A stretch of DNA of 64,000 nt from positions 1 to 64,000 of the forward strand of contig JABGRN010000004.1 in assembly GCA_018648265.1 (NCBI GenBank). The letters run 5' to 3'. Origin of the DNA: Prolixibacteraceae bacterium (GTDB lineage Bacteria > Bacteroidota > Bacteroidia > Bacteroidales > Prolixibacteraceae). Shown here piece after piece: positions 1-64,000 of this stretch (position 1 is its first letter; every line of letters begins with the position of its first letter). Both the position numbers and the translations under genes were made by a program. The notes beneath the pieces were generated by a model. It did no database searches. It was not told where the DNA came from and worked only from the letters and a program-made list of their open reading frames with translations.

Positions 1-2
1 AA

Positions 3-866
3 TTTACTGCGGAAGATGCTCAGTCGATGATGATAACCTACAATTTTTATTCAAAACCTGTAGTTGACGAAGATAATGCATACGAGGTTAGCGATAACGA
101 TTATGACGAGATGGGGCAAGGCTACGGTAATTTTGAAGATGAAGATGTAGCTGAAGCATTAATAGGAAAATTGTTAGACAGACAAGTATTTGCAGATGAG
201 GCTGGAGCAGAAATGACAGCTCAATATATTTTATATGCTAAATACGTAACAAGATACATTCAGGTAAATGCTGATGGTACAAGCGAAGTGGTTTCATATG
301 CTTCCGATGCAGTTGAAGTTACCGATGCTATTTACGAAGCAACAGGAAACGGTAAATACAAAAATTTCTACCGTATTTCCAATGCACTTGAAGATTTGGC
401 GCAATATGCGATTGATAATGGAACTGCTCCAATTACTTATTCAGCTTTAGTTTATGGCAATTATCTTGATACTTATGTGGTATATCTTTATAATGGAATT
501 AATTGGGTAGTAAAACAAAGTGTTATGCCGGTTTCCGAAGAGTTAAATTATTCATTAAACGCGAATGATATTACTCAAAGTTTCTGGTGGGCTGATCCAG
601 CAATTAAAATTTCACTTGGAGGCGATGATTATGCTTTATTCTCTACAACTTCGAAATATGGCAATTTCGATCTTCGAAGTGGACAAACACCGGGAACTGA
701 TAACGATTTGTTAGTTGAAATGATAGGAGACATGCTCGATGCAAATCATGGTGCTGTAGAAAACCAACAGTATTTGGTTTCATTTGCATACTACGATGGA
801 AGTAATGGAATAGGTACTCGTCGATTAATTAAATCAGGTGGAACCTGGAGCGAATATTCAGAGTAA
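3..866 (+). CDS. Hypothetical exported-type protein, C-terminal part (5' end outside window)
   Basis: The reading frame is open to the left edge, so the N-terminus and any signal peptide are missing; at least 287 residues remain, ending in TAA at 864-866. The visible part is acidic, rich in Tyr, Asp, Asn and Gly, and has no transmembrane segment, which is the composition of Bacteroidota surface or periplasmic lipoproteins. No catalytic motif was recognised. A Met pair at 27-32 is the first in-frame ATG but is unlikely to be the true start because the frame continues upstream without a stop. It is followed by a clear intrinsic terminator, so it is the last gene of its transcript. No function is assigned. 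Confidence 0.75.
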   Translation, partial: FTAEDAQSMMITYNFYSKPVVDEDNAYEVSDNDYDEMGQGYGNFEDEDVAEALIGKLLDRQVFADEAGAEMTAQYILYAKYVTRYIQVNADGTSEVVSYASDAVEVTDAIYEATGNGKYKNFYRISNALEDLAQYAIDNGTAPITYSALVYGNYLDTYVVYLYNGINWVVKQSVMPVSEELNYSLNANDITQSFWWADPAIKISLGGDDYALFSTTSKYGNFDLRSGQTPGTDNDLLVEMIGDMLDANHGAVENQQYLVSFAYYDGSNGIGTRRLIKSGGTWSEYSE

Positions 867-885
867 CAATATTATTACAATACTT

Positions 886-911
886 AAAAGCCGCTTTATG
901 CGGCTTTTTTT
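886..911 (+). terminator. Rho-independent terminator
   Basis: A GCCGC/GCGGC stem (890-894 with 900-904), extended by A886-889 pairing with T905-908, closes a five-base loop and runs into seven T residues (905-911). It lies 20 bp after the stop of the first gene and separates it from nadA. Confidence 0.85.
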
Positions 912-965
912 ATGCTTCATTCCCAAACAATTAAGATGAAAGACTGTTTTTTTTACAGGAATTCT

Positions 966-973
966 TAATTTTG
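966..973 (+). promoter_or_regulatory. Bacteroidota-type -7 element upstream of nadA
   Basis: TAATTTTG matches the Bacteroidota -7 consensus TAnnTTTG. It predicts a transcript start near 980, which would leave the codons at 982-990 almost leaderless and favours the ATG at 1009 as the nadA start. No good -33 TTG was found at 19-21 bp spacing, so the call is moderate. Confidence 0.45.
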
Positions 974-1008
974 CGCCCTATTTGATGATGAACAATCAGG
1001 AAGAAACA

Positions 1009-2001
1009 ATGGAACAAATACAGATTAATCAAATGTTGGAAGAGAAAGGATTTATCGACGAAACGATTGATCCGAAATTAAAACTCGTTGAAGAAATTAA
1101 TCGCTTAAAAAAAGAGAAGAATGCTGTAATTTTAAGCCATTTTTATGTTGAAGGCGAACTGCAGGATATTGCAGATTATGTGGGCGACAGTTTAGGATTG
1201 GCACAGGCAGCAGCTAATACAAGCGCAGAATTGATTGTTTTTGTAGGAGTACATTTTATGGCGGAAACCGCAAAAATTATTAACCCTTCTAAAAAGGTTA
1301 TTCTACCCGATTTAAAAGCAAGTTGCTCGCTGGCGGAATCGGCACCGGCTAATAAATTTGCAGAATTCAAGGCAAAATATCCAGACCATAAAGTTGTAAC
1401 TTATATTAATGCAACGGCCGCACTAAAAACAATGTCCGATATAGTTTGTACATCGGCAAATGCCAAACAGATTGTTGAAAGTTTTCCAAGAGATCAAAAA
1501 CTGATTTTTGGCCCCGATAAAAATTTAGGCAATTATATCAACAGTATTACAGGTCGCGAAATGGTTTTATGGGATGGCGCCTGCATTGTACACGAACAAT
1601 ATTCGGTAGAAAAAATCGCTAAATTGATGGACGAAAATTCAGATGCTGAATTTATTGCACACCCCGAGTGCGAGAAACCTGTTCTTTTGTTGGCAGAACA
1701 CATTGGTTCAACAACATCTCTTTTAAATTACGTTCAAAAAAGCAATTCAAAAAAATTTATTGTTGCAACCGAAAGTGGGATTCTGCACCAAATGGTAAAA
1801 GCTTGCCCCGATAAAATGTTTATCCCGGCACCTTCGATAGATTCAACCTGTGGATGTAACGATTGTGAATACATGAAATTGAACAGTTTACAAAAACTTT
1901 ACATCTGTTTAAAACACGAACAACCCGAAGTTGTGCTTCCCGAAAAGGTAATAGAAATGGCAAAAATTCCAATTCTTAGAATGTTGGAAAATTCAAAATA
2001 A
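1009..2001 (+). CDS. nadA: Quinolinate synthase NadA
   Basis: NadA condenses iminoaspartate with dihydroxyacetone phosphate to quinolinate in de novo NAD synthesis, using an oxygen-sensitive [4Fe-4S] cluster in the cytoplasm. The 330-residue protein keeps the three cluster-region cysteines: C106 in KASCSLAES, C192 in DGACIVHEQ, and the STCGCNDC motif starting at C281. Repeated substrate-site signatures (SHFYVEGE, GVHFMAETAK, ATESGILH) are present. The start was set at ATG 1009, preceded by AGGAAG at 998-1003; in-frame TTG 982 and ATGs at 985 and 988 are alternatives that add up to nine residues. The stop abuts the ATG of the next gene. nadB and nadC are not in the window. Confidence 0.95.
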   Translation: MEQIQINQMLEEKGFIDETIDPKLKLVEEINRLKKEKNAVILSHFYVEGELQDIADYVGDSLGLAQAAANTSAELIVFVGVHFMAETAKIINPSKKVILPDLKASCSLAESAPANKFAEFKAKYPDHKVVTYINATAALKTMSDIVCTSANAKQIVESFPRDQKLIFGPDKNLGNYINSITGREMVLWDGACIVHEQYSVEKIAKLMDENSDAEFIAHPECEKPVLLLAEHIGSTTSLLNYVQKSNSKKFIVATESGILHQMVKACPDKMFIPAPSIDSTCGCNDCEYMKLNSLQKLYICLKHEQPEVVLPEKVIEMAKIPILRMLENSK

Positions 2002-2649
2002 ATGCCGGAAACTAATTTAAATATTGTCAGAAAATTTGCAAAAGATTACGACAAATCGATCCTAAAAAACAACTGGACTGGACCTAAAATAATTTTTGAT
2101 GAGTCGAAGGTGTTTATTTCTCCTAAAAGTAAAATTGTAGATTTAGGAATTGGAACTGGAGCAAGCTCAGTTCTATTTCAACAAGCAGGATATAAAATTA
2201 CTGGATTAGATGGTTCGCCGGAAATGTTGGAACTCTGCAAAAAGAAACAAATTGCCGATAAATTAGTTTTGCACAATCTGGAAAAAACCCCCTTCCCATT
2301 GGCAAAGAATATATTTGAAACTGCAATTTCCAATGGTGTTTTGCATCTTATAAATCCTGTAAAATCTATTTTCTCGGAAGTGGCACGCATTTTAAAACCA
2401 AATGGAATTTTTGCTTTTACATTCGACAATACAGACAACGTTTTGAGTTACACTAAAATTAAACCGGGTGTTTGGGAGACGAAAACTCAGGATGGCGTTT
2501 TTGTTTATAAATATTCGGAACAATACATTTTGCAGCTTTTGCTTCAAAATAATTTTGAAATAGAAAAGCAAAAACAATTTCTTGCCTATACAAATCCCGA
2601 ACTTCAAAAGAAGTTTAATTTTACTTTAATTGTGGCAAAAATGAAGTAG
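2002..2649 (+). CDS. Class I SAM-dependent methyltransferase
   Basis: A 215-residue Rossmann-fold methyltransferase of the Methyltransf_11/25 type. Motif I (VDLGIGTGA, residues 46-54) and the acidic residue ending strand 2 (LDGS, D70) bind S-adenosylmethionine; the SNGVLHLI segment near residue 112 is the usual motif IV region. Its ATG follows the nadA stop with no gap, so the two genes are translationally coupled, but no functional link with NAD synthesis is evident. The 3' end overlaps the 3' end of the convergent S41 peptidase gene by 29 bp. The substrate cannot be told from sequence. Confidence 0.85.
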   Translation: MPETNLNIVRKFAKDYDKSILKNNWTGPKIIFDESKVFISPKSKIVDLGIGTGASSVLFQQAGYKITGLDGSPEMLELCKKKQIADKLVLHNLEKTPFPLAKNIFETAISNGVLHLINPVKSIFSEVARILKPNGIFAFTFDNTDNVLSYTKIKPGVWETKTQDGVFVYKYSEQYILQLLLQNNFEIEKQKQFLAYTNPELQKKFNFTLIVAKMK

Positions 2650-4276
2650 TATCGTTTTTACTAATGTTTTCAACCAACAAATTTTGTCCTGAAATTTCGA
2701 TGGCACGCAAAAGAGTTTTGTCAATGGTTTTAATGATTGGATAAAATCCTTCTTCGCCAATAATGTTTCTTGCAATGTATGCTTTTAGTTGAGTATTAAT
2801 AATTAGTCCGGATTCTTTCAGCCCATTTTCATCTTTAAGAATCCCTTTTTCAGATGCATCTTTCACGAATTCGGCCAACACCTTTTTTCCATCGAGGAAT
2901 TTTTCCAATTCTTCAGCTTTTGTAAATTTTGACAGTACCTCGCGATGCTTGTCAGCGTAAGAATAAGCAAAGGAGTAAATCAATCCTTTACGGTAAATTT
3001 GATTAAAATATTCTGAATTTCCTGATGTGTCAACCGGGACAAAAAAATCGGGCATTATACCGCCGCCGCCATAAACAATCCTTCCGCTTTTAGTTTGGTA
3101 TTGTAACGAATCGGCAAAATGGATACTGTCGGCCACCAACTGCTCCATGCTGTGAAAACGTTCATACATGTCGTTATAATATTCTTCTTTCCCGTTATCG
3201 TATGCTCCCTGGATACAGCGGCCACTTGGTGTATAAAACCGTGCAACTGTTAACCGTAGTGCCGATCCATCCATTAAAGGGATTTGTTCCTGCACCAGCC
3301 CTTTTCCAAAAGAGCGGCGGCCAATTATTATTCCACGATCATTATCTTGCAGTGCCCCTGCAAAAATCTCACTTGCCGAAGCCGAAAATTCATCAATCAT
3401 TACAAAAACCTGAATATCTTTCCAACTATTTTTGCCCGACGAATTATACGTTTTCCTTGGTTGGTTTATTCCTTCAGTGTATAAAATTGGTTCCCCATTT
3501 TTCAAAAATTCATCTACCATTCGCAATACTCCTGACAACGAACCACCAGGATTTTGACGTAAATCTATAATTACTTTTGAAGCACCCAAATTCTCCAGTT
3601 TTTGCATGCCCAGCATAAACTCACTATATGTTTTGTCTGCAAACCTGCTAACTTTAATAAACCCGGTTTCATCATCAATCATATACGAAACATCGACACT
3701 ATAAATAGGGATATCGCCCCGTATAATTTCGAATTCCAATTCATTGCCGGATCCCTTTCTGATGATCCCTACTTCTACTTTTGAATTTTTTTTGCCCCGA
3801 AGCAAATTTAAGACCGTACTATTTTCAACATTTACCCCGGCAATAATAGAGTCGTTTACCCTAACAATCCGGTCGCCAGGCAAAATACCAACCTTGCTCG
3901 ACGGGCCTCCTGAAATAACTTCAATAACCCTTACCGTGTCTTCCTGTACTGAAAACTGAACTCCGATCCCTGAAAAATTTCCCTGCATTTCTTCCTGAAC
4001 TTCCTGCATGTTGCGGGCCGGAATATAAGTTGTATGCGGGTCAAGATTTTTCAATATTTCAGGTATCGTTTGCTCAACAATATCACTTGTATTTACACTG
4101 TCAACATAACCATGGTCGATTAAATCGAGAATGGTTGCCAATTTATTGGGTTTGCTTTGGCCCAGCATACCCATAACCGGTCGGCTATTTTGGCTTAACA
4201 TGTTCCCAATTAGTATTCCCCCGGCAATTGAAACTGCAATTAACAGAGGTAATATTATAGTCGTTTTTTTGTTCAT
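2621..4276 (-). CDS. S41 family C-terminal processing peptidase (Ctp/Prc-like)
   Basis: This 551-residue protein has an N-terminal membrane anchor or uncleaved signal (residues 6-28), so its body lies in the periplasm. A helical domain is followed by a PDZ domain (about 90-175) containing the GIGVQF and LPGDRIV signatures, and then by the S41 peptidase core. The catalytic Ser lies in the SASASE motif (298-303) and the Lys in SFGKG (K325), the Ser-Lys dyad of Ctp proteases. Family members trim C-termini of exported proteins. The ATG at 4276 is one base from the stop of the upstream deaminase gene, so the two form an operon. A C-terminal ~110-residue helical extension follows the core. Confidence 0.92.
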   Translation of the reverse strand: MNKKTTIILPLLIAVSIAGGILIGNMLSQNSRPVMGMLGQSKPNKLATILDLIDHGYVDSVNTSDIVEQTIPEILKNLDPHTTYIPARNMQEVQEEMQGNFSGIGVQFSVQEDTVRVIEVISGGPSSKVGILPGDRIVRVNDSIIAGVNVENSTVLNLLRGKKNSKVEVGIIRKGSGNELEFEIIRGDIPIYSVDVSYMIDDETGFIKVSRFADKTYSEFMLGMQKLENLGASKVIIDLRQNPGGSLSGVLRMVDEFLKNGEPILYTEGINQPRKTYNSSGKNSWKDIQVFVMIDEFSASASEIFAGALQDNDRGIIIGRRSFGKGLVQEQIPLMDGSALRLTVARFYTPSGRCIQGAYDNGKEEYYNDMYERFHSMEQLVADSIHFADSLQYQTKSGRIVYGGGGIMPDFFVPVDTSGNSEYFNQIYRKGLIYSFAYSYADKHREVLSKFTKAEELEKFLDGKKVLAEFVKDASEKGILKDENGLKESGLIINTQLKAYIARNIIGEEGFYPIIKTIDKTLLRAIEISGQNLLVENISKNDTTSFLPQLK

Positions 4277-4277
4277 T

Positions 4278-4718
4278 TTATTTTTTTTCTAATTCTATTT
4301 CTATCTGTCTGACATCAATATTTGCTCGTTTTAAAAGGTTGATTCCATCCTCAAGCCGATAATTTTCGGTAAAAATCACACGTTTTATCCCGGCCTGGAT
4401 AATTAATTTCGAACATTCCAAACATGGCGAAGAAGTAACATAAAGTGTTGCCCCGTCGCTACTGTTGTTCGATTTTGCCACTTTCGTAATGGCATTTGCC
4501 TCGGCATGTAAAACATAAGGTTTGCTTTTATTGTTCTCCTCTTCGCAAACATTTTCAAAGCCGGAAGGTGTCCCGTTATATCCGTCGGAAATTATCATCT
4601 TATTTTTAACAAGTAAGGCACCAACTTTTCTCCTTTTACAATAAGAATTTTGCGCCCAGATATCTGCCATTTTTAAATAGCGCTGATCCAATAACTGTTG
4701 TTTTTTATCTTTTTCCAT
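4278..4718 (-). CDS. dCMP deaminase family zinc enzyme
   Basis: A 146-residue cytidine/deoxycytidylate deaminase-fold protein. The zinc site is the HAE motif (H71, E73) and the PCLEC motif (C99, C102); an NGTPSGF loop near residue 48 resembles the nucleotide-binding loop of dCMP deaminases (ComEB-like). Such enzymes convert dCMP to dUMP for dTMP synthesis. Length and motifs fit a full protein. It is the first gene of a two-gene operon with the S41 peptidase, a neighbourhood with no obvious functional logic. A different pyrimidine or modified-base deaminase activity is possible, but dCMP is the most likely substrate. Confidence 0.88.
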   Translation of the reverse strand: MEKDKKQQLLDQRYLKMADIWAQNSYCKRRKVGALLVKNKMIISDGYNGTPSGFENVCEEENNKSKPYVLHAEANAITKVAKSNNSSDGATLYVTSSPCLECSKLIIQAGIKRVIFTENYRLEDGINLLKRANIDVRQIEIELEKK

Positions 4719-4764
4719 TTTTCAGAATATAAAACAATTGGTGTCTTTTTTTTCAAATTGATTA

Positions 4765-4772
4765 CAAATGTA
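4765..4772 (-). promoter_or_regulatory. -7 element for the dCMP deaminase/S41 operon
   Basis: On the minus strand this reads TACATTTG, a perfect TAnnTTTG match, about 46 bp upstream of the ATG at 4718. A minus-strand TTG lies about 23 bp further upstream, slightly longer than the usual spacing. Confidence 0.5.
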
Positions 4773-4844
4773 ATATTGATTTTATATAAATTGTTCAATT
4801 TAAATAATGACAAACAAAATCTAATTTATTATTTTATTAAAAAC

Positions 4845-5762
4845 ATGGGCAAACTAAGCATCGGTGTTGACATAGGAGGTAGTCACATAACTTCTGTGGC
4901 AATTGATATTAAAAAGAGACAGGTCCTAAAAAATTCTGCTGTCACTAAAAAAGTTGATCCAAACGGAAATGCTAAAAATATTATTAAAACGTGGGGCCTA
5001 TGTATTAAAAATACTATTGATTTAGCTGGCAAAAATAAAATATCGGGGATTGGGATTGCCATGCCCGGGCCATTTGATTATAAAAACGGAGTGGCCCTTT
5101 TTGAAGGAGTGGCCAAGTTTGGCCATCTTCTCAGGGTAAATATCAAAACAGCTTTAGCAGAAAAGTTGTTGTTGGGAAATGAACAAATCCGGTTTGTTAA
5201 CGATGCCTCAGCTTTTGGGATTGGAGAAACGTGGCTGGGCGAAACAAACAAATACAAGCGTGTTCTTGCAATTACTTTGGGAACTGGTTTTGGCTCTTCA
5301 TTTCTTGAAAATGGAATTCCAATTGTAAGGGGTAATTTTGTTCCTGAAAACGGTTGGGTATATAATTTACCTTTTGAAAATGGAATTGCCGACGATTATT
5401 TTTCAACCCGTGGTTTTGTAACCCGCTACTTTCAACAAACCGGTAGAAGAATTTTGGGAGTAAAAGAATTAGCAGAACGGTATGAAAATGATATTTTTGC
5501 CCGGCAACTTTTTCCTGATTTCGGGATTAAATTAGCCTGCTTTTTAGAACCCATTTTAACTCTCTTTCAAGCAGATGCCATTGTTTTAGGTGGTAACATT
5601 TCTAAAACCTTCCCTCTTTTCGGAGAAATATTCGAAAAATCATTAAAAGAAAAAGGTTGCTTTTTGAAAATATTTACTGCAACATTAAAAGAAAACGCTG
5701 CTCTTTTTGGAAGTGCCCGTTTGACGGATAATGATTTTTTCTCTAACCTGAATTATTCATGA
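4845..5762 (+). CDS. ROK family sugar kinase-like protein
   Basis: A 305-residue ROK (repressor/ORF/kinase) protein without a DNA-binding domain, so probably a cytoplasmic sugar kinase such as a glucokinase. The phosphate-1 loop is DIGGSH (9-14), the catalytic Asp is D120 in VNDASAFG, and the phosphate-2 loop is TLGTGFG (144-150). The Cys-rich zinc motif that many ROK kinases carry after the phosphate-2 region is absent; the same region is hydrophobic and acidic instead. The frame is open upstream to 4698, but the ATG at 4845 lies directly before the conserved N-terminal strand and is the credible start. The last codons and the TGA stop fall inside an interspersed repeat (5744-5907), so the native C-terminus may have been replaced. 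Confidence 0.85.
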   Translation: MGKLSIGVDIGGSHITSVAIDIKKRQVLKNSAVTKKVDPNGNAKNIIKTWGLCIKNTIDLAGKNKISGIGIAMPGPFDYKNGVALFEGVAKFGHLLRVNIKTALAEKLLLGNEQIRFVNDASAFGIGETWLGETNKYKRVLAITLGTGFGSSFLENGIPIVRGNFVPENGWVYNLPFENGIADDYFSTRGFVTRYFQQTGRRILGVKELAERYENDIFARQLFPDFGIKLACFLEPILTLFQADAIVLGGNISKTFPLFGEIFEKSLKEKGCFLKIFTATLKENAALFGSARLTDNDFFSNLNYS

Positions 5763-5907
5763 GTTTTTCGTTATGAGAATTCAAAATATAAAGAATAAAG
5801 GGAACACTGAGTTGAGCCTTGCAGAAATAGCCTGAGCTATTTTGAGAAGCGAGAATCGAGCATTTTTTTTGTTTAAAATATTTCAATTTCGGAATAGTTC
5901 AGGCTAA
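5744..5907. repeat. Extragenic inverted repeat element between ROK and SPOR genes
   Basis: Three related copies of a ~16-bp motif occur here: 5744-5760 and 5828-5843 on the plus strand, and 5892-5907 on the minus strand. The minus copy matches perfectly (16 bp) a fourth copy at 9983-9998. The outer copies face each other, giving imperfect inverted termini around ~160 bp, as in a MITE or REP-like unit. It starts inside the ROK gene and ends 3 bp before the SPOR gene stop. The interval 5763-5909 holds no other feature. Confidence 0.6.
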
Positions 5908-5909
5908 AC

Positions 5910-6389
5910 TTATTCTTTAAATAAAAGCCAGATATCTGAATATTTTGGAAATGCTTTACGCACATCAGAAATCCGGTTACGTGCTTCCTGTTCGTTTTTA
6001 AACGAATTTATACAAACCCGGTAATAACCTGTTTCGCTGTGCAAAACAATTGGAATAAACCCTTCACCTAATAAAGTATTGCGGAAATTTTTTGCATTTT
6101 CCAATTTACTAAACGAACCAATTATAACAAAAAAAGTATTGGTTTCGTTTTGTGTTTTATCTTCTTGTTTAGTGAAAGTTACCTGTTCCTTCCGAACTGC
6201 AATTGGTTTTTCTTCTACTACTTTTGGCTCTTCTTTTACCAATGTTTCAGTACTGGTTTCAGGCACCGAAAATACTTTTGGTTGCTCTGTATTATCACTT
6301 GTGTACGGCGATTGGGCAGGTTGTTTTGTAGTTTTACATCCTATAAATACTAAGGCAAAAACGATTGTAATAATTATTATTCCTTTCAT
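5910..6389 (-). CDS. SPOR domain lipoprotein
   Basis: A 159-residue protein. A short hydrophobic segment ends in the lipobox VFIGC, so the mature protein is probably lipid-anchored in the periplasm. A low-complexity linker rich in Pro, Glu and Val (about 20-75) is followed by a C-terminal SPOR domain (about 85-159; FFVIIGSF, YYRVCINSF), a fold that binds denuded glycan strands of peptidoglycan. The start is set at ATG 6389 because a longer reading frame to 6428 would put charged residues before the signal peptide. A second SPOR lipoprotein lies at 7733, separated by cysQ. Confidence 0.83.
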   Translation of the reverse strand: MKGIIIITIVFALVFIGCKTTKQPAQSPYTSDNTEQPKVFSVPETSTETLVKEEPKVVEEKPIAVRKEQVTFTKQEDKTQNETNTFFVIIGSFSKLENAKNFRNTLLGEGFIPIVLHSETGYYRVCINSFKNEQEARNRISDVRKAFPKYSDIWLLFKE

Positions 6390-6644
6390 TACTTTTCTTT
6401 TTTCAGTTCTAAGTTTGCTAAAGTACATAAACAGTTGCGCTTTTTCCGTAAAAAGAACGTAAGTTTTTCACATGGAGTAGTTTGCAACTGTGTCAAAAAA
6501 AGGAAAAAATTCAGGACTATTTTAAAATTTCTTCTCAATATTTAGTAGAAATTTGTTTTACCAAATACACAAAGCCATATCATCGTCAGAAGCCGGTAAT
6601 TAAAAAGCCTAAAATCCTCCAACTTTATTCCTCAATAATTTCTT

Positions 6645-7448
6645 TTAAGAAACTAACAAACCCAGTGTGTTCAGGTTTTTGTTAAGCATAACAAAATGTG
6701 GGTTTTTCAGAATCGGTTTATTATAGCAAAGCTTTTGAAAATTATCAATGCGAAATACTGTACCACCAAATTCTTCCACCATTAATTGTCCCGGTGCAGT
6801 GTCCCATTCAGAGCATGGGCCTGCCTTTAAGTACATATCGGCTTCGCCTAAAATAATTGCAATTTGTTTTAAAGAGCTCCCTTTATGAATTATTTCAACT
6901 GAATAATGTTTTTTAATTTTGTCGATCAAGTCAATTTCACGTTTTTTGAAAAACGATCGGCTGGTTACAATCCGAATATTCCCTGATTGCGTTTCAAACT
7001 GATTTATTCTATTAAATTGAAGCCTTTCATCGAATTCATAAATTCCACCGCCTTTTTTACAATACCAGCCTTTCCCAAGCAGTGGTTGATAAATCCAGCC
7101 TTCAACAGGCTTGTTGTCTTCAATTAAAGCCAGGTTAATACTAAACTCCCCATTCTTTTTAATAAACTCTTTTGTTCCATCTAAAGGATCGACCAAAAAA
7201 AATTGCCTCCATTTTTCCCGCACTTCATAATTCGGGATTTGATTTTCTTCATTAATTATCGGAATGGTATTAAACAATTGGTTTAACCCATCATTTATTA
7301 TTTTACCCGAACTTTTATCAGCACGTGTTACAGGTGAATTATCTGATTTTAATTCTGTTTCAAAATTGTTGCCGTTATAAACTTTTAGAATAGAATTGCC
7401 GGCAGAAACAAGCAACTCAAAAACAGATATTAGTTTCCCTTCTTCCAT
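6645..7448 (-). CDS. cysQ: 3'(2'),5'-bisphosphate nucleotidase CysQ
   Basis: A 267-residue inositol-monophosphatase superfamily enzyme. Metal ligands are visible in NEENQ (E67, E68), the hallmark DPLDGT (87-92), and WDTAPGQLMVEEFGG around 217-231. The sequence after DPLDGT (KEFIKKNGEFSINLA) is typical of CysQ, which hydrolyses 3'-phosphoadenosine 5'-phosphate to AMP during sulfate assimilation. No sulfate assimilation genes adjoin it. The gene stands alone, with a -7 element just upstream; the 255 bp between it and the SPOR gene show no clear feature. Confidence 0.92.
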   Translation of the reverse strand: MEEGKLISVFELLVSAGNSILKVYNGNNFETELKSDNSPVTRADKSSGKIINDGLNQLFNTIPIINEENQIPNYEVREKWRQFFLVDPLDGTKEFIKKNGEFSINLALIEDNKPVEGWIYQPLLGKGWYCKKGGGIYEFDERLQFNRINQFETQSGNIRIVTSRSFFKKREIDLIDKIKKHYSVEIIHKGSSLKQIAIILGEADMYLKAGPCSEWDTAPGQLMVEEFGGTVFRIDNFQKLCYNKPILKNPHFVMLNKNLNTLGLLVS

Positions 7449-7471
7449 AAAATATTAGTTTTGGGTAAAAC

Positions 7472-7479
7472 CAAAGTTA
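7472..7479 (-). promoter_or_regulatory. -7 element upstream of cysQ
   Basis: The minus strand reads TAACTTTG, a match to TAnnTTTG, 24 bp upstream of the cysQ ATG. A good -33 TTG is not seen at standard spacing. Confidence 0.4.
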
Positions 7480-7676
7480 AAAAATCAATTGATTAAAACG
7501 GAGCCTTGAAATACAAATATCAATTTCAATTTTAAATTTTGCATCCCTTAATAACATGTTCAATTAATTTTTAATCATGCTAAAAAGCTCATTTTAATTG
7601 TGGTTTTTAACATCAATTTGTTTACAAGTTTTGATTCTGCCACACTTTCAGGCACTTTTTGAAAAAAAGTATCACT

Positions 7677-7684
7677 TACATTTG
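7677..7684 (+). promoter_or_regulatory. -7 element upstream of the repeat-containing SPOR lipoprotein
   Basis: TACATTTG matches TAnnTTTG about 49 bp before the ATG at 7733. A TTTG at 7658-7661 is the nearest -33 candidate, but the 15-bp spacer is shorter than usual. Confidence 0.4.
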
Positions 7685-7732
7685 ATAAAATAAATTTTAC
7701 AATTGCACGCAGCAAATAAATAATATCATATT

Positions 7733-8581
7733 ATGAAAAATTTACTTGTGTTCACACTTTTTGTGGCCATTATCCTTTTTCAATCTTGTTCAGGCAAAAA
7801 GAAAGCGATGATACCTAAAAAAATTACCACTCCGAGTGATATCCCGTTTGCATATTTTCAAGATCGCGAACCAGACGCAGACCCAACAAAACACGTTGTT
7901 GATATTCAGCCGGAAGAAGAAAACAAAGCATTAACAGACCAAGAAAATACTTCCACAGTTCCCACAAAAACAACCACGCCCGGCGATTTGAAAGTTAAAT
8001 ACTTTCAGAACCGCGCACCAGGAACAAACCAAACATTAAATGAAACACAACTTCAACCAGAAAAAGAAAGCAAAAACTTAATAACACAAAACGAAACACC
8101 CGCAATTCCCCCCAAAACCACCACTCAAGACGACACAAACGTTAAATACATTCAAAAACTGGAGCCGCAAAAATCACAGGAAAAAGAAGTAGCTCAATTG
8201 CAAGCAGAAAAAGAAAGCAAAAATTTAACCGGGCCAGATCAAATACCGCCTTCACAGATTAATAAAACACCAGAGAAATCTACTCAACAACAATCAGCCA
8301 AAAAGCCCGAAACTCAAATATACCGTATTGTCAGTGGCAGTTTCAAAATAAAATCGAATGCTGAACGGTTTGTAGTTACATTAAAAAACATGGGCTATCC
8401 TTTAACTTTTATTGAAAAAAGCGACAATGGTTTCCACCGGGTAATTGTTCAAAAAATAATGAACGAAACGGAAGCGAGACAATATTTAAGCGCATATCGT
8501 ATAAGTCACCCGAAATATGCCAGGGCCTGGTTACTTTATGATTATGCTAACGTAATTAATGAATTGGCATTTGCAGAATAA
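7733..8581 (+). CDS. SPOR domain lipoprotein with three internal repeats
   Basis: A 282-residue protein with a lipoprotein signal (lipobox LFQSC near residue 19). The linker consists of three imperfect tandem repeats of about 45 residues, recognisable as K(I/T)TTPxD...YFQ...EP...QxE(E/K)ExK(A/N)L, starting near residues 27, 80 and 128. A C-terminal SPOR domain (about 200-272; YRIVSGSF, FHRVIVQKI) follows and resembles that of the lipoprotein at 5910-6389. The likely place is the periplasm, bound to peptidoglycan at division or growth sites. Its 3' end overlaps the start of the Memo-AMMECR1 gene by 23 bp, so the two are probably cotranscribed. Confidence 0.83.
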   Translation: MKNLLVFTLFVAIILFQSCSGKKKAMIPKKITTPSDIPFAYFQDREPDADPTKHVVDIQPEEENKALTDQENTSTVPTKTTTPGDLKVKYFQNRAPGTNQTLNETQLQPEKESKNLITQNETPAIPPKTTTQDDTNVKYIQKLEPQKSQEKEVAQLQAEKESKNLTGPDQIPPSQINKTPEKSTQQQSAKKPETQIYRIVSGSFKIKSNAERFVVTLKNMGYPLTFIEKSDNGFHRVIVQKIMNETEARQYLSAYRISHPKYARAWLLYDYANVINELAFAE

Positions 8582-9986
8582 AAACAACAGGAAAGCTTCA
8601 TTTGCCGGGAAATTTTATCCCGCATCAAAAAAAGAACTTACTCAACAACTTGCCGGATTTTTCAGGAAGGCAAAAAAAAGAATAAATTCCCAGCACCAAC
8701 TTCAGGCTTTAATAGTACCTCACGCCGGATATATTTTTAGCGGGCAAATTGCAGCATCGGCTTACAATCAAATTCCTGATGATGCCAAATACAAAAGGGT
8801 TTTTGTGCTGGCCTCAAGCCATAACTATTATTTTAACGGTGCAGCAGTTTATTGCAGTGGGAACTATATTACACCATTAGGGGAATTAAACGTTGACAAG
8901 GAACTTGCAAATTCCTTAATTAATTCTTCAACTGTTTTTCAGCAAAAAAACGAAGCACACAATTTTGAACATAGCCTTGAAGTTCAATTGCCTTTTTTAC
9001 AAAAAAAACTCGGCAGCAAGTTTTTACTTATCCCAATTATTTTAGGAACAAATAGTGCTGAAGAATGCGAAAAAATAGGCAAATCGTTAAAGCCGTATTT
9101 TACTTCCGAAAATTTATTTATAATAAGTACCGATTTTTCGCATTACCCTGAATATGAAGACGCAAATAAAGTAGATCAAATTACAACGCAGGCAATTTGC
9201 AGTAATAGGGCAACTGAGCTCGTCAGGGTTTTAAGTGAAAATAAAAAATTGAATATTAAAAACCTTGCCACTTCGCTTTGTGGTTGGACTTCGGTTCTTA
9301 CACTGATGTATTTGACTGAAAAAATGAAAGTTTCGTACGTAAGAATTGATTATCAGAATTCGGGCGACACCAAACCTTTTGGCGACAAAAACCGTGTAGT
9401 TGGTTATGGCTCAATTGCTATTTTTAATAACGATGATCCATTTCACATTTCTGAAGAAGAAAAAAAAGAAATTTTAGGAAAAGCCCGTGCCTCAATCGAA
9501 AAATTCATAAAAACCGGTAAACGTGCGAAAATAATCCCTCCTGAAATAAAAGGAGTATTAAACAAAATAACCGGGGTTTTTGTGAGCATTTATATAAAAA
9601 GTGAATTGAGGGGCTGCATTGGTAATTTTGCAGATGAAAAAACGCTAAACGAATTGGTGCAAAAAATGGCTGTTTCGGCTACTTGCGACCACAGGTTTGA
9701 CGATTTAAAAATTAAAGACCTGGAAAATTTGGAATTGGAAATTTCTGTACTCTCGCCTTTGAAAAGAATCGAGTCTGTAAAAGAAATTGAACTTGGCAAA
9801 CATGGCATTTATATTAAAAAAGGATTGAATTCAGGGACTTTTTTACCACAAGTTGCCACAAAAACCGGATGGGATTTAGCCGGGTTTTTGGGTCATTGCG
9901 CACGCGACAAAGCCGGGCTGGGTTGGGATGGCTGGAAAACCGCTGATATTTTTATTTACGAAGCTGTAATTTTTAGGGGAACTTAG
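8559..9986 (+). CDS. Memo-AMMECR1 fusion protein (AmmeMemoRadiSam proteins B and A)
   Basis: A 475-residue fusion. Residues ~12-290 form a MEMO domain (AmmeMemoRadiSam system protein B), related to extradiol dioxygenases, with His-rich motifs VPHAGYIFSG, SSHNYYFNG, HSLEVQLPF and STDFSHYPEY. Residues ~295-475 form an AMMECR1 domain (protein A) with the invariant LRGCIGNF motif. The third partner usually found with these, a radical SAM protein (AmrS type), is not in this window. The ATG at 8559 lies inside the upstream gene; the MEMO domain begins almost at once, so a later start would truncate it. The biochemical role of the bacterial system is not established. The stop codon TAG falls within an interspersed repeat. 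Confidence 0.92.
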   Translation: MNWHLQNKNNRKASFAGKFYPASKKELTQQLAGFFRKAKKRINSQHQLQALIVPHAGYIFSGQIAASAYNQIPDDAKYKRVFVLASSHNYYFNGAAVYCSGNYITPLGELNVDKELANSLINSSTVFQQKNEAHNFEHSLEVQLPFLQKKLGSKFLLIPIILGTNSAEECEKIGKSLKPYFTSENLFIISTDFSHYPEYEDANKVDQITTQAICSNRATELVRVLSENKKLNIKNLATSLCGWTSVLTLMYLTEKMKVSYVRIDYQNSGDTKPFGDKNRVVGYGSIAIFNNDDPFHISEEEKKEILGKARASIEKFIKTGKRAKIIPPEIKGVLNKITGVFVSIYIKSELRGCIGNFADEKTLNELVQKMAVSATCDHRFDDLKIKDLENLELEISVLSPLKRIESVKEIELGKHGIYIKKGLNSGTFLPQVATKTGWDLAGFLGHCARDKAGLGWDGWKTADIFIYEAVIFRGT

Positions 9987-10000
9987 CCTGAACTATTCAT
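9983..10000 (+). repeat. Solo copy of the interspersed repeat motif seen at 5.8 kb
   Basis: Bases 9983-9998 are identical to the reverse complement of 5892-5907, and the copy overlaps the stop codon of the Memo-AMMECR1 gene. It fills most of the gap before the convergent recO gene. Confidence 0.6.
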
Positions 10001-10014
10001 AAATTTATCTGCTT

Positions 10015-10740
10015 TTATTCAAAAACCTCTTTTAATACTCCACGCGATTTTATTTCACCAAGACTTTCAAAGTGCAACTGAAAATATTCAATCAGTTTTG
10101 TTAAAAGACTTTCACGCAATATTCTTGAGATATTTAAATTAGCTAATTCCTTAATTTTAAGGGTGGATAACTTGCAAAAATACTCTGTTACTTCTTTGTT
10201 TATAAACAAAGGGTGCGACGGTTCAAAAGGGACAAGCGCACCTTTGCGTAAATCGAACCAGGCTTCGAAGCCTACCGGGTTGGTATCGGGTAAAAATCCA
10301 AGGTATCCCGACAAGCGAAAAAGAAAATAAAGGTGAAAGTTTGCAAATCCTTTTTCCATCAAATCGAAATATAGAAGAGAGTTTTTAATAAAATCGAACA
10401 TCTCGGGAAAACTCTCCTGCTCATTTAGCGTTTTGTACAACATTTCTGAAATAAAAATTGCCTGAGTTGATTTTGCAATATCAAACGGAATAGTTTGATA
10501 TGCTTGCTTGCTTTTTATTTCTTTTACGCGCTGGATATCACGGTTTTGTTTTTGATAAGTAACCAAATCTACTAAAAAAAGGGGTTGTAAAAGACTGGCT
10601 TTATTTTTCGATTTTTTGCTGCGGGCCGCATTTACAATGTACGATTGCCGTCCAAATTCACGGGTATAAATCGTAGCTATTACACTGCTTTCGCCGTATT
10701 TAATAAAATGCAAAACTATTCCTTCGGTAATCGCCAGCAT
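10015..10740 (-). CDS. recO: DNA repair protein RecO
   Basis: A 241-residue RecO: an N-terminal OB-fold (about 1-80; TEGIVLHFIKYGESS, REFGRQSY) followed by the helical C-terminal domain. It helps RecF/RecR load RecA onto SSB-coated single-stranded DNA. The zinc-binding cysteines of some RecO proteins are absent. It is the last gene of a leftward rdgB-porZ-recO group, 69 bp after porZ. Confidence 0.9.
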   Translation of the reverse strand: MLAITEGIVLHFIKYGESSVIATIYTREFGRQSYIVNAARSKKSKNKASLLQPLFLVDLVTYQKQNRDIQRVKEIKSKQAYQTIPFDIAKSTQAIFISEMLYKTLNEQESFPEMFDFIKNSLLYFDLMEKGFANFHLYFLFRLSGYLGFLPDTNPVGFEAWFDLRKGALVPFEPSHPLFINKEVTEYFCKLSTLKIKELANLNISRILRESLLTKLIEYFQLHFESLGEIKSRGVLKEVFE

Positions 10741-10809
10741 TATTTCAATTTAAAAGTTTCGGGTTTAGTGTATTCAACACGAGAATTTTAAATAATTCAC
10801 TTATCAATT

Positions 10810-13140
10810 TCAATTTATAAAAAGAAGTTTTGTGATGTGTGTTTCCTCACCGGATTCATCGTTGCAAAAAATCAGGTAAACACCTGTTTTTACCCGAATC
10901 CCATTTAAGTTATTGCCATCCCAGGTTGCTTGCCCTCCCAATGATTGCGCATTATAAACCAGGTTTCCACTGATATCGGTAATTTTTATATCTGTATTTT
11001 CAATTAAGCCTGTAATTGTAACCTGCCCAAGGTAGGTTTCCCTCACCGGATTTGGATAAACATATACATTTTCGTAAGCATTTTTCCCCTCAATTGCATC
11101 GCCCATGTACGAAATTAATCCCCCGTCGGTTCCAAAAAATACTTCCCCATTTAGTTGGTTTATTACAATTGCAGTAATATTATTTGAAAGCAGTGGGCTA
11201 TTTTCCTGGGTGAAATGTAATATTTCCTTTTCACCGTTTTCGGAAATTAAATACACCCCCGAATTTTTTGTCCCAATCCATTTCCGGTTTGCCCCATCAA
11301 CGGTAATGGCCGTTACAGTTTCAGTCTCTAACAAAGGGTGGTACAATCCGTCGTTTAGGTCGAGGCTGGGTTGGCTAGCATAAAAATTATCAGTTTCCCA
11401 AATTCTATCTGCATTATTGTACACCGCAACACCTTTTGAAGTTCCAATCCAGATAGCACCTTCATTATCTTCGGCAATGGAATAAACATCGTTCATCCGG
11501 TTAAATATTTCGTTTTCGCCATTATTGAAATACGAAGTTACCAACAAACGTTTTTTTTGTGTTCCTGTTTTGTCAACCACGTAAGCATCGTGCCCACGGG
11601 GGATTAAAATCCATTTATCGTCGTTTTGAGTAACAATCAATTGTCCTATATTTCGTTGGTTCGCCACTTCCGGGAGAACGAATGTTTCCCATTCGCCATC
11701 GGGAGAAAGTTTTAATAAGTTCTCAGGAACTTCAGAATTTGTTATCCACAAATTCCCTTGCGAATCAAAATCCAATCCCCCAATCCTAACAAAAGGCTCG
11801 GTTGGTTGCTGTGGGAGAGCAGATTGTAGCGGGCTATTTTGATTGGTAAACCGGTTTAAAAACTGGTCGCCTTGAAATTCAAGTACGCCACCACCCCAGC
11901 TTCCTGCAAAAATATGTTCCCGATCGGATGGATCGGCCGCGATGCAAACAATATCGAAAAAGCCATCCAATTCCGGATATTTTATTTTGTTAAAGTATTT
12001 CCATTCTCCATTATTGAACAACTGAAATCTTGGTACTTGCCATGTATTGCTCCAGGAATCGCTCCTGCCACCCGGCACCGCCCAAATATCGGATCCATTT
12101 GCGAGCATAGAAAACATGCGGTTATCTTGCGGCCCGTTTGGATAAGCCGATTCAAAACTTTCTCCTAAAAAACGGATCATCCCATTTTCGTAATCAGCAA
12201 CCCACAAAGAACCATCTCCGGTAATTCCAGAACTCCGGGGATTTACTGGTGCAACTATTTGATCTTCTAAAGTATATGAATTCAACATGCCCAAAATAGT
12301 ATGATTACTGTCAACAACATAAATTTCGGAACGGCTGGTTACGACCAAATAATTTTCGTTTACCTGCGCATCGTGCATATAATTTATTTGTGGCAAATAT
12401 GTGTCCCAATTTTCACCTGTAAGCGCATACATTACATCCTGATTGTATTGATCCGGTGTAAAATTGGCAATCAGTTTATTTCCGTGGACAACTAAATGAC
12501 TAAATTTTTCTGCTGAATGAGGAATATTTTCAATTCTATTCCAATTTCTATAATCGAGCAAATTAAGACTATTTTTGTCAGCCCTTAAAATTCCTTCATC
12601 AGTTGCAGCATAAATAAAATTGCCGTCGGTTTCTACATCGTTAACCCGCACAGTTGTTCCGCCTTCGCCAATAAAATAAGTATCTTTTACTTCCTTTCTG
12701 TCGAGATTTAATACCACAATTCCAAAACCGCATGACAGATAAGCTTCGTTCCCGATAAAAGTAATATTGTTTATTGTTTTGTCGCCTGTAATTTGTTTGC
12801 GTTCTATATCAGACAGATTAACCACTCCCGATTCAAAAACAAGGTCGATATTACTGTTTTTGTAAGCCACAATTAAAACATTGTTTTCTTTACCGAAGGC
12901 AATGGTCTTAATCCCAAAATCTGAGAGACCGTTTAATCCTGAAAATTTATTAATACTGTTATCCTGAAGATCGTAAAAAAACAAACCGCCATCGGTTACA
13001 CAGAAAACTTTTTCGTTGGCTATTGCTATTTTTGTTGCATTAGCAAACGACAAGAAGTCCTGCCAGGTTCCTTTTCCCCGCTGGGCAAGCGTTTGAAAAA
13101 ACAGAACACTCGTAAAAATCAAAAGAAAATATTTTCGCAT
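10810..13140 (-). CDS. porZ: PorZ-like beta-propeller protein with T9SS C-terminal domain
   Basis: A 776-residue exported protein. The signal peptide ends at TLAQ (about residue 19). Repeated seven-bladed propeller motifs of the two-component-regulator-propeller type (for example GLSDFGIKTIAF, AIWIGTSKGVAVYN, GEVFFGTDGGLISY) fill most of the length. A C-terminal type A sorting-like domain (about 690-776) contains VYPNPVRE, a GNLVY strand and a final TKLLFIN. Length and architecture match PorZ, the outer-membrane-surface component of type IX secretion that supplies anionic LPS to the sortase in Porphyromonas. It starts 6 bp after rdgB. The alternative is a generic propeller T9SS cargo protein. 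Confidence 0.78.
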   Translation of the reverse strand: MRKYFLLIFTSVLFFQTLAQRGKGTWQDFLSFANATKIAIANEKVFCVTDGGLFFYDLQDNSINKFSGLNGLSDFGIKTIAFGKENNVLIVAYKNSNIDLVFESGVVNLSDIERKQITGDKTINNITFIGNEAYLSCGFGIVVLNLDRKEVKDTYFIGEGGTTVRVNDVETDGNFIYAATDEGILRADKNSLNLLDYRNWNRIENIPHSAEKFSHLVVHGNKLIANFTPDQYNQDVMYALTGENWDTYLPQINYMHDAQVNENYLVVTSRSEIYVVDSNHTILGMLNSYTLEDQIVAPVNPRSSGITGDGSLWVADYENGMIRFLGESFESAYPNGPQDNRMFSMLANGSDIWAVPGGRSDSWSNTWQVPRFQLFNNGEWKYFNKIKYPELDGFFDIVCIAADPSDREHIFAGSWGGGVLEFQGDQFLNRFTNQNSPLQSALPQQPTEPFVRIGGLDFDSQGNLWITNSEVPENLLKLSPDGEWETFVLPEVANQRNIGQLIVTQNDDKWILIPRGHDAYVVDKTGTQKKRLLVTSYFNNGENEIFNRMNDVYSIAEDNEGAIWIGTSKGVAVYNNADRIWETDNFYASQPSLDLNDGLYHPLLETETVTAITVDGANRKWIGTKNSGVYLISENGEKEILHFTQENSPLLSNNITAIVINQLNGEVFFGTDGGLISYMGDAIEGKNAYENVYVYPNPVRETYLGQVTITGLIENTDIKITDISGNLVYNAQSLGGQATWDGNNLNGIRVKTGVYLIFCNDESGEETHITKLLFIN

Positions 13141-13146
13141 AAAATT

Positions 13147-13737
13147 TCAATCGTTATTCAATTCCAACATCTTTAAATATTGAACCAATTTTTGCACTGC
13201 ACGTCCGCGATGACTTATTTTGTTTTTGTCTTTAAGGGCCATTTCAGCAAAAGTTTTGTCAAATTCTGAAGGCTGAAAAATCGGATCGTAACCAAAACCT
13301 GACTGCCCTTTTTTCCCATTTATAATTTCACCAACTACAATTCCTTCAAATTGTCTTTCTTCGCCATTTATAACCAGCGAAATTACAGTTCTAAAACGGG
13401 CATTCCGGTTTTTTATTTTTGCCAACAGCTCCAGAACCTTTTTCATGTTATCGTCCGAATTTTTTACCGGCCCGGCATAACGAGCCGAAAAAACTCCCGG
13501 TTCACCATTTAATGCTTCAATTTCTAAGCCTGTGTCATCGGCAAAACAAGGGTAACCATATTTAGTAAAAATATAAAACGCTTTTTGTCTGGCATTTCCT
13601 TCCAGGGTTGGCTGCTCTTCAGGGATCTCTTCGTTGCAACCGATTTCCTGCAAACTCAGCAAATCAAATCTATCACCAATAATAGCTTGCAATTCTTCGA
13701 GCTTGTGCATATTGTTTGTGGCAAAAACCAGTTTCAT
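13147..13737 (-). CDS. rdgB: Non-canonical purine NTP pyrophosphatase (RdgB/HAM1)
   Basis: A 196-residue HAM1/RdgB protein, which cleaves dITP, ITP and XTP to monophosphates. Family signatures are FATNNMHKLEEL (N-terminal substrate loop), FADDTGLEIEALNGEPG (catalytic Asp pair), GFGYDPIF and SHRGRA. The start is set at ATG 13737; the frame stays open a further 47 codons upstream, but nothing conserved precedes the MKLVFATNN strand. It leads the rdgB-porZ-recO group. A TAnnTTTG-like element on the minus strand (13824-13831) may be its promoter. Confidence 0.93.
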   Translation of the reverse strand: MKLVFATNNMHKLEELQAIIGDRFDLLSLQEIGCNEEIPEEQPTLEGNARQKAFYIFTKYGYPCFADDTGLEIEALNGEPGVFSARYAGPVKNSDDNMKKVLELLAKIKNRNARFRTVISLVINGEERQFEGIVVGEIINGKKGQSGFGYDPIFQPSEFDKTFAEMALKDKNKISHRGRAVQKLVQYLKMLELNND

Positions 13738-14033
13738 TATTTTGAATTTTTGGTAAAAATAATGAATTGGGGCATTATAAAAAGTTATTGTCTCAACTGA
13801 AATCAACAAATCATGTAAAATTCCAAAAATACCTTTACAAAGTTTAAATTTAAAATCATAAAAAAGTGTCCCATACAAAAGGCATTAATATTTTCCGTGA
13901 CTTAAGTTTTATTACATTGCAAAGAAAATTCAGTTATTCGTTAAAGAAGATGGCCGTTTTTTTATAAGTCAAATAATTGTGCATCCTTTTGTCCGAGAAA
14001 TTTATATCATTTTTTAAATTCGCAATTAATAAT

Positions 14034-14154
14034 TTAATGTTGTTTAGTTAAAAAGATGGTCTTCAACTCCACTCAGACTAAATTGGCTCTTTAAAATAAT
14101 AGATGGGTTTTGTAAATCGCTTTAAATTCCATTTAACTAACTAAACAACATTAA
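14034..14154. repeat. Small element with perfect 17-bp inverted ends (MITE candidate)
   Basis: Bases 14034-14050 and 14138-14154 are perfect 17-bp inverted copies separated by 87 bp. They lie in the 434-bp gap between the divergent rdgB and dtd genes, ending 17 bp before the dtd ATG. The interior has no ORF. No clear target duplication was found, so a regulatory hairpin or nonautonomous mobile element are both possible. The remainder of the gap (13738-14033) shows nothing else beyond a possible rdgB promoter. Confidence 0.55.
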
Positions 14155-14171
14155 TTGATAAATACTAAATT

Positions 14172-14627
14172 ATGCGCATTGTTGTTCAAAAGGTTTCCGA
14201 GGCTTCGGTAAAAGTTGAAGGGGGAATTATTTCTTCAATCAAAAAAGGGTTACTCGTTTTTGTAGGTATAGAAAATGCCGATACAAAGGAAGACATTGAA
14301 TGGCTGGTGAAAAAAATTGTTCATCTCAGGGTTTTTAATGATAAAAATGGTGTTATGAACCTTTCGGTAATGGATGTTAATGGTGAAATAATTGTGGTGA
14401 GCCAATTTACTTTGCACGCCAGCACAAAAAAGGGGAACCGCCCTTCGTATATTAAAGCTGCTAAACCAGATTTTTCAATACCGATGTATGAAAAATTTGT
14501 TTCTTCCATCGAAAATGTATTGGGGAAAAAAGTCGGGACTGGGGAATTTGGCGCAATGATGGATGTCGCGCTGATAAATGACGGTCCGGTGACAATAATT
14601 ATCGATTCGAAACATAAAGATTTTTAA
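14172..14627 (+). CDS. dtd: D-aminoacyl-tRNA deacylase Dtd
   Basis: A 151-residue, full-length Dtd. It frees tRNAs mischarged with D-amino acids or glycine. The active-site motifs are SQFTL (near residue 78) and the cross-subunit NDGPVT near the C-terminus, whose Gly-cisPro pair gives chiral proofreading. The ATG at 14172 starts at the conserved MRIVVQKV strand. The next gene starts 2 bp after the stop, so they form an operon. Confidence 0.95.
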   Translation: MRIVVQKVSEASVKVEGGIISSIKKGLLVFVGIENADTKEDIEWLVKKIVHLRVFNDKNGVMNLSVMDVNGEIIVVSQFTLHASTKKGNRPSYIKAAKPDFSIPMYEKFVSSIENVLGKKVGTGEFGAMMDVALINDGPVTIIIDSKHKDF

Positions 14628-14629
14628 CA

Positions 14630-14971
14630 ATGAATAAAAAACAAATTACAATAAACGAAGCCCAGCAACAAGTTGATAATTGGATAAAGAATTATGGTGT
14701 TAGGTATTTTAGCGAATTGACGAACATGGCAATCCTTACTGAAGAGGTGGGTGAACTTGCGCGAATAATGGCCCGGAAATTTGGCGATCAATCGTTTAAA
14801 GAATCCGACAAAAAATATAAAATGGCCGATGAAATGGCCGATGTTCTTTGGGTGTTAATTTGTTTGGCTAATCAAACCGGGATTGATTTAAACGACGCAT
14901 TCCAAAAAAATATGGAGAAAAAAACAATACGCGACAATAAAAGACACAAGAATAACGAGAAATTAAAATAA
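14630..14971 (+). CDS. MazG-like nucleotide pyrophosphohydrolase
   Basis: A 113-residue single-domain all-alpha NTP pyrophosphohydrolase. The metal-binding pattern is intact: EEVGE (E38, E39, E42) and DEMAD (E68, D71). Such enzymes hydrolyse NTPs or dNTPs to monophosphates; the small size fits the dimeric MazG-like or RS21-C6-like group rather than full MazG. It starts 2 bp after dtd, and this pairing groups two quality-control activities. The C-terminus is strongly basic. Confidence 0.87.
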   Translation: MNKKQITINEAQQQVDNWIKNYGVRYFSELTNMAILTEEVGELARIMARKFGDQSFKESDKKYKMADEMADVLWVLICLANQTGIDLNDAFQKNMEKKTIRDNKRHKNNEKLK

Positions 14972-15072
14972 TAAATCCTGATCATAATAATTCCTTCTCA
15001 ATTAAAAATAGATATTTGCAAACTTATTTCGAAATCTCTTTGTTAAGTACCATGAAATTATAAAGAAGAAAA

Positions 15073-16047
15073 TTATTTCTTTCGTGTAGTAATATAATCC
15101 ATCAACTCAATTAAGGATGTACGTGCTTCGCAATCGTCAAATTCCATTAATGCTTTTACAGCTTTGTCTTTAAATTCTGTCATTTTAAGTGCGGCATAAT
15201 CCAGCCCCCCCCTATCAATAACCAAGTTAATAAGTTCTTTAACAACTTCTGCATTTTTATTTTTGCGTTTAATAAGGCGTAGGATCCGTTTGCGTTCAGA
15301 AGCTTTTGAATTATTTAAAACATACAAAAGAGGAAGGGTTATTTTTTTCTCTTTAATATCATTCCCAGTAGGTTTTCCCAGGATTCCTTTAGCCTGGTAA
15401 TCAAAAATATCGTCTTTAATTTGAAAAGCAATTCCTGCATCTTGTCCAATTTTGTACATTTTTTTCGGCAATTCCGGATCGTCCGATGTTGAGGCCGCAC
15501 CAATAGCCATACTTGTAGCAATTAACGAAGCGGTTTTTTTCCTTATAATTTCAAAATAAGTTTCATCGTCAATATCAAGTTTTCTGCTTTTTTTCATCTG
15601 AAGGATTTCACCTTCGCTCATATCCTGGACAGCCTTCGAAATTAAATGTAAAAAGTTGTATTTTTTGTTTTCAAGCTGAAGCAATAATCCCCTTGCCAAA
15701 ATAAAGTCGCCCACCAAAACCGCAAGTTTATTCCTCCAGAGTGCATTTAACGAAAAAGCACCACGCCTCTCATACGATTCGTCAACCACATCGTCGTGGA
15801 CCAGGGTAGCTGTGTGCAGTAGCTCAACCGAACAGGCGGCAAGTTGCGAGAACTCATTTGTTCGACCATGTAAACTGGCCGACAAAAAAACAAAAATTGG
15901 CCTGATTTGTTTTCCTTTAGTACGATAAAGAAACTTTAAGATCGTTCCTAAAAGAGGTATGTCGCTTTGTAGAGATTTTTTAAAATAGGGTTCAAAATCT
16001 TTGAGTTCCTGTTCTATAGGCGATTTAATTTTTTTTATCGTTGTCAT
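15073..16047 (-). CDS. Polyprenyl diphosphate synthase (long-chain trans type)
   Basis: A 324-residue trans-isoprenyl diphosphate synthase. The two aspartate-rich motifs, DDVVD (85-89) and DDIFD (212-216), bind Mg-pyrophosphate; GKQIRP near residue 45 binds isopentenyl diphosphate. Small residues upstream of the first motif and the DDxxD spacing fit the octaprenyl/heptaprenyl synthase (IspB-like) class, which makes the menaquinone side chain, rather than a farnesyl synthase. The gene stands alone, divergent from the arsR gene. Confidence 0.9.
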   Translation of the reverse strand: MTTIKKIKSPIEQELKDFEPYFKKSLQSDIPLLGTILKFLYRTKGKQIRPIFVFLSASLHGRTNEFSQLAACSVELLHTATLVHDDVVDESYERRGAFSLNALWRNKLAVLVGDFILARGLLLQLENKKYNFLHLISKAVQDMSEGEILQMKKSRKLDIDDETYFEIIRKKTASLIATSMAIGAASTSDDPELPKKMYKIGQDAGIAFQIKDDIFDYQAKGILGKPTGNDIKEKKITLPLLYVLNNSKASERKRILRLIKRKNKNAEVVKELINLVIDRGGLDYAALKMTEFKDKAVKALMEFDDCEARTSLIELMDYITTRKK

Positions 16048-16200
16048 TTAATTTAAAAATCCCTTCATTGAATTAAAAAACGAACATAGAATAAATTCAT
16101 TTACAAAAGTAATATTTTAACAAAAAATAGTTGTCTTTTTATTGTTATTCAAAATTAATTCAAATTAAATAATTAGCATAGCATAATCCTTAAATATTTA

Positions 16201-16208
16201 TATATTTG
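16201..16208 (+). promoter_or_regulatory. -7 element of the arsR-family gene
   Basis: TATATTTG matches TAnnTTTG exactly and lies 20 bp before the ATG at 16229, leaving a very short leader. No clear -33 TTG is present. Confidence 0.55.
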
Positions 16209-16228
16209 CATTTATAAATTTTTTAATT

Positions 16229-16531
16229 ATGGTAGAAATCAAGGAGTTAGATGCCGACAGGCTGGAAATTGCAGCAAGCATGCTAAAAGCAATCGCTCAC
16301 CCAATGCGCATCGCCATTTTAAAACACCTTGAAGGCGGAAAACGTTTGACTGTTACCGAAATACACGAATTATTGGAAATCGAACAATCAACAACTTCGC
16401 ACCACCTTGGTATTTTAAAAGACAAAGGGGTATTGTGTTCGAAACGTGAGGGTAAAAATACTTTTTACTATTTAAAATATGATGTCCTGAGCCAGATTAT
16501 AAATAGCTTACAAGCTTGTACTTGTGAATAA
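16229..16531 (+). CDS. ArsR/SmtB family transcriptional regulator
   Basis: A 100-residue winged-helix repressor-type protein. Helix-turn-helix residues are about 42-70 (TEIHELLEIEQSTTSHHLGIL), followed by the beta-wing (KREGKNTFYYL). The ELCVC metal-binding helix of ArsR is absent. The only cysteines are one near residue 70 and a CTC pair near the C-terminus, so metal sensing is possible but not shown; redox sensing or no effector are alternatives. No resistance gene is adjacent, so the target is unknown. Confidence 0.85.
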   Translation: MVEIKELDADRLEIAASMLKAIAHPMRIAILKHLEGGKRLTVTEIHELLEIEQSTTSHHLGILKDKGVLCSKREGKNTFYYLKYDVLSQIINSLQACTCE

Positions 16532-16669
16532 TGTGATTGTTAAATAAAGCCTGGCTACACAATGTGAAAATCTCAATTGAAAGCACCAAAATACATTAAA
16601 TTACAAAGTCCAAAATTTCAATATTAAAACCATTTTGAAATATTTATACTGTCTAAATATTTTTTTATT

Positions 16670-17500
16670 ATGAATTATAAAATATTGATTATTCTGCCCT
16701 TTTTATTTTTTATGTTCAATGTTTCGGCACAGGTTGTTGGCCCCGAAAATGGCAAATTAATGATTGTTGGCGGGGGTTCCGCTAATTCACTTATCGAAAA
16801 ATTTGTTGAACTGGCCGGTGGGGAACAAGCAAAAATAGTCGTAATCCCAACAGCAGGTAATAGCGACGAATTTCCTGAAGATTGGAAATTCAGTAAAATG
16901 ATTAAAAATTTTGGGGCGGCCAAAGTTTCGGTAATTCATACCCGCGATCCGAAAATTGCAGACACTAAACAATTTGTTAAACCGATTAAAGAAGCAAGCG
17001 GAATTTGGTTTACTGGAGGACGGCAATGGAAATTGGTTGACGCTTATATGAATACCCGGGTTGTTGATGAATGCCAAAAAGTGTTGGAACGTGGCGGTAT
17101 TATTGGCGGGTCTTCAGCAGGTGCAACCATTCAGGGATCGTACCTTGCACGTGGCGACACAAAAGACAATACTATTATGATGGGCGACCACGAAATTGGT
17201 TTTGGATTTATTAAAAATGTAGCCATCGACCAGCATTTATTGGCCAGGAACCGGCAATTCGACATGTTTGAAATCCTAAAGGAAAAACCAGAACTCCTTG
17301 GAATTGGGCTTGATGAAAGCACGGCAATTATAGTAGAAAAAGATACATTTGAAGTAATTGGCAAAAGTTACGTAGCGCTGTACGATGGTAATTTCTGGCG
17401 TCGAGATAATAACCCTGTTATTCCTGAAATGCCGTCGTTTTATTTATTAAAAGACGGCGATAAATACGATTTAAAAAACCGCAAGATTATTGAAGAATAA
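16670..17500 (+). CDS. Exported cyanophycinase-like S51 peptidase
   Basis: A 276-residue S51 family serine peptidase. A signal peptide ending in VSAQ (about residue 21) predicts export. The nucleophile is S149 in the GGSSAGA elbow; IVGGGSAN, VVIPTAGN and FTGGRQW are conserved around the active site. Cyanophycinases cleave beta-Asp-Arg dipeptides from cyanophycin, and related extracellular enzymes act on other isoaspartyl peptides. No cyanophycin synthetase is in the window, so the substrate may be scavenged polymer. The gene is monocistronic. Confidence 0.87.
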   Translation: MNYKILIILPFLFFMFNVSAQVVGPENGKLMIVGGGSANSLIEKFVELAGGEQAKIVVIPTAGNSDEFPEDWKFSKMIKNFGAAKVSVIHTRDPKIADTKQFVKPIKEASGIWFTGGRQWKLVDAYMNTRVVDECQKVLERGGIIGGSSAGATIQGSYLARGDTKDNTIMMGDHEIGFGFIKNVAIDQHLLARNRQFDMFEILKEKPELLGIGLDESTAIIVEKDTFEVIGKSYVALYDGNFWRRDNNPVIPEMPSFYLLKDGDKYDLKNRKIIEE

Positions 17501-17587
17501 TCAGCCATAAAAAAATTAAACTGCATGTTGTTCCCTGTGACTGGCTTTGAACCTTACTTTACAAAAACAAAGTTTGAAACCTACTTG

Positions 17588-19153
17588 TTACTGTTTTACT
17601 AGTTTTTGTGTTATTACCAAATTAGTACTTTGAATTATTAAAAAATAGATCCCGGATGGAATATCGCTTGTTGGGATTTGCATTGAGATATTATCTTTTT
17701 GCCACAGGTTTTTCAATTTTACTACTTTCCCATCTAATTGAATAATTTCCCAACTGATTAAATCGGTACGATTTCCTGAATAAATGATGTTTATTCTATC
17801 GGTAAAAGGATTTGGTATTATCTTGAATTTATCCTCTGCTTTTGTAATCAAATTTGATTCAGAATAAACATAATACATTTCATCCGAAACATTTTTACAT
17901 CTGTTTTTATTAAAAACTTCTACATAATAACTGCCACTTTTATCAATTTCTAATTTATTTGCTGTTGCCCCTGAAATGGTGTCCCCGTTTAAGTACCACT
18001 GAATTGAATCAACTTCAATAATTTCAAGTGTGTCGAGATTTTGTGTTATTACAGGTTTCGAAGGCAAATCTAAAACTTCAATTTCGAGAGTGTCAGAAAA
18101 ATCGCTAAAGCAGGCGAATTGATTGGCGACCCTAACTGCAATTTGCATTGATTGTGTAACTTCAATAATTTCCGTTTGTCCACCATTTGTCCATTGATAA
18201 ACATCGAACCCGGCAGTCGCATTCAACTGAATAGTTTCACCTTCACAAATAGAAACAGATTTATTATACAAAATTTCGGGTTTTTCGGGAACCGGATTTA
18301 ACCAGACTTTTGCGGTATCGTTAAAAACGAAAATTGTTGTATCGTTTGCATCACGAAGACTAGTAAGAAAATATGAGCTTTCTGTTTTTGCAAAAATAAC
18401 AAATGTTGAATCGGATGTTGTTTTATCAAATTGTTCCACGCCACTTCCCCAGGTAAAATCCCAGGGCGGCAATCCCGAAAAAGTAAATGTAATTTCTGTA
18501 GAGTCACCCGGACATATTCCCTTATCACCGGTAACTTTCCCAGTTGGCATATTAAAAACCCTAATGTAATTTTCCTGAAAAAAGGTATCTGCAGAAGTTT
18601 CGTTTAAAGCAATTAGTTGCAGATCGAAAGTTCCGGTTGAGTCGTACAAATGAACTGGATTTTCTTCCGACGAAATTTCGCCATCACCGAAATCCCAGAG
18701 CAAGTCGGTATATTTCCCGGTTGATAAATTTGTAAATGATACTGTCAGCGGATTTGACCCAACATTAATGTCTGTGGTAAACCCGGCAATAATTTTAGGA
18801 TTCTGAATACTTACATTTACAGCTACTGTGTCAAATCGTTTATTTGTTTCATTAATGCTAAATTCAAAATCCATATAAAAAGTTGTATCGGCAAAAGGAG
18901 CATCGTTCTGTGCATTTAATTCAAATTGAATATAATATTTGTAGGTAAACCATGAGTAGATTGAATAAACTTCAAGTGTTTTAAATTCAAGAAATTCAGG
19001 TAAATCACGAAAACTTATATCGTAAGAATTGTAAGGAGTTCCTGAATTAAAAATGAAAGATGTTAATGTATCTTTTTCGCCGGGGTATATTTCAACGGCA
19101 AATATTTGTTGTGCGAGGAATACACAAAAGATAAAACTTACTATTTTTTTCAT
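17588..19153 (-). CDS. PKD domain protein with T9SS type A sorting domain
   Basis: A 521-residue exported protein. A signal peptide ends at IFAV (about residue 20). A PKD domain (about 135-215; LLWDFGDGE, NPVHLYDSTGTF) follows a beta-rich N-terminal domain. Several Ig-like or PKD-like beta segments occupy 215-430. The C-terminal sorting domain (about 445-521) has IIPNPFTDR, IQLDGKVV and a SGIYFLII strand, typical of cargo secreted and anchored by type IX secretion. No enzymatic domain is seen; it may be an adhesin or structural surface protein. Confidence 0.83.
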   Translation of the reverse strand: MKKIVSFIFCVFLAQQIFAVEIYPGEKDTLTSFIFNSGTPYNSYDISFRDLPEFLEFKTLEVYSIYSWFTYKYYIQFELNAQNDAPFADTTFYMDFEFSINETNKRFDTVAVNVSIQNPKIIAGFTTDINVGSNPLTVSFTNLSTGKYTDLLWDFGDGEISSEENPVHLYDSTGTFDLQLIALNETSADTFFQENYIRVFNMPTGKVTGDKGICPGDSTEITFTFSGLPPWDFTWGSGVEQFDKTTSDSTFVIFAKTESSYFLTSLRDANDTTIFVFNDTAKVWLNPVPEKPEILYNKSVSICEGETIQLNATAGFDVYQWTNGGQTEIIEVTQSMQIAVRVANQFACFSDFSDTLEIEVLDLPSKPVITQNLDTLEIIEVDSIQWYLNGDTISGATANKLEIDKSGSYYVEVFNKNRCKNVSDEMYYVYSESNLITKAEDKFKIIPNPFTDRINIIYSGNRTDLISWEIIQLDGKVVKLKNLWQKDNISMQIPTSDIPSGIYFLIIQSTNLVITQKLVKQ

Positions 19154-19550
19154 TTAGAGAGGTTTTATTTAGTTAATGATTTCGGTATCATAAAGATAAA
19201 GAAAAAGATTGATTATAAATTTGTGTGATTGCTATGAATGTTCAACACTACAAAAACAAGGAAATTGATTTGGAGTGAAGAAGAACAATAACCCACCGTT
19301 CAATGCAATCAGAAATATCTGTAAGCTGTTTTTTTATGGTAACTTGTTCAATTGCCTCATTTATTTTATATTTATAGAATAAGGCAATCTCAGAAATCTT
19401 TTATGGGTAAAATTCCTGCACCGGGTTTTCGTATTTTGTCAGCTATTTACAATAAGTTCCTCATTAATTCTAAAACTAATTGTTAAGAAAATAAAAGCAA
19501 CCTTTTCAAACTGTTTTTCGTCTTTATTAATGTTTAAAAAGCCATCTAAA
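19154..19550. other. 397-bp intergenic region, no feature seen
   Basis: This gap between two divergently oriented genes contains no ORF with a credible start, no strong hairpin and no repeat found elsewhere in the window. It presumably carries both promoters, but no perfect TAnnTTTG element was identified. Confidence 0.5.
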
Positions 19551-19961
19551 ATGAAACTAAAAAACATTTTGTCTCAAACATTCCTTCTCCTTGTAATTTC
19601 TCTCTCTGTAATTAATTGTGCCGAAGAAACAATTTTATATGAAGAACCTGCACTTTTGAAATCGGAAGAATTTACCTTTATTCCTGTATCACCTAAAACC
19701 GGCCAGCAAGTTAGCATGGTTTATTATGGTTGTGAATATTACGAAACCTCTTCGCTTACATTTGAATCAAAAAACATACTGGTTAAAAAACATTTTAATG
19801 GCTCTATGAAAAGGCCTTGCATTTTGGCTCACGATACAATCTCATTTGGAATTTTAGACCCTGGTAATTACCTGGTTACTTTAGAAATTATCGATATTAA
19901 CCCGTTTGCTCCCGATTCCCTTTTTCATACCGAAACAAAAACGTTGGTCGTTATCAACTAA
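19551..19961 (+). CDS. Hypothetical lipoprotein
   Basis: A 136-residue protein with a basic N-terminus, a hydrophobic segment and the lipobox SVINC near residue 23, so probably a lipid-anchored periplasmic or outer-membrane protein. The mature part is beta-rich, with two further cysteines (YYGCEYY and RPCIL) that could form a disulfide; its ending resembles an Ig-like fold. The ATG at 19551 is preferred over ATG 19530 because it places the charged residues directly before the signal peptide. Not recognised. Confidence 0.6.
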   Translation: MKLKNILSQTFLLLVISLSVINCAEETILYEEPALLKSEEFTFIPVSPKTGQQVSMVYYGCEYYETSSLTFESKNILVKKHFNGSMKRPCILAHDTISFGILDPGNYLVTLEIIDINPFAPDSLFHTETKTLVVIN

Positions 19962-20030
19962 AATTATTTAAACTACGCAAAAAATTTATCTCTTAAAAAT
20001 TGCTTTTATTACATTGCACCGTTTTAAAGA

Positions 20031-21128
20031 ATGGCTAAAATTGTGCTTAGTAAAATTTTAAAATATGTTTTTAACCGGTGGTCGGTTTTGCCGTGGTTGG
20101 CCATTGCGACTTATGTTTTAACCGAAATTTTTGCAAGAAATCCGTTTTGGGCTGAAAAAATCTACTCCCGTGGAATTTATCCTTTTGTAACCAAAATACT
20201 TTCAAAAACAAGTAGCTTTTTCCCGTTTTCTCTCGACGATATTTTTTATTTGCTTCTTATTTTTGCAGCAGTCGTAATAATAATATTATCGATTTTCAAA
20301 AAAATTTCGCTCAAAAATTCGGGAAAAATTGTCTTAAATATTTTTGCAAGTGTTTACATTCTGTTTTATAGTTTGTGGGGTTATAATTATTTCAGAAACA
20401 ACATTAATCAAAGAATTGACTTGGCTGAACGTGAACCGGATGCCGAAGAATTTATTTCAGTTTTAAAAGATTTAATTGTAAAAACCAACAATTCATTTTG
20501 CACTTTTAATAATTTTAACATGATTGAAATTGAGCGCTTAATTGAAAAATCGTACAACAAACTTGCACCGGTTTTGCAAATTAATTACCCGGCAGGAAAA
20601 CGGAGAGCAAAAAATATTACATTCAGTCGTTTTTTTGCCAAAGCAGGAATATCGGGATATTATGGTCCGTTTTTTAGCGAAGTACACATTAATAAAAACA
20701 ACCTGCCTGTTGAATATCCATTTGTGCTTGCACACGAAAAAGCACACCAGTTTGGAATTTCAAGCGAGGCCGAAGCAAACTTTTATGCCTGGTTGGTTTG
20801 CTCGCAAAGCGAATCGAAACAACTCCAGTATTCGGCAAATTTATATATTTTGAAATTTTTCATTTACCAGGGTTACCAAATGGAACAATACCCTGAAATC
20901 ATAAAAGAGTTAAATGGAAATGTAAAAAATGATTTTCGCCGAATTCAGGAACACTGGTTAAATTTGAGAAATAAAAAAATAAATAAAGTAGCATCGAAAG
21001 TAAATGATACTTACCTGAAAACGAACAAAATTGAAAAGGGAATAGAAGATTATTACGGAGTAGTTAAACATGTAATGGACATTTCGCAAGATTCTGTTTT
21101 TCAGAGAAAGTGGGATTTGGTGCGCTGA
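20031..21128 (+). CDS. DUF3810 membrane protein with zincin HExxH motif
   Basis: A 365-residue protein of the DUF3810 family. Three probable membrane segments lie at about 17-33, 68-90 and 97-118. The HEKAH motif (235-239), with a downstream SSEAEANFYAW segment supplying a third Glu ligand, resembles gluzincin metallopeptidases. It is therefore probably a membrane-bound zinc protease, but no substrate is known for the family. The next gene starts 38 bp downstream on the same strand. Confidence 0.85.
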   Translation: MAKIVLSKILKYVFNRWSVLPWLAIATYVLTEIFARNPFWAEKIYSRGIYPFVTKILSKTSSFFPFSLDDIFYLLLIFAAVVIIILSIFKKISLKNSGKIVLNIFASVYILFYSLWGYNYFRNNINQRIDLAEREPDAEEFISVLKDLIVKTNNSFCTFNNFNMIEIERLIEKSYNKLAPVLQINYPAGKRRAKNITFSRFFAKAGISGYYGPFFSEVHINKNNLPVEYPFVLAHEKAHQFGISSEAEANFYAWLVCSQSESKQLQYSANLYILKFFIYQGYQMEQYPEIIKELNGNVKNDFRRIQEHWLNLRNKKINKVASKVNDTYLKTNKIEKGIEDYYGVVKHVMDISQDSVFQRKWDLVR

Positions 21129-21166
21129 TTTATTGATCTAATTTTACATGCTGTAAATTAAAAAGA

Positions 21167-22003
21167 ATGAAACTTATTCCTATTTCAGCGGGCCATTTAC
21201 ATTGCGATGGAGGTGCACTGTTTAGTGTAATTCCAAAAGTACTTTGGAGTAAAATGTATCCTGCCGATGAAAATAATTTTACGAAATTATCAATGCGGTG
21301 TTTGATGGTTGATCAGGGTGATCGGAAAATTCTTATTGAAACCGGTGTTGGTAACCACTATTCAGAAAAATACCTTCAAAACAATGGTGTTAAAGCGGGA
21401 AACCATTTAGAAGAATCGTTACAACAAAATGGGTATTTACCTGAAGAAATCACAGATGTGTTGTTAACACATTTGCATTGGGATCATTGCACCGGATCGG
21501 TGAAAAATGTTAACGGTGAAAAGAAACTTACTTTTCAGAAGGCAAATTACTGGTGCAGCAAAAAACAGTGGGAACATTCCAAAATTTCGAATGCCCGCGA
21601 AAAAGCTGCATATCATACCGAAGTGTTGGATTTCCTTTATAATTCAGGGAAATTAAATTTGGTGGAAAACGAAGGGGTACTTTTTCCAAATATTGAAGTC
21701 CGGTTTTTCGATGGCCACACTCCGGGACAAATGATTCCGTATATTCAGCACGAAGGAAAGACATTTGTTTATACATCCGATCTCATTCCAACGGCAGCAA
21801 ACATTCCATTACTCTGGTTAGCTGCGTACGATTTGTATCCGGTAAAAGCTTTGGAAGAAAAGGAAATATTTTTAAATGAAGTAATAGAAAAAGGGTATAT
21901 TTTATTTTTTGAACACGATTTTTATACTGAATGTGCAACCATTGAAAAAAATAAAAAGGGGTTCCGAATGAAAAAAACATTGCAAATTGACAAAAATCTC
22001 TAA
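21167..22003 (+). CDS. MBL-fold metallo-hydrolase
   Basis: A 278-residue metallo-beta-lactamase-fold hydrolase. The dinuclear metal motif is HLHWDH (102-107), with FDGHTPGQM around 186 and FFEHDFY near 246 supplying further His/Asp ligands. It is closest in layout to the lactonase-like or quinoprotein-type cytoplasmic MBL hydrolases; no signal peptide is present. The substrate cannot be inferred. Confidence 0.87.
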   Translation: MKLIPISAGHLHCDGGALFSVIPKVLWSKMYPADENNFTKLSMRCLMVDQGDRKILIETGVGNHYSEKYLQNNGVKAGNHLEESLQQNGYLPEEITDVLLTHLHWDHCTGSVKNVNGEKKLTFQKANYWCSKKQWEHSKISNAREKAAYHTEVLDFLYNSGKLNLVENEGVLFPNIEVRFFDGHTPGQMIPYIQHEGKTFVYTSDLIPTAANIPLLWLAAYDLYPVKALEEKEIFLNEVIEKGYILFFEHDFYTECATIEKNKKGFRMKKTLQIDKNL

Positions 22004-22048
22004 TTATTGCATAACTTTTCTTTCGTATTTTAATTTGACATTTCAATT

Positions 22049-22112
22049 TTTAGCTAAATTCGGAAACTAAACTTGCCTAATTTAGCTAAATTCGGAAACT
22101 AAACTTGCCTAA
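22049..22112 (+). repeat. Perfect 32-bp tandem duplication
   Basis: Bases 22049-22080 and 22081-22112 are identical. Each unit begins with the 10-bp palindrome TTTAGCTAAA. The second copy carries the TTG of the putative -33 element for the downstream ATPase gene. There are only two units and no spacer diversity, so this is not a CRISPR. Confidence 0.9.
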
Positions 22113-22136
22113 TTTGTGTTTTTTTTATTAGTTTTG
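22105..22136 (+). promoter_or_regulatory. Putative promoter of the DUF4143 ATPase gene
   Basis: A -33 TTG at 22105-22107 and a -7 TAGTTTTG at 22129-22136 are separated by 21 bp, a good Bacteroidota arrangement. The -33 element sits within the second copy of the tandem repeat; the predicted start is about 15 bp before the ATG at 22159. Confidence 0.55.
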
Positions 22137-22158
22137 CTAATTCTAAAAAAAAGGTGCA

Positions 22159-23292
22159 ATGTTTTGGTACAATCGATATCTTGAATCTCAAAACAATTCT
22201 TTCCTCAAAAAAGGAAAAGTTTTTGTTTTATATGGCCCCCGGCGAGTTGGTAAAACGGAATTGGTAAAAAAACTTATTTCAGGATTTGAGGGGAAAATAT
22301 ATGTAGGTTCGGGCGATAATTTTGAACTTCGAGAAATTCTTTCATCGCAACGTTTAAATAAAATTAGCACTTTTCTTGGCAACTACGAATTGATATTTAT
22401 CGATGAAGCCCAACGAATTCCGAATATTGGGTTTGGGCTAAAACTTTTGGTCGATAATTTTCCTGAAATTAAAATCATTGCAACAGGTTCATCTTCATTC
22501 AATTTATCAAATAAATTAGGTGAACCGCTTACCGGAAGAAATATTGTACGAATCTTATTTCCCGTTTCTGTCTTCGAACTTTATCACCAGCAGGGAGGAA
22601 TGCAGATTATTCAATCTTTAGAAAACCTTCTGATTTATGGTGGTTACCCCGAAGTATTAAATGCAGTTTCTTCCATCGACAAAAAAGAATACATACTTTC
22701 ATTACGTAATGATTATCTTTTCAAAGATATTCTTGAACTTGAAAATATCAGGAATCCGTCTAAATTGATAGATTTGTTAAAATTACTTGCTTTTCAAATA
22801 GGCAGCCAGGTTTCACTAAACGAACTCGGCAATAATTTAGGCATTGCGAAACAAAGCGTCGAAAGATATCTCGATTTACTTGAAAAAAGTTTTATTATTA
22901 AAAAAGTAGGTGGTTTTTCAAGAAATTTGAGAAAAGAAATAGTGAAATCAAACCGATATTATTTTTGGGATAATGGAATTAGAAACGCACTTATAAATAA
23001 TTTTAATCCATTAGACCAGAGAAATGATCTTGGAATGCTTTGGGAGAATTTTGTTTTTATGGAACGATTAAAAACTAAAGAATACAAACGGCTTTTTTCG
23101 AACGATTATTTCTGGAGAACTTATGATCAGCAGGAAATCGATTTAATAGAAGAAAGAGAAGGGAAACTTTACGGCTTTGAATTCAAATATTCTCCCCGAA
23201 AAATAAAAGCACCAAAGGCTTGGACAAACGCATATCCAGATGCCCAATTTACGGTAATTTCGAAAGATAATTTTTTAGAGTTTTTAATTTGA
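22159..23292 (+). CDS. AAA ATPase with DUF4143 domain
   Basis: A 377-residue AAA_14/DUF4143 protein. Walker A is GPRRVGKT (26-33) and Walker B is LIFIDEAQ (78-85). A winged-helix-like segment follows (about 220-260), and the C-terminal DUF4143 part contains the PD-(D/E)XK-like signature (QQEIDLIEE, GFEFKYS) of a nuclease-like fold. These proteins are widespread, often horizontally exchanged, and of unknown role. A second, distant relative lies at 37071-38270. The gene appears monocistronic with its own promoter. Confidence 0.87.
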   Translation: MFWYNRYLESQNNSFLKKGKVFVLYGPRRVGKTELVKKLISGFEGKIYVGSGDNFELREILSSQRLNKISTFLGNYELIFIDEAQRIPNIGFGLKLLVDNFPEIKIIATGSSSFNLSNKLGEPLTGRNIVRILFPVSVFELYHQQGGMQIIQSLENLLIYGGYPEVLNAVSSIDKKEYILSLRNDYLFKDILELENIRNPSKLIDLLKLLAFQIGSQVSLNELGNNLGIAKQSVERYLDLLEKSFIIKKVGGFSRNLRKEIVKSNRYYFWDNGIRNALINNFNPLDQRNDLGMLWENFVFMERLKTKEYKRLFSNDYFWRTYDQQEIDLIEEREGKLYGFEFKYSPRKIKAPKAWTNAYPDAQFTVISKDNFLEFLI

Positions 23293-23341
23293 AAAAAAAC
23301 TACTATCTCACTCCTATTTATATTTCAATATTCTATTATCC

Positions 23342-24832
23342 ATGCAAAACAAAGTCAAAATTACTCTTCAACCCATTGACGAAACATTAGTCGTAAATAA
23401 AGGAACACCTTTAATAGATATTTTACACGAATACGGAGTTGAATTTCCGTGTGGCGGGAAAGGAACCTGCGGACAATGCAAAGTAAAATTACTCGAAGGT
23501 GAATTAAAAATTGATTCTATTCAGCAAGAAAAACTGGATACATTAAAGTTAGGAGACGATTGCCGGCTGGCTTGTTATTGTAATTGTGAATCGGATATAA
23601 CTTTAGAGATTTCACAGTTCGAAAACATTATTCTGGCCGACAGCTCTACTTTTGAATTTAAGCCCCAAACAGGGTTTGGAATTGCTGTTGATTTGGGAAC
23701 AACAACAGTGGTGGTTCAATTACTTAATTTAAAAAACGGGCACATTCTTGATGTAGAAACTGCTATAAATCCGCAAGCAAAATTTGGAGGCGATCTCATC
23801 TCACGAATCCAAAGTTGTTTGGATGGCAGCCAATCGGAAATGCAAAATCTCATCAGGAATAAAATCGGGGAAATGATTCAATCCGTTTTAAAAAAACACC
23901 CGGTTGAGGTGGCAAAAATTGCAATTGTTGGGAACACGGTTATGCATCATATTTTTTCTGGATTAATAGTAAATGCTCTTTCGTTTTACCCGTTTGAGTC
24001 GCCCGATTTGGGCGCACAGCATTTTACAGCAAACCAGTTAAAATGGAAATTACCTCTGGAATCTAAAATTCAGTTTTTCCCTTCTGTTGGAAGTTTTGTT
24101 GGAAGTGATATTCTTGCCGGAATTGCTGCAACAAAAATGACAGAAAATAAAACGTATTCAGCATTGATCGATCTCGGCACCAACGGAGAAATTGTAGTGG
24201 GAAACCGTGATAAAATTATTTGTGCTTCCACAGCAGCCGGTCCGGCTTTCGAAGGGGCAAAAATCAGTCAGGGAATGAGGGCAACAACCGGAGCAATTTC
24301 TTCGATAATCTTTAAGAACGGGAAACTTCAAGCCCATGTAATTGGGAATGTAAAAGCCAAAGGAATTTGCGGGAGCGGATTAATTGATGCCATGGCCATT
24401 TTATTACAGCAAGAAAAAATTGGGATGTTTGGCGAAATTAACTCTGGCGAGGATAAAATTAATTTAACAAATAAGGTTTCAATTACGCAACAGGATATTC
24501 GCGAATTTCAGCTGGCAAAAGCTGCCATCGCCGCTGGTTTACAAATTTTGCTAAATCAACTAAATATTTCTTTTACTGAAATTGAAAATGTGTTTATCGC
24601 CGGTGGTTTCGGAAATTTCCTGAATATCAGGCATGTTATCCAAACCGGGTTGATTGAAACTCAAGAGGATAAAATTGTAAAACTGGGAAATACTGCACTC
24701 ATCGGAGCCAAAATGTTTTTGTTCAAAGATGAACAATTCATCCGGGATATTCTTAATAAAACCACACACCTTAACCTGGAAGCAGATCTTTCTTTTCAGG
24801 ATATTTATATTGAAAAGCTGATGCTGGCTTAA
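23342..24832 (+). CDS. RACo-like 2Fe-2S/ASKHA-domain protein (DUF4445)
   Basis: A 496-residue protein. The N-terminal plant-type ferredoxin domain has cluster ligands C37, C43, C46 and C78. An ASKHA ATPase domain (about 110-496) has phosphate loops AVDLGTTT and LIDLGTNGE and the adenosine motif FIAGGFGNF. This architecture is that of RACo and related reductive activators, which reduce corrinoid proteins from Co(II) to Co(I) in methyl transfer. No corrinoid protein or methyltransferase of that type lies nearby, so the partner is encoded elsewhere or the function differs. Confidence 0.85.
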   Translation: MQNKVKITLQPIDETLVVNKGTPLIDILHEYGVEFPCGGKGTCGQCKVKLLEGELKIDSIQQEKLDTLKLGDDCRLACYCNCESDITLEISQFENIILADSSTFEFKPQTGFGIAVDLGTTTVVVQLLNLKNGHILDVETAINPQAKFGGDLISRIQSCLDGSQSEMQNLIRNKIGEMIQSVLKKHPVEVAKIAIVGNTVMHHIFSGLIVNALSFYPFESPDLGAQHFTANQLKWKLPLESKIQFFPSVGSFVGSDILAGIAATKMTENKTYSALIDLGTNGEIVVGNRDKIICASTAAGPAFEGAKISQGMRATTGAISSIIFKNGKLQAHVIGNVKAKGICGSGLIDAMAILLQQEKIGMFGEINSGEDKINLTNKVSITQQDIREFQLAKAAIAAGLQILLNQLNISFTEIENVFIAGGFGNFLNIRHVIQTGLIETQEDKIVKLGNTALIGAKMFLFKDEQFIRDILNKTTHLNLEADLSFQDIYIEKLMLA

Positions 24833-24859
24833 AAATACAAAACTCATTTTCTGGTTTTA

Positions 24860-25003
24860 TACCAATTGTTCTTCAAAATGCCACATAGCAAATTTTGAAG
24901 TTACAATAGCCTCGAATCTATTTCGGGAGTTAATGCCGATAATACAACAAAAAATCAAACTGAACAAAGTGAAAGTTTGCGACATTTTGTTGTCAAATCG
25001 GTA
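24860..25003. mobile_element. MITE-like element with imperfect terminal inverted repeats
   Basis: The ends (24859-24882 and 24981-25004) match as inverted repeats at 17 of 24 positions, both beginning ATACC. The trinucleotide TTA flanks both sides (24857-24859 and 25004-25006), a possible target duplication. A 9-bp hairpin (24871-24879 with 24892-24900) lies inside the left end. The 144-bp unit is noncoding, so it would be nonautonomous. The rest of this 546-bp gap (24833-25378) shows no other feature; a 98-codon frame at 24977-25273 overlaps the repeat end and looks spurious. Confidence 0.5.
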
Positions 25004-25378
25004 TTAGATCTTTATTCCCTGCAAACCAAACCTCAAAAAAAACCAGTAATTGTCAATGCCAGAAAAAACATCACCATTGTTTCTAAAATATTGTATCTCC
25101 CGTTTTTAAGGGGAGTCTCGAAAAGCAGGGATTTCTTCAGTCTTTTTTGTATTCAAATTGTACTCAGAAACAATAATATAGTCATCTACTTTTCAAAAAA
25201 ACACAATTTATCCTCTTCTGACCATGGCGATTTCATTCAGGTTTGTATCATTAATTTTATCCACGAAATCTAAAAAGTTCAGCACATCATTAATATTCAA
25301 TAATTTTTAAATTAGAAAGTATCTTATAACTTTAAACTCAACTTAACCGACGATATAAATTTCAAACAATTATCAAAA

Positions 25379-27304
25379 ATGAGACGATTTAACATCCATT
25401 TATTTCATGTAACTATTGGTTTATTCGGATTTTTACATTTCACAAATCTTCATGCTCAAAAACCTGTTGTTGCAATTTTTGCAAATGACGAAAAGGCAAA
25501 AGAGAATTCTGATTCCGGAGAGTTCTGGATTATTCAGCTTGACGAGCCTTCACCAAATTTAACCGTAAAGATTAAAATAGAAGGAACTGCAAGTGACGGA
25601 TTAGATTACAGGTGTTTCAGCGATACCTGGAAAGTGAATAAAAGGAAAACTTTTAAAGTTCTTCCAATTAATGACGGCATTCTTGAAGGTGACGAAACGG
25701 TAAAAATTACCATTCTTGAAAGCCCTGATTATGACATTGAGGAAATTCATAAAAGTGCGACTGTTACAATTCAGGATAATTCGCTTCCTGATGTTGAGTT
25801 TTTAACCCCTTCTTCGGTTGGAAAAGAAGCCAGAAGTAATGTAGATATTAAAGTTGCTCTTTCAAAAGCTTTTATAAAGGAAATTGAACTGGATTATTCT
25901 GTTCAGGGTGTTGTGGCCGAACAAAACACAGACTTCAAATTGAATTCCGGGACATTGATTATTCCGGCAGGGAAAACAGAAGCTTCCATTAATTTAAAGG
26001 TAATAGACGATAATGAAGCCGAAGGAGATGAAACCGTTGTAATTCGTTTGCACAATGCCAAAAACGCTAATATTGAAACACAACATGCTCATTATTATAC
26101 AATTCAAAATGATGATGGTGTCTATACAGAAAGTGTTGTTTACGATCGTATTTATGGAGCACTTCTTGGTTTCAGGGCGGGTTGTTCGATGGGTGCGGTA
26201 ACGGAGTTCAATTGGGATCAACAACGTTCTAAAGCTACTTTTGGACTGCTGGAAGATTTTAAACCTTTTGTACATTATGGCGATTCATGGACACATCCTG
26301 CAGGAGCAACAGAAGATGGCGGCGAGCGGCATAAATTATTATGCACAGCAATTATTGAGAAACAAGATCGTATAAATTACCAGGACATGAAGAATGTTTG
26401 GTTGCGCGATTGTGAAATTGAGAATATGCGCCACATGACCCAAAATTACGACAGGGTTCTGCTTTCCTTTGCTAAATGGGGAGTGCCACCAGCAGATTTT
26501 CCGATAACAAAATATGGCAAACCGAGAGATCTTGGTGAGCACATTCATTTAACAGCCCGTACTTTTCAGGCATTACCATGTATAAATGCCGGTGACCCAG
26601 AAAATGCTATTTTTGATATGAATGAAATGGGGAAACTGTATTATGAAGATCCGAACGATCTTGCTTTTGCGTGGGGGGCAGTGTATAACGCTGCAATGGC
26701 TCTGGCTATGCTTCCTGATGCTACAGTTGAATCTGTAATAGAGGGGGCACTAAAATACGCAACACCCGAAATTGAAGAAGAACTCAGGTATGTAATGTCT
26801 GTAAGCGAAAAATACGAAGACCCAATGAATCGGGAAATGTGGCAGGAACTAACGGATATTTATATGGATCCTGAGAGTAAATACAATGCCTTTGCCCGAA
26901 TAGAGAAATATCCCAATTCAAGTATTTTTGAAAATGTAGGCTTTGCATTTGCTCTTTTTAAAGCTACAAATGCAAATGTAAGGCAAAGTGTAATTATTGC
27001 AACTAACCGTGGATACGATACAGATTGTACAGCAGCTAGTGCTGCAGCATTGTGCGGAGCTTTATCCGGTACTTCAACAATTCCAAAAGACTGGGTAAAA
27101 ACACTCGATTCAGGAATTGCAAATAATCCTTACACAAATTCACATTTTACAAATAAAGCTACTGCCGACGGTCTTTATTTAGCCCTACAAAGCAAAGTTA
27201 AAAGGATGGAAAAAGAAGCAGCCTCAATGAAAAAGAATTCAGAGGAAGCAAAGAAAATTAATGCTTATCTTAAAGTTATGCGGGAAGCAGATGTACTCAA
27301 ATGA
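25379..27304 (+). CDS. Exported Calx-beta/ADP-ribosylglycohydrolase protein
   Basis: A 641-residue protein. The signal peptide ends near residue 26 (LHAQ). Two Calx-beta-like domains follow (about 30-135 and 138-250; motifs EGDETVKITI and EGDETVVIRL). The C-terminal ~380 residues are an ADP-ribosylglycohydrolase fold, with RIYGALLGFRAGCSMGA at its start, TEDGGERH at the usual acidic metal motif and NRGYDTDCTA at the second metal site. The first acidic motif departs from the common TDDT form, so activity on ADP-ribose is not assured. Export and adhesive-type domains suggest an extracellular or periplasmic glycan or nucleoside role. The last ~35 residues are a charged helix. Confidence 0.83.
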   Translation: MRRFNIHLFHVTIGLFGFLHFTNLHAQKPVVAIFANDEKAKENSDSGEFWIIQLDEPSPNLTVKIKIEGTASDGLDYRCFSDTWKVNKRKTFKVLPINDGILEGDETVKITILESPDYDIEEIHKSATVTIQDNSLPDVEFLTPSSVGKEARSNVDIKVALSKAFIKEIELDYSVQGVVAEQNTDFKLNSGTLIIPAGKTEASINLKVIDDNEAEGDETVVIRLHNAKNANIETQHAHYYTIQNDDGVYTESVVYDRIYGALLGFRAGCSMGAVTEFNWDQQRSKATFGLLEDFKPFVHYGDSWTHPAGATEDGGERHKLLCTAIIEKQDRINYQDMKNVWLRDCEIENMRHMTQNYDRVLLSFAKWGVPPADFPITKYGKPRDLGEHIHLTARTFQALPCINAGDPENAIFDMNEMGKLYYEDPNDLAFAWGAVYNAAMALAMLPDATVESVIEGALKYATPEIEEELRYVMSVSEKYEDPMNREMWQELTDIYMDPESKYNAFARIEKYPNSSIFENVGFAFALFKATNANVRQSVIIATNRGYDTDCTAASAAALCGALSGTSTIPKDWVKTLDSGIANNPYTNSHFTNKATADGLYLALQSKVKRMEKEAASMKKNSEEAKKINAYLKVMREADVLK

Positions 27305-27393
27305 TAAAAAGTAATTAAAGAAAGAATACAAATTTGAAGAAAAAAGTAATAATGTTTTTTCACCACAAAATTGCGTTCAAAATAAAACATAAT

Positions 27394-28794
27394 TCAGGCA
27401 TTGTCAACTTTCAAAATTTCCCGCGCCATTAAAACCCCATTAACAGAAGCCTGCATCAACCCACGGGTAATTCCGGCACCATCACCACCAACAAAAAGGT
27501 TTTTAATGGTATCGGTTCGAAAGCCATTGTTCACTTTAATTTTGTTCGAGTAAAATTTTACTTCAACACCATAAAGCAAAGTTTCATCACTGGCAAGGCC
27601 CGGACTAACTTTGTCTAATGCCTGGATCATTTCAATAATATCAGTCATAATCCTGTAGGGTAAAACAAGGCTTAAATCGCCGGGAACGGCATCTTTTAAA
27701 GTTGGAATTATGTTGTTTCTGAAAAGACGTTCGGGAGTGGTTCGCCGTCCTCGAACTAAATCGCCAAACCGTTGCACTAAAATTTTATGCTGGGTGAGCA
27801 TATTTGCCATGTCGGCCACGTGTTTCCCAAATTCGAGAGGCGAATTAAACGGCTCGGTAAATTTTTGCGACACCAGCAAGGCGAAATTAGTGTTATTACT
27901 TTTTATGACTTTGTAACTGTGCCCGTTTACCACTGCCAGATTATTATCGTAATATTCCGACGAAACAAACCCGCCGGGATTAGAGCAAAATGTTCGTACT
28001 TTATCGTCGAAAGTTTTTGTGTAATGAATAAGTTTTGCCTCGTAGAAATTATCGTTGATTTCCTGCATAATTTCATTTCTGCACTCCAACCGAACTCCAA
28101 TATCTACTACGCCAACTTCTGTTTTTATCTGGTGTTTTTCGCATTTTTTTAGCAGCCAGTCGGAACCTTCGCGCCCAACTGCCACCACAACATTTTTTGC
28201 AAACACATTCTTTTCTTTTACAACTACTCCTTTAACACTACTGTTCTCGAAAATAAAATCTGTTGCCGGACTACGGAACAGAACTTTAACCCCTTTTTCA
28301 ATAATGTGTTTATAAAGCGACTTATACAATGTCTGCGTTTTTTCGGTTCCCAAATGGCGCACCGGACAGTGTACCAAACGCAAATTTGCTTCAATCGATT
28401 TTTTCTGAATGCCACGCATTGCCGAAGAAATAATTTCGCCATGAACTTCGGGATCAGCGCCAAATTCAAGATAAATATCATCGGCATATTTTATCATTTC
28501 GTTGGCAGTTTCAACACCAATATAATCAGAAATGGTACCTCCAACTTCGTGCGAAAGCGAAAGTTTTCCATCGGAAAAAGCACCGGCACCTGCCCAGCCA
28601 GTTGTAATATTACATGGATTGCAATGAACGCAGGTTCCTCCGTTTGTGTGTTTCGGGCATTTTCTTTTGTAGATATCCGGCCCTTTTTCGAGCATGAGGA
28701 TTTTTAACTCCGGCTTATTTTTAATTAACTCGTAGGCAGTAAAAATGCCGGCAGGACCGGCACCAACTATAATTACATCGTATTGACTGTTCAT
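27394..28794 (-). CDS. FAD-dependent oxidoreductase (COG2509 type)
   Basis: A 466-residue FAD protein. The N-terminal Rossmann motif GAGPAGIFTAYEL (about 11-23) binds FAD, a Cys-rich segment (KCPKHTNGGTCVHCNPC, about 44-60) follows, and a C-terminal GGDGAGITRGLMQA closes the FAD site. This matches the uncharacterised NAD-utilising dehydrogenase family COG2509. The cysteine cluster may hold a metal or disulfide. The gene diverges from the GH97 gene with a 106-bp spacer. Substrate unknown. Confidence 0.87.
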   Translation of the reverse strand: MNSQYDVIIVGAGPAGIFTAYELIKNKPELKILMLEKGPDIYKRKCPKHTNGGTCVHCNPCNITTGWAGAGAFSDGKLSLSHEVGGTISDYIGVETANEMIKYADDIYLEFGADPEVHGEIISSAMRGIQKKSIEANLRLVHCPVRHLGTEKTQTLYKSLYKHIIEKGVKVLFRSPATDFIFENSSVKGVVVKEKNVFAKNVVVAVGREGSDWLLKKCEKHQIKTEVGVVDIGVRLECRNEIMQEINDNFYEAKLIHYTKTFDDKVRTFCSNPGGFVSSEYYDNNLAVVNGHSYKVIKSNNTNFALLVSQKFTEPFNSPLEFGKHVADMANMLTQHKILVQRFGDLVRGRRTTPERLFRNNIIPTLKDAVPGDLSLVLPYRIMTDIIEMIQALDKVSPGLASDETLLYGVEVKFYSNKIKVNNGFRTDTIKNLFVGGDGAGITRGLMQASVNGVLMAREILKVDNA

Positions 28795-28900
28795 TTTGAA
28801 TATTATTGGTTTCCCAATATGTAAAAGTAATCATTTTTCATTATCAAATATGAATTGTTTTTGTGATCTTTGGTATCAAAATCAAATTACTGAAACCGTT

Positions 28901-30790
28901 ATGAAATACCTTTTCGTGGTTTTAATCGCTGTTTTACTTTTTTCTTGTAATAAAAATGAACTCGTTTTTTTAAAAAGTCCTGACAAAAAAATTCAACTTA
29001 ATTTTGGAATAAATGAGCTGTCAGAAATCTTTTATTCAGTTGAATTTGAAGATTCCGTAATTATCCGACCTTCGCTTTTGGGATTTCAAATTGAAGAAGA
29101 AAGTGATTTTGGTAAAAACCTGAAAATTATTTCCGTTTCAGAAATGGAAGTAAACCAAACCTGGAACCCGGTTTATGGCGAACGTTCAGAAGTAAAAGAC
29201 TTTTATAATCAAGCTCAATTTCATTTAAAAGAAACGGTTTCACCTGAAAGAGAATTCAAAGTAACATTTAGGATTTATAATGAAGGAGTTGCTTTTAGTT
29301 ACACATTTTTAACTCAACACGGAAAAGATTCCGTAATCATTCAAAAAGAATTAACAGAATTCAATTTGAATAAAAATTACAATTGCTGGGTTTCAGATCG
29401 TGCGCAATCTGAATATCGAAAGCAAACAATAAATTCAATTGAAAAACCTGCCGAGCGACCACTAATTATTGAAGCCGGAGAAAATAGCCTGGCTTTGGGC
29501 GAGGCAAAACTTATTGACTTCCCCCGAATGAAATTTATGGCCTGGAAAAAAGAAAACTCGTTAGTAGCAGATTTGTTTGATAAAGCAAAAATTAAACTCC
29601 CTTACAAAACACCGTGGCGAACAATTATGATTGGGAAATCGGCAGGAGAATTGCTCGAAAACAATTTCATTTTTGAAAACCTAAACGATGCATGTGCCAT
29701 TGAAAATACTTCGTGGATTAAACCTGGCAAAGTAATTCGTGAAGTAACATTAACTACAAAAGGCGGATTGGCGTGTGTAGATTTTGCCGAAGCAAACGGA
29801 CTTCAATATGTTGAATTTGATGCCGGTTGGTACGGCCCCGAAAACGATAAAATTTCTGATGCCACAACAATTACTGTTGACCCAAAACGTTCACCCGGCC
29901 CACTCGATTTACACCAGGTTATAAAATATGCCGAAACTAAAGGAATCGGGATTATTGTTTACGTTAACCGGCGAGCACTGGAAAATCAATTGGATGAAAT
30001 TCTTCCGCTTTACAAATTGTGGGGAATTAAAGGTGTAAAATATGGCTTTGTACAAGTGGGTTCGCAAAAGTGGACAAGCTGGTTGCACGAAGCGGTAAAA
30101 AAAGCTGCCGAAAATGAGTTGATGGTTGACATCCACGATGAATACCGGCCAACAGGTTTTTCGCGGACTTACCCAAATTTAATGACTCAGGAAGGAATTC
30201 GCGGCGACGAGGAAAGTCCGACAAACGAACATACTTTAATAACACTTTTTACACGAATGATTGTCGGTGCCGGCGATAATACAAACTGTTATTACGCACC
30301 GCGGGTTAATGAAAAAATGGGTGGAAATATATCGCAGCTTGCAAAAACGGTGATGATTTATAGTCCATGGCAATTTTTGTATTGGTACGACCGGCCACCA
30401 GGTTCGCCGGGTAAAAAAGGCGGTGCCGGAAGTTCCGATGGATTTATTCAAAACCATCCGGAGTTGGAATTTTTTAAAAATTTGCCAACTGTTTGGGATG
30501 ATACAAAAGTCCTGGAAGTTGAAATCGGAAAGTTTGCAACAATAGTTCGAAGGTCGGGCAATGATTGGTTTTTGGGATCGTTAACCGGCAACGTTCAAAA
30601 TTCATTTCAATTAAAAACTGATTTTTTAAATCCCAGCGAAAAATACAAGGCAACAATTTATTCATACGATCCTGAATCTCATTCCTCAACCAAAGTAAAA
30701 ATTGAAAAAAAAGAGGTTAACGCGGAATCGGTTTTAAATTTTAATATTGAAAAGAATTCGGGCTTGGCAATTCATTTTCAAAAAAAGTAA
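28901..30790 (+). CDS. Glycoside hydrolase family 97 lipoprotein (SusB-like)
   Basis: A 629-residue GH97 protein with a lipoprotein signal (lipobox LLFSC near residue 17). An N-terminal beta-sandwich (about 20-250), a central (beta/alpha)8 barrel (about 265-530; VEFDAGWYGPE, IIVYVNRR, MVDIHDEYRPTGFSRTYPN, TQEGIRGDEE) and a C-terminal beta domain are visible. The strand that carries the Asp nucleophile in retaining GH97 enzymes reads KYGF here, as expected for an inverting, SusB-type alpha-glucosidase. The start is placed at ATG 28901, since the 35 upstream in-frame codons would precede the signal peptide. It is an orphan: no SusC/SusD pair is adjacent. Confidence 0.88.
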   Translation: MKYLFVVLIAVLLFSCNKNELVFLKSPDKKIQLNFGINELSEIFYSVEFEDSVIIRPSLLGFQIEEESDFGKNLKIISVSEMEVNQTWNPVYGERSEVKDFYNQAQFHLKETVSPEREFKVTFRIYNEGVAFSYTFLTQHGKDSVIIQKELTEFNLNKNYNCWVSDRAQSEYRKQTINSIEKPAERPLIIEAGENSLALGEAKLIDFPRMKFMAWKKENSLVADLFDKAKIKLPYKTPWRTIMIGKSAGELLENNFIFENLNDACAIENTSWIKPGKVIREVTLTTKGGLACVDFAEANGLQYVEFDAGWYGPENDKISDATTITVDPKRSPGPLDLHQVIKYAETKGIGIIVYVNRRALENQLDEILPLYKLWGIKGVKYGFVQVGSQKWTSWLHEAVKKAAENELMVDIHDEYRPTGFSRTYPNLMTQEGIRGDEESPTNEHTLITLFTRMIVGAGDNTNCYYAPRVNEKMGGNISQLAKTVMIYSPWQFLYWYDRPPGSPGKKGGAGSSDGFIQNHPELEFFKNLPTVWDDTKVLEVEIGKFATIVRRSGNDWFLGSLTGNVQNSFQLKTDFLNPSEKYKATIYSYDPESHSSTKVKIEKKEVNAESVLNFNIEKNSGLAIHFQKK

Positions 30791-30850
30791 TTCAACTAAA
30801 AATTAAACAAACGCAACTTTTAACAATTTCACACATCTTCAATAAAAAAA

Positions 30851-31279
30851 ATGAAATCTGCATTTTATACAATCCTCATATTTTTCCTACTAACCGGGTG
30901 TAACGAAAGTCTGGATATGGAATCTGATTTTACGCGAATACTTTCGTTGGAAGATATTAAGCGCGAATATTTAATTGCCGACAGTTTAAATTTATTGGAC
31001 GACCGCAGTAATCTGGATTTTGAAACAAAAATACTTGGTATAGATAAAAGAAACGGGCAAGTGATAATCAGAACCTGTTTAAATCGCGGATTTGGCTGTT
31101 TATTGTATTCCGATTTTTATACAATTTTGTACATAAATTGCGATTCGGTTTGTTGCGAAACGAACGGATTCTGGTTGGTTGATTATGTAGGAATTGCAGG
31201 GCAACCTTCACCCGTTGGATGTGCTCCTGATACTGTTCAATCGACTATCTCAACAGATTGTGGCTGCACTTCTAATTAA
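30851..31279 (+). CDS. Small cysteine-rich hypothetical lipoprotein
   Basis: A 142-residue protein whose hydrophobic N-terminus ends in the lipobox LLTGC. The mature part contains at least eight cysteines, including CCET and a terminal CGC, suggesting disulfides in the periplasm. It starts 60 bp after GH97 on the same strand and may be cotranscribed. Its 3' end overlaps the convergent TonB-C-like gene by 8 bp. Not recognised. Confidence 0.6.
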   Translation: MKSAFYTILIFFLLTGCNESLDMESDFTRILSLEDIKREYLIADSLNLLDDRSNLDFETKILGIDKRNGQVIIRTCLNRGFGCLLYSDFYTILYINCDSVCCETNGFWLVDYVGIAGQPSPVGCAPDTVQSTISTDCGCTSN

Positions 31280-32147
31280 TTTCCCAGTACAATCGACCAC
31301 CTCGCAAATCAACATAATCGTACTCGTATTTTATATAAATAAAGTTAATCGGGAACAACTGAAAACAACGTACATTTTTACCCTCAATTTGTGCCGGAGT
31401 CCACTCGCCAAGTAAAGTATGAAATGCTTGCAAAGCTAAATTATCGAGCGTTTTATTAATTCCTTCTTCAATTCTAATTCCCTCGAGCCTGCCATTTTCC
31501 ATTACCACAAATCCGACTTTTATTTGACCTGATGCTTGGGTTAGATCAAGCCCCGAATTATTAAATGTTTTTAGGATATGGGTATGCAATCGTCCCATTC
31601 CTTCGGGGAAAAGTGGGTCTTTTTCAACTGAATAAAACACATTGTCGATATATTTTTCTCCATTTTCCATCCAGTTTTTATTGGAAATCAATTCATTGTT
31701 TTTATAAACTGAGATGGATTTTTTATTACCGTCTGGATAATATTCCTTAACCTCTCTTTCAAATAACAAGGGTATTTTCGATATTGAAATCCCTGTTCTT
31801 TTTAATTCACCATTTTGAAAATCGGTAAATTTAAATTGGCCGTTATCCAGATTTTCAAATTCCCGGATTACAGAACCCGAAAAAACATCGCCTTTAACTT
31901 TAATTTCGTATGTAGAATTATCGATTATTGAAACGCGCTCAGCAAATAAAAATTTGTCTTTAACTTCGTCAGACTTAAAAGTTGTAATCTTAATTTTAGA
32001 TTTAGATTTATAATCAACCTCTTTTTTAATTACCCATTCTTCTGCATTAGCAACTTTACCATTTACGCCAAAATAAAAGGTTTTGTCTTTTTGGCTGAAT
32101 GCTAAAAATGGGGCCAGTATTAATAATAAAAATACAAATGTTTTCAT
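31272..32147 (-). CDS. Exported protein with TonB C-terminal-like domain
   Basis: A 291-residue protein. The signal peptide ends at AFSQ (about residue 19). The middle (about 20-190) has MORN-like repeat character (YYPDGNKKSISVYKNNELI). The last ~90 residues resemble the TonB C-terminal fold (GQIKVGFVVMENGRLEGIRI, followed by a helix and final strand). It lacks the N-terminal membrane helix and Pro-rich linker of true TonB, so it probably does not transduce energy; such domains are common in exported Bacteroidota proteins of unknown role. It follows rnhB in the same orientation (23-bp gap). Confidence 0.68.
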   Translation of the reverse strand: MKTFVFLLLILAPFLAFSQKDKTFYFGVNGKVANAEEWVIKKEVDYKSKSKIKITTFKSDEVKDKFLFAERVSIIDNSTYEIKVKGDVFSGSVIREFENLDNGQFKFTDFQNGELKRTGISISKIPLLFEREVKEYYPDGNKKSISVYKNNELISNKNWMENGEKYIDNVFYSVEKDPLFPEGMGRLHTHILKTFNNSGLDLTQASGQIKVGFVVMENGRLEGIRIEEGINKTLDNLALQAFHTLLGEWTPAQIEGKNVRCFQLFPINFIYIKYEYDYVDLRGGRLYWEIN

Positions 32148-32170
32148 CCATCCAAAGTAAAAAATATTTT

Positions 32171-32782
32171 TTATAAATCGAGTTCTAATTGTTCGTTTAA
32201 CAACCTGAAAGACATTCGATGATACTTAGTTACGCCAAATTTTTTAATTGCTTCCCGGTGCTTTTTTGTAGGATAACCTTTGTTATTATTCCAATTGAAA
32301 TCAGGAAAATCAGCATGGATTTTTTCCATAAAATCGTCGCGATAAGTTTTTGCCAAAACCGATGCAGCAGCTATAGAAAAAAACCGCCCATCGCCTTTAA
32401 TCATGCATGTAAAAGGGATTTTTGACTGCGTACGAAAACGGTTCCCATCAATAAGTAAATGCCTGGGTTGAATTTTTAATTTTTCTACCGCCATATTCAT
32501 TGCCAGAAAAGAAGCATTCAGGATATTTACTTCGTCAATTTTTTCATTAGACACACTTTCAACAGCCCAGGCAAGCGCTTCTTTTTCAATTAAGGGGCGA
32601 AGCTTGTAACGCTGCTTTTCAGTCAATTTTTTGGAATCGTTTAAAATTTCATTTTCAAAATCAGGTGGTAAAATAACTGCTGCCGCAAAAACCGGCCCGG
32701 CTAAACAACCACGACCAGCCTCATCGCAACCAGCTTCAATTAAATTCTTTTTGAAATAGGAAAGTAATTTTGATTTAACCAT
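32171..32782 (-). CDS. rnhB: Ribonuclease HII
   Basis: A 203-residue RNase HII. The catalytic DEDD set starts with D20-E21 in [13 protein letters not shown] and continues with the Asp of LLIDGN and a C-terminal Asp. The conserved [12 protein letters not shown] helix is present. It removes ribonucleotides from DNA and RNA-DNA hybrids. It is the middle gene of a leftward glycosyltransferase-rnhB-TonB-C group with short gaps (28 and 23 bp). Confidence 0.95.
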
Positions 32783-32810
32783 TCAATACTTCAATAAATC
32801 AGTCCTTCAA

Positions 32811-33935
32811 TTATTGCAAAGCCCTTTCAATACTCATCCAAAGTAATCGGGCTGTTTCATCCCAACTAAATTTATCTTTTTGAATAAACCCCTTTTGTAT
32901 CAATTCTTTTCGCAAGTCTGCATCAGTTTCTATTTTTATCATGGCATCTGTAATTTGTTCAATTTTGCAAGGGTCGGCATACAAAACAGCACTTCCGCCA
33001 ACTTCCGGGATAGAAGTTGTGTTTGAACAAATAACGGGTATCCCGGCACTCATCGCTTCTACAATCGGAATTCCAAATCCTTCGAAAAAAGGCACAAAAG
33101 TAAGGCATTTTGCAGCCCCAAAAATATGGTGCAAATCAGATGTTGCCACCCTTCCTGTAAAAACCACATCTTTTTTAAAATGCATATTATTATAAGTTTC
33201 GAAAATATGACCTGTTTTATGCATTTCGCCCCCAACAATAACCAGCTTAACCTTATTTTTGACTACACTTTTAAAAGCATCGAATGCCCTTAATAGTCCA
33301 CATACATTTTTACGAGGATGCAAAGCCCCAACAAATAAAAAATATTCCGATCCGTTGGTAAACTTCCTGCGTGTTTCAATTTGTTCTGCCTTCAATGTGG
33401 GCTTAAATATCTGGTTAATACCATCGTAAACAACATCAATTTTGTCGTAATCGACTTTAAACGAACGGGTAATATCCTCTTTTGAATAAAAAGAAACGGT
33501 GGAAATCCTTTTAGCTATCCGTGCAAATTTAGGAAAGAAATAGTTGTAATATTTTGCTATTAACCATGGGAAATCATCGGGGCGGTGTACAAAATTAATG
33601 TCGTGGATTACGGCCAACTGGGGCACTTTTGTACGCAACGACAAATAACCATCGGGCGAAATGAATAAATCGGCTTTGTATTTTTTTAATACCCTGGCGA
33701 TTTGAAATTCGAACCATAAATAAAACAAAAAAGGGTGCCTGGCCTGGGGACCAATAATTATTGGAGTAATATTTTCAGAAAAAATATATTCTTTAGAATA
33801 TGGCCTGTCGAAAATAAACAAAAAATGATGTTCAGGATGATTCCGTGTCATCCGTTTTAATGTTTCAAAGGTAAACCATCCTATTCCTTCAAGTTTCCCT
33901 TTTAAAAGTAATCTTGTATTTACTGCAATCCTCAT
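32811..33935 (-). CDS. Glycosyltransferase family 4 (GT-B)
   Basis: A 374-residue GT-B glycosyltransferase. The C-terminal domain has FVGALHPRKNV (phosphate/nucleotide loop, about 205-215) and the E-x7-E motif in PFFEGFGIPIVEAMSAG (about 275-291), typical of retaining GT4 enzymes. The start was set at ATG 33935, immediately before the conserved MRIAVNTR strand; an upstream Met (33953) would add six nonconserved residues. With the FkbM methyltransferase and flippase on the other side of the 149-bp gap, it suggests assembly of a surface polysaccharide or lipid-linked glycan. Confidence 0.88.
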   Translation of the reverse strand: MRIAVNTRLLLKGKLEGIGWFTFETLKRMTRNHPEHHFLFIFDRPYSKEYIFSENITPIIIGPQARHPFLFYLWFEFQIARVLKKYKADLFISPDGYLSLRTKVPQLAVIHDINFVHRPDDFPWLIAKYYNYFFPKFARIAKRISTVSFYSKEDITRSFKVDYDKIDVVYDGINQIFKPTLKAEQIETRRKFTNGSEYFLFVGALHPRKNVCGLLRAFDAFKSVVKNKVKLVIVGGEMHKTGHIFETYNNMHFKKDVVFTGRVATSDLHHIFGAAKCLTFVPFFEGFGIPIVEAMSAGIPVICSNTTSIPEVGGSAVLYADPCKIEQITDAMIKIETDADLRKELIQKGFIQKDKFSWDETARLLWMSIERALQ

Positions 33936-34058
33936 AATAAATAGATGAAACAAGCATGATAATTATTAATACACAGGAACAGGATTATTGGCAAGTTCAA
34001 TGTATTTCCGTTAAAAATAAACTGTTAAAAACACATGAAAATAGAAATTATTTTCTAA

Positions 34059-34066
34059 TATCTTTG
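34059..34066 (+). promoter_or_regulatory. -7 element upstream of the fkbM-like gene
   Basis: TATCTTTG matches TAnnTTTG and is followed by GCGG, 18 bp before the ATG at 34085. No -33 TTG at standard distance was found. Confidence 0.5.
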
Positions 34067-34084
34067 CGGCAAAGTTAGAAGTTA

Positions 34085-34834
34085 ATGAAAACTTTTGTAA
34101 AATATATTCTCCAAAAATTACTGGGGCTTAAAACCTACCTATATCTTTTTGCCCTTTTTGTAATTGTAAAACTTCGCTGGGATAAAAAAGAAAAAGACTT
34201 TTTTTATTTCCTTGGCCTTATCCCCGATGGTGGCATTGCCCTTGATATTGGCGCAAATATTGGCGTTACAAGTTATCACCTGGCAAAAAAACTGCCCGAA
34301 AGCAAGGTCTTGTCTTTTGAACCCTTATCGTTGAACATGGATACCCTTAAGCGGATAAAAAAACGCTTTCAATTAAAAAACATAACAGAATATCAGTTTG
34401 CAGTAGGAGATCAAAATGGCACGCTCGAAATGGTAATGCCGGTTGTTAATAAAGTGCCAATGCATGGACTAAGCCACGTTATGCACAAAGATATTGTTGA
34501 AAATAATACGGGACTTAGGTTTAAGGTCCCAATAATTATGCTCGATAATTTTAAAGAACTTGTAGAGGATAACAGAAAAATTACTGCTTTAAAAATTGAT
34601 GTTGAAAATTACGAGTTTTTTGTTTTAAAAGGTGGGGAAAAGTTAATAAAAAAACACAGACCAATTATTTATTGTGAGCTGTGGGATAACGAAAACAAGA
34701 AAAAAAGCATTTCGTTTTTAAATAACCTGGCCTATTCTACGTTCATTCTTTATAAAAAGGAATTGATTCCATATGATAAAATTAAAAATCATAAACACAA
34801 TTTCTTTTTTTTACCCAATTCATTAACTGATTGA
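34085..34834 (+). CDS. FkbM family methyltransferase
   Basis: A 249-residue SAM-dependent methyltransferase. Motif I is DIGANIG (54-60), followed by the acidic SFEPLS segment; ALKIDVENYEFFVLKGGEKL near residue 175 is the diagnostic FkbM segment. A hydrophobic N-terminal segment (about 15-30) may associate it with the membrane. FkbM proteins often methylate sugar hydroxyls of surface glycans, which fits the flippase and glycosyltransferase neighbours. The next gene starts 10 bp downstream. Confidence 0.87.
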   Translation: MKTFVKYILQKLLGLKTYLYLFALFVIVKLRWDKKEKDFFYFLGLIPDGGIALDIGANIGVTSYHLAKKLPESKVLSFEPLSLNMDTLKRIKKRFQLKNITEYQFAVGDQNGTLEMVMPVVNKVPMHGLSHVMHKDIVENNTGLRFKVPIIMLDNFKELVEDNRKITALKIDVENYEFFVLKGGEKLIKKHRPIIYCELWDNENKKKSISFLNNLAYSTFILYKKELIPYDKIKNHKHNFFFLPNSLTD

Positions 34835-34844
34835 TTGAATTATT

Positions 34845-36287
34845 TTGAAACGCAAATTTGTTACCAACCTATTATTGCTTCTTTTCCTCAATTTACTAAT
34901 TAAACCTTTTTGGATTTTTGGGATAGACCGCACGGTACAAAATATGGTGGGTGACCAAAGTTATGGATTGTATTTTGCTTTGTTTAATTTTTCGATGATT
35001 TTAAACATTTTCCTTGATGTTGGAATAACCAGTTACAACAACCGTAACATCGCCAGGCACAATTTTTTGCTACCAAAACATTTGTCGAACATTGTTGGTT
35101 TAAAATTTCTGCTTGCCATTGTTTACACCATTTTTAGCCTGGGTATTGCGGCAATAATAGGGTACAACAAAATTCAGTTCCATCTGCTTTTTTTTCTGAT
35201 ATTTAACCAGTTCCTGATTTCGTTTACACTCTATTTGCGCTCGAATATTAGTGCCCTGCACCTGTTTCGTACCGACAGTTTAATTTCGGTACTCGACCGG
35301 AGTTTTATGATTATTATTTGCAGTATCTTATTATTTACAAATGTTTTGGGTGGAAATTTTAGCATCGAATGGTTTGTTTATGCTCAAACAGCTGCTTATG
35401 TTTTAACTTCTTTAATCACCTTTGCAATTGTTCTTGGAAAATCGGGAAGAATAAAAATCCAATTTAATTTGAAATTTTTTCTGGTATTTCTTCGGAAATC
35501 TTATCCTTATGCTTTGCTTATTTTGTTGATGTCGTTTTACAACCGTATCGATTCAGTAATGATAGAAAGGATTCTCCCAGATCCAATTGGAAAAGAACAA
35601 GCCGGAATTTACGCACAGTCGTTTCGTTTATTAGACGCTGTTTCAATGTTTGGGGTTCTTTTTGCCGGGTTGCTTTTGCCTATTTTTTCAAAAATGATTA
35701 AACAGAAAGAAGAAGTTGGTCAGATGGTTAAGCTTTCGTACACTTTGTTGATTGTCCCTGCCATAATTATTGCCATTTCGAGTGTGTATTATAATCAGGA
35801 AATTATGGCTGCTTTATATAAATCGAATACTGAACATTCGTCTGGGATACTTGGGATTTTAATGATTGGGTTTGTTGGAATTGCAACAACTTATATTTTT
35901 GGAACACTGTTAACTGCAAATGGTAGTTTGAAATATTTAAATATTATGGCCTTTTCGGGAATGGTTTTGAATGTGGTATTAAACCTGATCCTAATTCCAC
36001 GTTATCATGCTTTTGGGTCGGCTTACGCAAGTTTGACTACACAAATTTTTACAGCAGCAATTCAAGTAGTTTTAGTTATCGTTATTTTTAAAATGAAACC
36101 TGAAATAAAATTTATAATTCAGCTTTTAATGTTTGTTGGAATTGTTGTGGTTTTTGGAACTGTTTCTAAAAGTTTTGACAACTGGTTCTATGGCTACCTG
36201 GCAATGATTTCTATTTCCATATTGTTTGCCTTTTTTCTTAAATTATTCAGTTTAAAAGATTTGTACCAAATTATCCGCTACAAATAA
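34845..36287 (+). CDS. Polysaccharide flippase (Wzx/MOP superfamily), TTG start
   Basis: A 480-residue polytopic membrane protein with about 12-14 hydrophobic segments and the charged inter-helix pattern of Wzx-type flippases (MOP exporters), which move lipid-linked oligosaccharides across the inner membrane. A stop codon at 34836-34838 bounds the frame, and the only standard initiator before the first membrane helix is TTG at 34845; the first ATG, about 33 codons later, would delete that helix. The gene is 10 bp after the FkbM gene and 1 bp before the DUF3267 gene, so the three form an operon. Confidence 0.85.
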   Translation: MKRKFVTNLLLLLFLNLLIKPFWIFGIDRTVQNMVGDQSYGLYFALFNFSMILNIFLDVGITSYNNRNIARHNFLLPKHLSNIVGLKFLLAIVYTIFSLGIAAIIGYNKIQFHLLFFLIFNQFLISFTLYLRSNISALHLFRTDSLISVLDRSFMIIICSILLFTNVLGGNFSIEWFVYAQTAAYVLTSLITFAIVLGKSGRIKIQFNLKFFLVFLRKSYPYALLILLMSFYNRIDSVMIERILPDPIGKEQAGIYAQSFRLLDAVSMFGVLFAGLLLPIFSKMIKQKEEVGQMVKLSYTLLIVPAIIIAISSVYYNQEIMAALYKSNTEHSSGILGILMIGFVGIATTYIFGTLLTANGSLKYLNIMAFSGMVLNVVLNLILIPRYHAFGSAYASLTTQIFTAAIQVVLVIVIFKMKPEIKFIIQLLMFVGIVVVFGTVSKSFDNWFYGYLAMISISILFAFFLKLFSLKDLYQIIRYK

Positions 36288-36288
36288 A

Positions 36289-36924
36289 ATGGCAAATCCA
36301 ACAATTAAAGAACTGCAAAACAATGAAAAGTATGAGTTAATTGCCGAACTCAATCACAATCAAATAAAAGATTTTGTACTTAAACAATTGTCAGTGGGAG
36401 GAAGAATCATTCGACTATTTATGATTTACCAGTTGCTAATGATCCTGATTGGACTTTTCTTTTTTACACGATCTATTGTTTTTGCTTTTCATGATAATCC
36501 GGGACCACTCTTTTATTCCATTGCAGCACTTATTTTTTGCTTTTCGTTTTTAATTATTATTCATGAACTGTTACACGGAGTTGCACTAAAACTTACCGGA
36601 GCAAAACAAATCAATTTTGGTGGCTATCTAAAAAAATTCATTTTTTATGCCGAAGCCGATCAACATGTTATCAACCGAAAACAATTTGCTTTTATAGCCT
36701 TAACTCCGCTGATAGTAATAAAATTGACCACTTTAGTTGGAGTAATTTTATTTTACAACCAAGCCATTTTCTTCTTTCTGATTTTTATTATGAGTGCACA
36801 CAGCATGTTTTGCGCGGGTGATATCGGGCTGCTTTCGATTTTTTATAAAAACAAAGAATCGGATATTTATACTTTTGATGTGAAAGAGGAAAAGACAAGT
36901 TATTATTTCAAAAAGATTAAATAG
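36289..36924 (+). CDS. DUF3267 membrane metallopeptidase-like protein
   Basis: A 211-residue protein of the DUF3267 family with about four membrane helices (approximately 42-65, 75-98, 130-155 and 158-180). The HELLH motif (92-96) lies within a membrane helix, as in site-2 proteases, so a zinc intramembrane protease activity is plausible but unproven. It starts 1 bp after the flippase stop. No substrate is suggested by the neighbours. Confidence 0.8.
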   Translation: MANPTIKELQNNEKYELIAELNHNQIKDFVLKQLSVGGRIIRLFMIYQLLMILIGLFFFTRSIVFAFHDNPGPLFYSIAALIFCFSFLIIIHELLHGVALKLTGAKQINFGGYLKKFIFYAEADQHVINRKQFAFIALTPLIVIKLTTLVGVILFYNQAIFFFLIFIMSAHSMFCAGDIGLLSIFYKNKESDIYTFDVKEEKTSYYFKKIK

Positions 36925-36935
36925 TAGGCTTTTTT

Positions 36936-37068
36936 ATTATACTTAAAAATTATACGTCTTTCTGCAAATTCTTTAAGTATACTTAAAGTTTTATGAAAAA
37001 TTACCATAATGTTTTAGTATAATTAGATTATTCGTTACATTTGCAAAATATTTTCATTATACTTAAAA
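36936..37068. promoter_or_regulatory. Operator-like cluster: palindrome and repeated half-sites
   Basis: An 18-bp perfect palindrome lies at 36971-36988, with half-site ATACTTAAA. The 13-mer ATTATACTTAAAA occurs identically at 36936-36948 and 37056-37068, exactly 120 bp apart, and a near copy lies inverted at about 37012-37023. The sites surround the -7 element (37036-37043) of the downstream ATPase gene, and the last overlaps its leader just before the ATG. This is the layout of a repressor with several operators or of autoregulation; the regulator is not identified. Confidence 0.5.
37036..37043 (+). promoter_or_regulatory. -7 element of the second DUF4143 ATPase gene
   Basis: TACATTTG matches TAnnTTTG. 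It predicts transcription from about 37050, downstream of the alternative start at 37041, and so supports ATG 37071 as the start codon. Confidence 0.55.
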
Positions 37069-37070
37069 CA

Positions 37071-38270
37071 ATGGGGAATATAAAGCGTGAAAAATATCTC
37101 GAAAAAATACGTCCTTTTATCAACCAACCACTCATAAAAGTATTAATTGGTCAAAGGAGGGTAGGAAAAAGTTTCTTGTTGAAACAGATTATTGATGAGG
37201 TTCTTTTCATTACGAAAAATGCAAACATCATTTTTATTGATAAAGAAAAGTATGAATTTGACCAAATTCAAAATTATCATCAACTGATAGAATTTGTTAA
37301 AAGCCAGCAGAAGGAAGGCACAAATTATCTGTTTATTGATGAAGTCCAGGAAATTAAAGGATTTGAAAAAGCTTTGAGAAGTTTATTGTCGGATAAAATT
37401 TTTGACATCTACTGCACGGGCAGTAATGCAAATATGCTCTCGACCGACATTGCAACTTTTTTGAGTGGACGCCAAATGGTATTTAAAATATACAGTTTGT
37501 CGTTTACCGAATTCTGTCAGTTTCACAATTACAAACTCAACACCAGCGCGTTAAATAAGTATTTAAAATATGGTGGATTACCTTATTTGATTCACCTCCC
37601 GAAAGATGACTCAATAATTTTCGATTATCTTGATAATATTTATGCAACCATCCTTTTCCGCGACATTGTATCGCGGAATGAAATCAGGGATGTTTCATTT
37701 TTAAACAATTTGTTAAAATTTCTGGCCGATAATACCGGAAGTTTGGTTTCAGCAAAAAAAATATCTGACTATCTAAAATCGCAACAATCTTCTAAATCGG
37801 TTTCAGTTATTTTAAACTACATCACTTACCTTGAAAATGCCTATTTTATTTTTAAAACAAAACGGAAAGATATTCAGGGAAAGAAAATATTTGAAGTTGG
37901 AGAGAAATATTATTTTGAAGATTTTGGCTTGAGGAATTCAGTAATCGGCTACAAAATTAGCGACATAAATAAGATTACTGAAAATGCCGTTTATCTGCAT
38001 TTACTAATTAACGGGTACAAAATCTACATTGGCAAAACAGGCAATAAAGAGATTGATTTTATTGCAGAACGGCAAAATGAAACCCTCTACATTCAGGTTA
38101 CAACCTACCTAAGCGATGAAAAAGTAATTCAGCGCGAATTTGGGAATTTATTGGCAATCCCGGATAATTATCCAAAGCTGGTTGTTTCGCTCGATGAATT
38201 TTCCGGGAACTCGACATACAAAGGAATCCAGCATTTGACTCTGCTGGAGTTTTTATCAGAAAGTATTTAA
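37071..38270 (+). CDS. AAA ATPase with DUF4143 domain (second copy)
   Basis: A 399-residue AAA_14/DUF4143 protein. Walker A is GQRRVGKS (27-34) and Walker B is YLFIDEVQ (86-93). The C-terminal part carries a restriction-endonuclease-like signature (NKEIDFIAER, LYIQVTTYL). It is only distantly related to the ATPase at 22159. The ATG at 37071 is chosen because the promoter lies at 37036-37043. The 3' end overlaps the convergent histidine kinase gene by 4 bp. The function of the family is unknown; its operator-rich upstream region suggests tight control. Confidence 0.86.
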   Translation: MGNIKREKYLEKIRPFINQPLIKVLIGQRRVGKSFLLKQIIDEVLFITKNANIIFIDKEKYEFDQIQNYHQLIEFVKSQQKEGTNYLFIDEVQEIKGFEKALRSLLSDKIFDIYCTGSNANMLSTDIATFLSGRQMVFKIYSLSFTEFCQFHNYKLNTSALNKYLKYGGLPYLIHLPKDDSIIFDYLDNIYATILFRDIVSRNEIRDVSFLNNLLKFLADNTGSLVSAKKISDYLKSQQSSKSVSVILNYITYLENAYFIFKTKRKDIQGKKIFEVGEKYYFEDFGLRNSVIGYKISDINKITENAVYLHLLINGYKIYIGKTGNKEIDFIAERQNETLYIQVTTYLSDEKVIQREFGNLLAIPDNYPKLVVSLDEFSGNSTYKGIQHLTLLEFLSESI

Positions 38271-39619
38271 AAACTTAAAACAGCCATAGTTACTTTTCCT
38301 GGTGTAGAAATTACTTTCAAACTACCACCGTGCATTTGCATAATTTGCCTGGAAAGACTCAACCCAATTCCCGAACCGTTCTCTTTTGTTGTAAAAAACG
38401 GAATGAATATTTTTTCAAGTACATCTTCAGTAATACCGGGGCCATTGTCAATGACCCGAATTTCAGGTCGACCACTTTCCCCAATTCCTGACCAGATTTT
38501 CACTTTCGCATTATTGTTTTCAGCATTTGCCTGAAACGCATTTTTAACCAGATTAATTAACACCTGAGAAATCAACTTCTCGTCGGCCAATATTTCCAGT
38601 TCCTCTGGGTTTACTTCAAAACGAATTTCAATTGATTCAGAGTATTCAAATGATCCGGAAAGGATGTTAATATTTTCAATCAGGGTTTTAGCCAAAAAAT
38701 GCTTCTTTTCGGGCTTGGGAAGCCGTGTTAATTTTCGGTACGAATCCACAAATGAAATCAAGCCTTTGCCTTGTTCCCTGATAACTTCCAATCCACGAAT
38801 AGTAGTTTCTATGGTTTTTTCATTTATTTCTGAAGGGGATTTGATTCCGCCATCAGTGTAGAAATAACGAGCCAAACTCTCCGATAACGATGTAATTGGA
38901 GTTATCGAGTTCATTATTTCATGCATCATCACGCGAATCAGTTTTCGCCATGAATCCAGTTCTTTTTCATCCAACTCATTTTTAATATCCTGTACCGAAA
39001 GCAACATCAACTCTTTTTTTTCAGAAATAAATGAACTCGCTTTAATCAACAATTGAATGGTTCCACTTTCATTATTAAAAGTTACAAGTCCTTGTTCCGA
39101 TGGTTGGATATTTTTAATTGACACGAAAAGTTTGTGATCAATTTTGTCGAGCTGATTTAAGTGAGTCAGCACATCGAGAGATAAAAGTCGTTTTGCCAAT
39201 GAGTTAGAATGTAAAATAAAACCGTTTTTATCGAAGGTTAGTATTCCGGTTGCGGCGTGTTCCATTAATGCCTGAAAATACTGCTCCTGTTGCCGGTTTG
39301 CGATATAAATTTGTTGAATTTGCTTATTTACTTTATTCATGCTTTTATTTAAGTCATGAATTGTTTTATTATTAGTTTTTTCAGGAAACGAGAGTGTTGA
39401 ATCTTCGTTTTTAATGGCATCAAAAAAGTAAAATAGCCGGCGGTTTGTTGTATTCAAAAACCAAACTAAATTTATGGTTTGAATGATAATGGCAATAACC
39501 GGAATAACAGAGATTATGTACATTTCTTTGTGGAAAATCATCCATCCCAGCAAAAGTGCAAGCGCAACCAAAACAAGCACACGTATAAGCAACTGAACGT
39601 ACAGATTTTTACTTATCAT
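38267..39619 (-). CDS. PAS-containing sensor histidine kinase (NtrY-like)
   Basis: A 450-residue membrane histidine kinase. Two membrane helices (about 8-28 and 34-55) enclose only a few periplasmic residues, so it probably senses within or at the membrane, or through its PAS domain (about 112-210). The phosphoacceptor is H233 in MMHEIMNSITP, and the HATPase domain (about 330-450) has NLVKNAFQA, DNGPGI and GSGIGLSLSRQIM. Its ATG overlaps the stop of the sigma-54 activator gene (39616-39619), so the two are translationally coupled partners. They face the pump operon, whose promoters carry sigma-54 elements. Confidence 0.92.
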   Translation of the reverse strand: MISKNLYVQLLIRVLVLVALALLLGWMIFHKEMYIISVIPVIAIIIQTINLVWFLNTTNRRLFYFFDAIKNEDSTLSFPEKTNNKTIHDLNKSMNKVNKQIQQIYIANRQQEQYFQALMEHAATGILTFDKNGFILHSNSLAKRLLSLDVLTHLNQLDKIDHKLFVSIKNIQPSEQGLVTFNNESGTIQLLIKASSFISEKKELMLLSVQDIKNELDEKELDSWRKLIRVMMHEIMNSITPITSLSESLARYFYTDGGIKSPSEINEKTIETTIRGLEVIREQGKGLISFVDSYRKLTRLPKPEKKHFLAKTLIENINILSGSFEYSESIEIRFEVNPEELEILADEKLISQVLINLVKNAFQANAENNNAKVKIWSGIGESGRPEIRVIDNGPGITEDVLEKIFIPFFTTKENGSGIGLSLSRQIMQMHGGSLKVISTPGKVTMAVLSF

Positions 39620-40980
39620 ATTCCGTATTTTTTAATTTTATTGTATAATGTCTGACGAGTAATTCCCAATTGGTCGGCCGCCAAACTCATATTGCCTGTG
39701 CTTTTTTCGATGGCATTAATAATCATCTGCTTTTCCATCTCTTCAATCGTATGATGTTGGTCGTCAAATTTACCAGAAAGAACCGGGCGGAAGAAAAAAT
39801 CTTCTGGCTTCAACACCAATGAATCGCTAAGAATTACAGCCTTTTCTATGGTGTGTTGTAACTCGCGAATATTTCCCGGCCACAAGCATTTTAACAATTT
39901 ATTCTGTGCAGTTTGATTAATTTTCAGGCCATGTTTTTCATATTTAGAAGAATATTTTTTTAGAAAGAAATCGGCCAAAACAATAATATCGTCTCCCCTG
40001 TTTCTCAACGGTGGCACCTCAATTTGAATTGTATTAATACGATACAGAAGATCTTCGCGAAACAAACCTTCACCAACCATTTGTTGCAGGTTTTTATTGG
40101 TTGCACAAACCAGTCGGATATTAACAGGGATTGTTTTATCTGAACCCAAACGCATGAACCGGCGATTCTGAATAGCAGCTAAAAGTTTAGCCTGCAAATG
40201 AAACGAAAGGTTTCCAATTTCATCAAGAAACAAAGTGCCATTATTTGCTGTTTCAAATTTGCCGGCGCGATTTTCCCGTGCATCTGTGAATGCTCCTTTT
40301 ACATGCCCAAAAAGTTCGCTTTCAAACAGGGTTTCACTTACCGCACCCATGTCAACATTTACCATTACTTCATGGCTTCGCAGCGACAACCTATGAATTT
40401 CGCGTGCGATCAACTCTTTACCTGTGCCATTTTCGCCTGTAATTAAAATATTGGCATTAGTTTTTGCCACCTTCCGAACCATATTTAAAACCTTCATCAA
40501 TTGTGGCGACGAACCAATAATATATTTCTGATCGCGATTTAATTCTTGTTTTAACCCTTTCTCTTTTTGTTTCAGTTGACCAAGCTCTTTTTTTGAAAAG
40601 TTAAGTTGAACAGCAGCTTTTACAGTTGCCAGCAACTTGCCGTTTTCCCAAGGTTTTGGAACAAAATCAGTGGCTCCCTGTTTTAAAGCTTTTACCGCCA
40701 ATTCCACGTCGCTGTATGCAGTAATTAATACAACCGAAATATCCGGATTGCTCTTTTTTATCTGGTTGAGCCAGTACAAACCTTCGTTGCCGGTATTTAC
40801 CCCGGCCTGAAAATTCATATCTAAAATAACGAGATTATACTCAATATTTTTTAATTCGGAAGGAATAAGGTTTGGATTTGAAATTCCCTGAATGTGGTCG
40901 AATTCCGGGCCTAAAAATATTTCCAAGGCACTGATAATACTTTTGTTATCGTCAACGATTAAAACATTGCCTTTTGTCAT
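39616..40980 (-). CDS. NtrC-family sigma-54-dependent response regulator
   Basis: A 454-residue bacterial enhancer-binding protein. The receiver domain (about 5-122) has phosphoacceptor D54. The AAA+ domain (about 152-390) has Walker A GENGTGKE (182-189) and the sigma-54 contact loop GAFTDA (229-234), a common variant of GAFTGA. A Fis-type helix-turn-helix (about 412-454; [21 protein letters not shown]) ends the protein. It should oligomerise when phosphorylated by the coupled kinase and drive sigma-54 promoters from upstream sites. The palindromes at 41030 and 41738, each 92 bp before a -24/-12 promoter, are the obvious targets (inference). Confidence 0.95.
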
Positions 40981-40993
40981 CGTATTTTTTATT

Positions 40994-41024
40994 CAAACTT
41001 AAAGGCTTTTAAAATGAAAACCAA
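40994..41024 (-). promoter_or_regulatory. Promoter of the regulator-kinase operon
   Basis: On the minus strand, TTG at 41024-41022 and TAAGTTTG at 41001-40994 are 20 bp apart, the optimal Bacteroidota -33/-7 arrangement, ending 13 bp before the ATG at 40980. The activator's putative site (41030-41046) lies directly upstream of the -33 element, so autoregulation is likely. Confidence 0.65.
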
Positions 41025-41029
41025 TAGTG

Positions 41030-41068
41030 TGTAAAATATTTTTACAGAACTGTGTCAATTATTTTAAC
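41030..41068 (+). promoter_or_regulatory. Upstream activator site 1 (putative enhancer)
   Basis: A 17-bp near-palindrome (41030-41046, TGTAAAATATTTTTACA) is followed 24 bp on, start to start, by a second, weaker dyad (41054-41068). Exactly the same 17-mer recurs at 41738-41754 with the same companion at the same distance. Its position 92 bp upstream of a sigma-54 promoter is typical of an NtrC-type enhancer. Confidence 0.75.
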
Positions 41069-41121
41069 GAAAATAAAATTAAAATATTTGTAATGTCCAT
41101 AAATTCAGATAGTTGGCTTTA

Positions 41122-41137
41122 TGGCATCGTTATGGCA
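41122..41137 (+). promoter_or_regulatory. Sigma-54 (-24/-12) promoter 1
   Basis: TGGCAT, a 5-bp spacer and TGGCA place GG at 41123-41124 and GC at 41135-41136, the required 12-bp periodicity of RpoN promoters (consensus TGGCAC-N5-TTGCA). Transcription would start near 41148, upstream of the small exported protein gene. Fifteen of 16 bases match promoter 2 at 41830. Confidence 0.78.
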
Positions 41138-41260
41138 ATTATTATGGCAAATACGAAAAAGAGAAGTTATGAAACGAGCATGTAAAAGTATTTGCACATA
41201 GGAGAATCATTATCCAGCGAATTCCATCGAATACCTTTAAAAACTAAAAATTACAATGAG

Positions 41261-41599
41261 ATGAAAACAATAAACAAGGTTCAAAAGATAGCACAAAAGA
41301 CAATCGCAGTTGTAGTAAGTATCGTCTTAATAAGTTTTACCGTAAGTGCGCAGGATTTTTGGAAAGAACTCGTTACAACGAATCAGTTTGAACAAATTGC
41401 TTTAGTATTTGCAGATAACACTACGTCATCAAAAAGAGTGTCTTTAAATGAAAACTCTACCCGGGTTTTAGAGTTTTATGAAAAAGCAGTTGAAGAGGAA
41501 TTGGAATTTGAAGAGTGGATGACTTATGAAAATTATTTCCCCGGAAATATAATTCATTTTGAAGAAGAGATTGAAAGTTTCTTGGAACTTGAAAACTGA
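41261..41599 (+). CDS. Small exported acidic protein with LEFExWM motif
   Basis: A 112-residue protein. The signal peptide (basic start, hydrophobic core 14-28) ends at VSAQ, near residue 30. The mature part is acidic and carries LEFEEWM at 81-87, followed by Tyr/Phe residues and a second acidic stretch at the end. The ATG at 41261 is chosen because it starts the signal peptide; a TTG-initiated longer frame from 41192 is not credible. It is the first full gene after sigma-54 promoter 1 and directly abuts a 40-codon ORF sharing the motif. I do not recognise the family. Given its context, a periplasmic stress or signal-modulating protein for the kinase or pump is a guess. Confidence 0.7.
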   Translation: MKTINKVQKIAQKTIAVVVSIVLISFTVSAQDFWKELVTTNQFEQIALVFADNTTSSKRVSLNENSTRVLEFYEKAVEEELEFEEWMTYENYFPGNIIHFEEEIESFLELEN

Positions 41600-41722
41600 A
41601 TGATTAATGACAGCCATTTCAATAAACAGGAAATAAATACAAAAGCCATTTATACAATTGAACAGGAAAAAGGATTGGAATTTGAGAATTGGATGATAGA
41701 AGAAAAAGTGTGGAATTTGTAA
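41600..41722 (+). CDS. 40-residue ORF with LEFExWM motif
   Basis: The ATG at 41600 immediately follows the stop of the previous gene, and the frame runs 40 codons to TAA at 41720-41722. The C-terminal half contains LEFENWM (26-32) followed by acidic residues and Trp, matching the motif at 81-87 of the upstream protein. It has no signal peptide. It may be a small translationally coupled protein or the remnant of a duplicated copy of the upstream gene that has lost its 5' part. Confidence 0.5.
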   Translation: MINDSHFNKQEINTKAIYTIEQEKGLEFENWMIEEKVWNL

Positions 41723-41737
41723 AACCTTAAAACAAGG

Positions 41738-41776
41738 TGTAAAATATTTTTACAAAATTTTGTAAACTATTTTAAC
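41738..41776 (+). promoter_or_regulatory. Upstream activator site 2 (putative enhancer)
   Basis: The 17-mer at 41738-41754 is identical to 41030-41046, and the companion dyad at 41762-41776 differs from its counterpart at only two positions. The distance to the following sigma-54 promoter is again 92 bp, start to start. An AGATAGTT octamer 15 bp before the -24 element (41815-41822) is also conserved with site 1 (41107-41114). Confidence 0.75.
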
Positions 41777-41829
41777 ATCGCTTTCATTTGAAAATAGTCA
41801 ATAACCAAATAATTAGATAGTTACACTTT

Positions 41830-41845
41830 TGGCATCGTTCTGGCA
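41830..41845 (+). promoter_or_regulatory. Sigma-54 (-24/-12) promoter 2, driving the pump operon
   Basis: TGGCAT-N5-TGGCA places GG at 41831-41832 and GC at 41843-41844. The predicted start is near 41856, giving a ~17-nt leader before the TolC-family ATG at 41873. Confidence 0.8.
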
Positions 41846-41872
41846 TAGAAAAACAAAACAAAAAATAAACTA

Positions 41873-43225
41873 ATGCATTTAAAACAATTTATCTCAATTA
41901 TCATATTCACATTCCTGACAGGAAATTCATTGAATGCTCAACAAACCTGGAACTTAAATCAATGTATTTCTTACGCAATAGAAAACAATATAAATTTAAA
42001 AGAATATGAAATTCTGAATAAATTATCTCTGGAAGACTTAAATCAATCGAAAAGGAATCTTTTACCCGGGATTAGCGCCTCAACAAATGCAGGTATTAGT
42101 TATGGCCGTTCAATAGATCCAAATACCAATGATTTTATAAATACAGAATTCTTTAATAATTCTTACAATCTCGGATCTTCAATTGCCGTTTTTGATGGAT
42201 TCCGCTTACAAAATCAAATAAAATATCAAAAATTCAGAAAACAAATATCAGAATACAACCAGTTAAATGCCATCGACGATATAGCATTTAGCGTAATGAC
42301 ATCATTTTTTGACGTAATCTATTATGAGGGAATGCTTGAAATAGCCAAAGAACAGGTTGAAGCCTCGAAGCTAAATTTGAAAACAACAGAAAAACTAACC
42401 GAAGTAGGATTAAAAGCCAAAGCAGATTTATTGGAAATGCGTGCTAATCTGGAAAGTGAAGAACTGAACAGAATTCAGATTGAAAACAACAGAAAAACCG
42501 CACTACTTCGGTTAAAACAACAAATGAATTTTGTGTCGATTGATGAAATGCTATTAACAAATGAACAAAATTCTGTAATTCAAGAATCGATTGAGAATCC
42601 ACAAAGTTTATTCGATCAATTTACTTTGTGGTCGCCTTATTATCAATCTTTTGAAGCCAACTTAAAAGCTACCGAAAAAGGATTGTCAATCAGTCGATCA
42701 AATTTGTACCCTTCAATTTTTGCCAGTGGTTCAATTAATACAAGGTATTCTGAAACCAACACCACTGAATCGGGCAGTATTATTGGATTTAAAGAACAAT
42801 TCCAAAACAATAAAAGTCAATATTTGGGAGCCTCTTTGAGTATCCCTTTATTTAGTAGGTGGGCATACCGATCGAATATTAAAAAGGCAAAATTAGATGT
42901 TGAACGTGCCAAAACTATTCTTGAAAGTGAAAAGCAAAAATTGTTTTTTGAAATGGCAAACGATTTAACCGATTTAGAGGCGCTGAATAAAGAATACAAC
43001 CAATATGTAAAACGAAGCGAAGTTGATAAACTGGCTTTTAAAGCAGCGGAAAAAAAATTTGAGCAGGGTTTGATAAATGTGGTTGAATTTTACATCGCAA
43101 AAAACCGGTTGGCAAATACAAACAGCCAGGTATTACGTGCCCGTCTGCAATGGGAGATTAAAATGAAAACCATTGAGTTTTATAAAGGACAGAGGTTTTG
43201 GGAAACTGAAGAAAGTTTACAGTGA
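41873..43225 (+). CDS. TolC family outer-membrane efflux protein
   Basis: A 450-residue TolC-type protein. A signal peptide ends near residue 22 (SLNAQ). Two long repeats of coiled-coil and beta segments follow, with the typical N-terminal WNLNQCISYAIENN start and repeated LRLKQQMN and VARLRLA-like helices. It should form the trimeric outer-membrane channel of the pump encoded by the next genes. It is the first gene behind sigma-54 promoter 2; the adaptor gene follows after 75 bp. Confidence 0.92.
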   Translation: MHLKQFISIIIFTFLTGNSLNAQQTWNLNQCISYAIENNINLKEYEILNKLSLEDLNQSKRNLLPGISASTNAGISYGRSIDPNTNDFINTEFFNNSYNLGSSIAVFDGFRLQNQIKYQKFRKQISEYNQLNAIDDIAFSVMTSFFDVIYYEGMLEIAKEQVEASKLNLKTTEKLTEVGLKAKADLLEMRANLESEELNRIQIENNRKTALLRLKQQMNFVSIDEMLLTNEQNSVIQESIENPQSLFDQFTLWSPYYQSFEANLKATEKGLSISRSNLYPSIFASGSINTRYSETNTTESGSIIGFKEQFQNNKSQYLGASLSIPLFSRWAYRSNIKKAKLDVERAKTILESEKQKLFFEMANDLTDLEALNKEYNQYVKRSEVDKLAFKAAEKKFEQGLINVVEFYIAKNRLANTNSQVLRARLQWEIKMKTIEFYKGQRFWETEESLQ

Positions 43226-43300
43226 TCAGTCTCAGTAGGCAGTAGATTAGCACGGTCGCGCGTTTAAAAACATGAAATTAAAATATAAAATACGATAACC

Positions 43301-44557
43301 ATGGGAATGGATAAAAAAATTGAAAAGAAAAAGGGTTTGAAAATGAAACATATTTTTTGGATTGTTGGTGGATTGGTAATTGCCTTTCTGCTATACAGTG
43401 TAATTTTTTCAGATCACAGTTCTGTATTTCGAGCAGAAAAAGAAAAGCTAACAATCAGTACGGTAGAAGCAAGTTTGTTTAACGATTACATTACTTTAAT
43501 TGGACAAGTTGAGCCAATTTCTACCATCTATCTGGATGTAGAAGAAGGTGGTAAAGTTGAGGAAATTTATATTGAAGAAGGTGAGATGGTAAAAGAAGGT
43601 GATGTGATTCTGAAGTTAAAGAATAACGATTTAAGCACCCAAATTATGAATAGCGAATCGAGCATGGCTTACCAGGCAAATGAACTTCGAAACACCCAAA
43701 TTAAAATGGAACAACAACAAATCAGTAACCGCCGCTCGAAAATGGAGGTTGATTTGCTGGTTACTCAAGCAGAAAGAAAATACAAACAATACAAGGTTTT
43801 GTTTCAGGAAGACCTTGTAGCCAAAGAAGAATACCTGCGCACCAAAGAAGATTACGAGCTCTCATTAAAACAAAAGGATCTTACTTATCAACAGTTTGCA
43901 CAGGATTCCATTTTCCGCTCAAACCAAAAACAATCAATGGACGAGAGTTTGAAAAACATGCGCCAGAATTTGATTATGGCCAAACGCCGGCTGGAGAACT
44001 TAAATGTAAAAGCTCCTGATAATGGTCAATTGGGTTCGTTGGATGCAGAAATTGGAGAATCAATATCTCGTGGTCAGCGGCTTGGCATGCTTCATATTTT
44101 AACCGATTACAAAATTAAAGCCCTCCCCGACGAGCATTACATTGACCGTGTAAGACGCGATTTAAATGCTTCGTTCGATCGTAATGGCGTTGACTACACA
44201 CTTAAAGTAAAAAAGGTTTACCCGGAAGTAAGGGAAGGACAGTTTGAAATAGATATGGTTTTTACCGGACCAAAGCCGGAGAATATAAGAACCGGGCAAA
44301 CCTATCATACCAAACTTGAATTAGGTCAGTCTGCTGAAGCAATTCTAATATCTAAAGGAGGATTCTTTCAAAGTACCGGCGGACAATGGGTTTATGTTTT
44401 AAACGAAAATGAAACCGAAGCTACAAAACGCAGCATCCGCATTGGAAAACAAAACCCGCAGTACTACGAAGTTCTGGAAGGTTTAAATGCTGGCGAAAAA
44501 GTAATTATAAGTAGCTATGATTTGTTTGGAGATAATGATAAAATTGTTTTTAAGTAA
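43301..44557 (+). CDS. Periplasmic adaptor (HlyD/MacA-type membrane fusion protein)
   Basis: A 418-residue adaptor. One N-terminal membrane helix (about 17-36) anchors it. A split lipoyl domain (about 72-112 and 238-265), a long coiled-coil hairpin (about 113-235), a beta-barrel domain (about 270-340) and a membrane-proximal domain follow. It would link the TolC channel to the FtsX-type permeases. Its stop is followed at once by a 7-bp repeat tract and an unrelated four-helix-bundle gene that interrupt the operon before the ATPase gene. Confidence 0.92.
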   Translation: MGMDKKIEKKKGLKMKHIFWIVGGLVIAFLLYSVIFSDHSSVFRAEKEKLTISTVEASLFNDYITLIGQVEPISTIYLDVEEGGKVEEIYIEEGEMVKEGDVILKLKNNDLSTQIMNSESSMAYQANELRNTQIKMEQQQISNRRSKMEVDLLVTQAERKYKQYKVLFQEDLVAKEEYLRTKEDYELSLKQKDLTYQQFAQDSIFRSNQKQSMDESLKNMRQNLIMAKRRLENLNVKAPDNGQLGSLDAEIGESISRGQRLGMLHILTDYKIKALPDEHYIDRVRRDLNASFDRNGVDYTLKVKKVYPEVREGQFEIDMVFTGPKPENIRTGQTYHTKLELGQSAEAILISKGGFFQSTGGQWVYVLNENETEATKRSIRIGKQNPQYYEVLEGLNAGEKVIISSYDLFGDNDKIVFK

Positions 44558-44560
44558 TGG

Positions 44561-44623
44561 GCGGAGAGCAAAGGGCAGAGAGCATAGAGTAAAGGGCAGA
44601 GGGCAAAGAGAAAGGAGAAAGTG
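44561..44623 (+). repeat. Heptad (7-bp) tandem repeat tract, left
   Basis: About nine degenerate units of a purine-rich heptamer (consensus GCAAAGR; GCGGAGA, GCAAAGG, GCAGAGA, GCATAGA and so on) run in register. Related heptads occur in direct and inverted orientation at 45032-45196, so the tracts bracket the four-helix-bundle gene. Confidence 0.8.
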
Positions 44624-44667
44624 TAATTGATATTATGTAATTAACGAGTACTATAAAATACTGCAAA

Positions 44668-45030
44668 ATGGCACGTTTTAGATTTATGGATTTGGAAATT
44701 TGGAAGGAAGCGATTGAATTGAACGACCAATTTTTTGATTTAGCGGATGAACTGGAAAAAGCAAAACATTTTCGGGTAGCAGAGCAACTTCGGGCTGCAT
44801 CATTGAGTATATCAAATAATATTGCCGAAGGTTCAGGTTCTTTCTCAGATAAAGATTTTGCAAACTTCTTAAATTTTGCAAGACGATCAGTCTTTGAAAC
44901 GGTCAACATTTCATTTGTTGCTTATAGACGAAAATTCATCGATGAAGTACAGTTAAATCAGAAGTTAACTGATTTAGATATATTAAGTAGGAAGATTACA
45001 AATCTTAGAAAAGCGATATTAAAGGTATAG
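44668..45030 (+). CDS. Four-helix bundle protein (23S rRNA intervening-sequence/S23 family)
   Basis: A 120-residue all-helical protein. The signatures LEIWKEAIEL, RVAEQLRAASLSISNNIAEGSG and FLNFARRSVFET are diagnostic of the S23/IVP four-helix-bundle family, whose members include proteins encoded in 23S rRNA intervening sequences and the Avd accessory protein of diversity-generating retroelements. No reverse transcriptase or variable repeat is present here. It sits between the adaptor and the ATPase of an export operon, flanked by 7-bp repeat tracts, and looks like an insertion rather than a pump component. Confidence 0.87.
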   Translation: MARFRFMDLEIWKEAIELNDQFFDLADELEKAKHFRVAEQLRAASLSISNNIAEGSGSFSDKDFANFLNFARRSVFETVNISFVAYRRKFIDEVQLNQKLTDLDILSRKITNLRKAILKV

Positions 45031-45031
45031 A

Positions 45032-45196
45032 GCAGGGTGCATAGTGCAAAAAAAGAAAAATCGTTCTTAGTTTTTCACCATGCTCTCTGCCCTTTGTCCT
45101 TAATAACAATTATAAATAGAAATCAAAAATTAAACAATAATCAAAGCATGTATCAAAAGGCTTTTTTCACCATGCCCTTAGCTCCATGCCCTTAGC
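45032..45196. repeat. Heptad repeat tracts, right (partly inverted)
   Basis: Three direct heptads lie at 45032-45052 (GCAGGGT, GCATAGT, GCAAAAA). Inverted-orientation heptads follow at 45077-45097 and 45169-45196 (units such as ACCATGC, CCTTAGC and TCCATGC). Together with 44561-44623 they form inverted brackets around the four-helix-bundle gene. The rest of the 177-bp gap before the ATPase gene is AT-rich and featureless. Confidence 0.7.
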
Positions 45197-45207
45197 AATT
45201 AAACGAC

Positions 45208-45906
45208 ATGATTAAAACAGTAGAATTAACAAAAGTTTTTCGCACTGAAGAGATTGAAACAAGTGCATTGAACAAAGTAGACCTTCATATTCAGAAGGGA
45301 GAATTTGTAGCTATTATGGGACCATCAGGTTGTGGCAAATCGACCTTGCTGAATATTATTGGCCTGTTGGATAATCCAAGCAACGGTGAATTTTATTTTG
45401 ACGGGCAGGAAGTTGGTCAGCTAAAAGAGCGTAACCGTACATTATTACGTAAAGGAAACATTGGATTTGTATTCCAGAGTTTTAACCTCATTGATGAGTT
45501 GAATGTGTATGAAAATGTTGAGCTTCCTTTAATTTACCTAAAACTGAAAGCCCGTGAGCGCAAAGAAATGGTGGCAAAAGTACTTGAAAGGATGAAAATC
45601 AGCCATCGTAAAAAGCATTTTCCACAACAATTGTCAGGTGGTCAGCAACAACGTGTAGCAATTGCACGTGCAGTAGTTGCCAATCCAAAGCTGATTCTTG
45701 CCGATGAGCCAACGGGTAATCTCGACTCTAAAAACGGATTAGAAGTTATGAACCTGCTTACCGAACTTAACCGGGAAGGAACAACCATTGTAATGGTAAC
45801 GCATTCCATGCACGACTCTGAATTTGCACACCGAGTTGTTAACCTGTTCGATGGACAGATAATAACAGAGGAAGTGAAAAAAGAGATGGGGGAAATATTG
45901 TTGTAG
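45208..45906 (+). CDS. ABC transporter ATP-binding protein (LolD/MacB type)
   Basis: A 232-residue ABC ATPase. Walker A is GPSGCGKST (38-46), the Q-loop lies in FVFQSFN, the signature LSGGQQ is at 142-147 and Walker B/D-loop LADEPTGNLD at 164-173. It is closest in form to the LolD/MacB/BceA class that powers FtsX-type mechanotransmission permeases. It is the only ATPase in the operon, while at least eight permease genes follow, so it probably serves all of them. Confidence 0.95.
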   Translation: MIKTVELTKVFRTEEIETSALNKVDLHIQKGEFVAIMGPSGCGKSTLLNIIGLLDNPSNGEFYFDGQEVGQLKERNRTLLRKGNIGFVFQSFNLIDELNVYENVELPLIYLKLKARERKEMVAKVLERMKISHRKKHFPQQLSGGQQQRVAIARAVVANPKLILADEPTGNLDSKNGLEVMNLLTELNREGTTIVMVTHSMHDSEFAHRVVNLFDGQIITEEVKKEMGEILL

Positions 45907-45914
45907 ATCTTATT

Positions 45915-46002
45915 ACCCCAAACCCCTCGAGGGGCTTTAAAAAGAAAGAATACACTAAATAGAAAACAGAGCTTCAAAGTCCCCTTCAGGGGATTTAGGG
46001 GT
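45915..46002. repeat. REP/MITE-like element with CCCC-rich inverted ends, copy 1
   Basis: The left end (45915-45940, ACCCC...GGGGCTTT) is mirrored by the right end (45974-46002, AAAGTCCCC...AGGGGT) as an imperfect inverted repeat. The same ends bound the element at 58168-58324. It fills the gap between the ATPase gene and the first permease gene. Confidence 0.65.
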
Positions 46003-46040
46003 AAAAAACAAGAACAGAAACAACTACAAAAATCAGGATC

Positions 46041-48434
46041 ATGTTTAAAAATTATCTAAAAACCGCCCTCCGAAATCTAATGAGAAACAAGTTTTACTCA
46101 ATGATTAATATTGTTGGGTTGGCAATCGGAATAACAGCATGTATTCTGATAATGTTGTATGTGCAATCGGAGCTAAGCTATGATACATTTCACGAAAAAG
46201 CCGACCGTATTTACCGTGTAAATTTGTATGGTGTATTAAATGATGATGAAATTAATCAGCCACACACCAGTCCTCCACTGGCAAAAGCCATGCAAAATGA
46301 AATTCCGGAGGTTGAAGAGGCCGTTCGCTTAACTTTTGCGCAACCGGTTATCAGACATAATAACGATGTTTTTAATGAAAAAAGGTGGTGTTTTGGCGAT
46401 GCCAATTTTTTCAAAATCTTTTCCGCCTCTTTTATTAACGGCAATCCCGAAAATGCTTTATCACAACCCAATTCGGTGGTTTTAACCGAATCAACCGCTA
46501 TGCGATATTTTGGGAAAGACAATCCAATTGGGCAATTTATTACCTGGGAAAACGACCGCGACTATCAGATTACTGGAGTAATTAAAGATTATCCTGAGAA
46601 TTCACATATTAAGCTTGATTTTCTGGCCTCGATAAAAGGACAGGATATTGACAATAATATGCAGTGGATTCATAATATGGTTTATACCTATATTCTGATT
46701 AAAGAAGGATATACCACGCAGGATGTTGATGCAAAGCTTGAAGGTTTAGTGAAAAAATATGTTGGCCCGGCAATAATGCAACTCATGGGGGTTTCGTTTG
46801 AAGATGCCCTAGCACAAGGTATAAAGTATCGTTGGTATGCACAACCTTTAGGCGAAATTCATTTCGATAGGAATGTGTCGCAAGGGCCTGAACCTTTGGG
46901 TAACAAAAGTTACATGCTAATATTTTCGATTATTGCAATTTTTATACTTGTAATTGCCTGTATCAATTATATGAATATGTCCACTGCCCTTTCTGCTAAT
47001 CGTGCAAAAGAGGTGGGGATAAAAAAATCATTGGGATCAAATAGAAAATCCCTCATTTTGCAATTTTTATCAGAATCTGTTCTTGTTACACTAATTGCCT
47101 TGGCACTTGCACTGATACTCATAACACTTTTGCTTCCAGGATTTAATAATTTAATTGAGAAACAACTTGTTATTAATTACTTCGGCAACTTTAAAGTTAT
47201 ACCATTATTGGTCGCTTTTGGAATTGGAATTGGAATAATTGCAGGTAGTTACCCAGCCTTCTTTTTGGCTTCATTTAATCCGGTAAAGGTTATAAAGGGA
47301 ATAAATAAATCGGAAGGCGGTCATGGAAAATTGCGAAGCGGATTGGTTATTTTTCAATTAATTGTTTCCATTGTACTATTTTCAGGAACCTTTTTTATCA
47401 GTAAACAGCTAAGTTTTCTTCAAAACAAAAACCTTGGTTTTAACAAAGAAAATCTGGTTATAATCAACAAGTCTAATTACCTTGGAAACCAGATGTCATC
47501 TTTCAAAAATGAATTACTTGCTCAGTCAGGTATATTGGAGATTACAAATACTTCCTCAATTCCCGGAAGAATTAATTCAGGCTCAACATTTTTTCATCAT
47601 TCGGTAAACGATTCAAGAGGAATGAATACAATATGGAGCGATTGTGATTTTTTAAAAACATATCAGATAGAATTAACAGAAGGTCGCTTTTTTGAGGAGG
47701 GTAACCAATTCAATGCCAAATCGGTTGTACTTAATGAAACTGCAATTAAACGACTCAATATTGAAGATCCAATTGGCAAAAAAGTTTATCAGGGCAAAAA
47801 AACAGAAGATGAAAGTTTAACTATTATCGGTGTAATGAAAGACTTTCATTGCGAATCGCTGCATCAGGAAATGAGCTCTTTGGTATTGATTAATGGAACT
47901 GGAGAAAACTTAAGTGTAAGAGTTTCGGGAGATATCCAACAGAATCTAAAGATAATTGAACAGACCTGGGATAATTTTACCAATGGTCAAAGTTTAGACT
48001 ATGTGTTTTTCGATGAAGATTTCGGGCGCTTATACAAAGCAGAAGTAAGAACAAGAAAAATAGTTAGCATATTCTCTGCACTGGCAATTCTAATAGCCTG
48101 TTTAGGACTTCTTGCCTTAGCTGCTTTTGTTGCAGAACAACGCACAAAAGAAATAGGGGTAAGAAAAGTAAATGGTGCCAGAATCGGTGAGATTCTGCTT
48201 TCATTAAACCGCAACTTTATGAAATGGGTAGGCATAGCATTTATAATTGCTGTTCCTGGTTCCTGGTATTTATTAAATAACTGGCTTGGAAATTTTGCCT
48301 ACAAAACAAACCTGAGCTGGTGGGTTTTTGCATTGGCTGGAGTAGCAGCACTTTTTGTAACCATGTTAACCGTAACATGGATTAGCTGGAAAGCAGCAAC
48401 AAGGAACCCGGTTGAGGCTTTGAGGTATGAATAG
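46041..48434 (+). CDS. ABC permease 1, FtsX/MacB_PCD type
   Basis: A 797-residue permease with the duplicated layout of the family: helix 1 (about 20-43), a periplasmic MacB_PCD domain (about 45-285), three helices (about 288-312, 335-365, 383-410), then a second helix-PCD-three-helix unit (helix about 430-450, helices from about 672 to the end). The cytoplasmic coupling segments are RAKEVGIKKSLG in the first half and TKEIGVRKVNGA in the second. It is the least typical member at the C-terminus (LFVTMLTVTWISWKAATRNP) although it shares the NPVEALRYE end. Confidence 0.9.
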   Translation: MFKNYLKTALRNLMRNKFYSMINIVGLAIGITACILIMLYVQSELSYDTFHEKADRIYRVNLYGVLNDDEINQPHTSPPLAKAMQNEIPEVEEAVRLTFAQPVIRHNNDVFNEKRWCFGDANFFKIFSASFINGNPENALSQPNSVVLTESTAMRYFGKDNPIGQFITWENDRDYQITGVIKDYPENSHIKLDFLASIKGQDIDNNMQWIHNMVYTYILIKEGYTTQDVDAKLEGLVKKYVGPAIMQLMGVSFEDALAQGIKYRWYAQPLGEIHFDRNVSQGPEPLGNKSYMLIFSIIAIFILVIACINYMNMSTALSANRAKEVGIKKSLGSNRKSLILQFLSESVLVTLIALALALILITLLLPGFNNLIEKQLVINYFGNFKVIPLLVAFGIGIGIIAGSYPAFFLASFNPVKVIKGINKSEGGHGKLRSGLVIFQLIVSIVLFSGTFFISKQLSFLQNKNLGFNKENLVIINKSNYLGNQMSSFKNELLAQSGILEITNTSSIPGRINSGSTFFHHSVNDSRGMNTIWSDCDFLKTYQIELTEGRFFEEGNQFNAKSVVLNETAIKRLNIEDPIGKKVYQGKKTEDESLTIIGVMKDFHCESLHQEMSSLVLINGTGENLSVRVSGDIQQNLKIIEQTWDNFTNGQSLDYVFFDEDFGRLYKAEVRTRKIVSIFSALAILIACLGLLALAAFVAEQRTKEIGVRKVNGARIGEILLSLNRNFMKWVGIAFIIAVPGSWYLLNNWLGNFAYKTNLSWWVFALAGVAALFVTMLTVTWISWKAATRNPVEALRYE

Positions 48435-48459
48435 GTTTCACCAATGAAAACAGAAAGAA

Positions 48460-50847
48460 ATGAAAACTAACATTCGAATCGTAATACGAAACATAATTAG
48501 TTTCAAGTTGTACTCAGGATTAAATATACTAGGACTGGGACTTGGTTTGACAGCTGTATTTTTTATTTTTTTCTGGATTTATAACGAATCCAGTTACGAC
48601 AAGTATAACACCAATTATAATCAAATCTATCAGATAAATTATCAAACAACCGATGATGGTCATCGCTGGTCAACTACACCATCTCCTCTTGCCCCGGCTC
48701 TTGCCGATCATGTAGCTGCTATTGAAACAGTTTCACGGATAAGAAGATGTGCAACCTTTGCATTTAAATCGGGCGAGAATATGTTTCTGGAAGAATATGG
48801 TGCCACTGCCGATCCTGAGTTATTCGATATTTTCACATTTAAGGTACTTAGTGGAAATCCTAAAGAAGCATTAAATACTGTCGAGAATATTGTTGTTACC
48901 GAATCTTTTGCAAAAAGATATTTTGGAAATAAGAGTGCTTTAGACCAACAACTTAATTTAGAAGGCGAAGGAATCGTCACCATTAAAGCGGTAATTGAAG
49001 ACTTGCCTACCAACTCGCATTTAAAATTTGATTACCTATTATCCCATAAGTTTGCAGAGCAATATCGTTTATGTGGTCTTGGTTGGGGCGACCCAAATTT
49101 TTTAACTTATATTAAAGTAACAAAGGAGGCTGACATTACTGATGTTCATAGTGCCATTACTCAGGTTGCGATGCAGAATAAAGTCCCTCAAATATTTTAC
49201 GGCAGTAATATTTTTAACCTGCGTCCTTTGTCCGGTATTTATCTCGACCATGATATACCCAATCGCATTGGTGAAAGTGGGGATAAGAGAAATATACTGA
49301 TTTTCGGAACAGTTGGAATTTTGATTCTTCTATTAGCTTGCATCAATTATATTAACCTATCCATCTCGCTTTTTACAAAACGTCAAAGAAATACATCAAT
49401 ACAAAAAATTTGTGGAGCTTTTAGAACTAACATTTTTGCCAGATACCTAATGGAGACCCTTGTCGTAATTTTAGTTTCATTATTGCTGGCTTTGGTTTTG
49501 GTTTTTATTCTCGAACCGTTATTTGTAAGCGTTGTAGGTAAGTCGGTTAAAATTAACTTTCTCCAACCTGATATTCTTGCATTCATGGCAATCCTGTTGT
49601 TAGGATGCGTACTCCTTTGTGGCGTATATCCTGCATTATTAATTTCAAACATGAATCCGCTAATCCTGGTAGATAAGTTCAGTCTGAGAAAATCGAAAAA
49701 CCGTGGGCTGAAAGTTATGGTGGCTATGCAAAATGTTATTTCAATATTGCTGATTATTTGTACAATCGGTATCCTAAAACAAATGAATTTTGTAAGAAGT
49801 AAGGAATTGGGTTTCGATTCTGAAAAAATTGTTTACGTCAGATTACGCGGTCAGATTCCACAAAAGATTGAAGCAGCTAAACACGAAATTTTAGCGCTGT
49901 CAGGTGTTTCGCAGGTTGCTATGAAAGATTGTCCTCCTTTCGATAGCCGAAATAATACAGTTGGCATAATTTGGAAAGACGAAGGGGAAATAAAAAATAC
50001 CGGTAACAATACCAAAGTGGGTTCTGAAACAACACGTATTGATGATGAATATTTCAAGATGACTGGAGTTGAGTTTGCACAAGGGCGAAATTTCGACAAA
50101 ACGATTTCTTCAGATAAGAAAAATTACATTTTGAATGAAGAGGCTGTTCGGCAAATGAGACTGGCAGACCCTATTGGAGCAGAGTTTGCTTTGTACGGAC
50201 GTTGGGGAACTATTATTGGAGTGATCAAGGATACGCATTTTAAATCATTACATCAGAAGGTTGAACCTCAAGTGTATTGGATGTTCCAAGACCTTGAAAA
50301 AGAAAGTTATTTCAGTGTGTTAAACATTAAGCTTTCGGGCGAGGAATTCCAAAAAACAATTATGGAGGTTGAAAATATCTGGATAAAATTTAATCCCGGA
50401 ATTCCATTTTCGTACCATTTTTTAGATGAGAAATACGAAGCACTTTATGTAGCAGACAAGCAAGTTGCTGGTATGGTGAAGATATTCTCGCTGCTTGCAG
50501 TCCTTATAGCATGTCTCGGACTTTTAGGACAGTCGGTATTGGCAACCGAAAACCGAATTAAAGAAATCGGCATCCGAAAAGTAAACGGCGCCAAAATTTC
50601 CGAAATACTTAGCATGCTAAACAAAGACTTTATAAAATGGGTAGCCATAGCATTTGTAATTGCTTCTCCAATTGCTTACTACGCCATGAACCTTTGGCTC
50701 GAAAACTTCGCGTACAAAACAACTTTAAGCTGGTGGATTTTTGCACTGGCTGGAGTACTGGCTTTGGGAATTGCACTTTTAACAGTGAGTTGGCAGAGTT
50801 GGCGGGCTGCTACGAGAAATCCGGTTGAGGCGCTGAGGTATGAATAA
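48460..50847 (+). CDS. ABC permease 2, FtsX/MacB_PCD type
   Basis: A 795-residue paralogue, 25 bp after permease 1. It has the same 1+3+1+3 helix layout with two periplasmic domains. In the first half, the usual basic coupling segment (RxKEVGxKK) is weakened to RQRNTSIQKICG, whereas the second half keeps IKEIGIRKVNGAK. The periplasmic domains differ strongly from those of permease 1, while its last ~52 residues equal those of permeases 3 and 7 except at one position. The next start codon is only 13 bp downstream. Confidence 0.9.
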   Translation: MKTNIRIVIRNIISFKLYSGLNILGLGLGLTAVFFIFFWIYNESSYDKYNTNYNQIYQINYQTTDDGHRWSTTPSPLAPALADHVAAIETVSRIRRCATFAFKSGENMFLEEYGATADPELFDIFTFKVLSGNPKEALNTVENIVVTESFAKRYFGNKSALDQQLNLEGEGIVTIKAVIEDLPTNSHLKFDYLLSHKFAEQYRLCGLGWGDPNFLTYIKVTKEADITDVHSAITQVAMQNKVPQIFYGSNIFNLRPLSGIYLDHDIPNRIGESGDKRNILIFGTVGILILLLACINYINLSISLFTKRQRNTSIQKICGAFRTNIFARYLMETLVVILVSLLLALVLVFILEPLFVSVVGKSVKINFLQPDILAFMAILLLGCVLLCGVYPALLISNMNPLILVDKFSLRKSKNRGLKVMVAMQNVISILLIICTIGILKQMNFVRSKELGFDSEKIVYVRLRGQIPQKIEAAKHEILALSGVSQVAMKDCPPFDSRNNTVGIIWKDEGEIKNTGNNTKVGSETTRIDDEYFKMTGVEFAQGRNFDKTISSDKKNYILNEEAVRQMRLADPIGAEFALYGRWGTIIGVIKDTHFKSLHQKVEPQVYWMFQDLEKESYFSVLNIKLSGEEFQKTIMEVENIWIKFNPGIPFSYHFLDEKYEALYVADKQVAGMVKIFSLLAVLIACLGLLGQSVLATENRIKEIGIRKVNGAKISEILSMLNKDFIKWVAIAFVIASPIAYYAMNLWLENFAYKTTLSWWIFALAGVLALGIALLTVSWQSWRAATRNPVEALRYE

Positions 50848-50860
50848 AAAATAAAAATAA

Positions 50861-53215
50861 ATGAGAAATATACTAAAACCAATATTTAGGAACTTTATTC
50901 GTAAACCTGTTATCAATCTAATCAATCTGTTTGGATTATCAGCAAGTCTTGTATTTGTAATCATCTTGTCCGTTTACTGTTACAGCGAGTTAAGTACTGA
51001 TTCGTATCATAAAAATGGTGAAAGAATTTTTCTTATTGGAAAACCAGGTGCCGGGATGCACACCCCTGCAATTTTAAAAGAAAACATCGATATAAATGTA
51101 CCAGGAGTGGAAACTACAGTAAGAGTTTCAGATACCTAGAATGCTCCTGTTTTTCAGACAGAAGAAGGTTCTCCAATTACTTCGGATTTAATTTTTGCTG
51201 ATCCTGATTTTTTTAATCTTTTCTCATACAAAACTATTGAAGGCGATCTCACAACTGCCCTCAATAATCCAATGTCGGTTGTGATAACCAAAACACTGGC
51301 AAAAAAACTATTCGGAAACGAAATCGCTATAGGGAAAATTATAAAATATAATAACAAAAATATATTGACGGTTTCTGCAGTAATTGAAAAACCCACCGGA
51401 AATTCATTTCTAACTTTTAGTGCGATTACTTCAATCGAAACGCGAAAAATTCTTCAACCAAGCGATGGTGAATTTACAGAGTGGGGCTGGGGTAATTTTC
51501 AGACATTTTTGCTTTTAGATAAAAATTCAAATCCAAAACAAATAGCAGAAATCGTTTTTTCGATATTCCCCGAAGAGCAGCGGAAATGGGTTGAAGAGAT
51601 TAACCTGATTCCTTTAAACAAAATCTACTTTTCTGAATTACAGACTTTTGGGAAGAATTATGTACGAATGGGGGATAAAAACAAAACCTTGATATTATTA
51701 TTTGTAGCCAGTTTAATACTAATTATTGCCCTTGTGAATTTTATTAATATTTCATCTTCGCAATGGACGGAAAAAATAAAACAAACCGGCGTTCTTAAAG
51801 TTCTTGGAGCATCCGGAATTACGATATTCAAAAATGTACTTACTGAATCTTTCCTTGTGTTTTTTTCTGCTGTAATTATTGCTATTATACTTGTTGGAGG
51901 AATTGCACCAATTATTCAAAATTATACGGGTATTGAATTTAGTACCAAACTAATTTCCAGTCCGGCATTCTTTTTGGTTTTATTCATTTCCACAATAATT
52001 TTTAGCACGGTTTTTAGCTTAATTCCGGGTTTGCGCATTTCATCCTCAAAAGCAATTAACAATCTCAAAAAAACAGTTGACCAAAATTCAAATAAATCAT
52101 TTTTACGAAATGGGCTGATTACCCTGCAATATGTAATTTCTATTGTATTGATTTCTTTTACCATCTTGATTTACAAACAAGTTGAATATGGAAGCAAAAA
52201 TCTGGTTTTTAACCAGAAAAATACAATTGCGATAAAACTCACTCAACAGCATAAAAAAGATGTCGTTAAAAAAGAACTTCAGAATTTACCGGGAGTACAA
52301 AATGTATCGTTTACCCAATTTTATCCCGGCAAGCAAGTTTCAAGTTGGGGAACGAAACTGCATTTAAACGGCGAAGAGCAGGAAATAAATTTTGAAACTT
52401 TTAGTGCCGATGCTGAATTCTTTTCAATTCTGAATTTGGAATTGGTAATGGGGCAACTTTTTTCTGACAATTTTTCAAAAGACATGAACAAAGTTGTGGT
52501 TAATGAAACATTTATAAATAAAAACAATTTAGAGAATCCCATTGGCGGTACTTTTGAGATGCAACAGGGGCAGAATAAAACGTATGAAATAATTGGGGTA
52601 ATAAAAGACTTTTATTTTAAATCGGTTGAGAAAACAATTGGCCCGCTTGCAATTATAAATCAGGGGTACGCATCTTATTGCCTTGTAACTATTCAAACTG
52701 CTGATTTTCATTCTCTCTACTCAGCAGTTGAGGAAATTAAAGAAATAACAGCAAAACTCTCTCCTGCATTTCCGGTTGAAACAAGTTTTCTCGATTCAGC
52801 AGTTGAAGGAATGTATGAATCGGAAGTGAAGTTTCGTCGTACGTTTTCGTTGTTTGCCATTAGCGCAATAATTCTTTGTTCCCTGGGAATTCTTACGATG
52901 TCAATTTTTGCCAGCCAGCGCAGAATAAAGGAAATTGGCATCCGAAAAGTAAACGGCGCCAAAGTATCGGAAATTCTTACCATGCTAAATAAAGACTTTA
53001 TTAAATGGGTAGCAATAGCTTTTGTAGTTGCCAGTCCAATTGCATACTACGCCATGGATAAATGGCTCGAAAACTTTGCCTACAAAACCACTTTGAGTTG
53101 GTGGATTTTTGCCCTGGCAGGAGTGTTGGCTTTGGGAATTGCGTTACTAACCGTTAGTTGGCAGAGTTGGAGAGCTGCTACGAGGAATCCGGTTGAAGCG
53201 CTGAGGTATGAATAG
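50861..53215 (+). pseudogene. ABC permease 3, interrupted by an in-frame TAG
   Basis: The frame starting at ATG 50861 encodes a normal permease N-terminus (helix 1, start of the first periplasmic domain) but meets TAG at codon 93 (51137-51139). The same frame continues without shift to 53215 and supplies the rest of the first domain and the whole second half, 784 residues if read through. The first in-frame ATG afterwards is at 51272. The downstream part is otherwise intact, with the IKEIGIRKVNGAK coupling segment and family C-terminus, so the mutation looks recent. A sequencing error or readthrough cannot be excluded. Its first domain most resembles that of permease 8 (IFADPDFFNLFS shared). 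Confidence 0.88.
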
Positions 53216-53257
53216 CAAAATAGGATTATCAGAAGTGAAAACATTAAATATATTTAA

Positions 53258-55729
53258 ATGATAAAGTCATTAATTTTCTCTTTTCTACGAAATCTGGTTA
53301 AGAACAGAATAAGTACTTTTATTAATGTCTTCGGACTGGTTGTAAGTCTTACATGCTGTTTGATAATATATCACAAAATATCGTATGAGCTAAGTTTTGA
53401 CAATTATCACACTGAAGCCAAAACAACTTATAGGATTATAAGACAAACTAAAGGACTAGGTTTAGGACTGGAAAGAGGAGAATTCGAATATAGGAACGCT
53501 GTTTATGGTGCTTTACCCAGTACAATAAAAGACGAAATTCCAGAATTGAAAAAGGTAGTTTCAGTTTTTCCACAGGGAGGTTTATTGGTTAATGTCCCAA
53601 ATGAAACATCATCAAACCAAACACAGCAATTCAAAGTTGACGAAGAAGGCGCCGTTTTTACAGAACCTTCCTATTTTGAAGTTTTCGATTTTAATAATAC
53701 AAGTTCAAAATGGATCTATGGATCTCCTTCCGCTTCTTTGTCTGAACCATTCACTGTTGTTTTAAGTCAACAATTGGCAGAAAAATTTTTCGGGAACGAA
53801 CACCCCATTGGGAAATCTCTGACTATCTATAACCAGCCATGTAAGGTTACAGGATTAATCTCAGCACCTCCGGTAAATACAGATTTCCCATTTCAGATGT
53901 TTGTATCCTATAGTTCAATTGAAAAAATGGATGCAAACTTCTCGAAAAATTGGGGAAATTTGGGAAATTTAGAATGCTATGTAGTTCTAAATAATTCTTC
54001 TCAAATAGCTTTAGTTGAAGAGAAAATAAAAAATATTCATACGCAACATGTTTCTAAAGAGATTGCTGAGAACCGGATATTTAAACTTCAATCCTTAGCA
54101 GATATTCATCATGACACCCGATTCACTAATTTTAATTATAGAACGGTGAGTAAACAAACATTAATAACACTTGGATGTATTGGACTATTTTTAATGATTA
54201 TGGCTTGTGCCAATTACGCGAATTTGTCTCTTGCGCGTTCAAGATACAGGGCCAGAGAAGTGGGAGTAAGAAAGATATTGGGAGGGAAACGCTGGCATCT
54301 TGTATTGCAGCTTTTTGGAGAGTCTGTTTTACTTACAACTCTTTCTACAGTTTTTGCTCTGATATTAAGCTACTTATTTATCATACTATTTTCAAGTCTT
54401 TTGGGAATTCCTTTAAATTACTCGCTTCCTTTTAACCTAACAAATGTTTTGGCACTAACCGGGCTTATTTTTGTGGTCAGTGCACTCAGCAGTAGTTATC
54501 CTTCTTTATTATTATCTGCTTCTCAACCTGTTGATCTCATAAAAAAGACATTTGAAATTTCTAAAAAAGGTGTTGCCATTTTTACAAGAAGTATGGTTAT
54601 TGTCCAGTTCACAATCTCGCTTCTTATGATTATGGGTACAATTACCGTGTTTCGCCAATACCAATTTCTAATTAATTCTGATTTAGGTTTTGATAAAGAA
54701 GCTGTGTTTAATGTACCTATTCCTGCACGTGATGCAACTTTAATGAAAAGGTTTAAATCTACCTTACTGGAAAACTCTGCAATTAAAAGTATTAGCTTTA
54801 GCAATTCCCACCCTGCCAGATCTTCAAACTGGGGTTCCGCAAAAGCTATTTCAAAGGGTGCAGAGCTAAAGGTAGAAACTCAAATGGTGGTGGTTGACAC
54901 TTCGTATGCAGAAACCTATGGTCTGAAACTAATGGCTGGAAGCAACCTAAATTTGCTTGATTCTTCCAAAAATATATTAATTAATGAAGAATTGGCTAAA
55001 CAGTTAAATTTTAATACACCTGATGAAGCTATAGGGAAAGAAGTAATGTTTTATTACCGGAAACCTAATGCCAGATTTCGTATATCAGGCGTGGTAAAAG
55101 ATTATCATTACGAATCTTTTTATACGAAGATAAGACCAACAATTTTGCTGCAGGATCCGAATCGAACCCGAATTGCCGGCATAAAAATAGTCACCAATAG
55201 CAGCAGTGGTGATGGTAATTTTAAACAAATTCAGGATGTACTTGCTTACGTGGAAAATTCATGGAAATCAATATTTCCCAATGAATATTACGAATTTGAA
55301 TTTATTGAAGATAGAATAAAAAACAATTATGCCAGTGAGGCAAGCTCATCAAAACTGATAAATATTTTTGCCCTTATAACAGTAATTATTAGCTGTTTAG
55401 GAATTTTCGGATTAGCGTTATATTCCAGTGAACAGCGATCAAAAGAAATTGGTATTCGTAAAATAAACGGAGCTAAGGTATCTGAAGTAATGGTAATGCT
55501 AAATGGCGACCTTGTAAAATGGGTAGCAATAGCATTTATAATTGCCTGCCCAATTGCCTTGTACGCCATGAATAAATGGCTCGAAAACTTCGCCTACAAA
55601 ACCACTTTAAGTTGGTGGATTTTTGCATTAGCCGGATTGTTGGCTTTGGGAATTGCATTGCTAACCGTTAGTTGGCAAAGTTGGCGGGCGGCAACGAGGA
55701 ACCCGGTTGAAGCGCTGAGGTATGAGTAG
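53258..55729 (+). CDS. ABC permease 4, FtsX/MacB_PCD type
   Basis: At 823 residues this is the longest member, with extra length in the periplasmic domains. Helix 1 is at about 17-38; the first coupling segment is YRAREVGVRKILGG and the second SKEIGIRKINGAK. It starts 42 bp after permease 3. The C-terminal 52 residues match permease 7 except for one Leu. All hydrophobic segments and both domains appear intact. Confidence 0.9.
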   Translation: MIKSLIFSFLRNLVKNRISTFINVFGLVVSLTCCLIIYHKISYELSFDNYHTEAKTTYRIIRQTKGLGLGLERGEFEYRNAVYGALPSTIKDEIPELKKVVSVFPQGGLLVNVPNETSSNQTQQFKVDEEGAVFTEPSYFEVFDFNNTSSKWIYGSPSASLSEPFTVVLSQQLAEKFFGNEHPIGKSLTIYNQPCKVTGLISAPPVNTDFPFQMFVSYSSIEKMDANFSKNWGNLGNLECYVVLNNSSQIALVEEKIKNIHTQHVSKEIAENRIFKLQSLADIHHDTRFTNFNYRTVSKQTLITLGCIGLFLMIMACANYANLSLARSRYRAREVGVRKILGGKRWHLVLQLFGESVLLTTLSTVFALILSYLFIILFSSLLGIPLNYSLPFNLTNVLALTGLIFVVSALSSSYPSLLLSASQPVDLIKKTFEISKKGVAIFTRSMVIVQFTISLLMIMGTITVFRQYQFLINSDLGFDKEAVFNVPIPARDATLMKRFKSTLLENSAIKSISFSNSHPARSSNWGSAKAISKGAELKVETQMVVVDTSYAETYGLKLMAGSNLNLLDSSKNILINEELAKQLNFNTPDEAIGKEVMFYYRKPNARFRISGVVKDYHYESFYTKIRPTILLQDPNRTRIAGIKIVTNSSSGDGNFKQIQDVLAYVENSWKSIFPNEYYEFEFIEDRIKNNYASEASSSKLINIFALITVIISCLGIFGLALYSSEQRSKEIGIRKINGAKVSEVMVMLNGDLVKWVAIAFIIACPIALYAMNKWLENFAYKTTLSWWIFALAGLLALGIALLTVSWQSWRAATRNPVEALRYE

Positions 55730-55796
55730 AACTTAATAGAGATTTTTATAAACTTGAATTAATGGACAGGTACTAATTAATGAGAACGATTAAATT

Positions 55797-58166
55797 ATGA
55801 ATATACTTCAGTTAAAATTAGTGTTGAGAAATCTGGTGCGAAATAAGCTGCATTCGGCCATCAATATTTTTGGCTTTGCCATAGGTATAGCAGCCTTTAT
55901 TATGATTTCACTTTATGTGAATTATAATCTAAGCTTTGATAAGTTTCATGCCAATAGAAGTCAGATATACAAGGTGTTTATTGGCGATTCAGATGGTATT
56001 CCAGCACCGGTTGTTAATATCTTGAAAACCAATTTTTCGGAAATTGAAAATACCGTGAGGCATTGTGACTGGTATGGTGGGGGGAGTGATGGTTATCTGA
56101 GAACGGAAGCGGAGACATACAGCATTACCGAGTTGTTATTTGCAGACAACACACTCTTTGATGTATTCAATTTCAAAACCATTCAAGGAGATGTGAAGGC
56201 CGCACTGGAGCAACCCAATACCATCTTGTTGACAAAAAATTATGCCCGCAAAATATATGGAGATGAGGATCCGACAGGCCAGTTGTTGAAATATCAAAGC
56301 AAGTCTCTAAATATAAAATTTGACCTGACCGTTATGGGCGTAATTGAGGATGCACCGTCCAATTCCACAATCAATTACAATAGCATTGTGTCTATGTCAA
56401 CTATTCCCACAAACCATATCAGGCGAGGAAATATAGATGAGGATTGGGGCAACTGGGGTTTTGCCAATTATGTGAAAATTAACAACGAGAGTGATTTCAC
56501 CCAGTTAAACGATAAAGCTCAGTCTTTCTGGTCTGGTTTTGTTCTCGAAAAGTGGGATGTTGAACCGAATACTGAGGCAGCAGCCAATTATCAGCTATCC
56601 TTTGTACCGCTTGAAGAAGTCCATTTCCATGGCTCAAATAAACGCACTTTCATTTATATTCTTATGGCCATTAGTTTGATCATACTTATTGTAGCCATTA
56701 TCAATTATGTAAACCTCTCTATGGCCATTTTTAGTAGCAAAATCAAGGAGGTAGGAATAAAGAAAGTGATCGGTTCTTCCCGGATCAATATGTTTTGGCA
56801 ATTTATAAATGAATCTCTGGTAATTACAAGCATCTCATCAATACTTTCTCTGTTGTTGATTCTTGTATTTAATCCATACTATACCAAAATCACTGGTTTT
56901 AATGACCTTTTGGATTCTGGAAATCTGATAATTTATTCGATCCTATTTATAGCAGGCATTGCTTTCATTGGTCTTGTTTCAGGCATGTATCCAGCCTTTT
57001 ACCTTACCTCACTCAGTCCAATAAATGCACTAAAAAAAGAAAGGACAACCGGAAAGAGGGGCAGTATTCTGAAAAATTCACTTGTTGTTTTTCAGTTTGC
57101 GATATCAATTACACTCATTATAGGAGTTATTATTATATCGAAACAGGTGTCCTATATGAAAAATAAAGAGCTGGGATATAAAAATGACCATATAGTATAT
57201 TTCAGTCAAAGTGGAAATATTGGGGGAAAATACGATGTGTTCAAACAAGAATTGTTGAGCAATCCTAATATCAAGAGCGTTTGCAGGACAAATACACATC
57301 TGGGAAGGGATTTGACCATGTCATCCAAACACAAGGTTAATGGTGAGTTTAAAAAGTACATGGCAACAACCATCGATCCTGACTTTGTAAAAACAATGGG
57401 TATCGAGCTCATTGATGGCAGAGATTTGTCGTGGGATATCCAATCTGATTTGGATCATGCCGTTTTGGTAAACGAACAGTTTGTAAAAAAAATGGAATTA
57501 AATCCTGCAGTTGGTTCTACTGTTTCTTTTTTTGATGAGGAAGTCACTGTTGTAGGTGTAATAAAGGACTTTCATAATACTTCAATGCATCATGCAATAG
57601 AGCCTTGCATGTTCACTTATCGCAACTGGAATTCTAATGTAAATATTAAAATAAGCAATATGAATATGGCAGAGACCATTGCTTTTATTGAAAATACATG
57701 GGACGATTTTGCACCTGAAATGCCATTTGAATATCAGTTTCTAGATAAAACATACGATAAGCTATATAAATCGGATGAAGAGTTAGGGTTTCTGATTTGG
57801 TTGTTTTCAATATTGGCTGTCTGTATTGCCTCTCTGGGCCTTTTTGGGCTAATATCATTTACTACTCAGCAACGGAGAAAAGAGATAGGTGTCAGGAAGA
57901 TCAATGGAGCAAAGATTTATGAAGTTGTTTCAATGCTCAATCAGGATATACTTAAGTGGGTTGGTGTAGCATTTATCATCGCATGTCCGGTGTCAGGATT
58001 TTTAATGAGTAAATGGTTGCAGACATTCGCTTATAAAATTGAACTCAGCTGGTGGATTTTTGCATTGGCAGGGGTGCTGGCTTTGGGAATTGCATTGCTA
58101 ACGGTTAGCTGGCAAAGTTGGCGGGCGGCAACGAGGAATCCGGTTGAGGCTTTGAGGTATGAATAA
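55797..58166 (+). CDS. ABC permease 5, FtsX/MacB_PCD type
   Basis: A 789-residue paralogue starting 67 bp after permease 4. Coupling segments are SKIKEVGIKKVIGSS and RRKEIGVRKINGAK. Its sequence is distinct up to about 58050 (KWLQTFAYKIEL, where the relatives have KWLENFAYKTTL), then abruptly becomes nearly identical to the others. Bases 58123-58165 are identical to 63223-63265 in permease 7, third codon positions included. This sharp boundary suggests local gene conversion. A REP-like element follows its stop. Confidence 0.9.
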   Translation: MNILQLKLVLRNLVRNKLHSAINIFGFAIGIAAFIMISLYVNYNLSFDKFHANRSQIYKVFIGDSDGIPAPVVNILKTNFSEIENTVRHCDWYGGGSDGYLRTEAETYSITELLFADNTLFDVFNFKTIQGDVKAALEQPNTILLTKNYARKIYGDEDPTGQLLKYQSKSLNIKFDLTVMGVIEDAPSNSTINYNSIVSMSTIPTNHIRRGNIDEDWGNWGFANYVKINNESDFTQLNDKAQSFWSGFVLEKWDVEPNTEAAANYQLSFVPLEEVHFHGSNKRTFIYILMAISLIILIVAIINYVNLSMAIFSSKIKEVGIKKVIGSSRINMFWQFINESLVITSISSILSLLLILVFNPYYTKITGFNDLLDSGNLIIYSILFIAGIAFIGLVSGMYPAFYLTSLSPINALKKERTTGKRGSILKNSLVVFQFAISITLIIGVIIISKQVSYMKNKELGYKNDHIVYFSQSGNIGGKYDVFKQELLSNPNIKSVCRTNTHLGRDLTMSSKHKVNGEFKKYMATTIDPDFVKTMGIELIDGRDLSWDIQSDLDHAVLVNEQFVKKMELNPAVGSTVSFFDEEVTVVGVIKDFHNTSMHHAIEPCMFTYRNWNSNVNIKISNMNMAETIAFIENTWDDFAPEMPFEYQFLDKTYDKLYKSDEELGFLIWLFSILAVCIASLGLFGLISFTTQQRRKEIGVRKINGAKIYEVVSMLNQDILKWVGVAFIIACPVSGFLMSKWLQTFAYKIELSWWIFALAGVLALGIALLTVSWQSWRAATRNPVEALRYE

Positions 58167-58167
58167 A

Positions 58168-58324
58168 GCCTCCCCAACCCCTCCCATGGCGGGGCTTTAG
58201 AGACTACCAAACTGGGAGTGCTGTGCTTTTAAGAAATTTAGAGATGAAAAAAGGAAATAACAAATAAGTAGAATCCAAAAGTCCCCTTTAGGGGATTCCA
58301 GCCTGCCGGCTGGCAGGTAGGGGT
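58168..58324. repeat. REP/MITE-like element, copy 2
   Basis: The left end (58168-58200, CCCC-rich, ending GGGGCTTTAG) and right end (58276-58324, AAAGTCCCC...AGGGGT) correspond to the ends of the 45915-46002 element. The right end carries an inserted palindrome CCTGCCGGCTGGCAGG (58302-58317). It occupies most of the 241-bp gap between permeases 5 and 6, the longest in the array; the remaining 58325-58407 is A-rich without features. Confidence 0.7.
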
Positions 58325-58407
58325 GAAGAATAAGTGGGATTATTCGAAATAAGAATATAAAAACAGTTCAGGAAAAACAGACAGAAACAGAATAAAAAAA
58401 AACAGCC

Positions 58408-60816
58408 ATGATTAAACTTTTTTTAAAAACAGCCATTTATCGTTTACGAAAAGATAAGTTTCATTCTTTTTTAAATATTGGAGGATTGGCTCTGGGGCTC
58501 GTTGCATTTCTATACATCGCCACATACACTTTTCATGAAATTAGTTACGATAGCTTTCATTCAAAGGCCGACAGGATTTACCGTTGTGTTGCTCATATAA
58601 AATTGGGAGAAAGAGCCCTTGACATTCCAAGGTCAGAAACTCCTCTGGCTGCAGCTGCTAAAAACGACTTCCCAGAAATAGAAGAGGCCATAAGATTATA
58701 TCCCTTAACTGAAATAATCACCCGCTATAAAGAGAAAAAATTTGTTGAAAGCGAAATATGTTATGCCGATGTTGAATTGTTTGATGTGTTTGATTTCAAA
58801 TTACTTGAGGGAAATCCTAAAACAGCATTGGGTGAGCCCAACTCAATTGTTCTTGGGAAAGAGGTGGCTCTTAAATATTTTGGAGATGAAAATCCAATGG
58901 GAAAATCAATTTTGCTGACCACTAATAAAGTGCCATATGTGGTAACCGGCATTCTCGATGAAATTCCGAAAAACTCAAGTTTACAAAGCAACTTATATGC
59001 GTCGTTTTGTACTTTACCCGAAAGCAAACGCCTTGATAACTGGGGCGCTTTTAACAATGTCTATACTTATATTGTTACAAAAAAAGGTATTAATATTGAA
59101 GAATTTGAAGCAAAGTTTGATGCATCAATAAGAAAATATGAAGACGCAATGATACAAAGAGAAATGGGTATTTCACTGTCAGAATTTGAAAGTCAGGGGA
59201 ATTTTTTCATTCATAAACTTCAACCTTTAAAGGATATACATTTAAATTCGACCTATTCTGAAAATCTTTCTACCTATGGAAATAAGCGTTTTCTTATTAT
59301 TTTCGGCATAACCGGATTATTAATATTGATTATCGCTGGCTTTAATTTTGTTAATCTCACCACTTCAAGGGCATCATTAAGGGCAAAAGAGATTGGTATA
59401 AAAAAAATAATTGGTTCAACACGTAAATCAGTCATTTTACAAATTCTAATCGAAATTTTTCTTCACATCCTCATTGCTCTTGTAATATCAATTGTTATTC
59501 TCTTGCTTATTCTTCCCTTCCTTAATAATTTTTCGGAAATAGTAATTCAGCCTGAATTTTTACTAAATCCGTTAACATCATTAACCATCATTTTTATACC
59601 TCTAATTATCACAATTTTAGCAGGCATTTATCCTGCCTTTCTCATCACAGCTTTTAAACCGGTTGACGTAATAAAAAGAAAATTCAAAGAAGGAAATTCA
59701 AAATCGTTAACCAGAGGAGGATTGGTAACAATTCAATTTGTAGTGTTTATCGGTTTAGTGTTTTGTACACTTATTATTCGCCGACAAATTAATTATATGC
59801 ACCAACAAAATCCGGGATTCGAAAAAGAGAATGTATTGGTTGTTGAAAATATGGGATATTTAGATAACAACCGAAATAGTTTTAAAATGGAAATGCTTAA
59901 AAACCCTTCAGTTCTATCGGCATCATATTCATCTTTAGTGCCGTCTGTAGATGATAATGCAGGCAATATATTTTGTGAAAAAGGGAGTGATAAGACCCAT
60001 TCATTAAATAGAATGGACGTTGATAGTGATTTTCAAAAAACACTAAAAGTTCAGTTAAAAGCAGGCAGTTTTTTTACCGATAATGAGGCCACTGAAAAAT
60101 ATAATGCAATAATAAATGAAGAAGCGGCGAGACTTCTGGGATGGAGCGATTGCAATGAAAAATACATTTATGATTATAACTACGGAAAAGATTTTAAAGT
60201 TATAGGCATAATGAAAGATTTTCACATGAAATCGTTGCGGGATAAATCGAAGCCTTTGGTTATAAAATATAGAAATACGAGCCGATTTCTTTCATTAAAC
60301 GTACAATCTAATAATTTACCGGAATTGATAAAATCGGTAGAATCTCAATGGGGAAATTTCAATGAGGAAGCTCCATTTGAATACTTTTTTCTCGACCAAT
60401 CTTTCAATGCTCAGTACAAATCGGAAGAACGTTTGGCAAAAGTAATTGGTGTATTTACAATTTTTGCAATCATGATTTCTTGTATCGGATTGTTGGGATT
60501 GGTATCGTATGCGGCAACCCAGAAAAAAAAGGAAATCGGCATCCGCAAAGTAAACGGAGCAAAAGTATCTGAAATATTAGGCATGTTAAACAGAGATTTT
60601 GTGAAATGGGTAGGCATCGCATTTATTATTGCTGTCCCGGTTTCATACTTTGCCATGAATAAATGGCTCGAAGGTTTTGCTTACAAAACAACACTAAGTT
60701 GGTGGATTTTTGCCCTATCGGGAGTAATTGCTCTTGGAATTGCATTGTTAACGGTTAGCTGGCAAAGTTGGCGGGCAGCTACACGGAATCCGGTTGAAGC
60801 ATTGCGATATGAATAA
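58408..60816 (+). CDS. ABC permease 6, FtsX/MacB_PCD type
   Basis: An 802-residue paralogue with helix 1 at about 20-42, coupling segments LRAKEIGIKKIIGS and KKEIGIRKVNGAK, and two periplasmic domains. Its C-terminal tail differs slightly from the common form (EGFAYKTTL, ALSGVIALG) and from it at more synonymous sites, so it may be less affected by homogenisation. It is the first gene after the REP-like element and could have its own promoter there, though none was identified. Confidence 0.9.
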   Translation: MIKLFLKTAIYRLRKDKFHSFLNIGGLALGLVAFLYIATYTFHEISYDSFHSKADRIYRCVAHIKLGERALDIPRSETPLAAAAKNDFPEIEEAIRLYPLTEIITRYKEKKFVESEICYADVELFDVFDFKLLEGNPKTALGEPNSIVLGKEVALKYFGDENPMGKSILLTTNKVPYVVTGILDEIPKNSSLQSNLYASFCTLPESKRLDNWGAFNNVYTYIVTKKGINIEEFEAKFDASIRKYEDAMIQREMGISLSEFESQGNFFIHKLQPLKDIHLNSTYSENLSTYGNKRFLIIFGITGLLILIIAGFNFVNLTTSRASLRAKEIGIKKIIGSTRKSVILQILIEIFLHILIALVISIVILLLILPFLNNFSEIVIQPEFLLNPLTSLTIIFIPLIITILAGIYPAFLITAFKPVDVIKRKFKEGNSKSLTRGGLVTIQFVVFIGLVFCTLIIRRQINYMHQQNPGFEKENVLVVENMGYLDNNRNSFKMEMLKNPSVLSASYSSLVPSVDDNAGNIFCEKGSDKTHSLNRMDVDSDFQKTLKVQLKAGSFFTDNEATEKYNAIINEEAARLLGWSDCNEKYIYDYNYGKDFKVIGIMKDFHMKSLRDKSKPLVIKYRNTSRFLSLNVQSNNLPELIKSVESQWGNFNEEAPFEYFFLDQSFNAQYKSEERLAKVIGVFTIFAIMISCIGLLGLVSYAATQKKKEIGIRKVNGAKVSEILGMLNRDFVKWVGIAFIIAVPVSYFAMNKWLEGFAYKTTLSWWIFALSGVIALGIALLTVSWQSWRAATRNPVEALRYE

Positions 60817-60860
60817 TTATAAAAGCAGAAATAATTTTGAAATAAAAACAAGATTAAACC

Positions 60861-63266
60861 ATGAAGAGTAACATACGTTTGGCAATTCGCAATATTCTTA
60901 AAAACAAGGTAAATTCCATTATTACTGTTGGAGGTTTAACTGTTGCATTTGCCTGTATTTTATTAATTTACATTTATGTTTCTCAGGAATTCAGCTACAA
61001 TAACTTTCATTCAAACAAAGACAAAATTTTTAGGGCAAATTATTCATACGCATTAGAAAATGGCACAGAGGGTAAAAGTCTTCTTTTTGATTCTAAACTA
61101 TCCGAAATTATAAAAGAAAAAGTACCTCAAGTAAAAAAATGTACCGCTTTTCGGAGTGCCCACGGTCCAACTTTAATGTTTGAAAATAATAATTTTGAAG
61201 AAAAAATATGTATTGCTGAATCTGACTTTTTTGATATGTTCAGCTTTAAATTAGTAATAGGAAACAAAGAAAAGTTATTTGAAAACCCCGATGAAATTGT
61301 GATATCATCAAGTTTGGCAAATAAATTTCAAGCCATTAATACGTGTACCAGAGAAGAATTGATGGGGCAGCATGTTTTTTTTCAGAATACAGGAGACCAG
61401 CCATTTGTAATTTCAGGTATTATGGAAAATGTACCTAAAAATTCAAGCTTCCAATTTGACGCTTTAATTCCATACAGGTATGAAGCTGCATTTTCGCAGT
61501 CGAACAATACCTTTGGAAACTCATCGATTCTTTATGAAATAAATCAAAAAGAAGATGCTCTTCAGGCTGAACTACAAATTAATCAAACCATTACTGAGCA
61601 TTATAAAGAATTGGTAGCTCAACTACAAAATGAAAATATTTTAGCAAATACAGCCAATTGTTTTATGCCTTTTTCAATCTCTCTTAACAATGTTTATCTT
61701 AGTAAGATTGACTCTGATTATGAAGAAAACAATAGCAAAACCAGTTTGTACATTCTTTCAGCAATTGGATTTCTTATACTTATAATAGCCTGTAGCAACT
61801 ATATGATGCTTTCACTGAGCCAGGCTTTTAATAAAGTTGGAGAAGTAGGTATTAGAAAAGCTATTGGAGCCAGACCTGTAAATATATTCGGTCTGTTTTT
61901 TACTGAAAACAGTATTTTAACATTCACTTCATTGGCTATCGGGGCATTTCTTTGTACCCTGCTCCTGCCCATCTTTAATCAGTTGGCTTACACTGAAATC
62001 TACACCGGATTAATAAATATTCCTCAAATACTAGTTTTTGTTACTTTAATTCTATCGATTGTTGTTTTGACAACCAGTGTAATTCCAATTTTAAAACTGA
62101 TGAAAATTCAACCCAATCTGTTGTTGTCAAAAAATCTAAAAAGCAGAAATAAAAATAGTGTAACACAGTTATTTGTCACGCTACAATATGTTCTTTCCAT
62201 TATTCTAATCATTTTAACCATTTCGATAATTCGCCAAACAAACTTTATGAAATATAAAGATTTGGGCTTTTCGGCTGAGAATATAATCGACCTGCGCATA
62301 TACCATCTTAACAAAAGTCAGAAAACTGCACTTCGTGATGAACTTCGAAATAACCCTGGGATTATTAATCTTACGCTTACCGACAGAGATTATACGAGTG
62401 GTCGTTCTTCAAATTTCATAAAAAACAAAAACGGGAAACTTTCTCAAACCAGATTATTAGATGTCGATAATAATTATATTTCTACGTTGAGTTTAAACCT
62501 TACTCAAGGCGAAAATTTCACAGAAAGCAGTTCTACGAATCAATCTATAATTATAAATGAAAAGTTGTTGTCTTTTTTAGGTTTTAAAGAGGATGCAATT
62601 GGGCAAATCGTTGATGTGGATGGACAAGATTATAGAATTACAGGAGTCGTTAAAGATTTTCATTACGATTCTATGAAAGAAGAAATTCAGCCGCTAATGT
62701 TGTTGCCCCGAACGGAAGAAATTAAAAGGGGCAAATTCATTTTTATCAAATACAACCCTGCACAATTAAGTCAACTAATTCCATTTATTCAAAACACATG
62801 GAAAAAAATTACACCGGATAAAGAACTGGATTTTCATTTCTGGGATGAACAACTTAACCAACGATATCAGGCAGAAGAAAGGTGGAGCCAAATAATTGCT
62901 TACGCAGCAATAATTGCAATTATAATCTCATCGTTAGGACTTTTCGGATTAACATTAATGGTAATAAACCAACGTGTAAAAGAAATTGGCATTCGGAAAA
63001 TAAGTGGCGCAAAAATATCTGAAGTAATTACGATGTTGAATAAAGATTTTTTAAAAGGAGTAGCCATTGCTTTTGTAGTAGCCAGTCCGATTGCATATTA
63101 CGCCATGAATAAGTGGCTCGAAAACTTCGCCTACAAAACAACTTTAAGCTGGTGGATTTTTGCACTAGCAGGAGTGCTGGCTTTGGGAATTGCATTGTTA
63201 ACTGTTAGCTGGCAGAGCTGGAGGGCGGCAACGAGGAATCCGGTTGAGGCTTTGAGGTATGAATAG
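60861..63266 (+). CDS. ABC permease 7, FtsX/MacB_PCD type
   Basis: An 801-residue paralogue 44 bp after permease 6. Coupling segments are NKVGEVGIRKAIGA and VKEIGIRKISGAK. The first periplasmic domain contains two cysteines (KKCTAFRS and NTCTREE region) not seen at these positions in its neighbours. The C-terminus (NKWLENFAYKTTLSWW to the end) is the commonest form of the shared tail. Confidence 0.9.
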   Translation: MKSNIRLAIRNILKNKVNSIITVGGLTVAFACILLIYIYVSQEFSYNNFHSNKDKIFRANYSYALENGTEGKSLLFDSKLSEIIKEKVPQVKKCTAFRSAHGPTLMFENNNFEEKICIAESDFFDMFSFKLVIGNKEKLFENPDEIVISSSLANKFQAINTCTREELMGQHVFFQNTGDQPFVISGIMENVPKNSSFQFDALIPYRYEAAFSQSNNTFGNSSILYEINQKEDALQAELQINQTITEHYKELVAQLQNENILANTANCFMPFSISLNNVYLSKIDSDYEENNSKTSLYILSAIGFLILIIACSNYMMLSLSQAFNKVGEVGIRKAIGARPVNIFGLFFTENSILTFTSLAIGAFLCTLLLPIFNQLAYTEIYTGLINIPQILVFVTLILSIVVLTTSVIPILKLMKIQPNLLLSKNLKSRNKNSVTQLFVTLQYVLSIILIILTISIIRQTNFMKYKDLGFSAENIIDLRIYHLNKSQKTALRDELRNNPGIINLTLTDRDYTSGRSSNFIKNKNGKLSQTRLLDVDNNYISTLSLNLTQGENFTESSSTNQSIIINEKLLSFLGFKEDAIGQIVDVDGQDYRITGVVKDFHYDSMKEEIQPLMLLPRTEEIKRGKFIFIKYNPAQLSQLIPFIQNTWKKITPDKELDFHFWDEQLNQRYQAEERWSQIIAYAAIIAIIISSLGLFGLTLMVINQRVKEIGIRKISGAKISEVITMLNKDFLKGVAIAFVVASPIAYYAMNKWLENFAYKTTLSWWIFALAGVLALGIALLTVSWQSWRAATRNPVEALRYE

Positions 63267-63281
63267 CAAAAAAACAACGGT

Positions 63282-64000
63282 ATGAAAAAACTAATATTTA
63301 TTTTTCGGTCACTAAGAAAAAATTTGAGACTTACCCTTATAAATGTTTTTTGCATGGCCTTAGGTCTTGCAGCAGCAGGAGTTATTCTAAGTTTTGTTTA
63401 CCAGGAATTTAATTACGACTCAGAGCATGTAAATTCAGAAACAATATTCCGAATAATTCAAAAAGATGGCGATCAGCAAAGTCCGTATACTTTTGCGCCA
63501 CTAGCCGAAGAACTAAAAGCGAATTTCCCGGAAATCGAAAATACAGTCAGAGTTAGTTTTTTTTACGGATACCTGGCCTGTTCAACATCAGAAAACAAAT
63601 TCAATGAGACCGGGGCTATTTTTGCCGACCCTGATTTTTTTAATCTATTTTCTTTTCCATTAATTAGCGGAAACAGCAAGGACTGCCTACTTTCTCCAAA
63701 CTCAGTTGTTATCTCGCAAAAGGCATCAAAAAAATACTTTGGCAACGAAGATCCTGTTGGGAAAAGTTTCAAAGTTGGCGAGCACAAAGAAATTATTGTA
63801 AGCGGTGTTTTTGAAGATTTTAAATCGAATTCAAATTTTCAGGGCGATTTAGTATTTCCGCTCGAAAAAATTTCAAAACTCACACAAATATGGATTGAAC
63901 CAAGCTGGAAACACGAAAGTGAAATTCATACGTTTGTATTGTTTTCAGATAATACCAACCCTGAGGAAATTTCAAAAAAATGCGAAAATTACATTTCAAA
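63282..64000 (+). CDS. ABC permease 8, N-terminal part (runs off the window)
   Basis: An ATG at 63282, 15 bp after permease 7, opens a frame with no stop to the window end (239 complete codons). It encodes helix 1 (about 18-42) and most of the first MacB_PCD domain, with the family motifs NSVVISQKASKKYFGNEDPVGKS and IFADPDFFNLFS. It resembles permease 3 in this region. The array therefore continues beyond the window. Confidence 0.88.
   Translation, partial: MKKLIFIFRSLRKNLRLTLINVFCMALGLAAAGVILSFVYQEFNYDSEHVNSETIFRIIQKDGDQQSPYTFAPLAEELKANFPEIENTVRVSFFYGYLACSTSENKFNETGAIFADPDFFNLFSFPLISGNSKDCLLSPNSVVISQKASKKYFGNEDPVGKSFKVGEHKEIIVSGVFEDFKSNSNFQGDLVFPLEKISKLTQIWIEPSWKHESEIHTFVLFSDNTNPEEISKKCENYIS

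Follow-up and report, generated by a model that had tools for sequence, protein, structure and literature searches.

Between a two-component regulator gene and a set of exporter genes, this Prolixibacteraceae genome carries two much-alike stretches of regulatory DNA, which raises the question of what reads them and which genes they serve. The window, that is, the whole stretch of DNA analyzed, comprises 64,000 nucleotides from the start of contig JABGRN010000004.1 (here C43). Judging from the sequence, the two stretches, P1 and P2, are very probably two copies of one enhancer-dependent sigma-54 promoter under the adjoining NtrC-type regulator, with a bend made by an HU/IHF-family protein; P2 would serve the exporter and P1 a small secreted-protein gene.

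Layout of the two candidate promoters and their neighbors

The features involved are as follows.

38267-39619, minus strand: histidine kinase with a PAS domain and two predicted membrane helices with nearly no loop between them (hydropathy, profile search)
39616-40980, minus strand: NtrC-type response regulator, the proposed activator, with receiver (PF00072), AAA+ domain with a GAFTDA loop (PF00158, 1.7e-66) and Fis-type HTH (PF02954)
41030-41046, plus strand: P1 distal activator dyad (UAS), TGTAAAATATTTTTACA, consensus TGTMAA-N5-TTKACA, kept in relatives
41053-41069, plus strand: P1 proximal dyad, TGTCAATTATTTTAACG, an imperfect copy with 9/10 consensus positions
41091-41115, plus strand: P1 IHF-like element, including the octamer AGATAGTT (41107-41114); right half 8/9, left half 6/9
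41122-41137, plus strand: P1 -24/-12 promoter TGGCAT-N5-TGGCA, TGGCATCGTTATGGCA, predicted transcription start near 41148
41261-41599, plus strand: small secreted-type protein gene with a signal peptide and one complete LExExWM motif, interrupted by TGA
41738-41754, plus strand: P2 distal activator dyad, TGTAAAATATTTTTACA, identical to that of P1 by sequence match
41761-41777, plus strand: P2 proximal dyad, TGTAAACTATTTTAACA, 10/10 consensus positions
41799-41823, plus strand: P2 IHF-like element, including AGATAGTT at 41815; right half 8/9, left half 7/9
41830-41845, plus strand: P2 -24/-12 promoter, TGGCATCGTTCTGGCA, predicted transcription start near 41856, 17 nt 5' of the TolC ATG
41873-43225, plus strand: TolC-family outer-membrane protein (PF02321, 1.9e-51)
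43301-44557, plus strand: HlyD-type periplasmic adaptor (profile search)
45208-45906, plus strand: ABC ATPase of the MacB/LolD kind (profile search)
46041-63998, plus strand: run of permease-like genes with a shared C-terminal tail, continuing past the window to C43 86540

In both P1 and P2, a pair of 17-bp dyads at a 23-bp pitch is followed by a conserved block and then by TGGCAT-N5-TGGCA, in which the GG-N10-GC and the TGGCAY upstream box of sigma-54 promoters are present. A sequence-only reading had placed two -24/-12 promoters here with 15 of 16 bases identical, and sequence matching confirmed them, together with the identical 17-bp dyads, which start 92 bp before the -24 box in both cases. 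The same reading described an octamer, AGATAGTT, 15 bp before each -24 box, which was found at 41107 and 41815, and a second dyad at +24, an offset that has to be corrected to +23 (41053 and 41761), the 41053 copy matching at only 9/10 positions. The DNA between the elements has diverged as described: the dyads plus -24/-12 boxes of P1 and P2 are identical at 46/50 positions versus 24/58 in the remaining spacer (Fisher p = 2e-8 for this contrast), with 11/17 in the IHF-like block. An overlapping second TGGCA pair within P1 (41133) has an N6 spacing and was set aside.

In the 5.58-Mb genome, the exact 17-mer TGTAAAATATTTTTACA occurs only twice, at 41030 and 41738; with up to three mismatches, it is not enriched genome-wide (120 and 106 occurrences versus 116 and 107 in the reversed control). 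Searching the genome for TGGCAY-N5-TGGCA gave 6 matches, and the four other than P1 and P2 have no dyad of at least 8/10 at 60-139 bp upstream and an IHF-like element of at most 6/9 at the conserved offset. The genome also encodes rpoN (PF04552 on C99, E 2.2e-49). The -12 box, TGGCA and not TTGCW, counts against a sigma-54 promoter.

The genes behind P2 include an outer-membrane factor, an adaptor, a MacB-like ATPase and MacB_PCD/FtsX permeases, the parts of a MacAB-TolC-type tripartite exporter, and DarB, DarC, DarD, MacA and MacB all stay below the NCBIfam equivalog cut-offs that define the MacAB/darobactin exporter proper. The permease run comprises 16 same-strand genes with NPVEALRYE-type tails after one ATPase gene, one of them without an in-frame N-terminus; the MacB_PCD and FtsX domains were checked in the first two of the 16. 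Control of an ABC export operon, proposed earlier for the promoter pair, would apply to P2, which faces the TolC-HlyD-ABC genes, whereas P1 faces the small secreted-protein gene. Between the adaptor and ATPase genes, a small ORF of 120 aa (MARFRFMDLEIWKEAIEL..., 44668-45030) was also observed, which we take to resemble a four-helix-bundle/23S rRNA intervening-sequence protein.

Regulator, dyads and spacing in relatives

The adjacent gene at 39616-40980 encodes, as had been supposed, an NtrC-type activator with receiver, sigma-54 interaction and Fis-HTH domains, so that the interaction domain, the sigma-54 contact loop and the HTH of this family are all present. Seven PF00158 matches were found in the genome, three of them strong (E below 1e-66), and this regulator is among the three. 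Its recognition helix, RQTLYN, goes together with the dyad: among the matches listed, a dyad (at least 9/10, within 1 kb upstream) accompanies 48/53 loci whose regulators have RQTLYN and is absent upstream of the other 5/53, while it is found in 1/26 with other recognition helices and, as a control, in 4/79 reversed upstream sequences. The comparison covers 79 of 81 regulators, two having been dropped for less than 200 nt upstream, and the homologues are not phylogenetically independent, so kinship inflates any p value. This association fits direct recognition of the dyad by the regulator.

The contact loop reads GAFTDA in 65/81 regulators among the matches listed, and the available part of PMC4641369 includes GAFTDA among the variants expected to maintain activity. 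Counting GSFTDA as well, 73/81 of the listed homologues depart from GAFTGA in this way. On the minus strand, 40994-41024 carries TTG-N20-TAAGTTTG, which adjoins the P1 dyads and looks like a housekeeping promoter of the Bacteroidota type that would serve the regulator gene, with the TTG presumably a piece of that promoter. The TAnnTTTG box described in the accessible portion of PMC9723704 was the model for the box at 41001-40994.

What the sequences themselves show is every one of these elements, a geometry that stays fixed from species to species, and the pairing of dyad and recognition helix. Scanning public genomes with the regulator gave 128 loci, of which the best 80 were kept; by their titles, these belong to Draconibacterium and other Prolixibacteraceae, to Marinilabiliales, in a few cases to Flavobacteriaceae, and to more distant groups. 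Close homologues have the same dyad pair with the promoter at 92 or 93 bp. Within the best 80 of 128, 78 loci have at least 200 nt upstream, and the dyad is present in 48 of these 78; TGGCA sought alone gave spacings in 38/78 versus 0 in the reversed control, and these spacings also count the -12 TGGCA. Within 6 kb, 32/48 dyad loci have a TolC-like gene that points away from the regulator, versus 1/30 dyad-less loci of the same set. The 16/48 dyad loci without a TolC-like gene in the examined stretch of up to 6 kb (again among the best 80 of 128) include several that begin with an adaptor gene, some that are cut short and a few without an exporter gene. Several of the more distant homologues have dyads and no recognizable GC at -12.

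An alignment of 32 promoters, namely those of 50 dyad rows that have TGG at 92 or 93 (one spacer base dropped in the nine 93 rows), places most of the information in the two dyads, a block ~62-85 bp after the start of the first dyad and the -24/-12 boxes, the sequence outside these elements being mostly near background. Furthermore, the promoter-plus-dyad pattern, with both boxes required and 31 spacings allowed (77-107 bp), matches 48/140 family genomes versus 0 in the reversed control, and its strict form is without a match in 92/140. All 56/56 matches, in which some promoters count twice, once per dyad, fall at 80-81 (9), 91-93 (43) or 102-103 bp (4), that is, in 11-bp steps of one helical turn. 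As a separate observation, a sister regulator-exporter module shares the dyad consensus at spacings of 81/103 bp, one helical turn off (L173, L175, L177, L181, L182, L184 and L111); most of the 81/103 cases examined belong to it. The regulator of this module is related to the present one, and the TolC or adaptor gene is divergent.

The block before the -24 box

The octamer AGATAGTT is half of an element that fits the published IHF consensus, WATCARNNNNTTR, and stands 19-20 bp upstream of the -24 box; between enhancer and promoter, the match is 8/9 in both P1 and P2, with one mismatch each. We reduced 61 promoter records from the window, the public-genome loci and 30 loci among the listed family-scan matches to 46 at <85% identity. 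The distance from the element to the -24 box is 19 bp for the 38 promoters of the 92/93 class and 20 bp for a second set of 8 (class B: six 81/103 rows and two others). In both sets, the reverse consensus has the same center, which gives TAA-N4-YTGATWATCAR-N4-TTR. The 38 promoters of the 92/93 class score 7.4/9 versus at most 4.4/9 for shuffled spacers with free choice of offset. Adding three sites of this genome at their best-match offsets (ties resolved to the right-most match) gives 49 rows, with a mean of 7.3/9 for the right half and 6.5/9 for the left half, versus a maximum of 4.3 in within-row shuffles; elsewhere in the rows, the maxima are 4.8 (forward) and 5.2 (reverse). In 21/49 promoters, each half scores at least 7/9.

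The CA|R steps of the two halves, which we take to be the kinked steps, are 9 bp apart. IHF-induced bends are two in number and likewise spaced 9 bp, according to the available text of PMC8421141. The genome encodes two HU/IHF-family (PF00216) proteins, one HU-like, on C35, and one with a TARNISKNTTI arm region (candidate IHF-like). We tentatively propose, with less than even confidence, that a homodimer of the TARNISKNT-type protein (C59:4032-4298), and not the heterodimer of proteobacteria, occupies the symmetric TAA-N4-YTGATWATCAR-N4-TTR at the sigma-54 promoters of this exporter family in Bacteroidota; the bend would then lie almost against the -24 box, hence only whole-turn enhancer distances (81, 92 and 103 bp) would occur. 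The five sites of this genome, with left-half scores of 6, 7, 4, 7 and 7 of 9, lend this proposal only partial support. Its standing is lowered because the best reverse half-match lies elsewhere in 4/5 of them, the one at the symmetric place being 112091.

The block may instead be a contact site for the RNA polymerase alpha subunit or a second regulator, with no IHF-type bending, a reading that we find somewhat doubtful and still consider a serious contender. It is in keeping with the less conserved left half, with the symmetric reverse match being best in just 1/5 own-genome sites, and with the presence of two HU/IHF-family genes in which the IHF identity of either is that of a candidate. The E. 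coli IHF site described in PMC8421141 also has its consensus on one side only, opposite an A-tract. Against an alpha-subunit or second-regulator contact, however, the block matches WATCARNNNNTTR in each of two promoter classes at a constant offset, and the reverse consensus has the same center, with CA|R steps spaced as IHF bends are.

Proposed control circuit, further sites and known systems

As to what binds and bends the DNA, where transcription starts, how far the operon extends, and what the signal and substrate are, we infer the following. The kinase at 38267-39619 would sense a membrane-associated signal and phosphorylate the regulator at 39616-40980, which would bind the two tandem dyads, whose centers are 23 bp, or about two turns, apart. 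An HU/IHF-family protein at WATCAR-N4-TTR, just upstream of the -24 box, may shape the DNA between enhancer and polymerase, and the AAA+ ring would open the sigma-54 polymerase sitting on TGGCAT-N5-TGGCA. P2 would drive the TolC, HlyD and ABC ATPase genes and probably also the permease genes behind, and P1 the small secreted-protein gene. Candidates for the signal or substrate, on the model of MacAB and Bce-type systems, are envelope stress and antimicrobial peptides.

A TGTAAA/TGTCAA dyad followed by TGG-N10-GC at 63-93 bp has five matches in the genome, equal to four promoters, versus 0 in the reversed control; all lie on the plus strand of C43, at 41030, 41738 (with 41761), 93233 and 112113. 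Tandem dyads with a pitch of 21-24 occur on C43 at 41030, 41738, 93211, 109476 and 112091, and in 0/20 one-strand Markov simulations. At these five sites, the 70 bp that follow the dyads have their highest-scoring forward IHF-like match 19, 19, 20, 20 and 19 bp upstream of the -24 position, respectively. The sites beyond P1 and P2, 51-71 kb downstream on the same contig, are these.

C43 93211-93329, 109476-109594 and 112091-112196, plus strand: three more tandem-dyad sites, each with an IHF-like element (L036, L037), two of them with good -24/-12 boxes

The site at 109476 has a poor -12 box (TTGAG) and would be a weaker fifth promoter. The genes that follow the three sites encode a metallo-beta-lactamase-fold protein, a DUF4386 protein, and a CarboxypepD_reg-like protein then an FtsX permease. 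On C43, a matrix derived from relatives picked up P1 and P2 alone; the other three sites were missed, probably owing to their different -12 sequences. TGCCA-N60-90-dyad gave 9 matches, 6 of them on C43 (41030, 41738, 41761, 93233, 109498 and 112113); the three on C12 and C141 were discounted because the GC at -12 is missing. The full -24/-12 scans covered TGTAAA/TGTCAA dyads at 63-93 bp, so that weaker or differently spaced sites could escape. A regulon scattered over the genome was rejected, since these scans found no good sites elsewhere. The earlier proposal of sigma-54 promoters with their own binding site gains support from the conserved spacing, the recognition-helix association, rpoN and the clustering on C43.

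Among the loci examined, two dyad sets around the small secreted-protein gene were seen in four genomes, namely, that of the window, G057, G058 (same sequence as L072) and Gaoshiqia sediminis (L115); loci such as L073-L084 have a single promoter between regulator and exporter, and neither set of L115 has GC at -12. In the window, the TGA at 41597-41599 follows LELEN, where a second LExExWM motif would place Trp, and the frame continues beyond it to 41722 with a further LExExWM motif; the gene is cut by TAA in G058 and intact in G057 and L115. Spacers of the same type agree at 31/58 and 36/58 positions between the window and G058, versus 17-24/58 across types, which is consistent with a duplication of P1 and P2 before these two genomes split. 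The comparison with G057 does not settle the age of that duplication.

These data bear on other accounts of the pair. P1 could be a relic whose gene is decaying, leaving only P2 to matter; stop codons interrupt the small gene in the window and G058, and its position between two dyad sets was seen in only four genomes. We regard this as unlikely, given that the P1 elements are kept (46/50 against P2 and 47/50 against P1 of G058) while the spacer diverges, that uninterrupted copies of the gene exist in G057 and L115, and that P1 could also read through into the TolC operon. It is much less likely still that the dyads chiefly autoregulate the divergent regulator gene and do not activate P1 and P2: although the P1 dyads precede the regulator ATG by ~50-89 bp and stand close to the TAnnTTTG-type box at 41001-40994, those of P2 begin ~758 bp from that ATG, the first being identical and at the same offset to -24/-12, and matching sites stand 51-71 kb away with no further strong PF00158 gene there. 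Recent duplication, or chance in AT-rich DNA, is hardly conceivable as the source of the likeness between P1 and P2, since the combined patterns give zero matches in reversed controls, divergence is concentrated outside the elements and the two-set arrangement is common to other genomes; in its favor are the AT-rich sequence and the frequency of the 17-mer with up to three mismatches, which is about that of the reversed control. Two copies of one enhancer-dependent promoter remain our preferred reading.

Sigma-54 promoters under two-component regulators of the NtrC/ZraR type have tandem UAS, an IHF site and -24/-12 boxes. The present system is like them in its regulator (receiver, AAA+ and Fis-type HTH), tandem dyads, -24/-12 boxes and bend-type site in between. 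It is unlike them in having GAFTDA for GAFTGA, a TGGCA -12 box and a bend-type site that is near-symmetric over the family and centered 19-20 bp upstream of the -24 box, possibly a variant feature. Exporters of the MacAB-TolC, darobactin and Bce types have dedicated two-component systems, and the likeness here lies in the TolC, adaptor, MacB-like ATPase and permeases and in a kinase with almost no predicted periplasmic loop. The differences are the Dar and MacB scores below the NCBIfam cut-offs, the 16 permease-like genes per ATPase gene and the predicted sigma-54 control.

In the available part of PMC12316311, sigma-54 control is described, as first evidence, to be enriched among ABC permease families of Bacteroidia, the FtsX-like permeases included. 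That enrichment is at class level, and the accessible text contains no words beginning "UAS" or "IHF", whereas an activator, a site and a geometry are proposed here. In Flavobacterium psychrophilum, -24/-12 promoters have been mapped, with three PF00158 proteins and an envelope-stress theme (PMC9723704, available sections). The two systems are alike in their Bacteroidota host, three PF00158 proteins and envelope-stress theme; the selected targets named in those sections are chaperones, gliding genes and exported proteins and not the present exporter, and those sections give no activator sites. Because this enrichment and these mapped promoters precede our work, the predicted promoter is a canonical enhancer-dependent one of known kind, and the proposed activator, binding site and short target list are what is newly detailed for this exporter type. 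Among the matches listed in open-licence literature, none deals with this regulator, with its binding site or with a symmetric site of the IHF type in Bacteroidota. The statistical link between sigma-54 and FtsX-like permeases in Bacteroidia thereby becomes a concrete, testable circuit with an activator, a 17-bp site, a geometry and target operons, and the promoter-plus-dyad pattern can be used to annotate the regulator family across relatives. The near-symmetric element is a direct route to asking what plays the part of IHF in Bacteroidota, and 16 permease-like genes behind one switch raise the question of the exporter's substrate.

Most of the 16 permease-like genes have nearly identical last 40 residues (SWWIFALAGVLALGIALLTVSWQSWRAATRNPVEALRYE), which suggests gene conversion; two more permease-like genes lie at 114666-120435. 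The small secreted protein (41261-41722) matches no Pfam or NCBIfam family, and homologues of this LExExWM protein occur in 78/140 family genomes. Two paralogues in this genome have several motif copies each and are followed by a gene that we take to be PadR-like.
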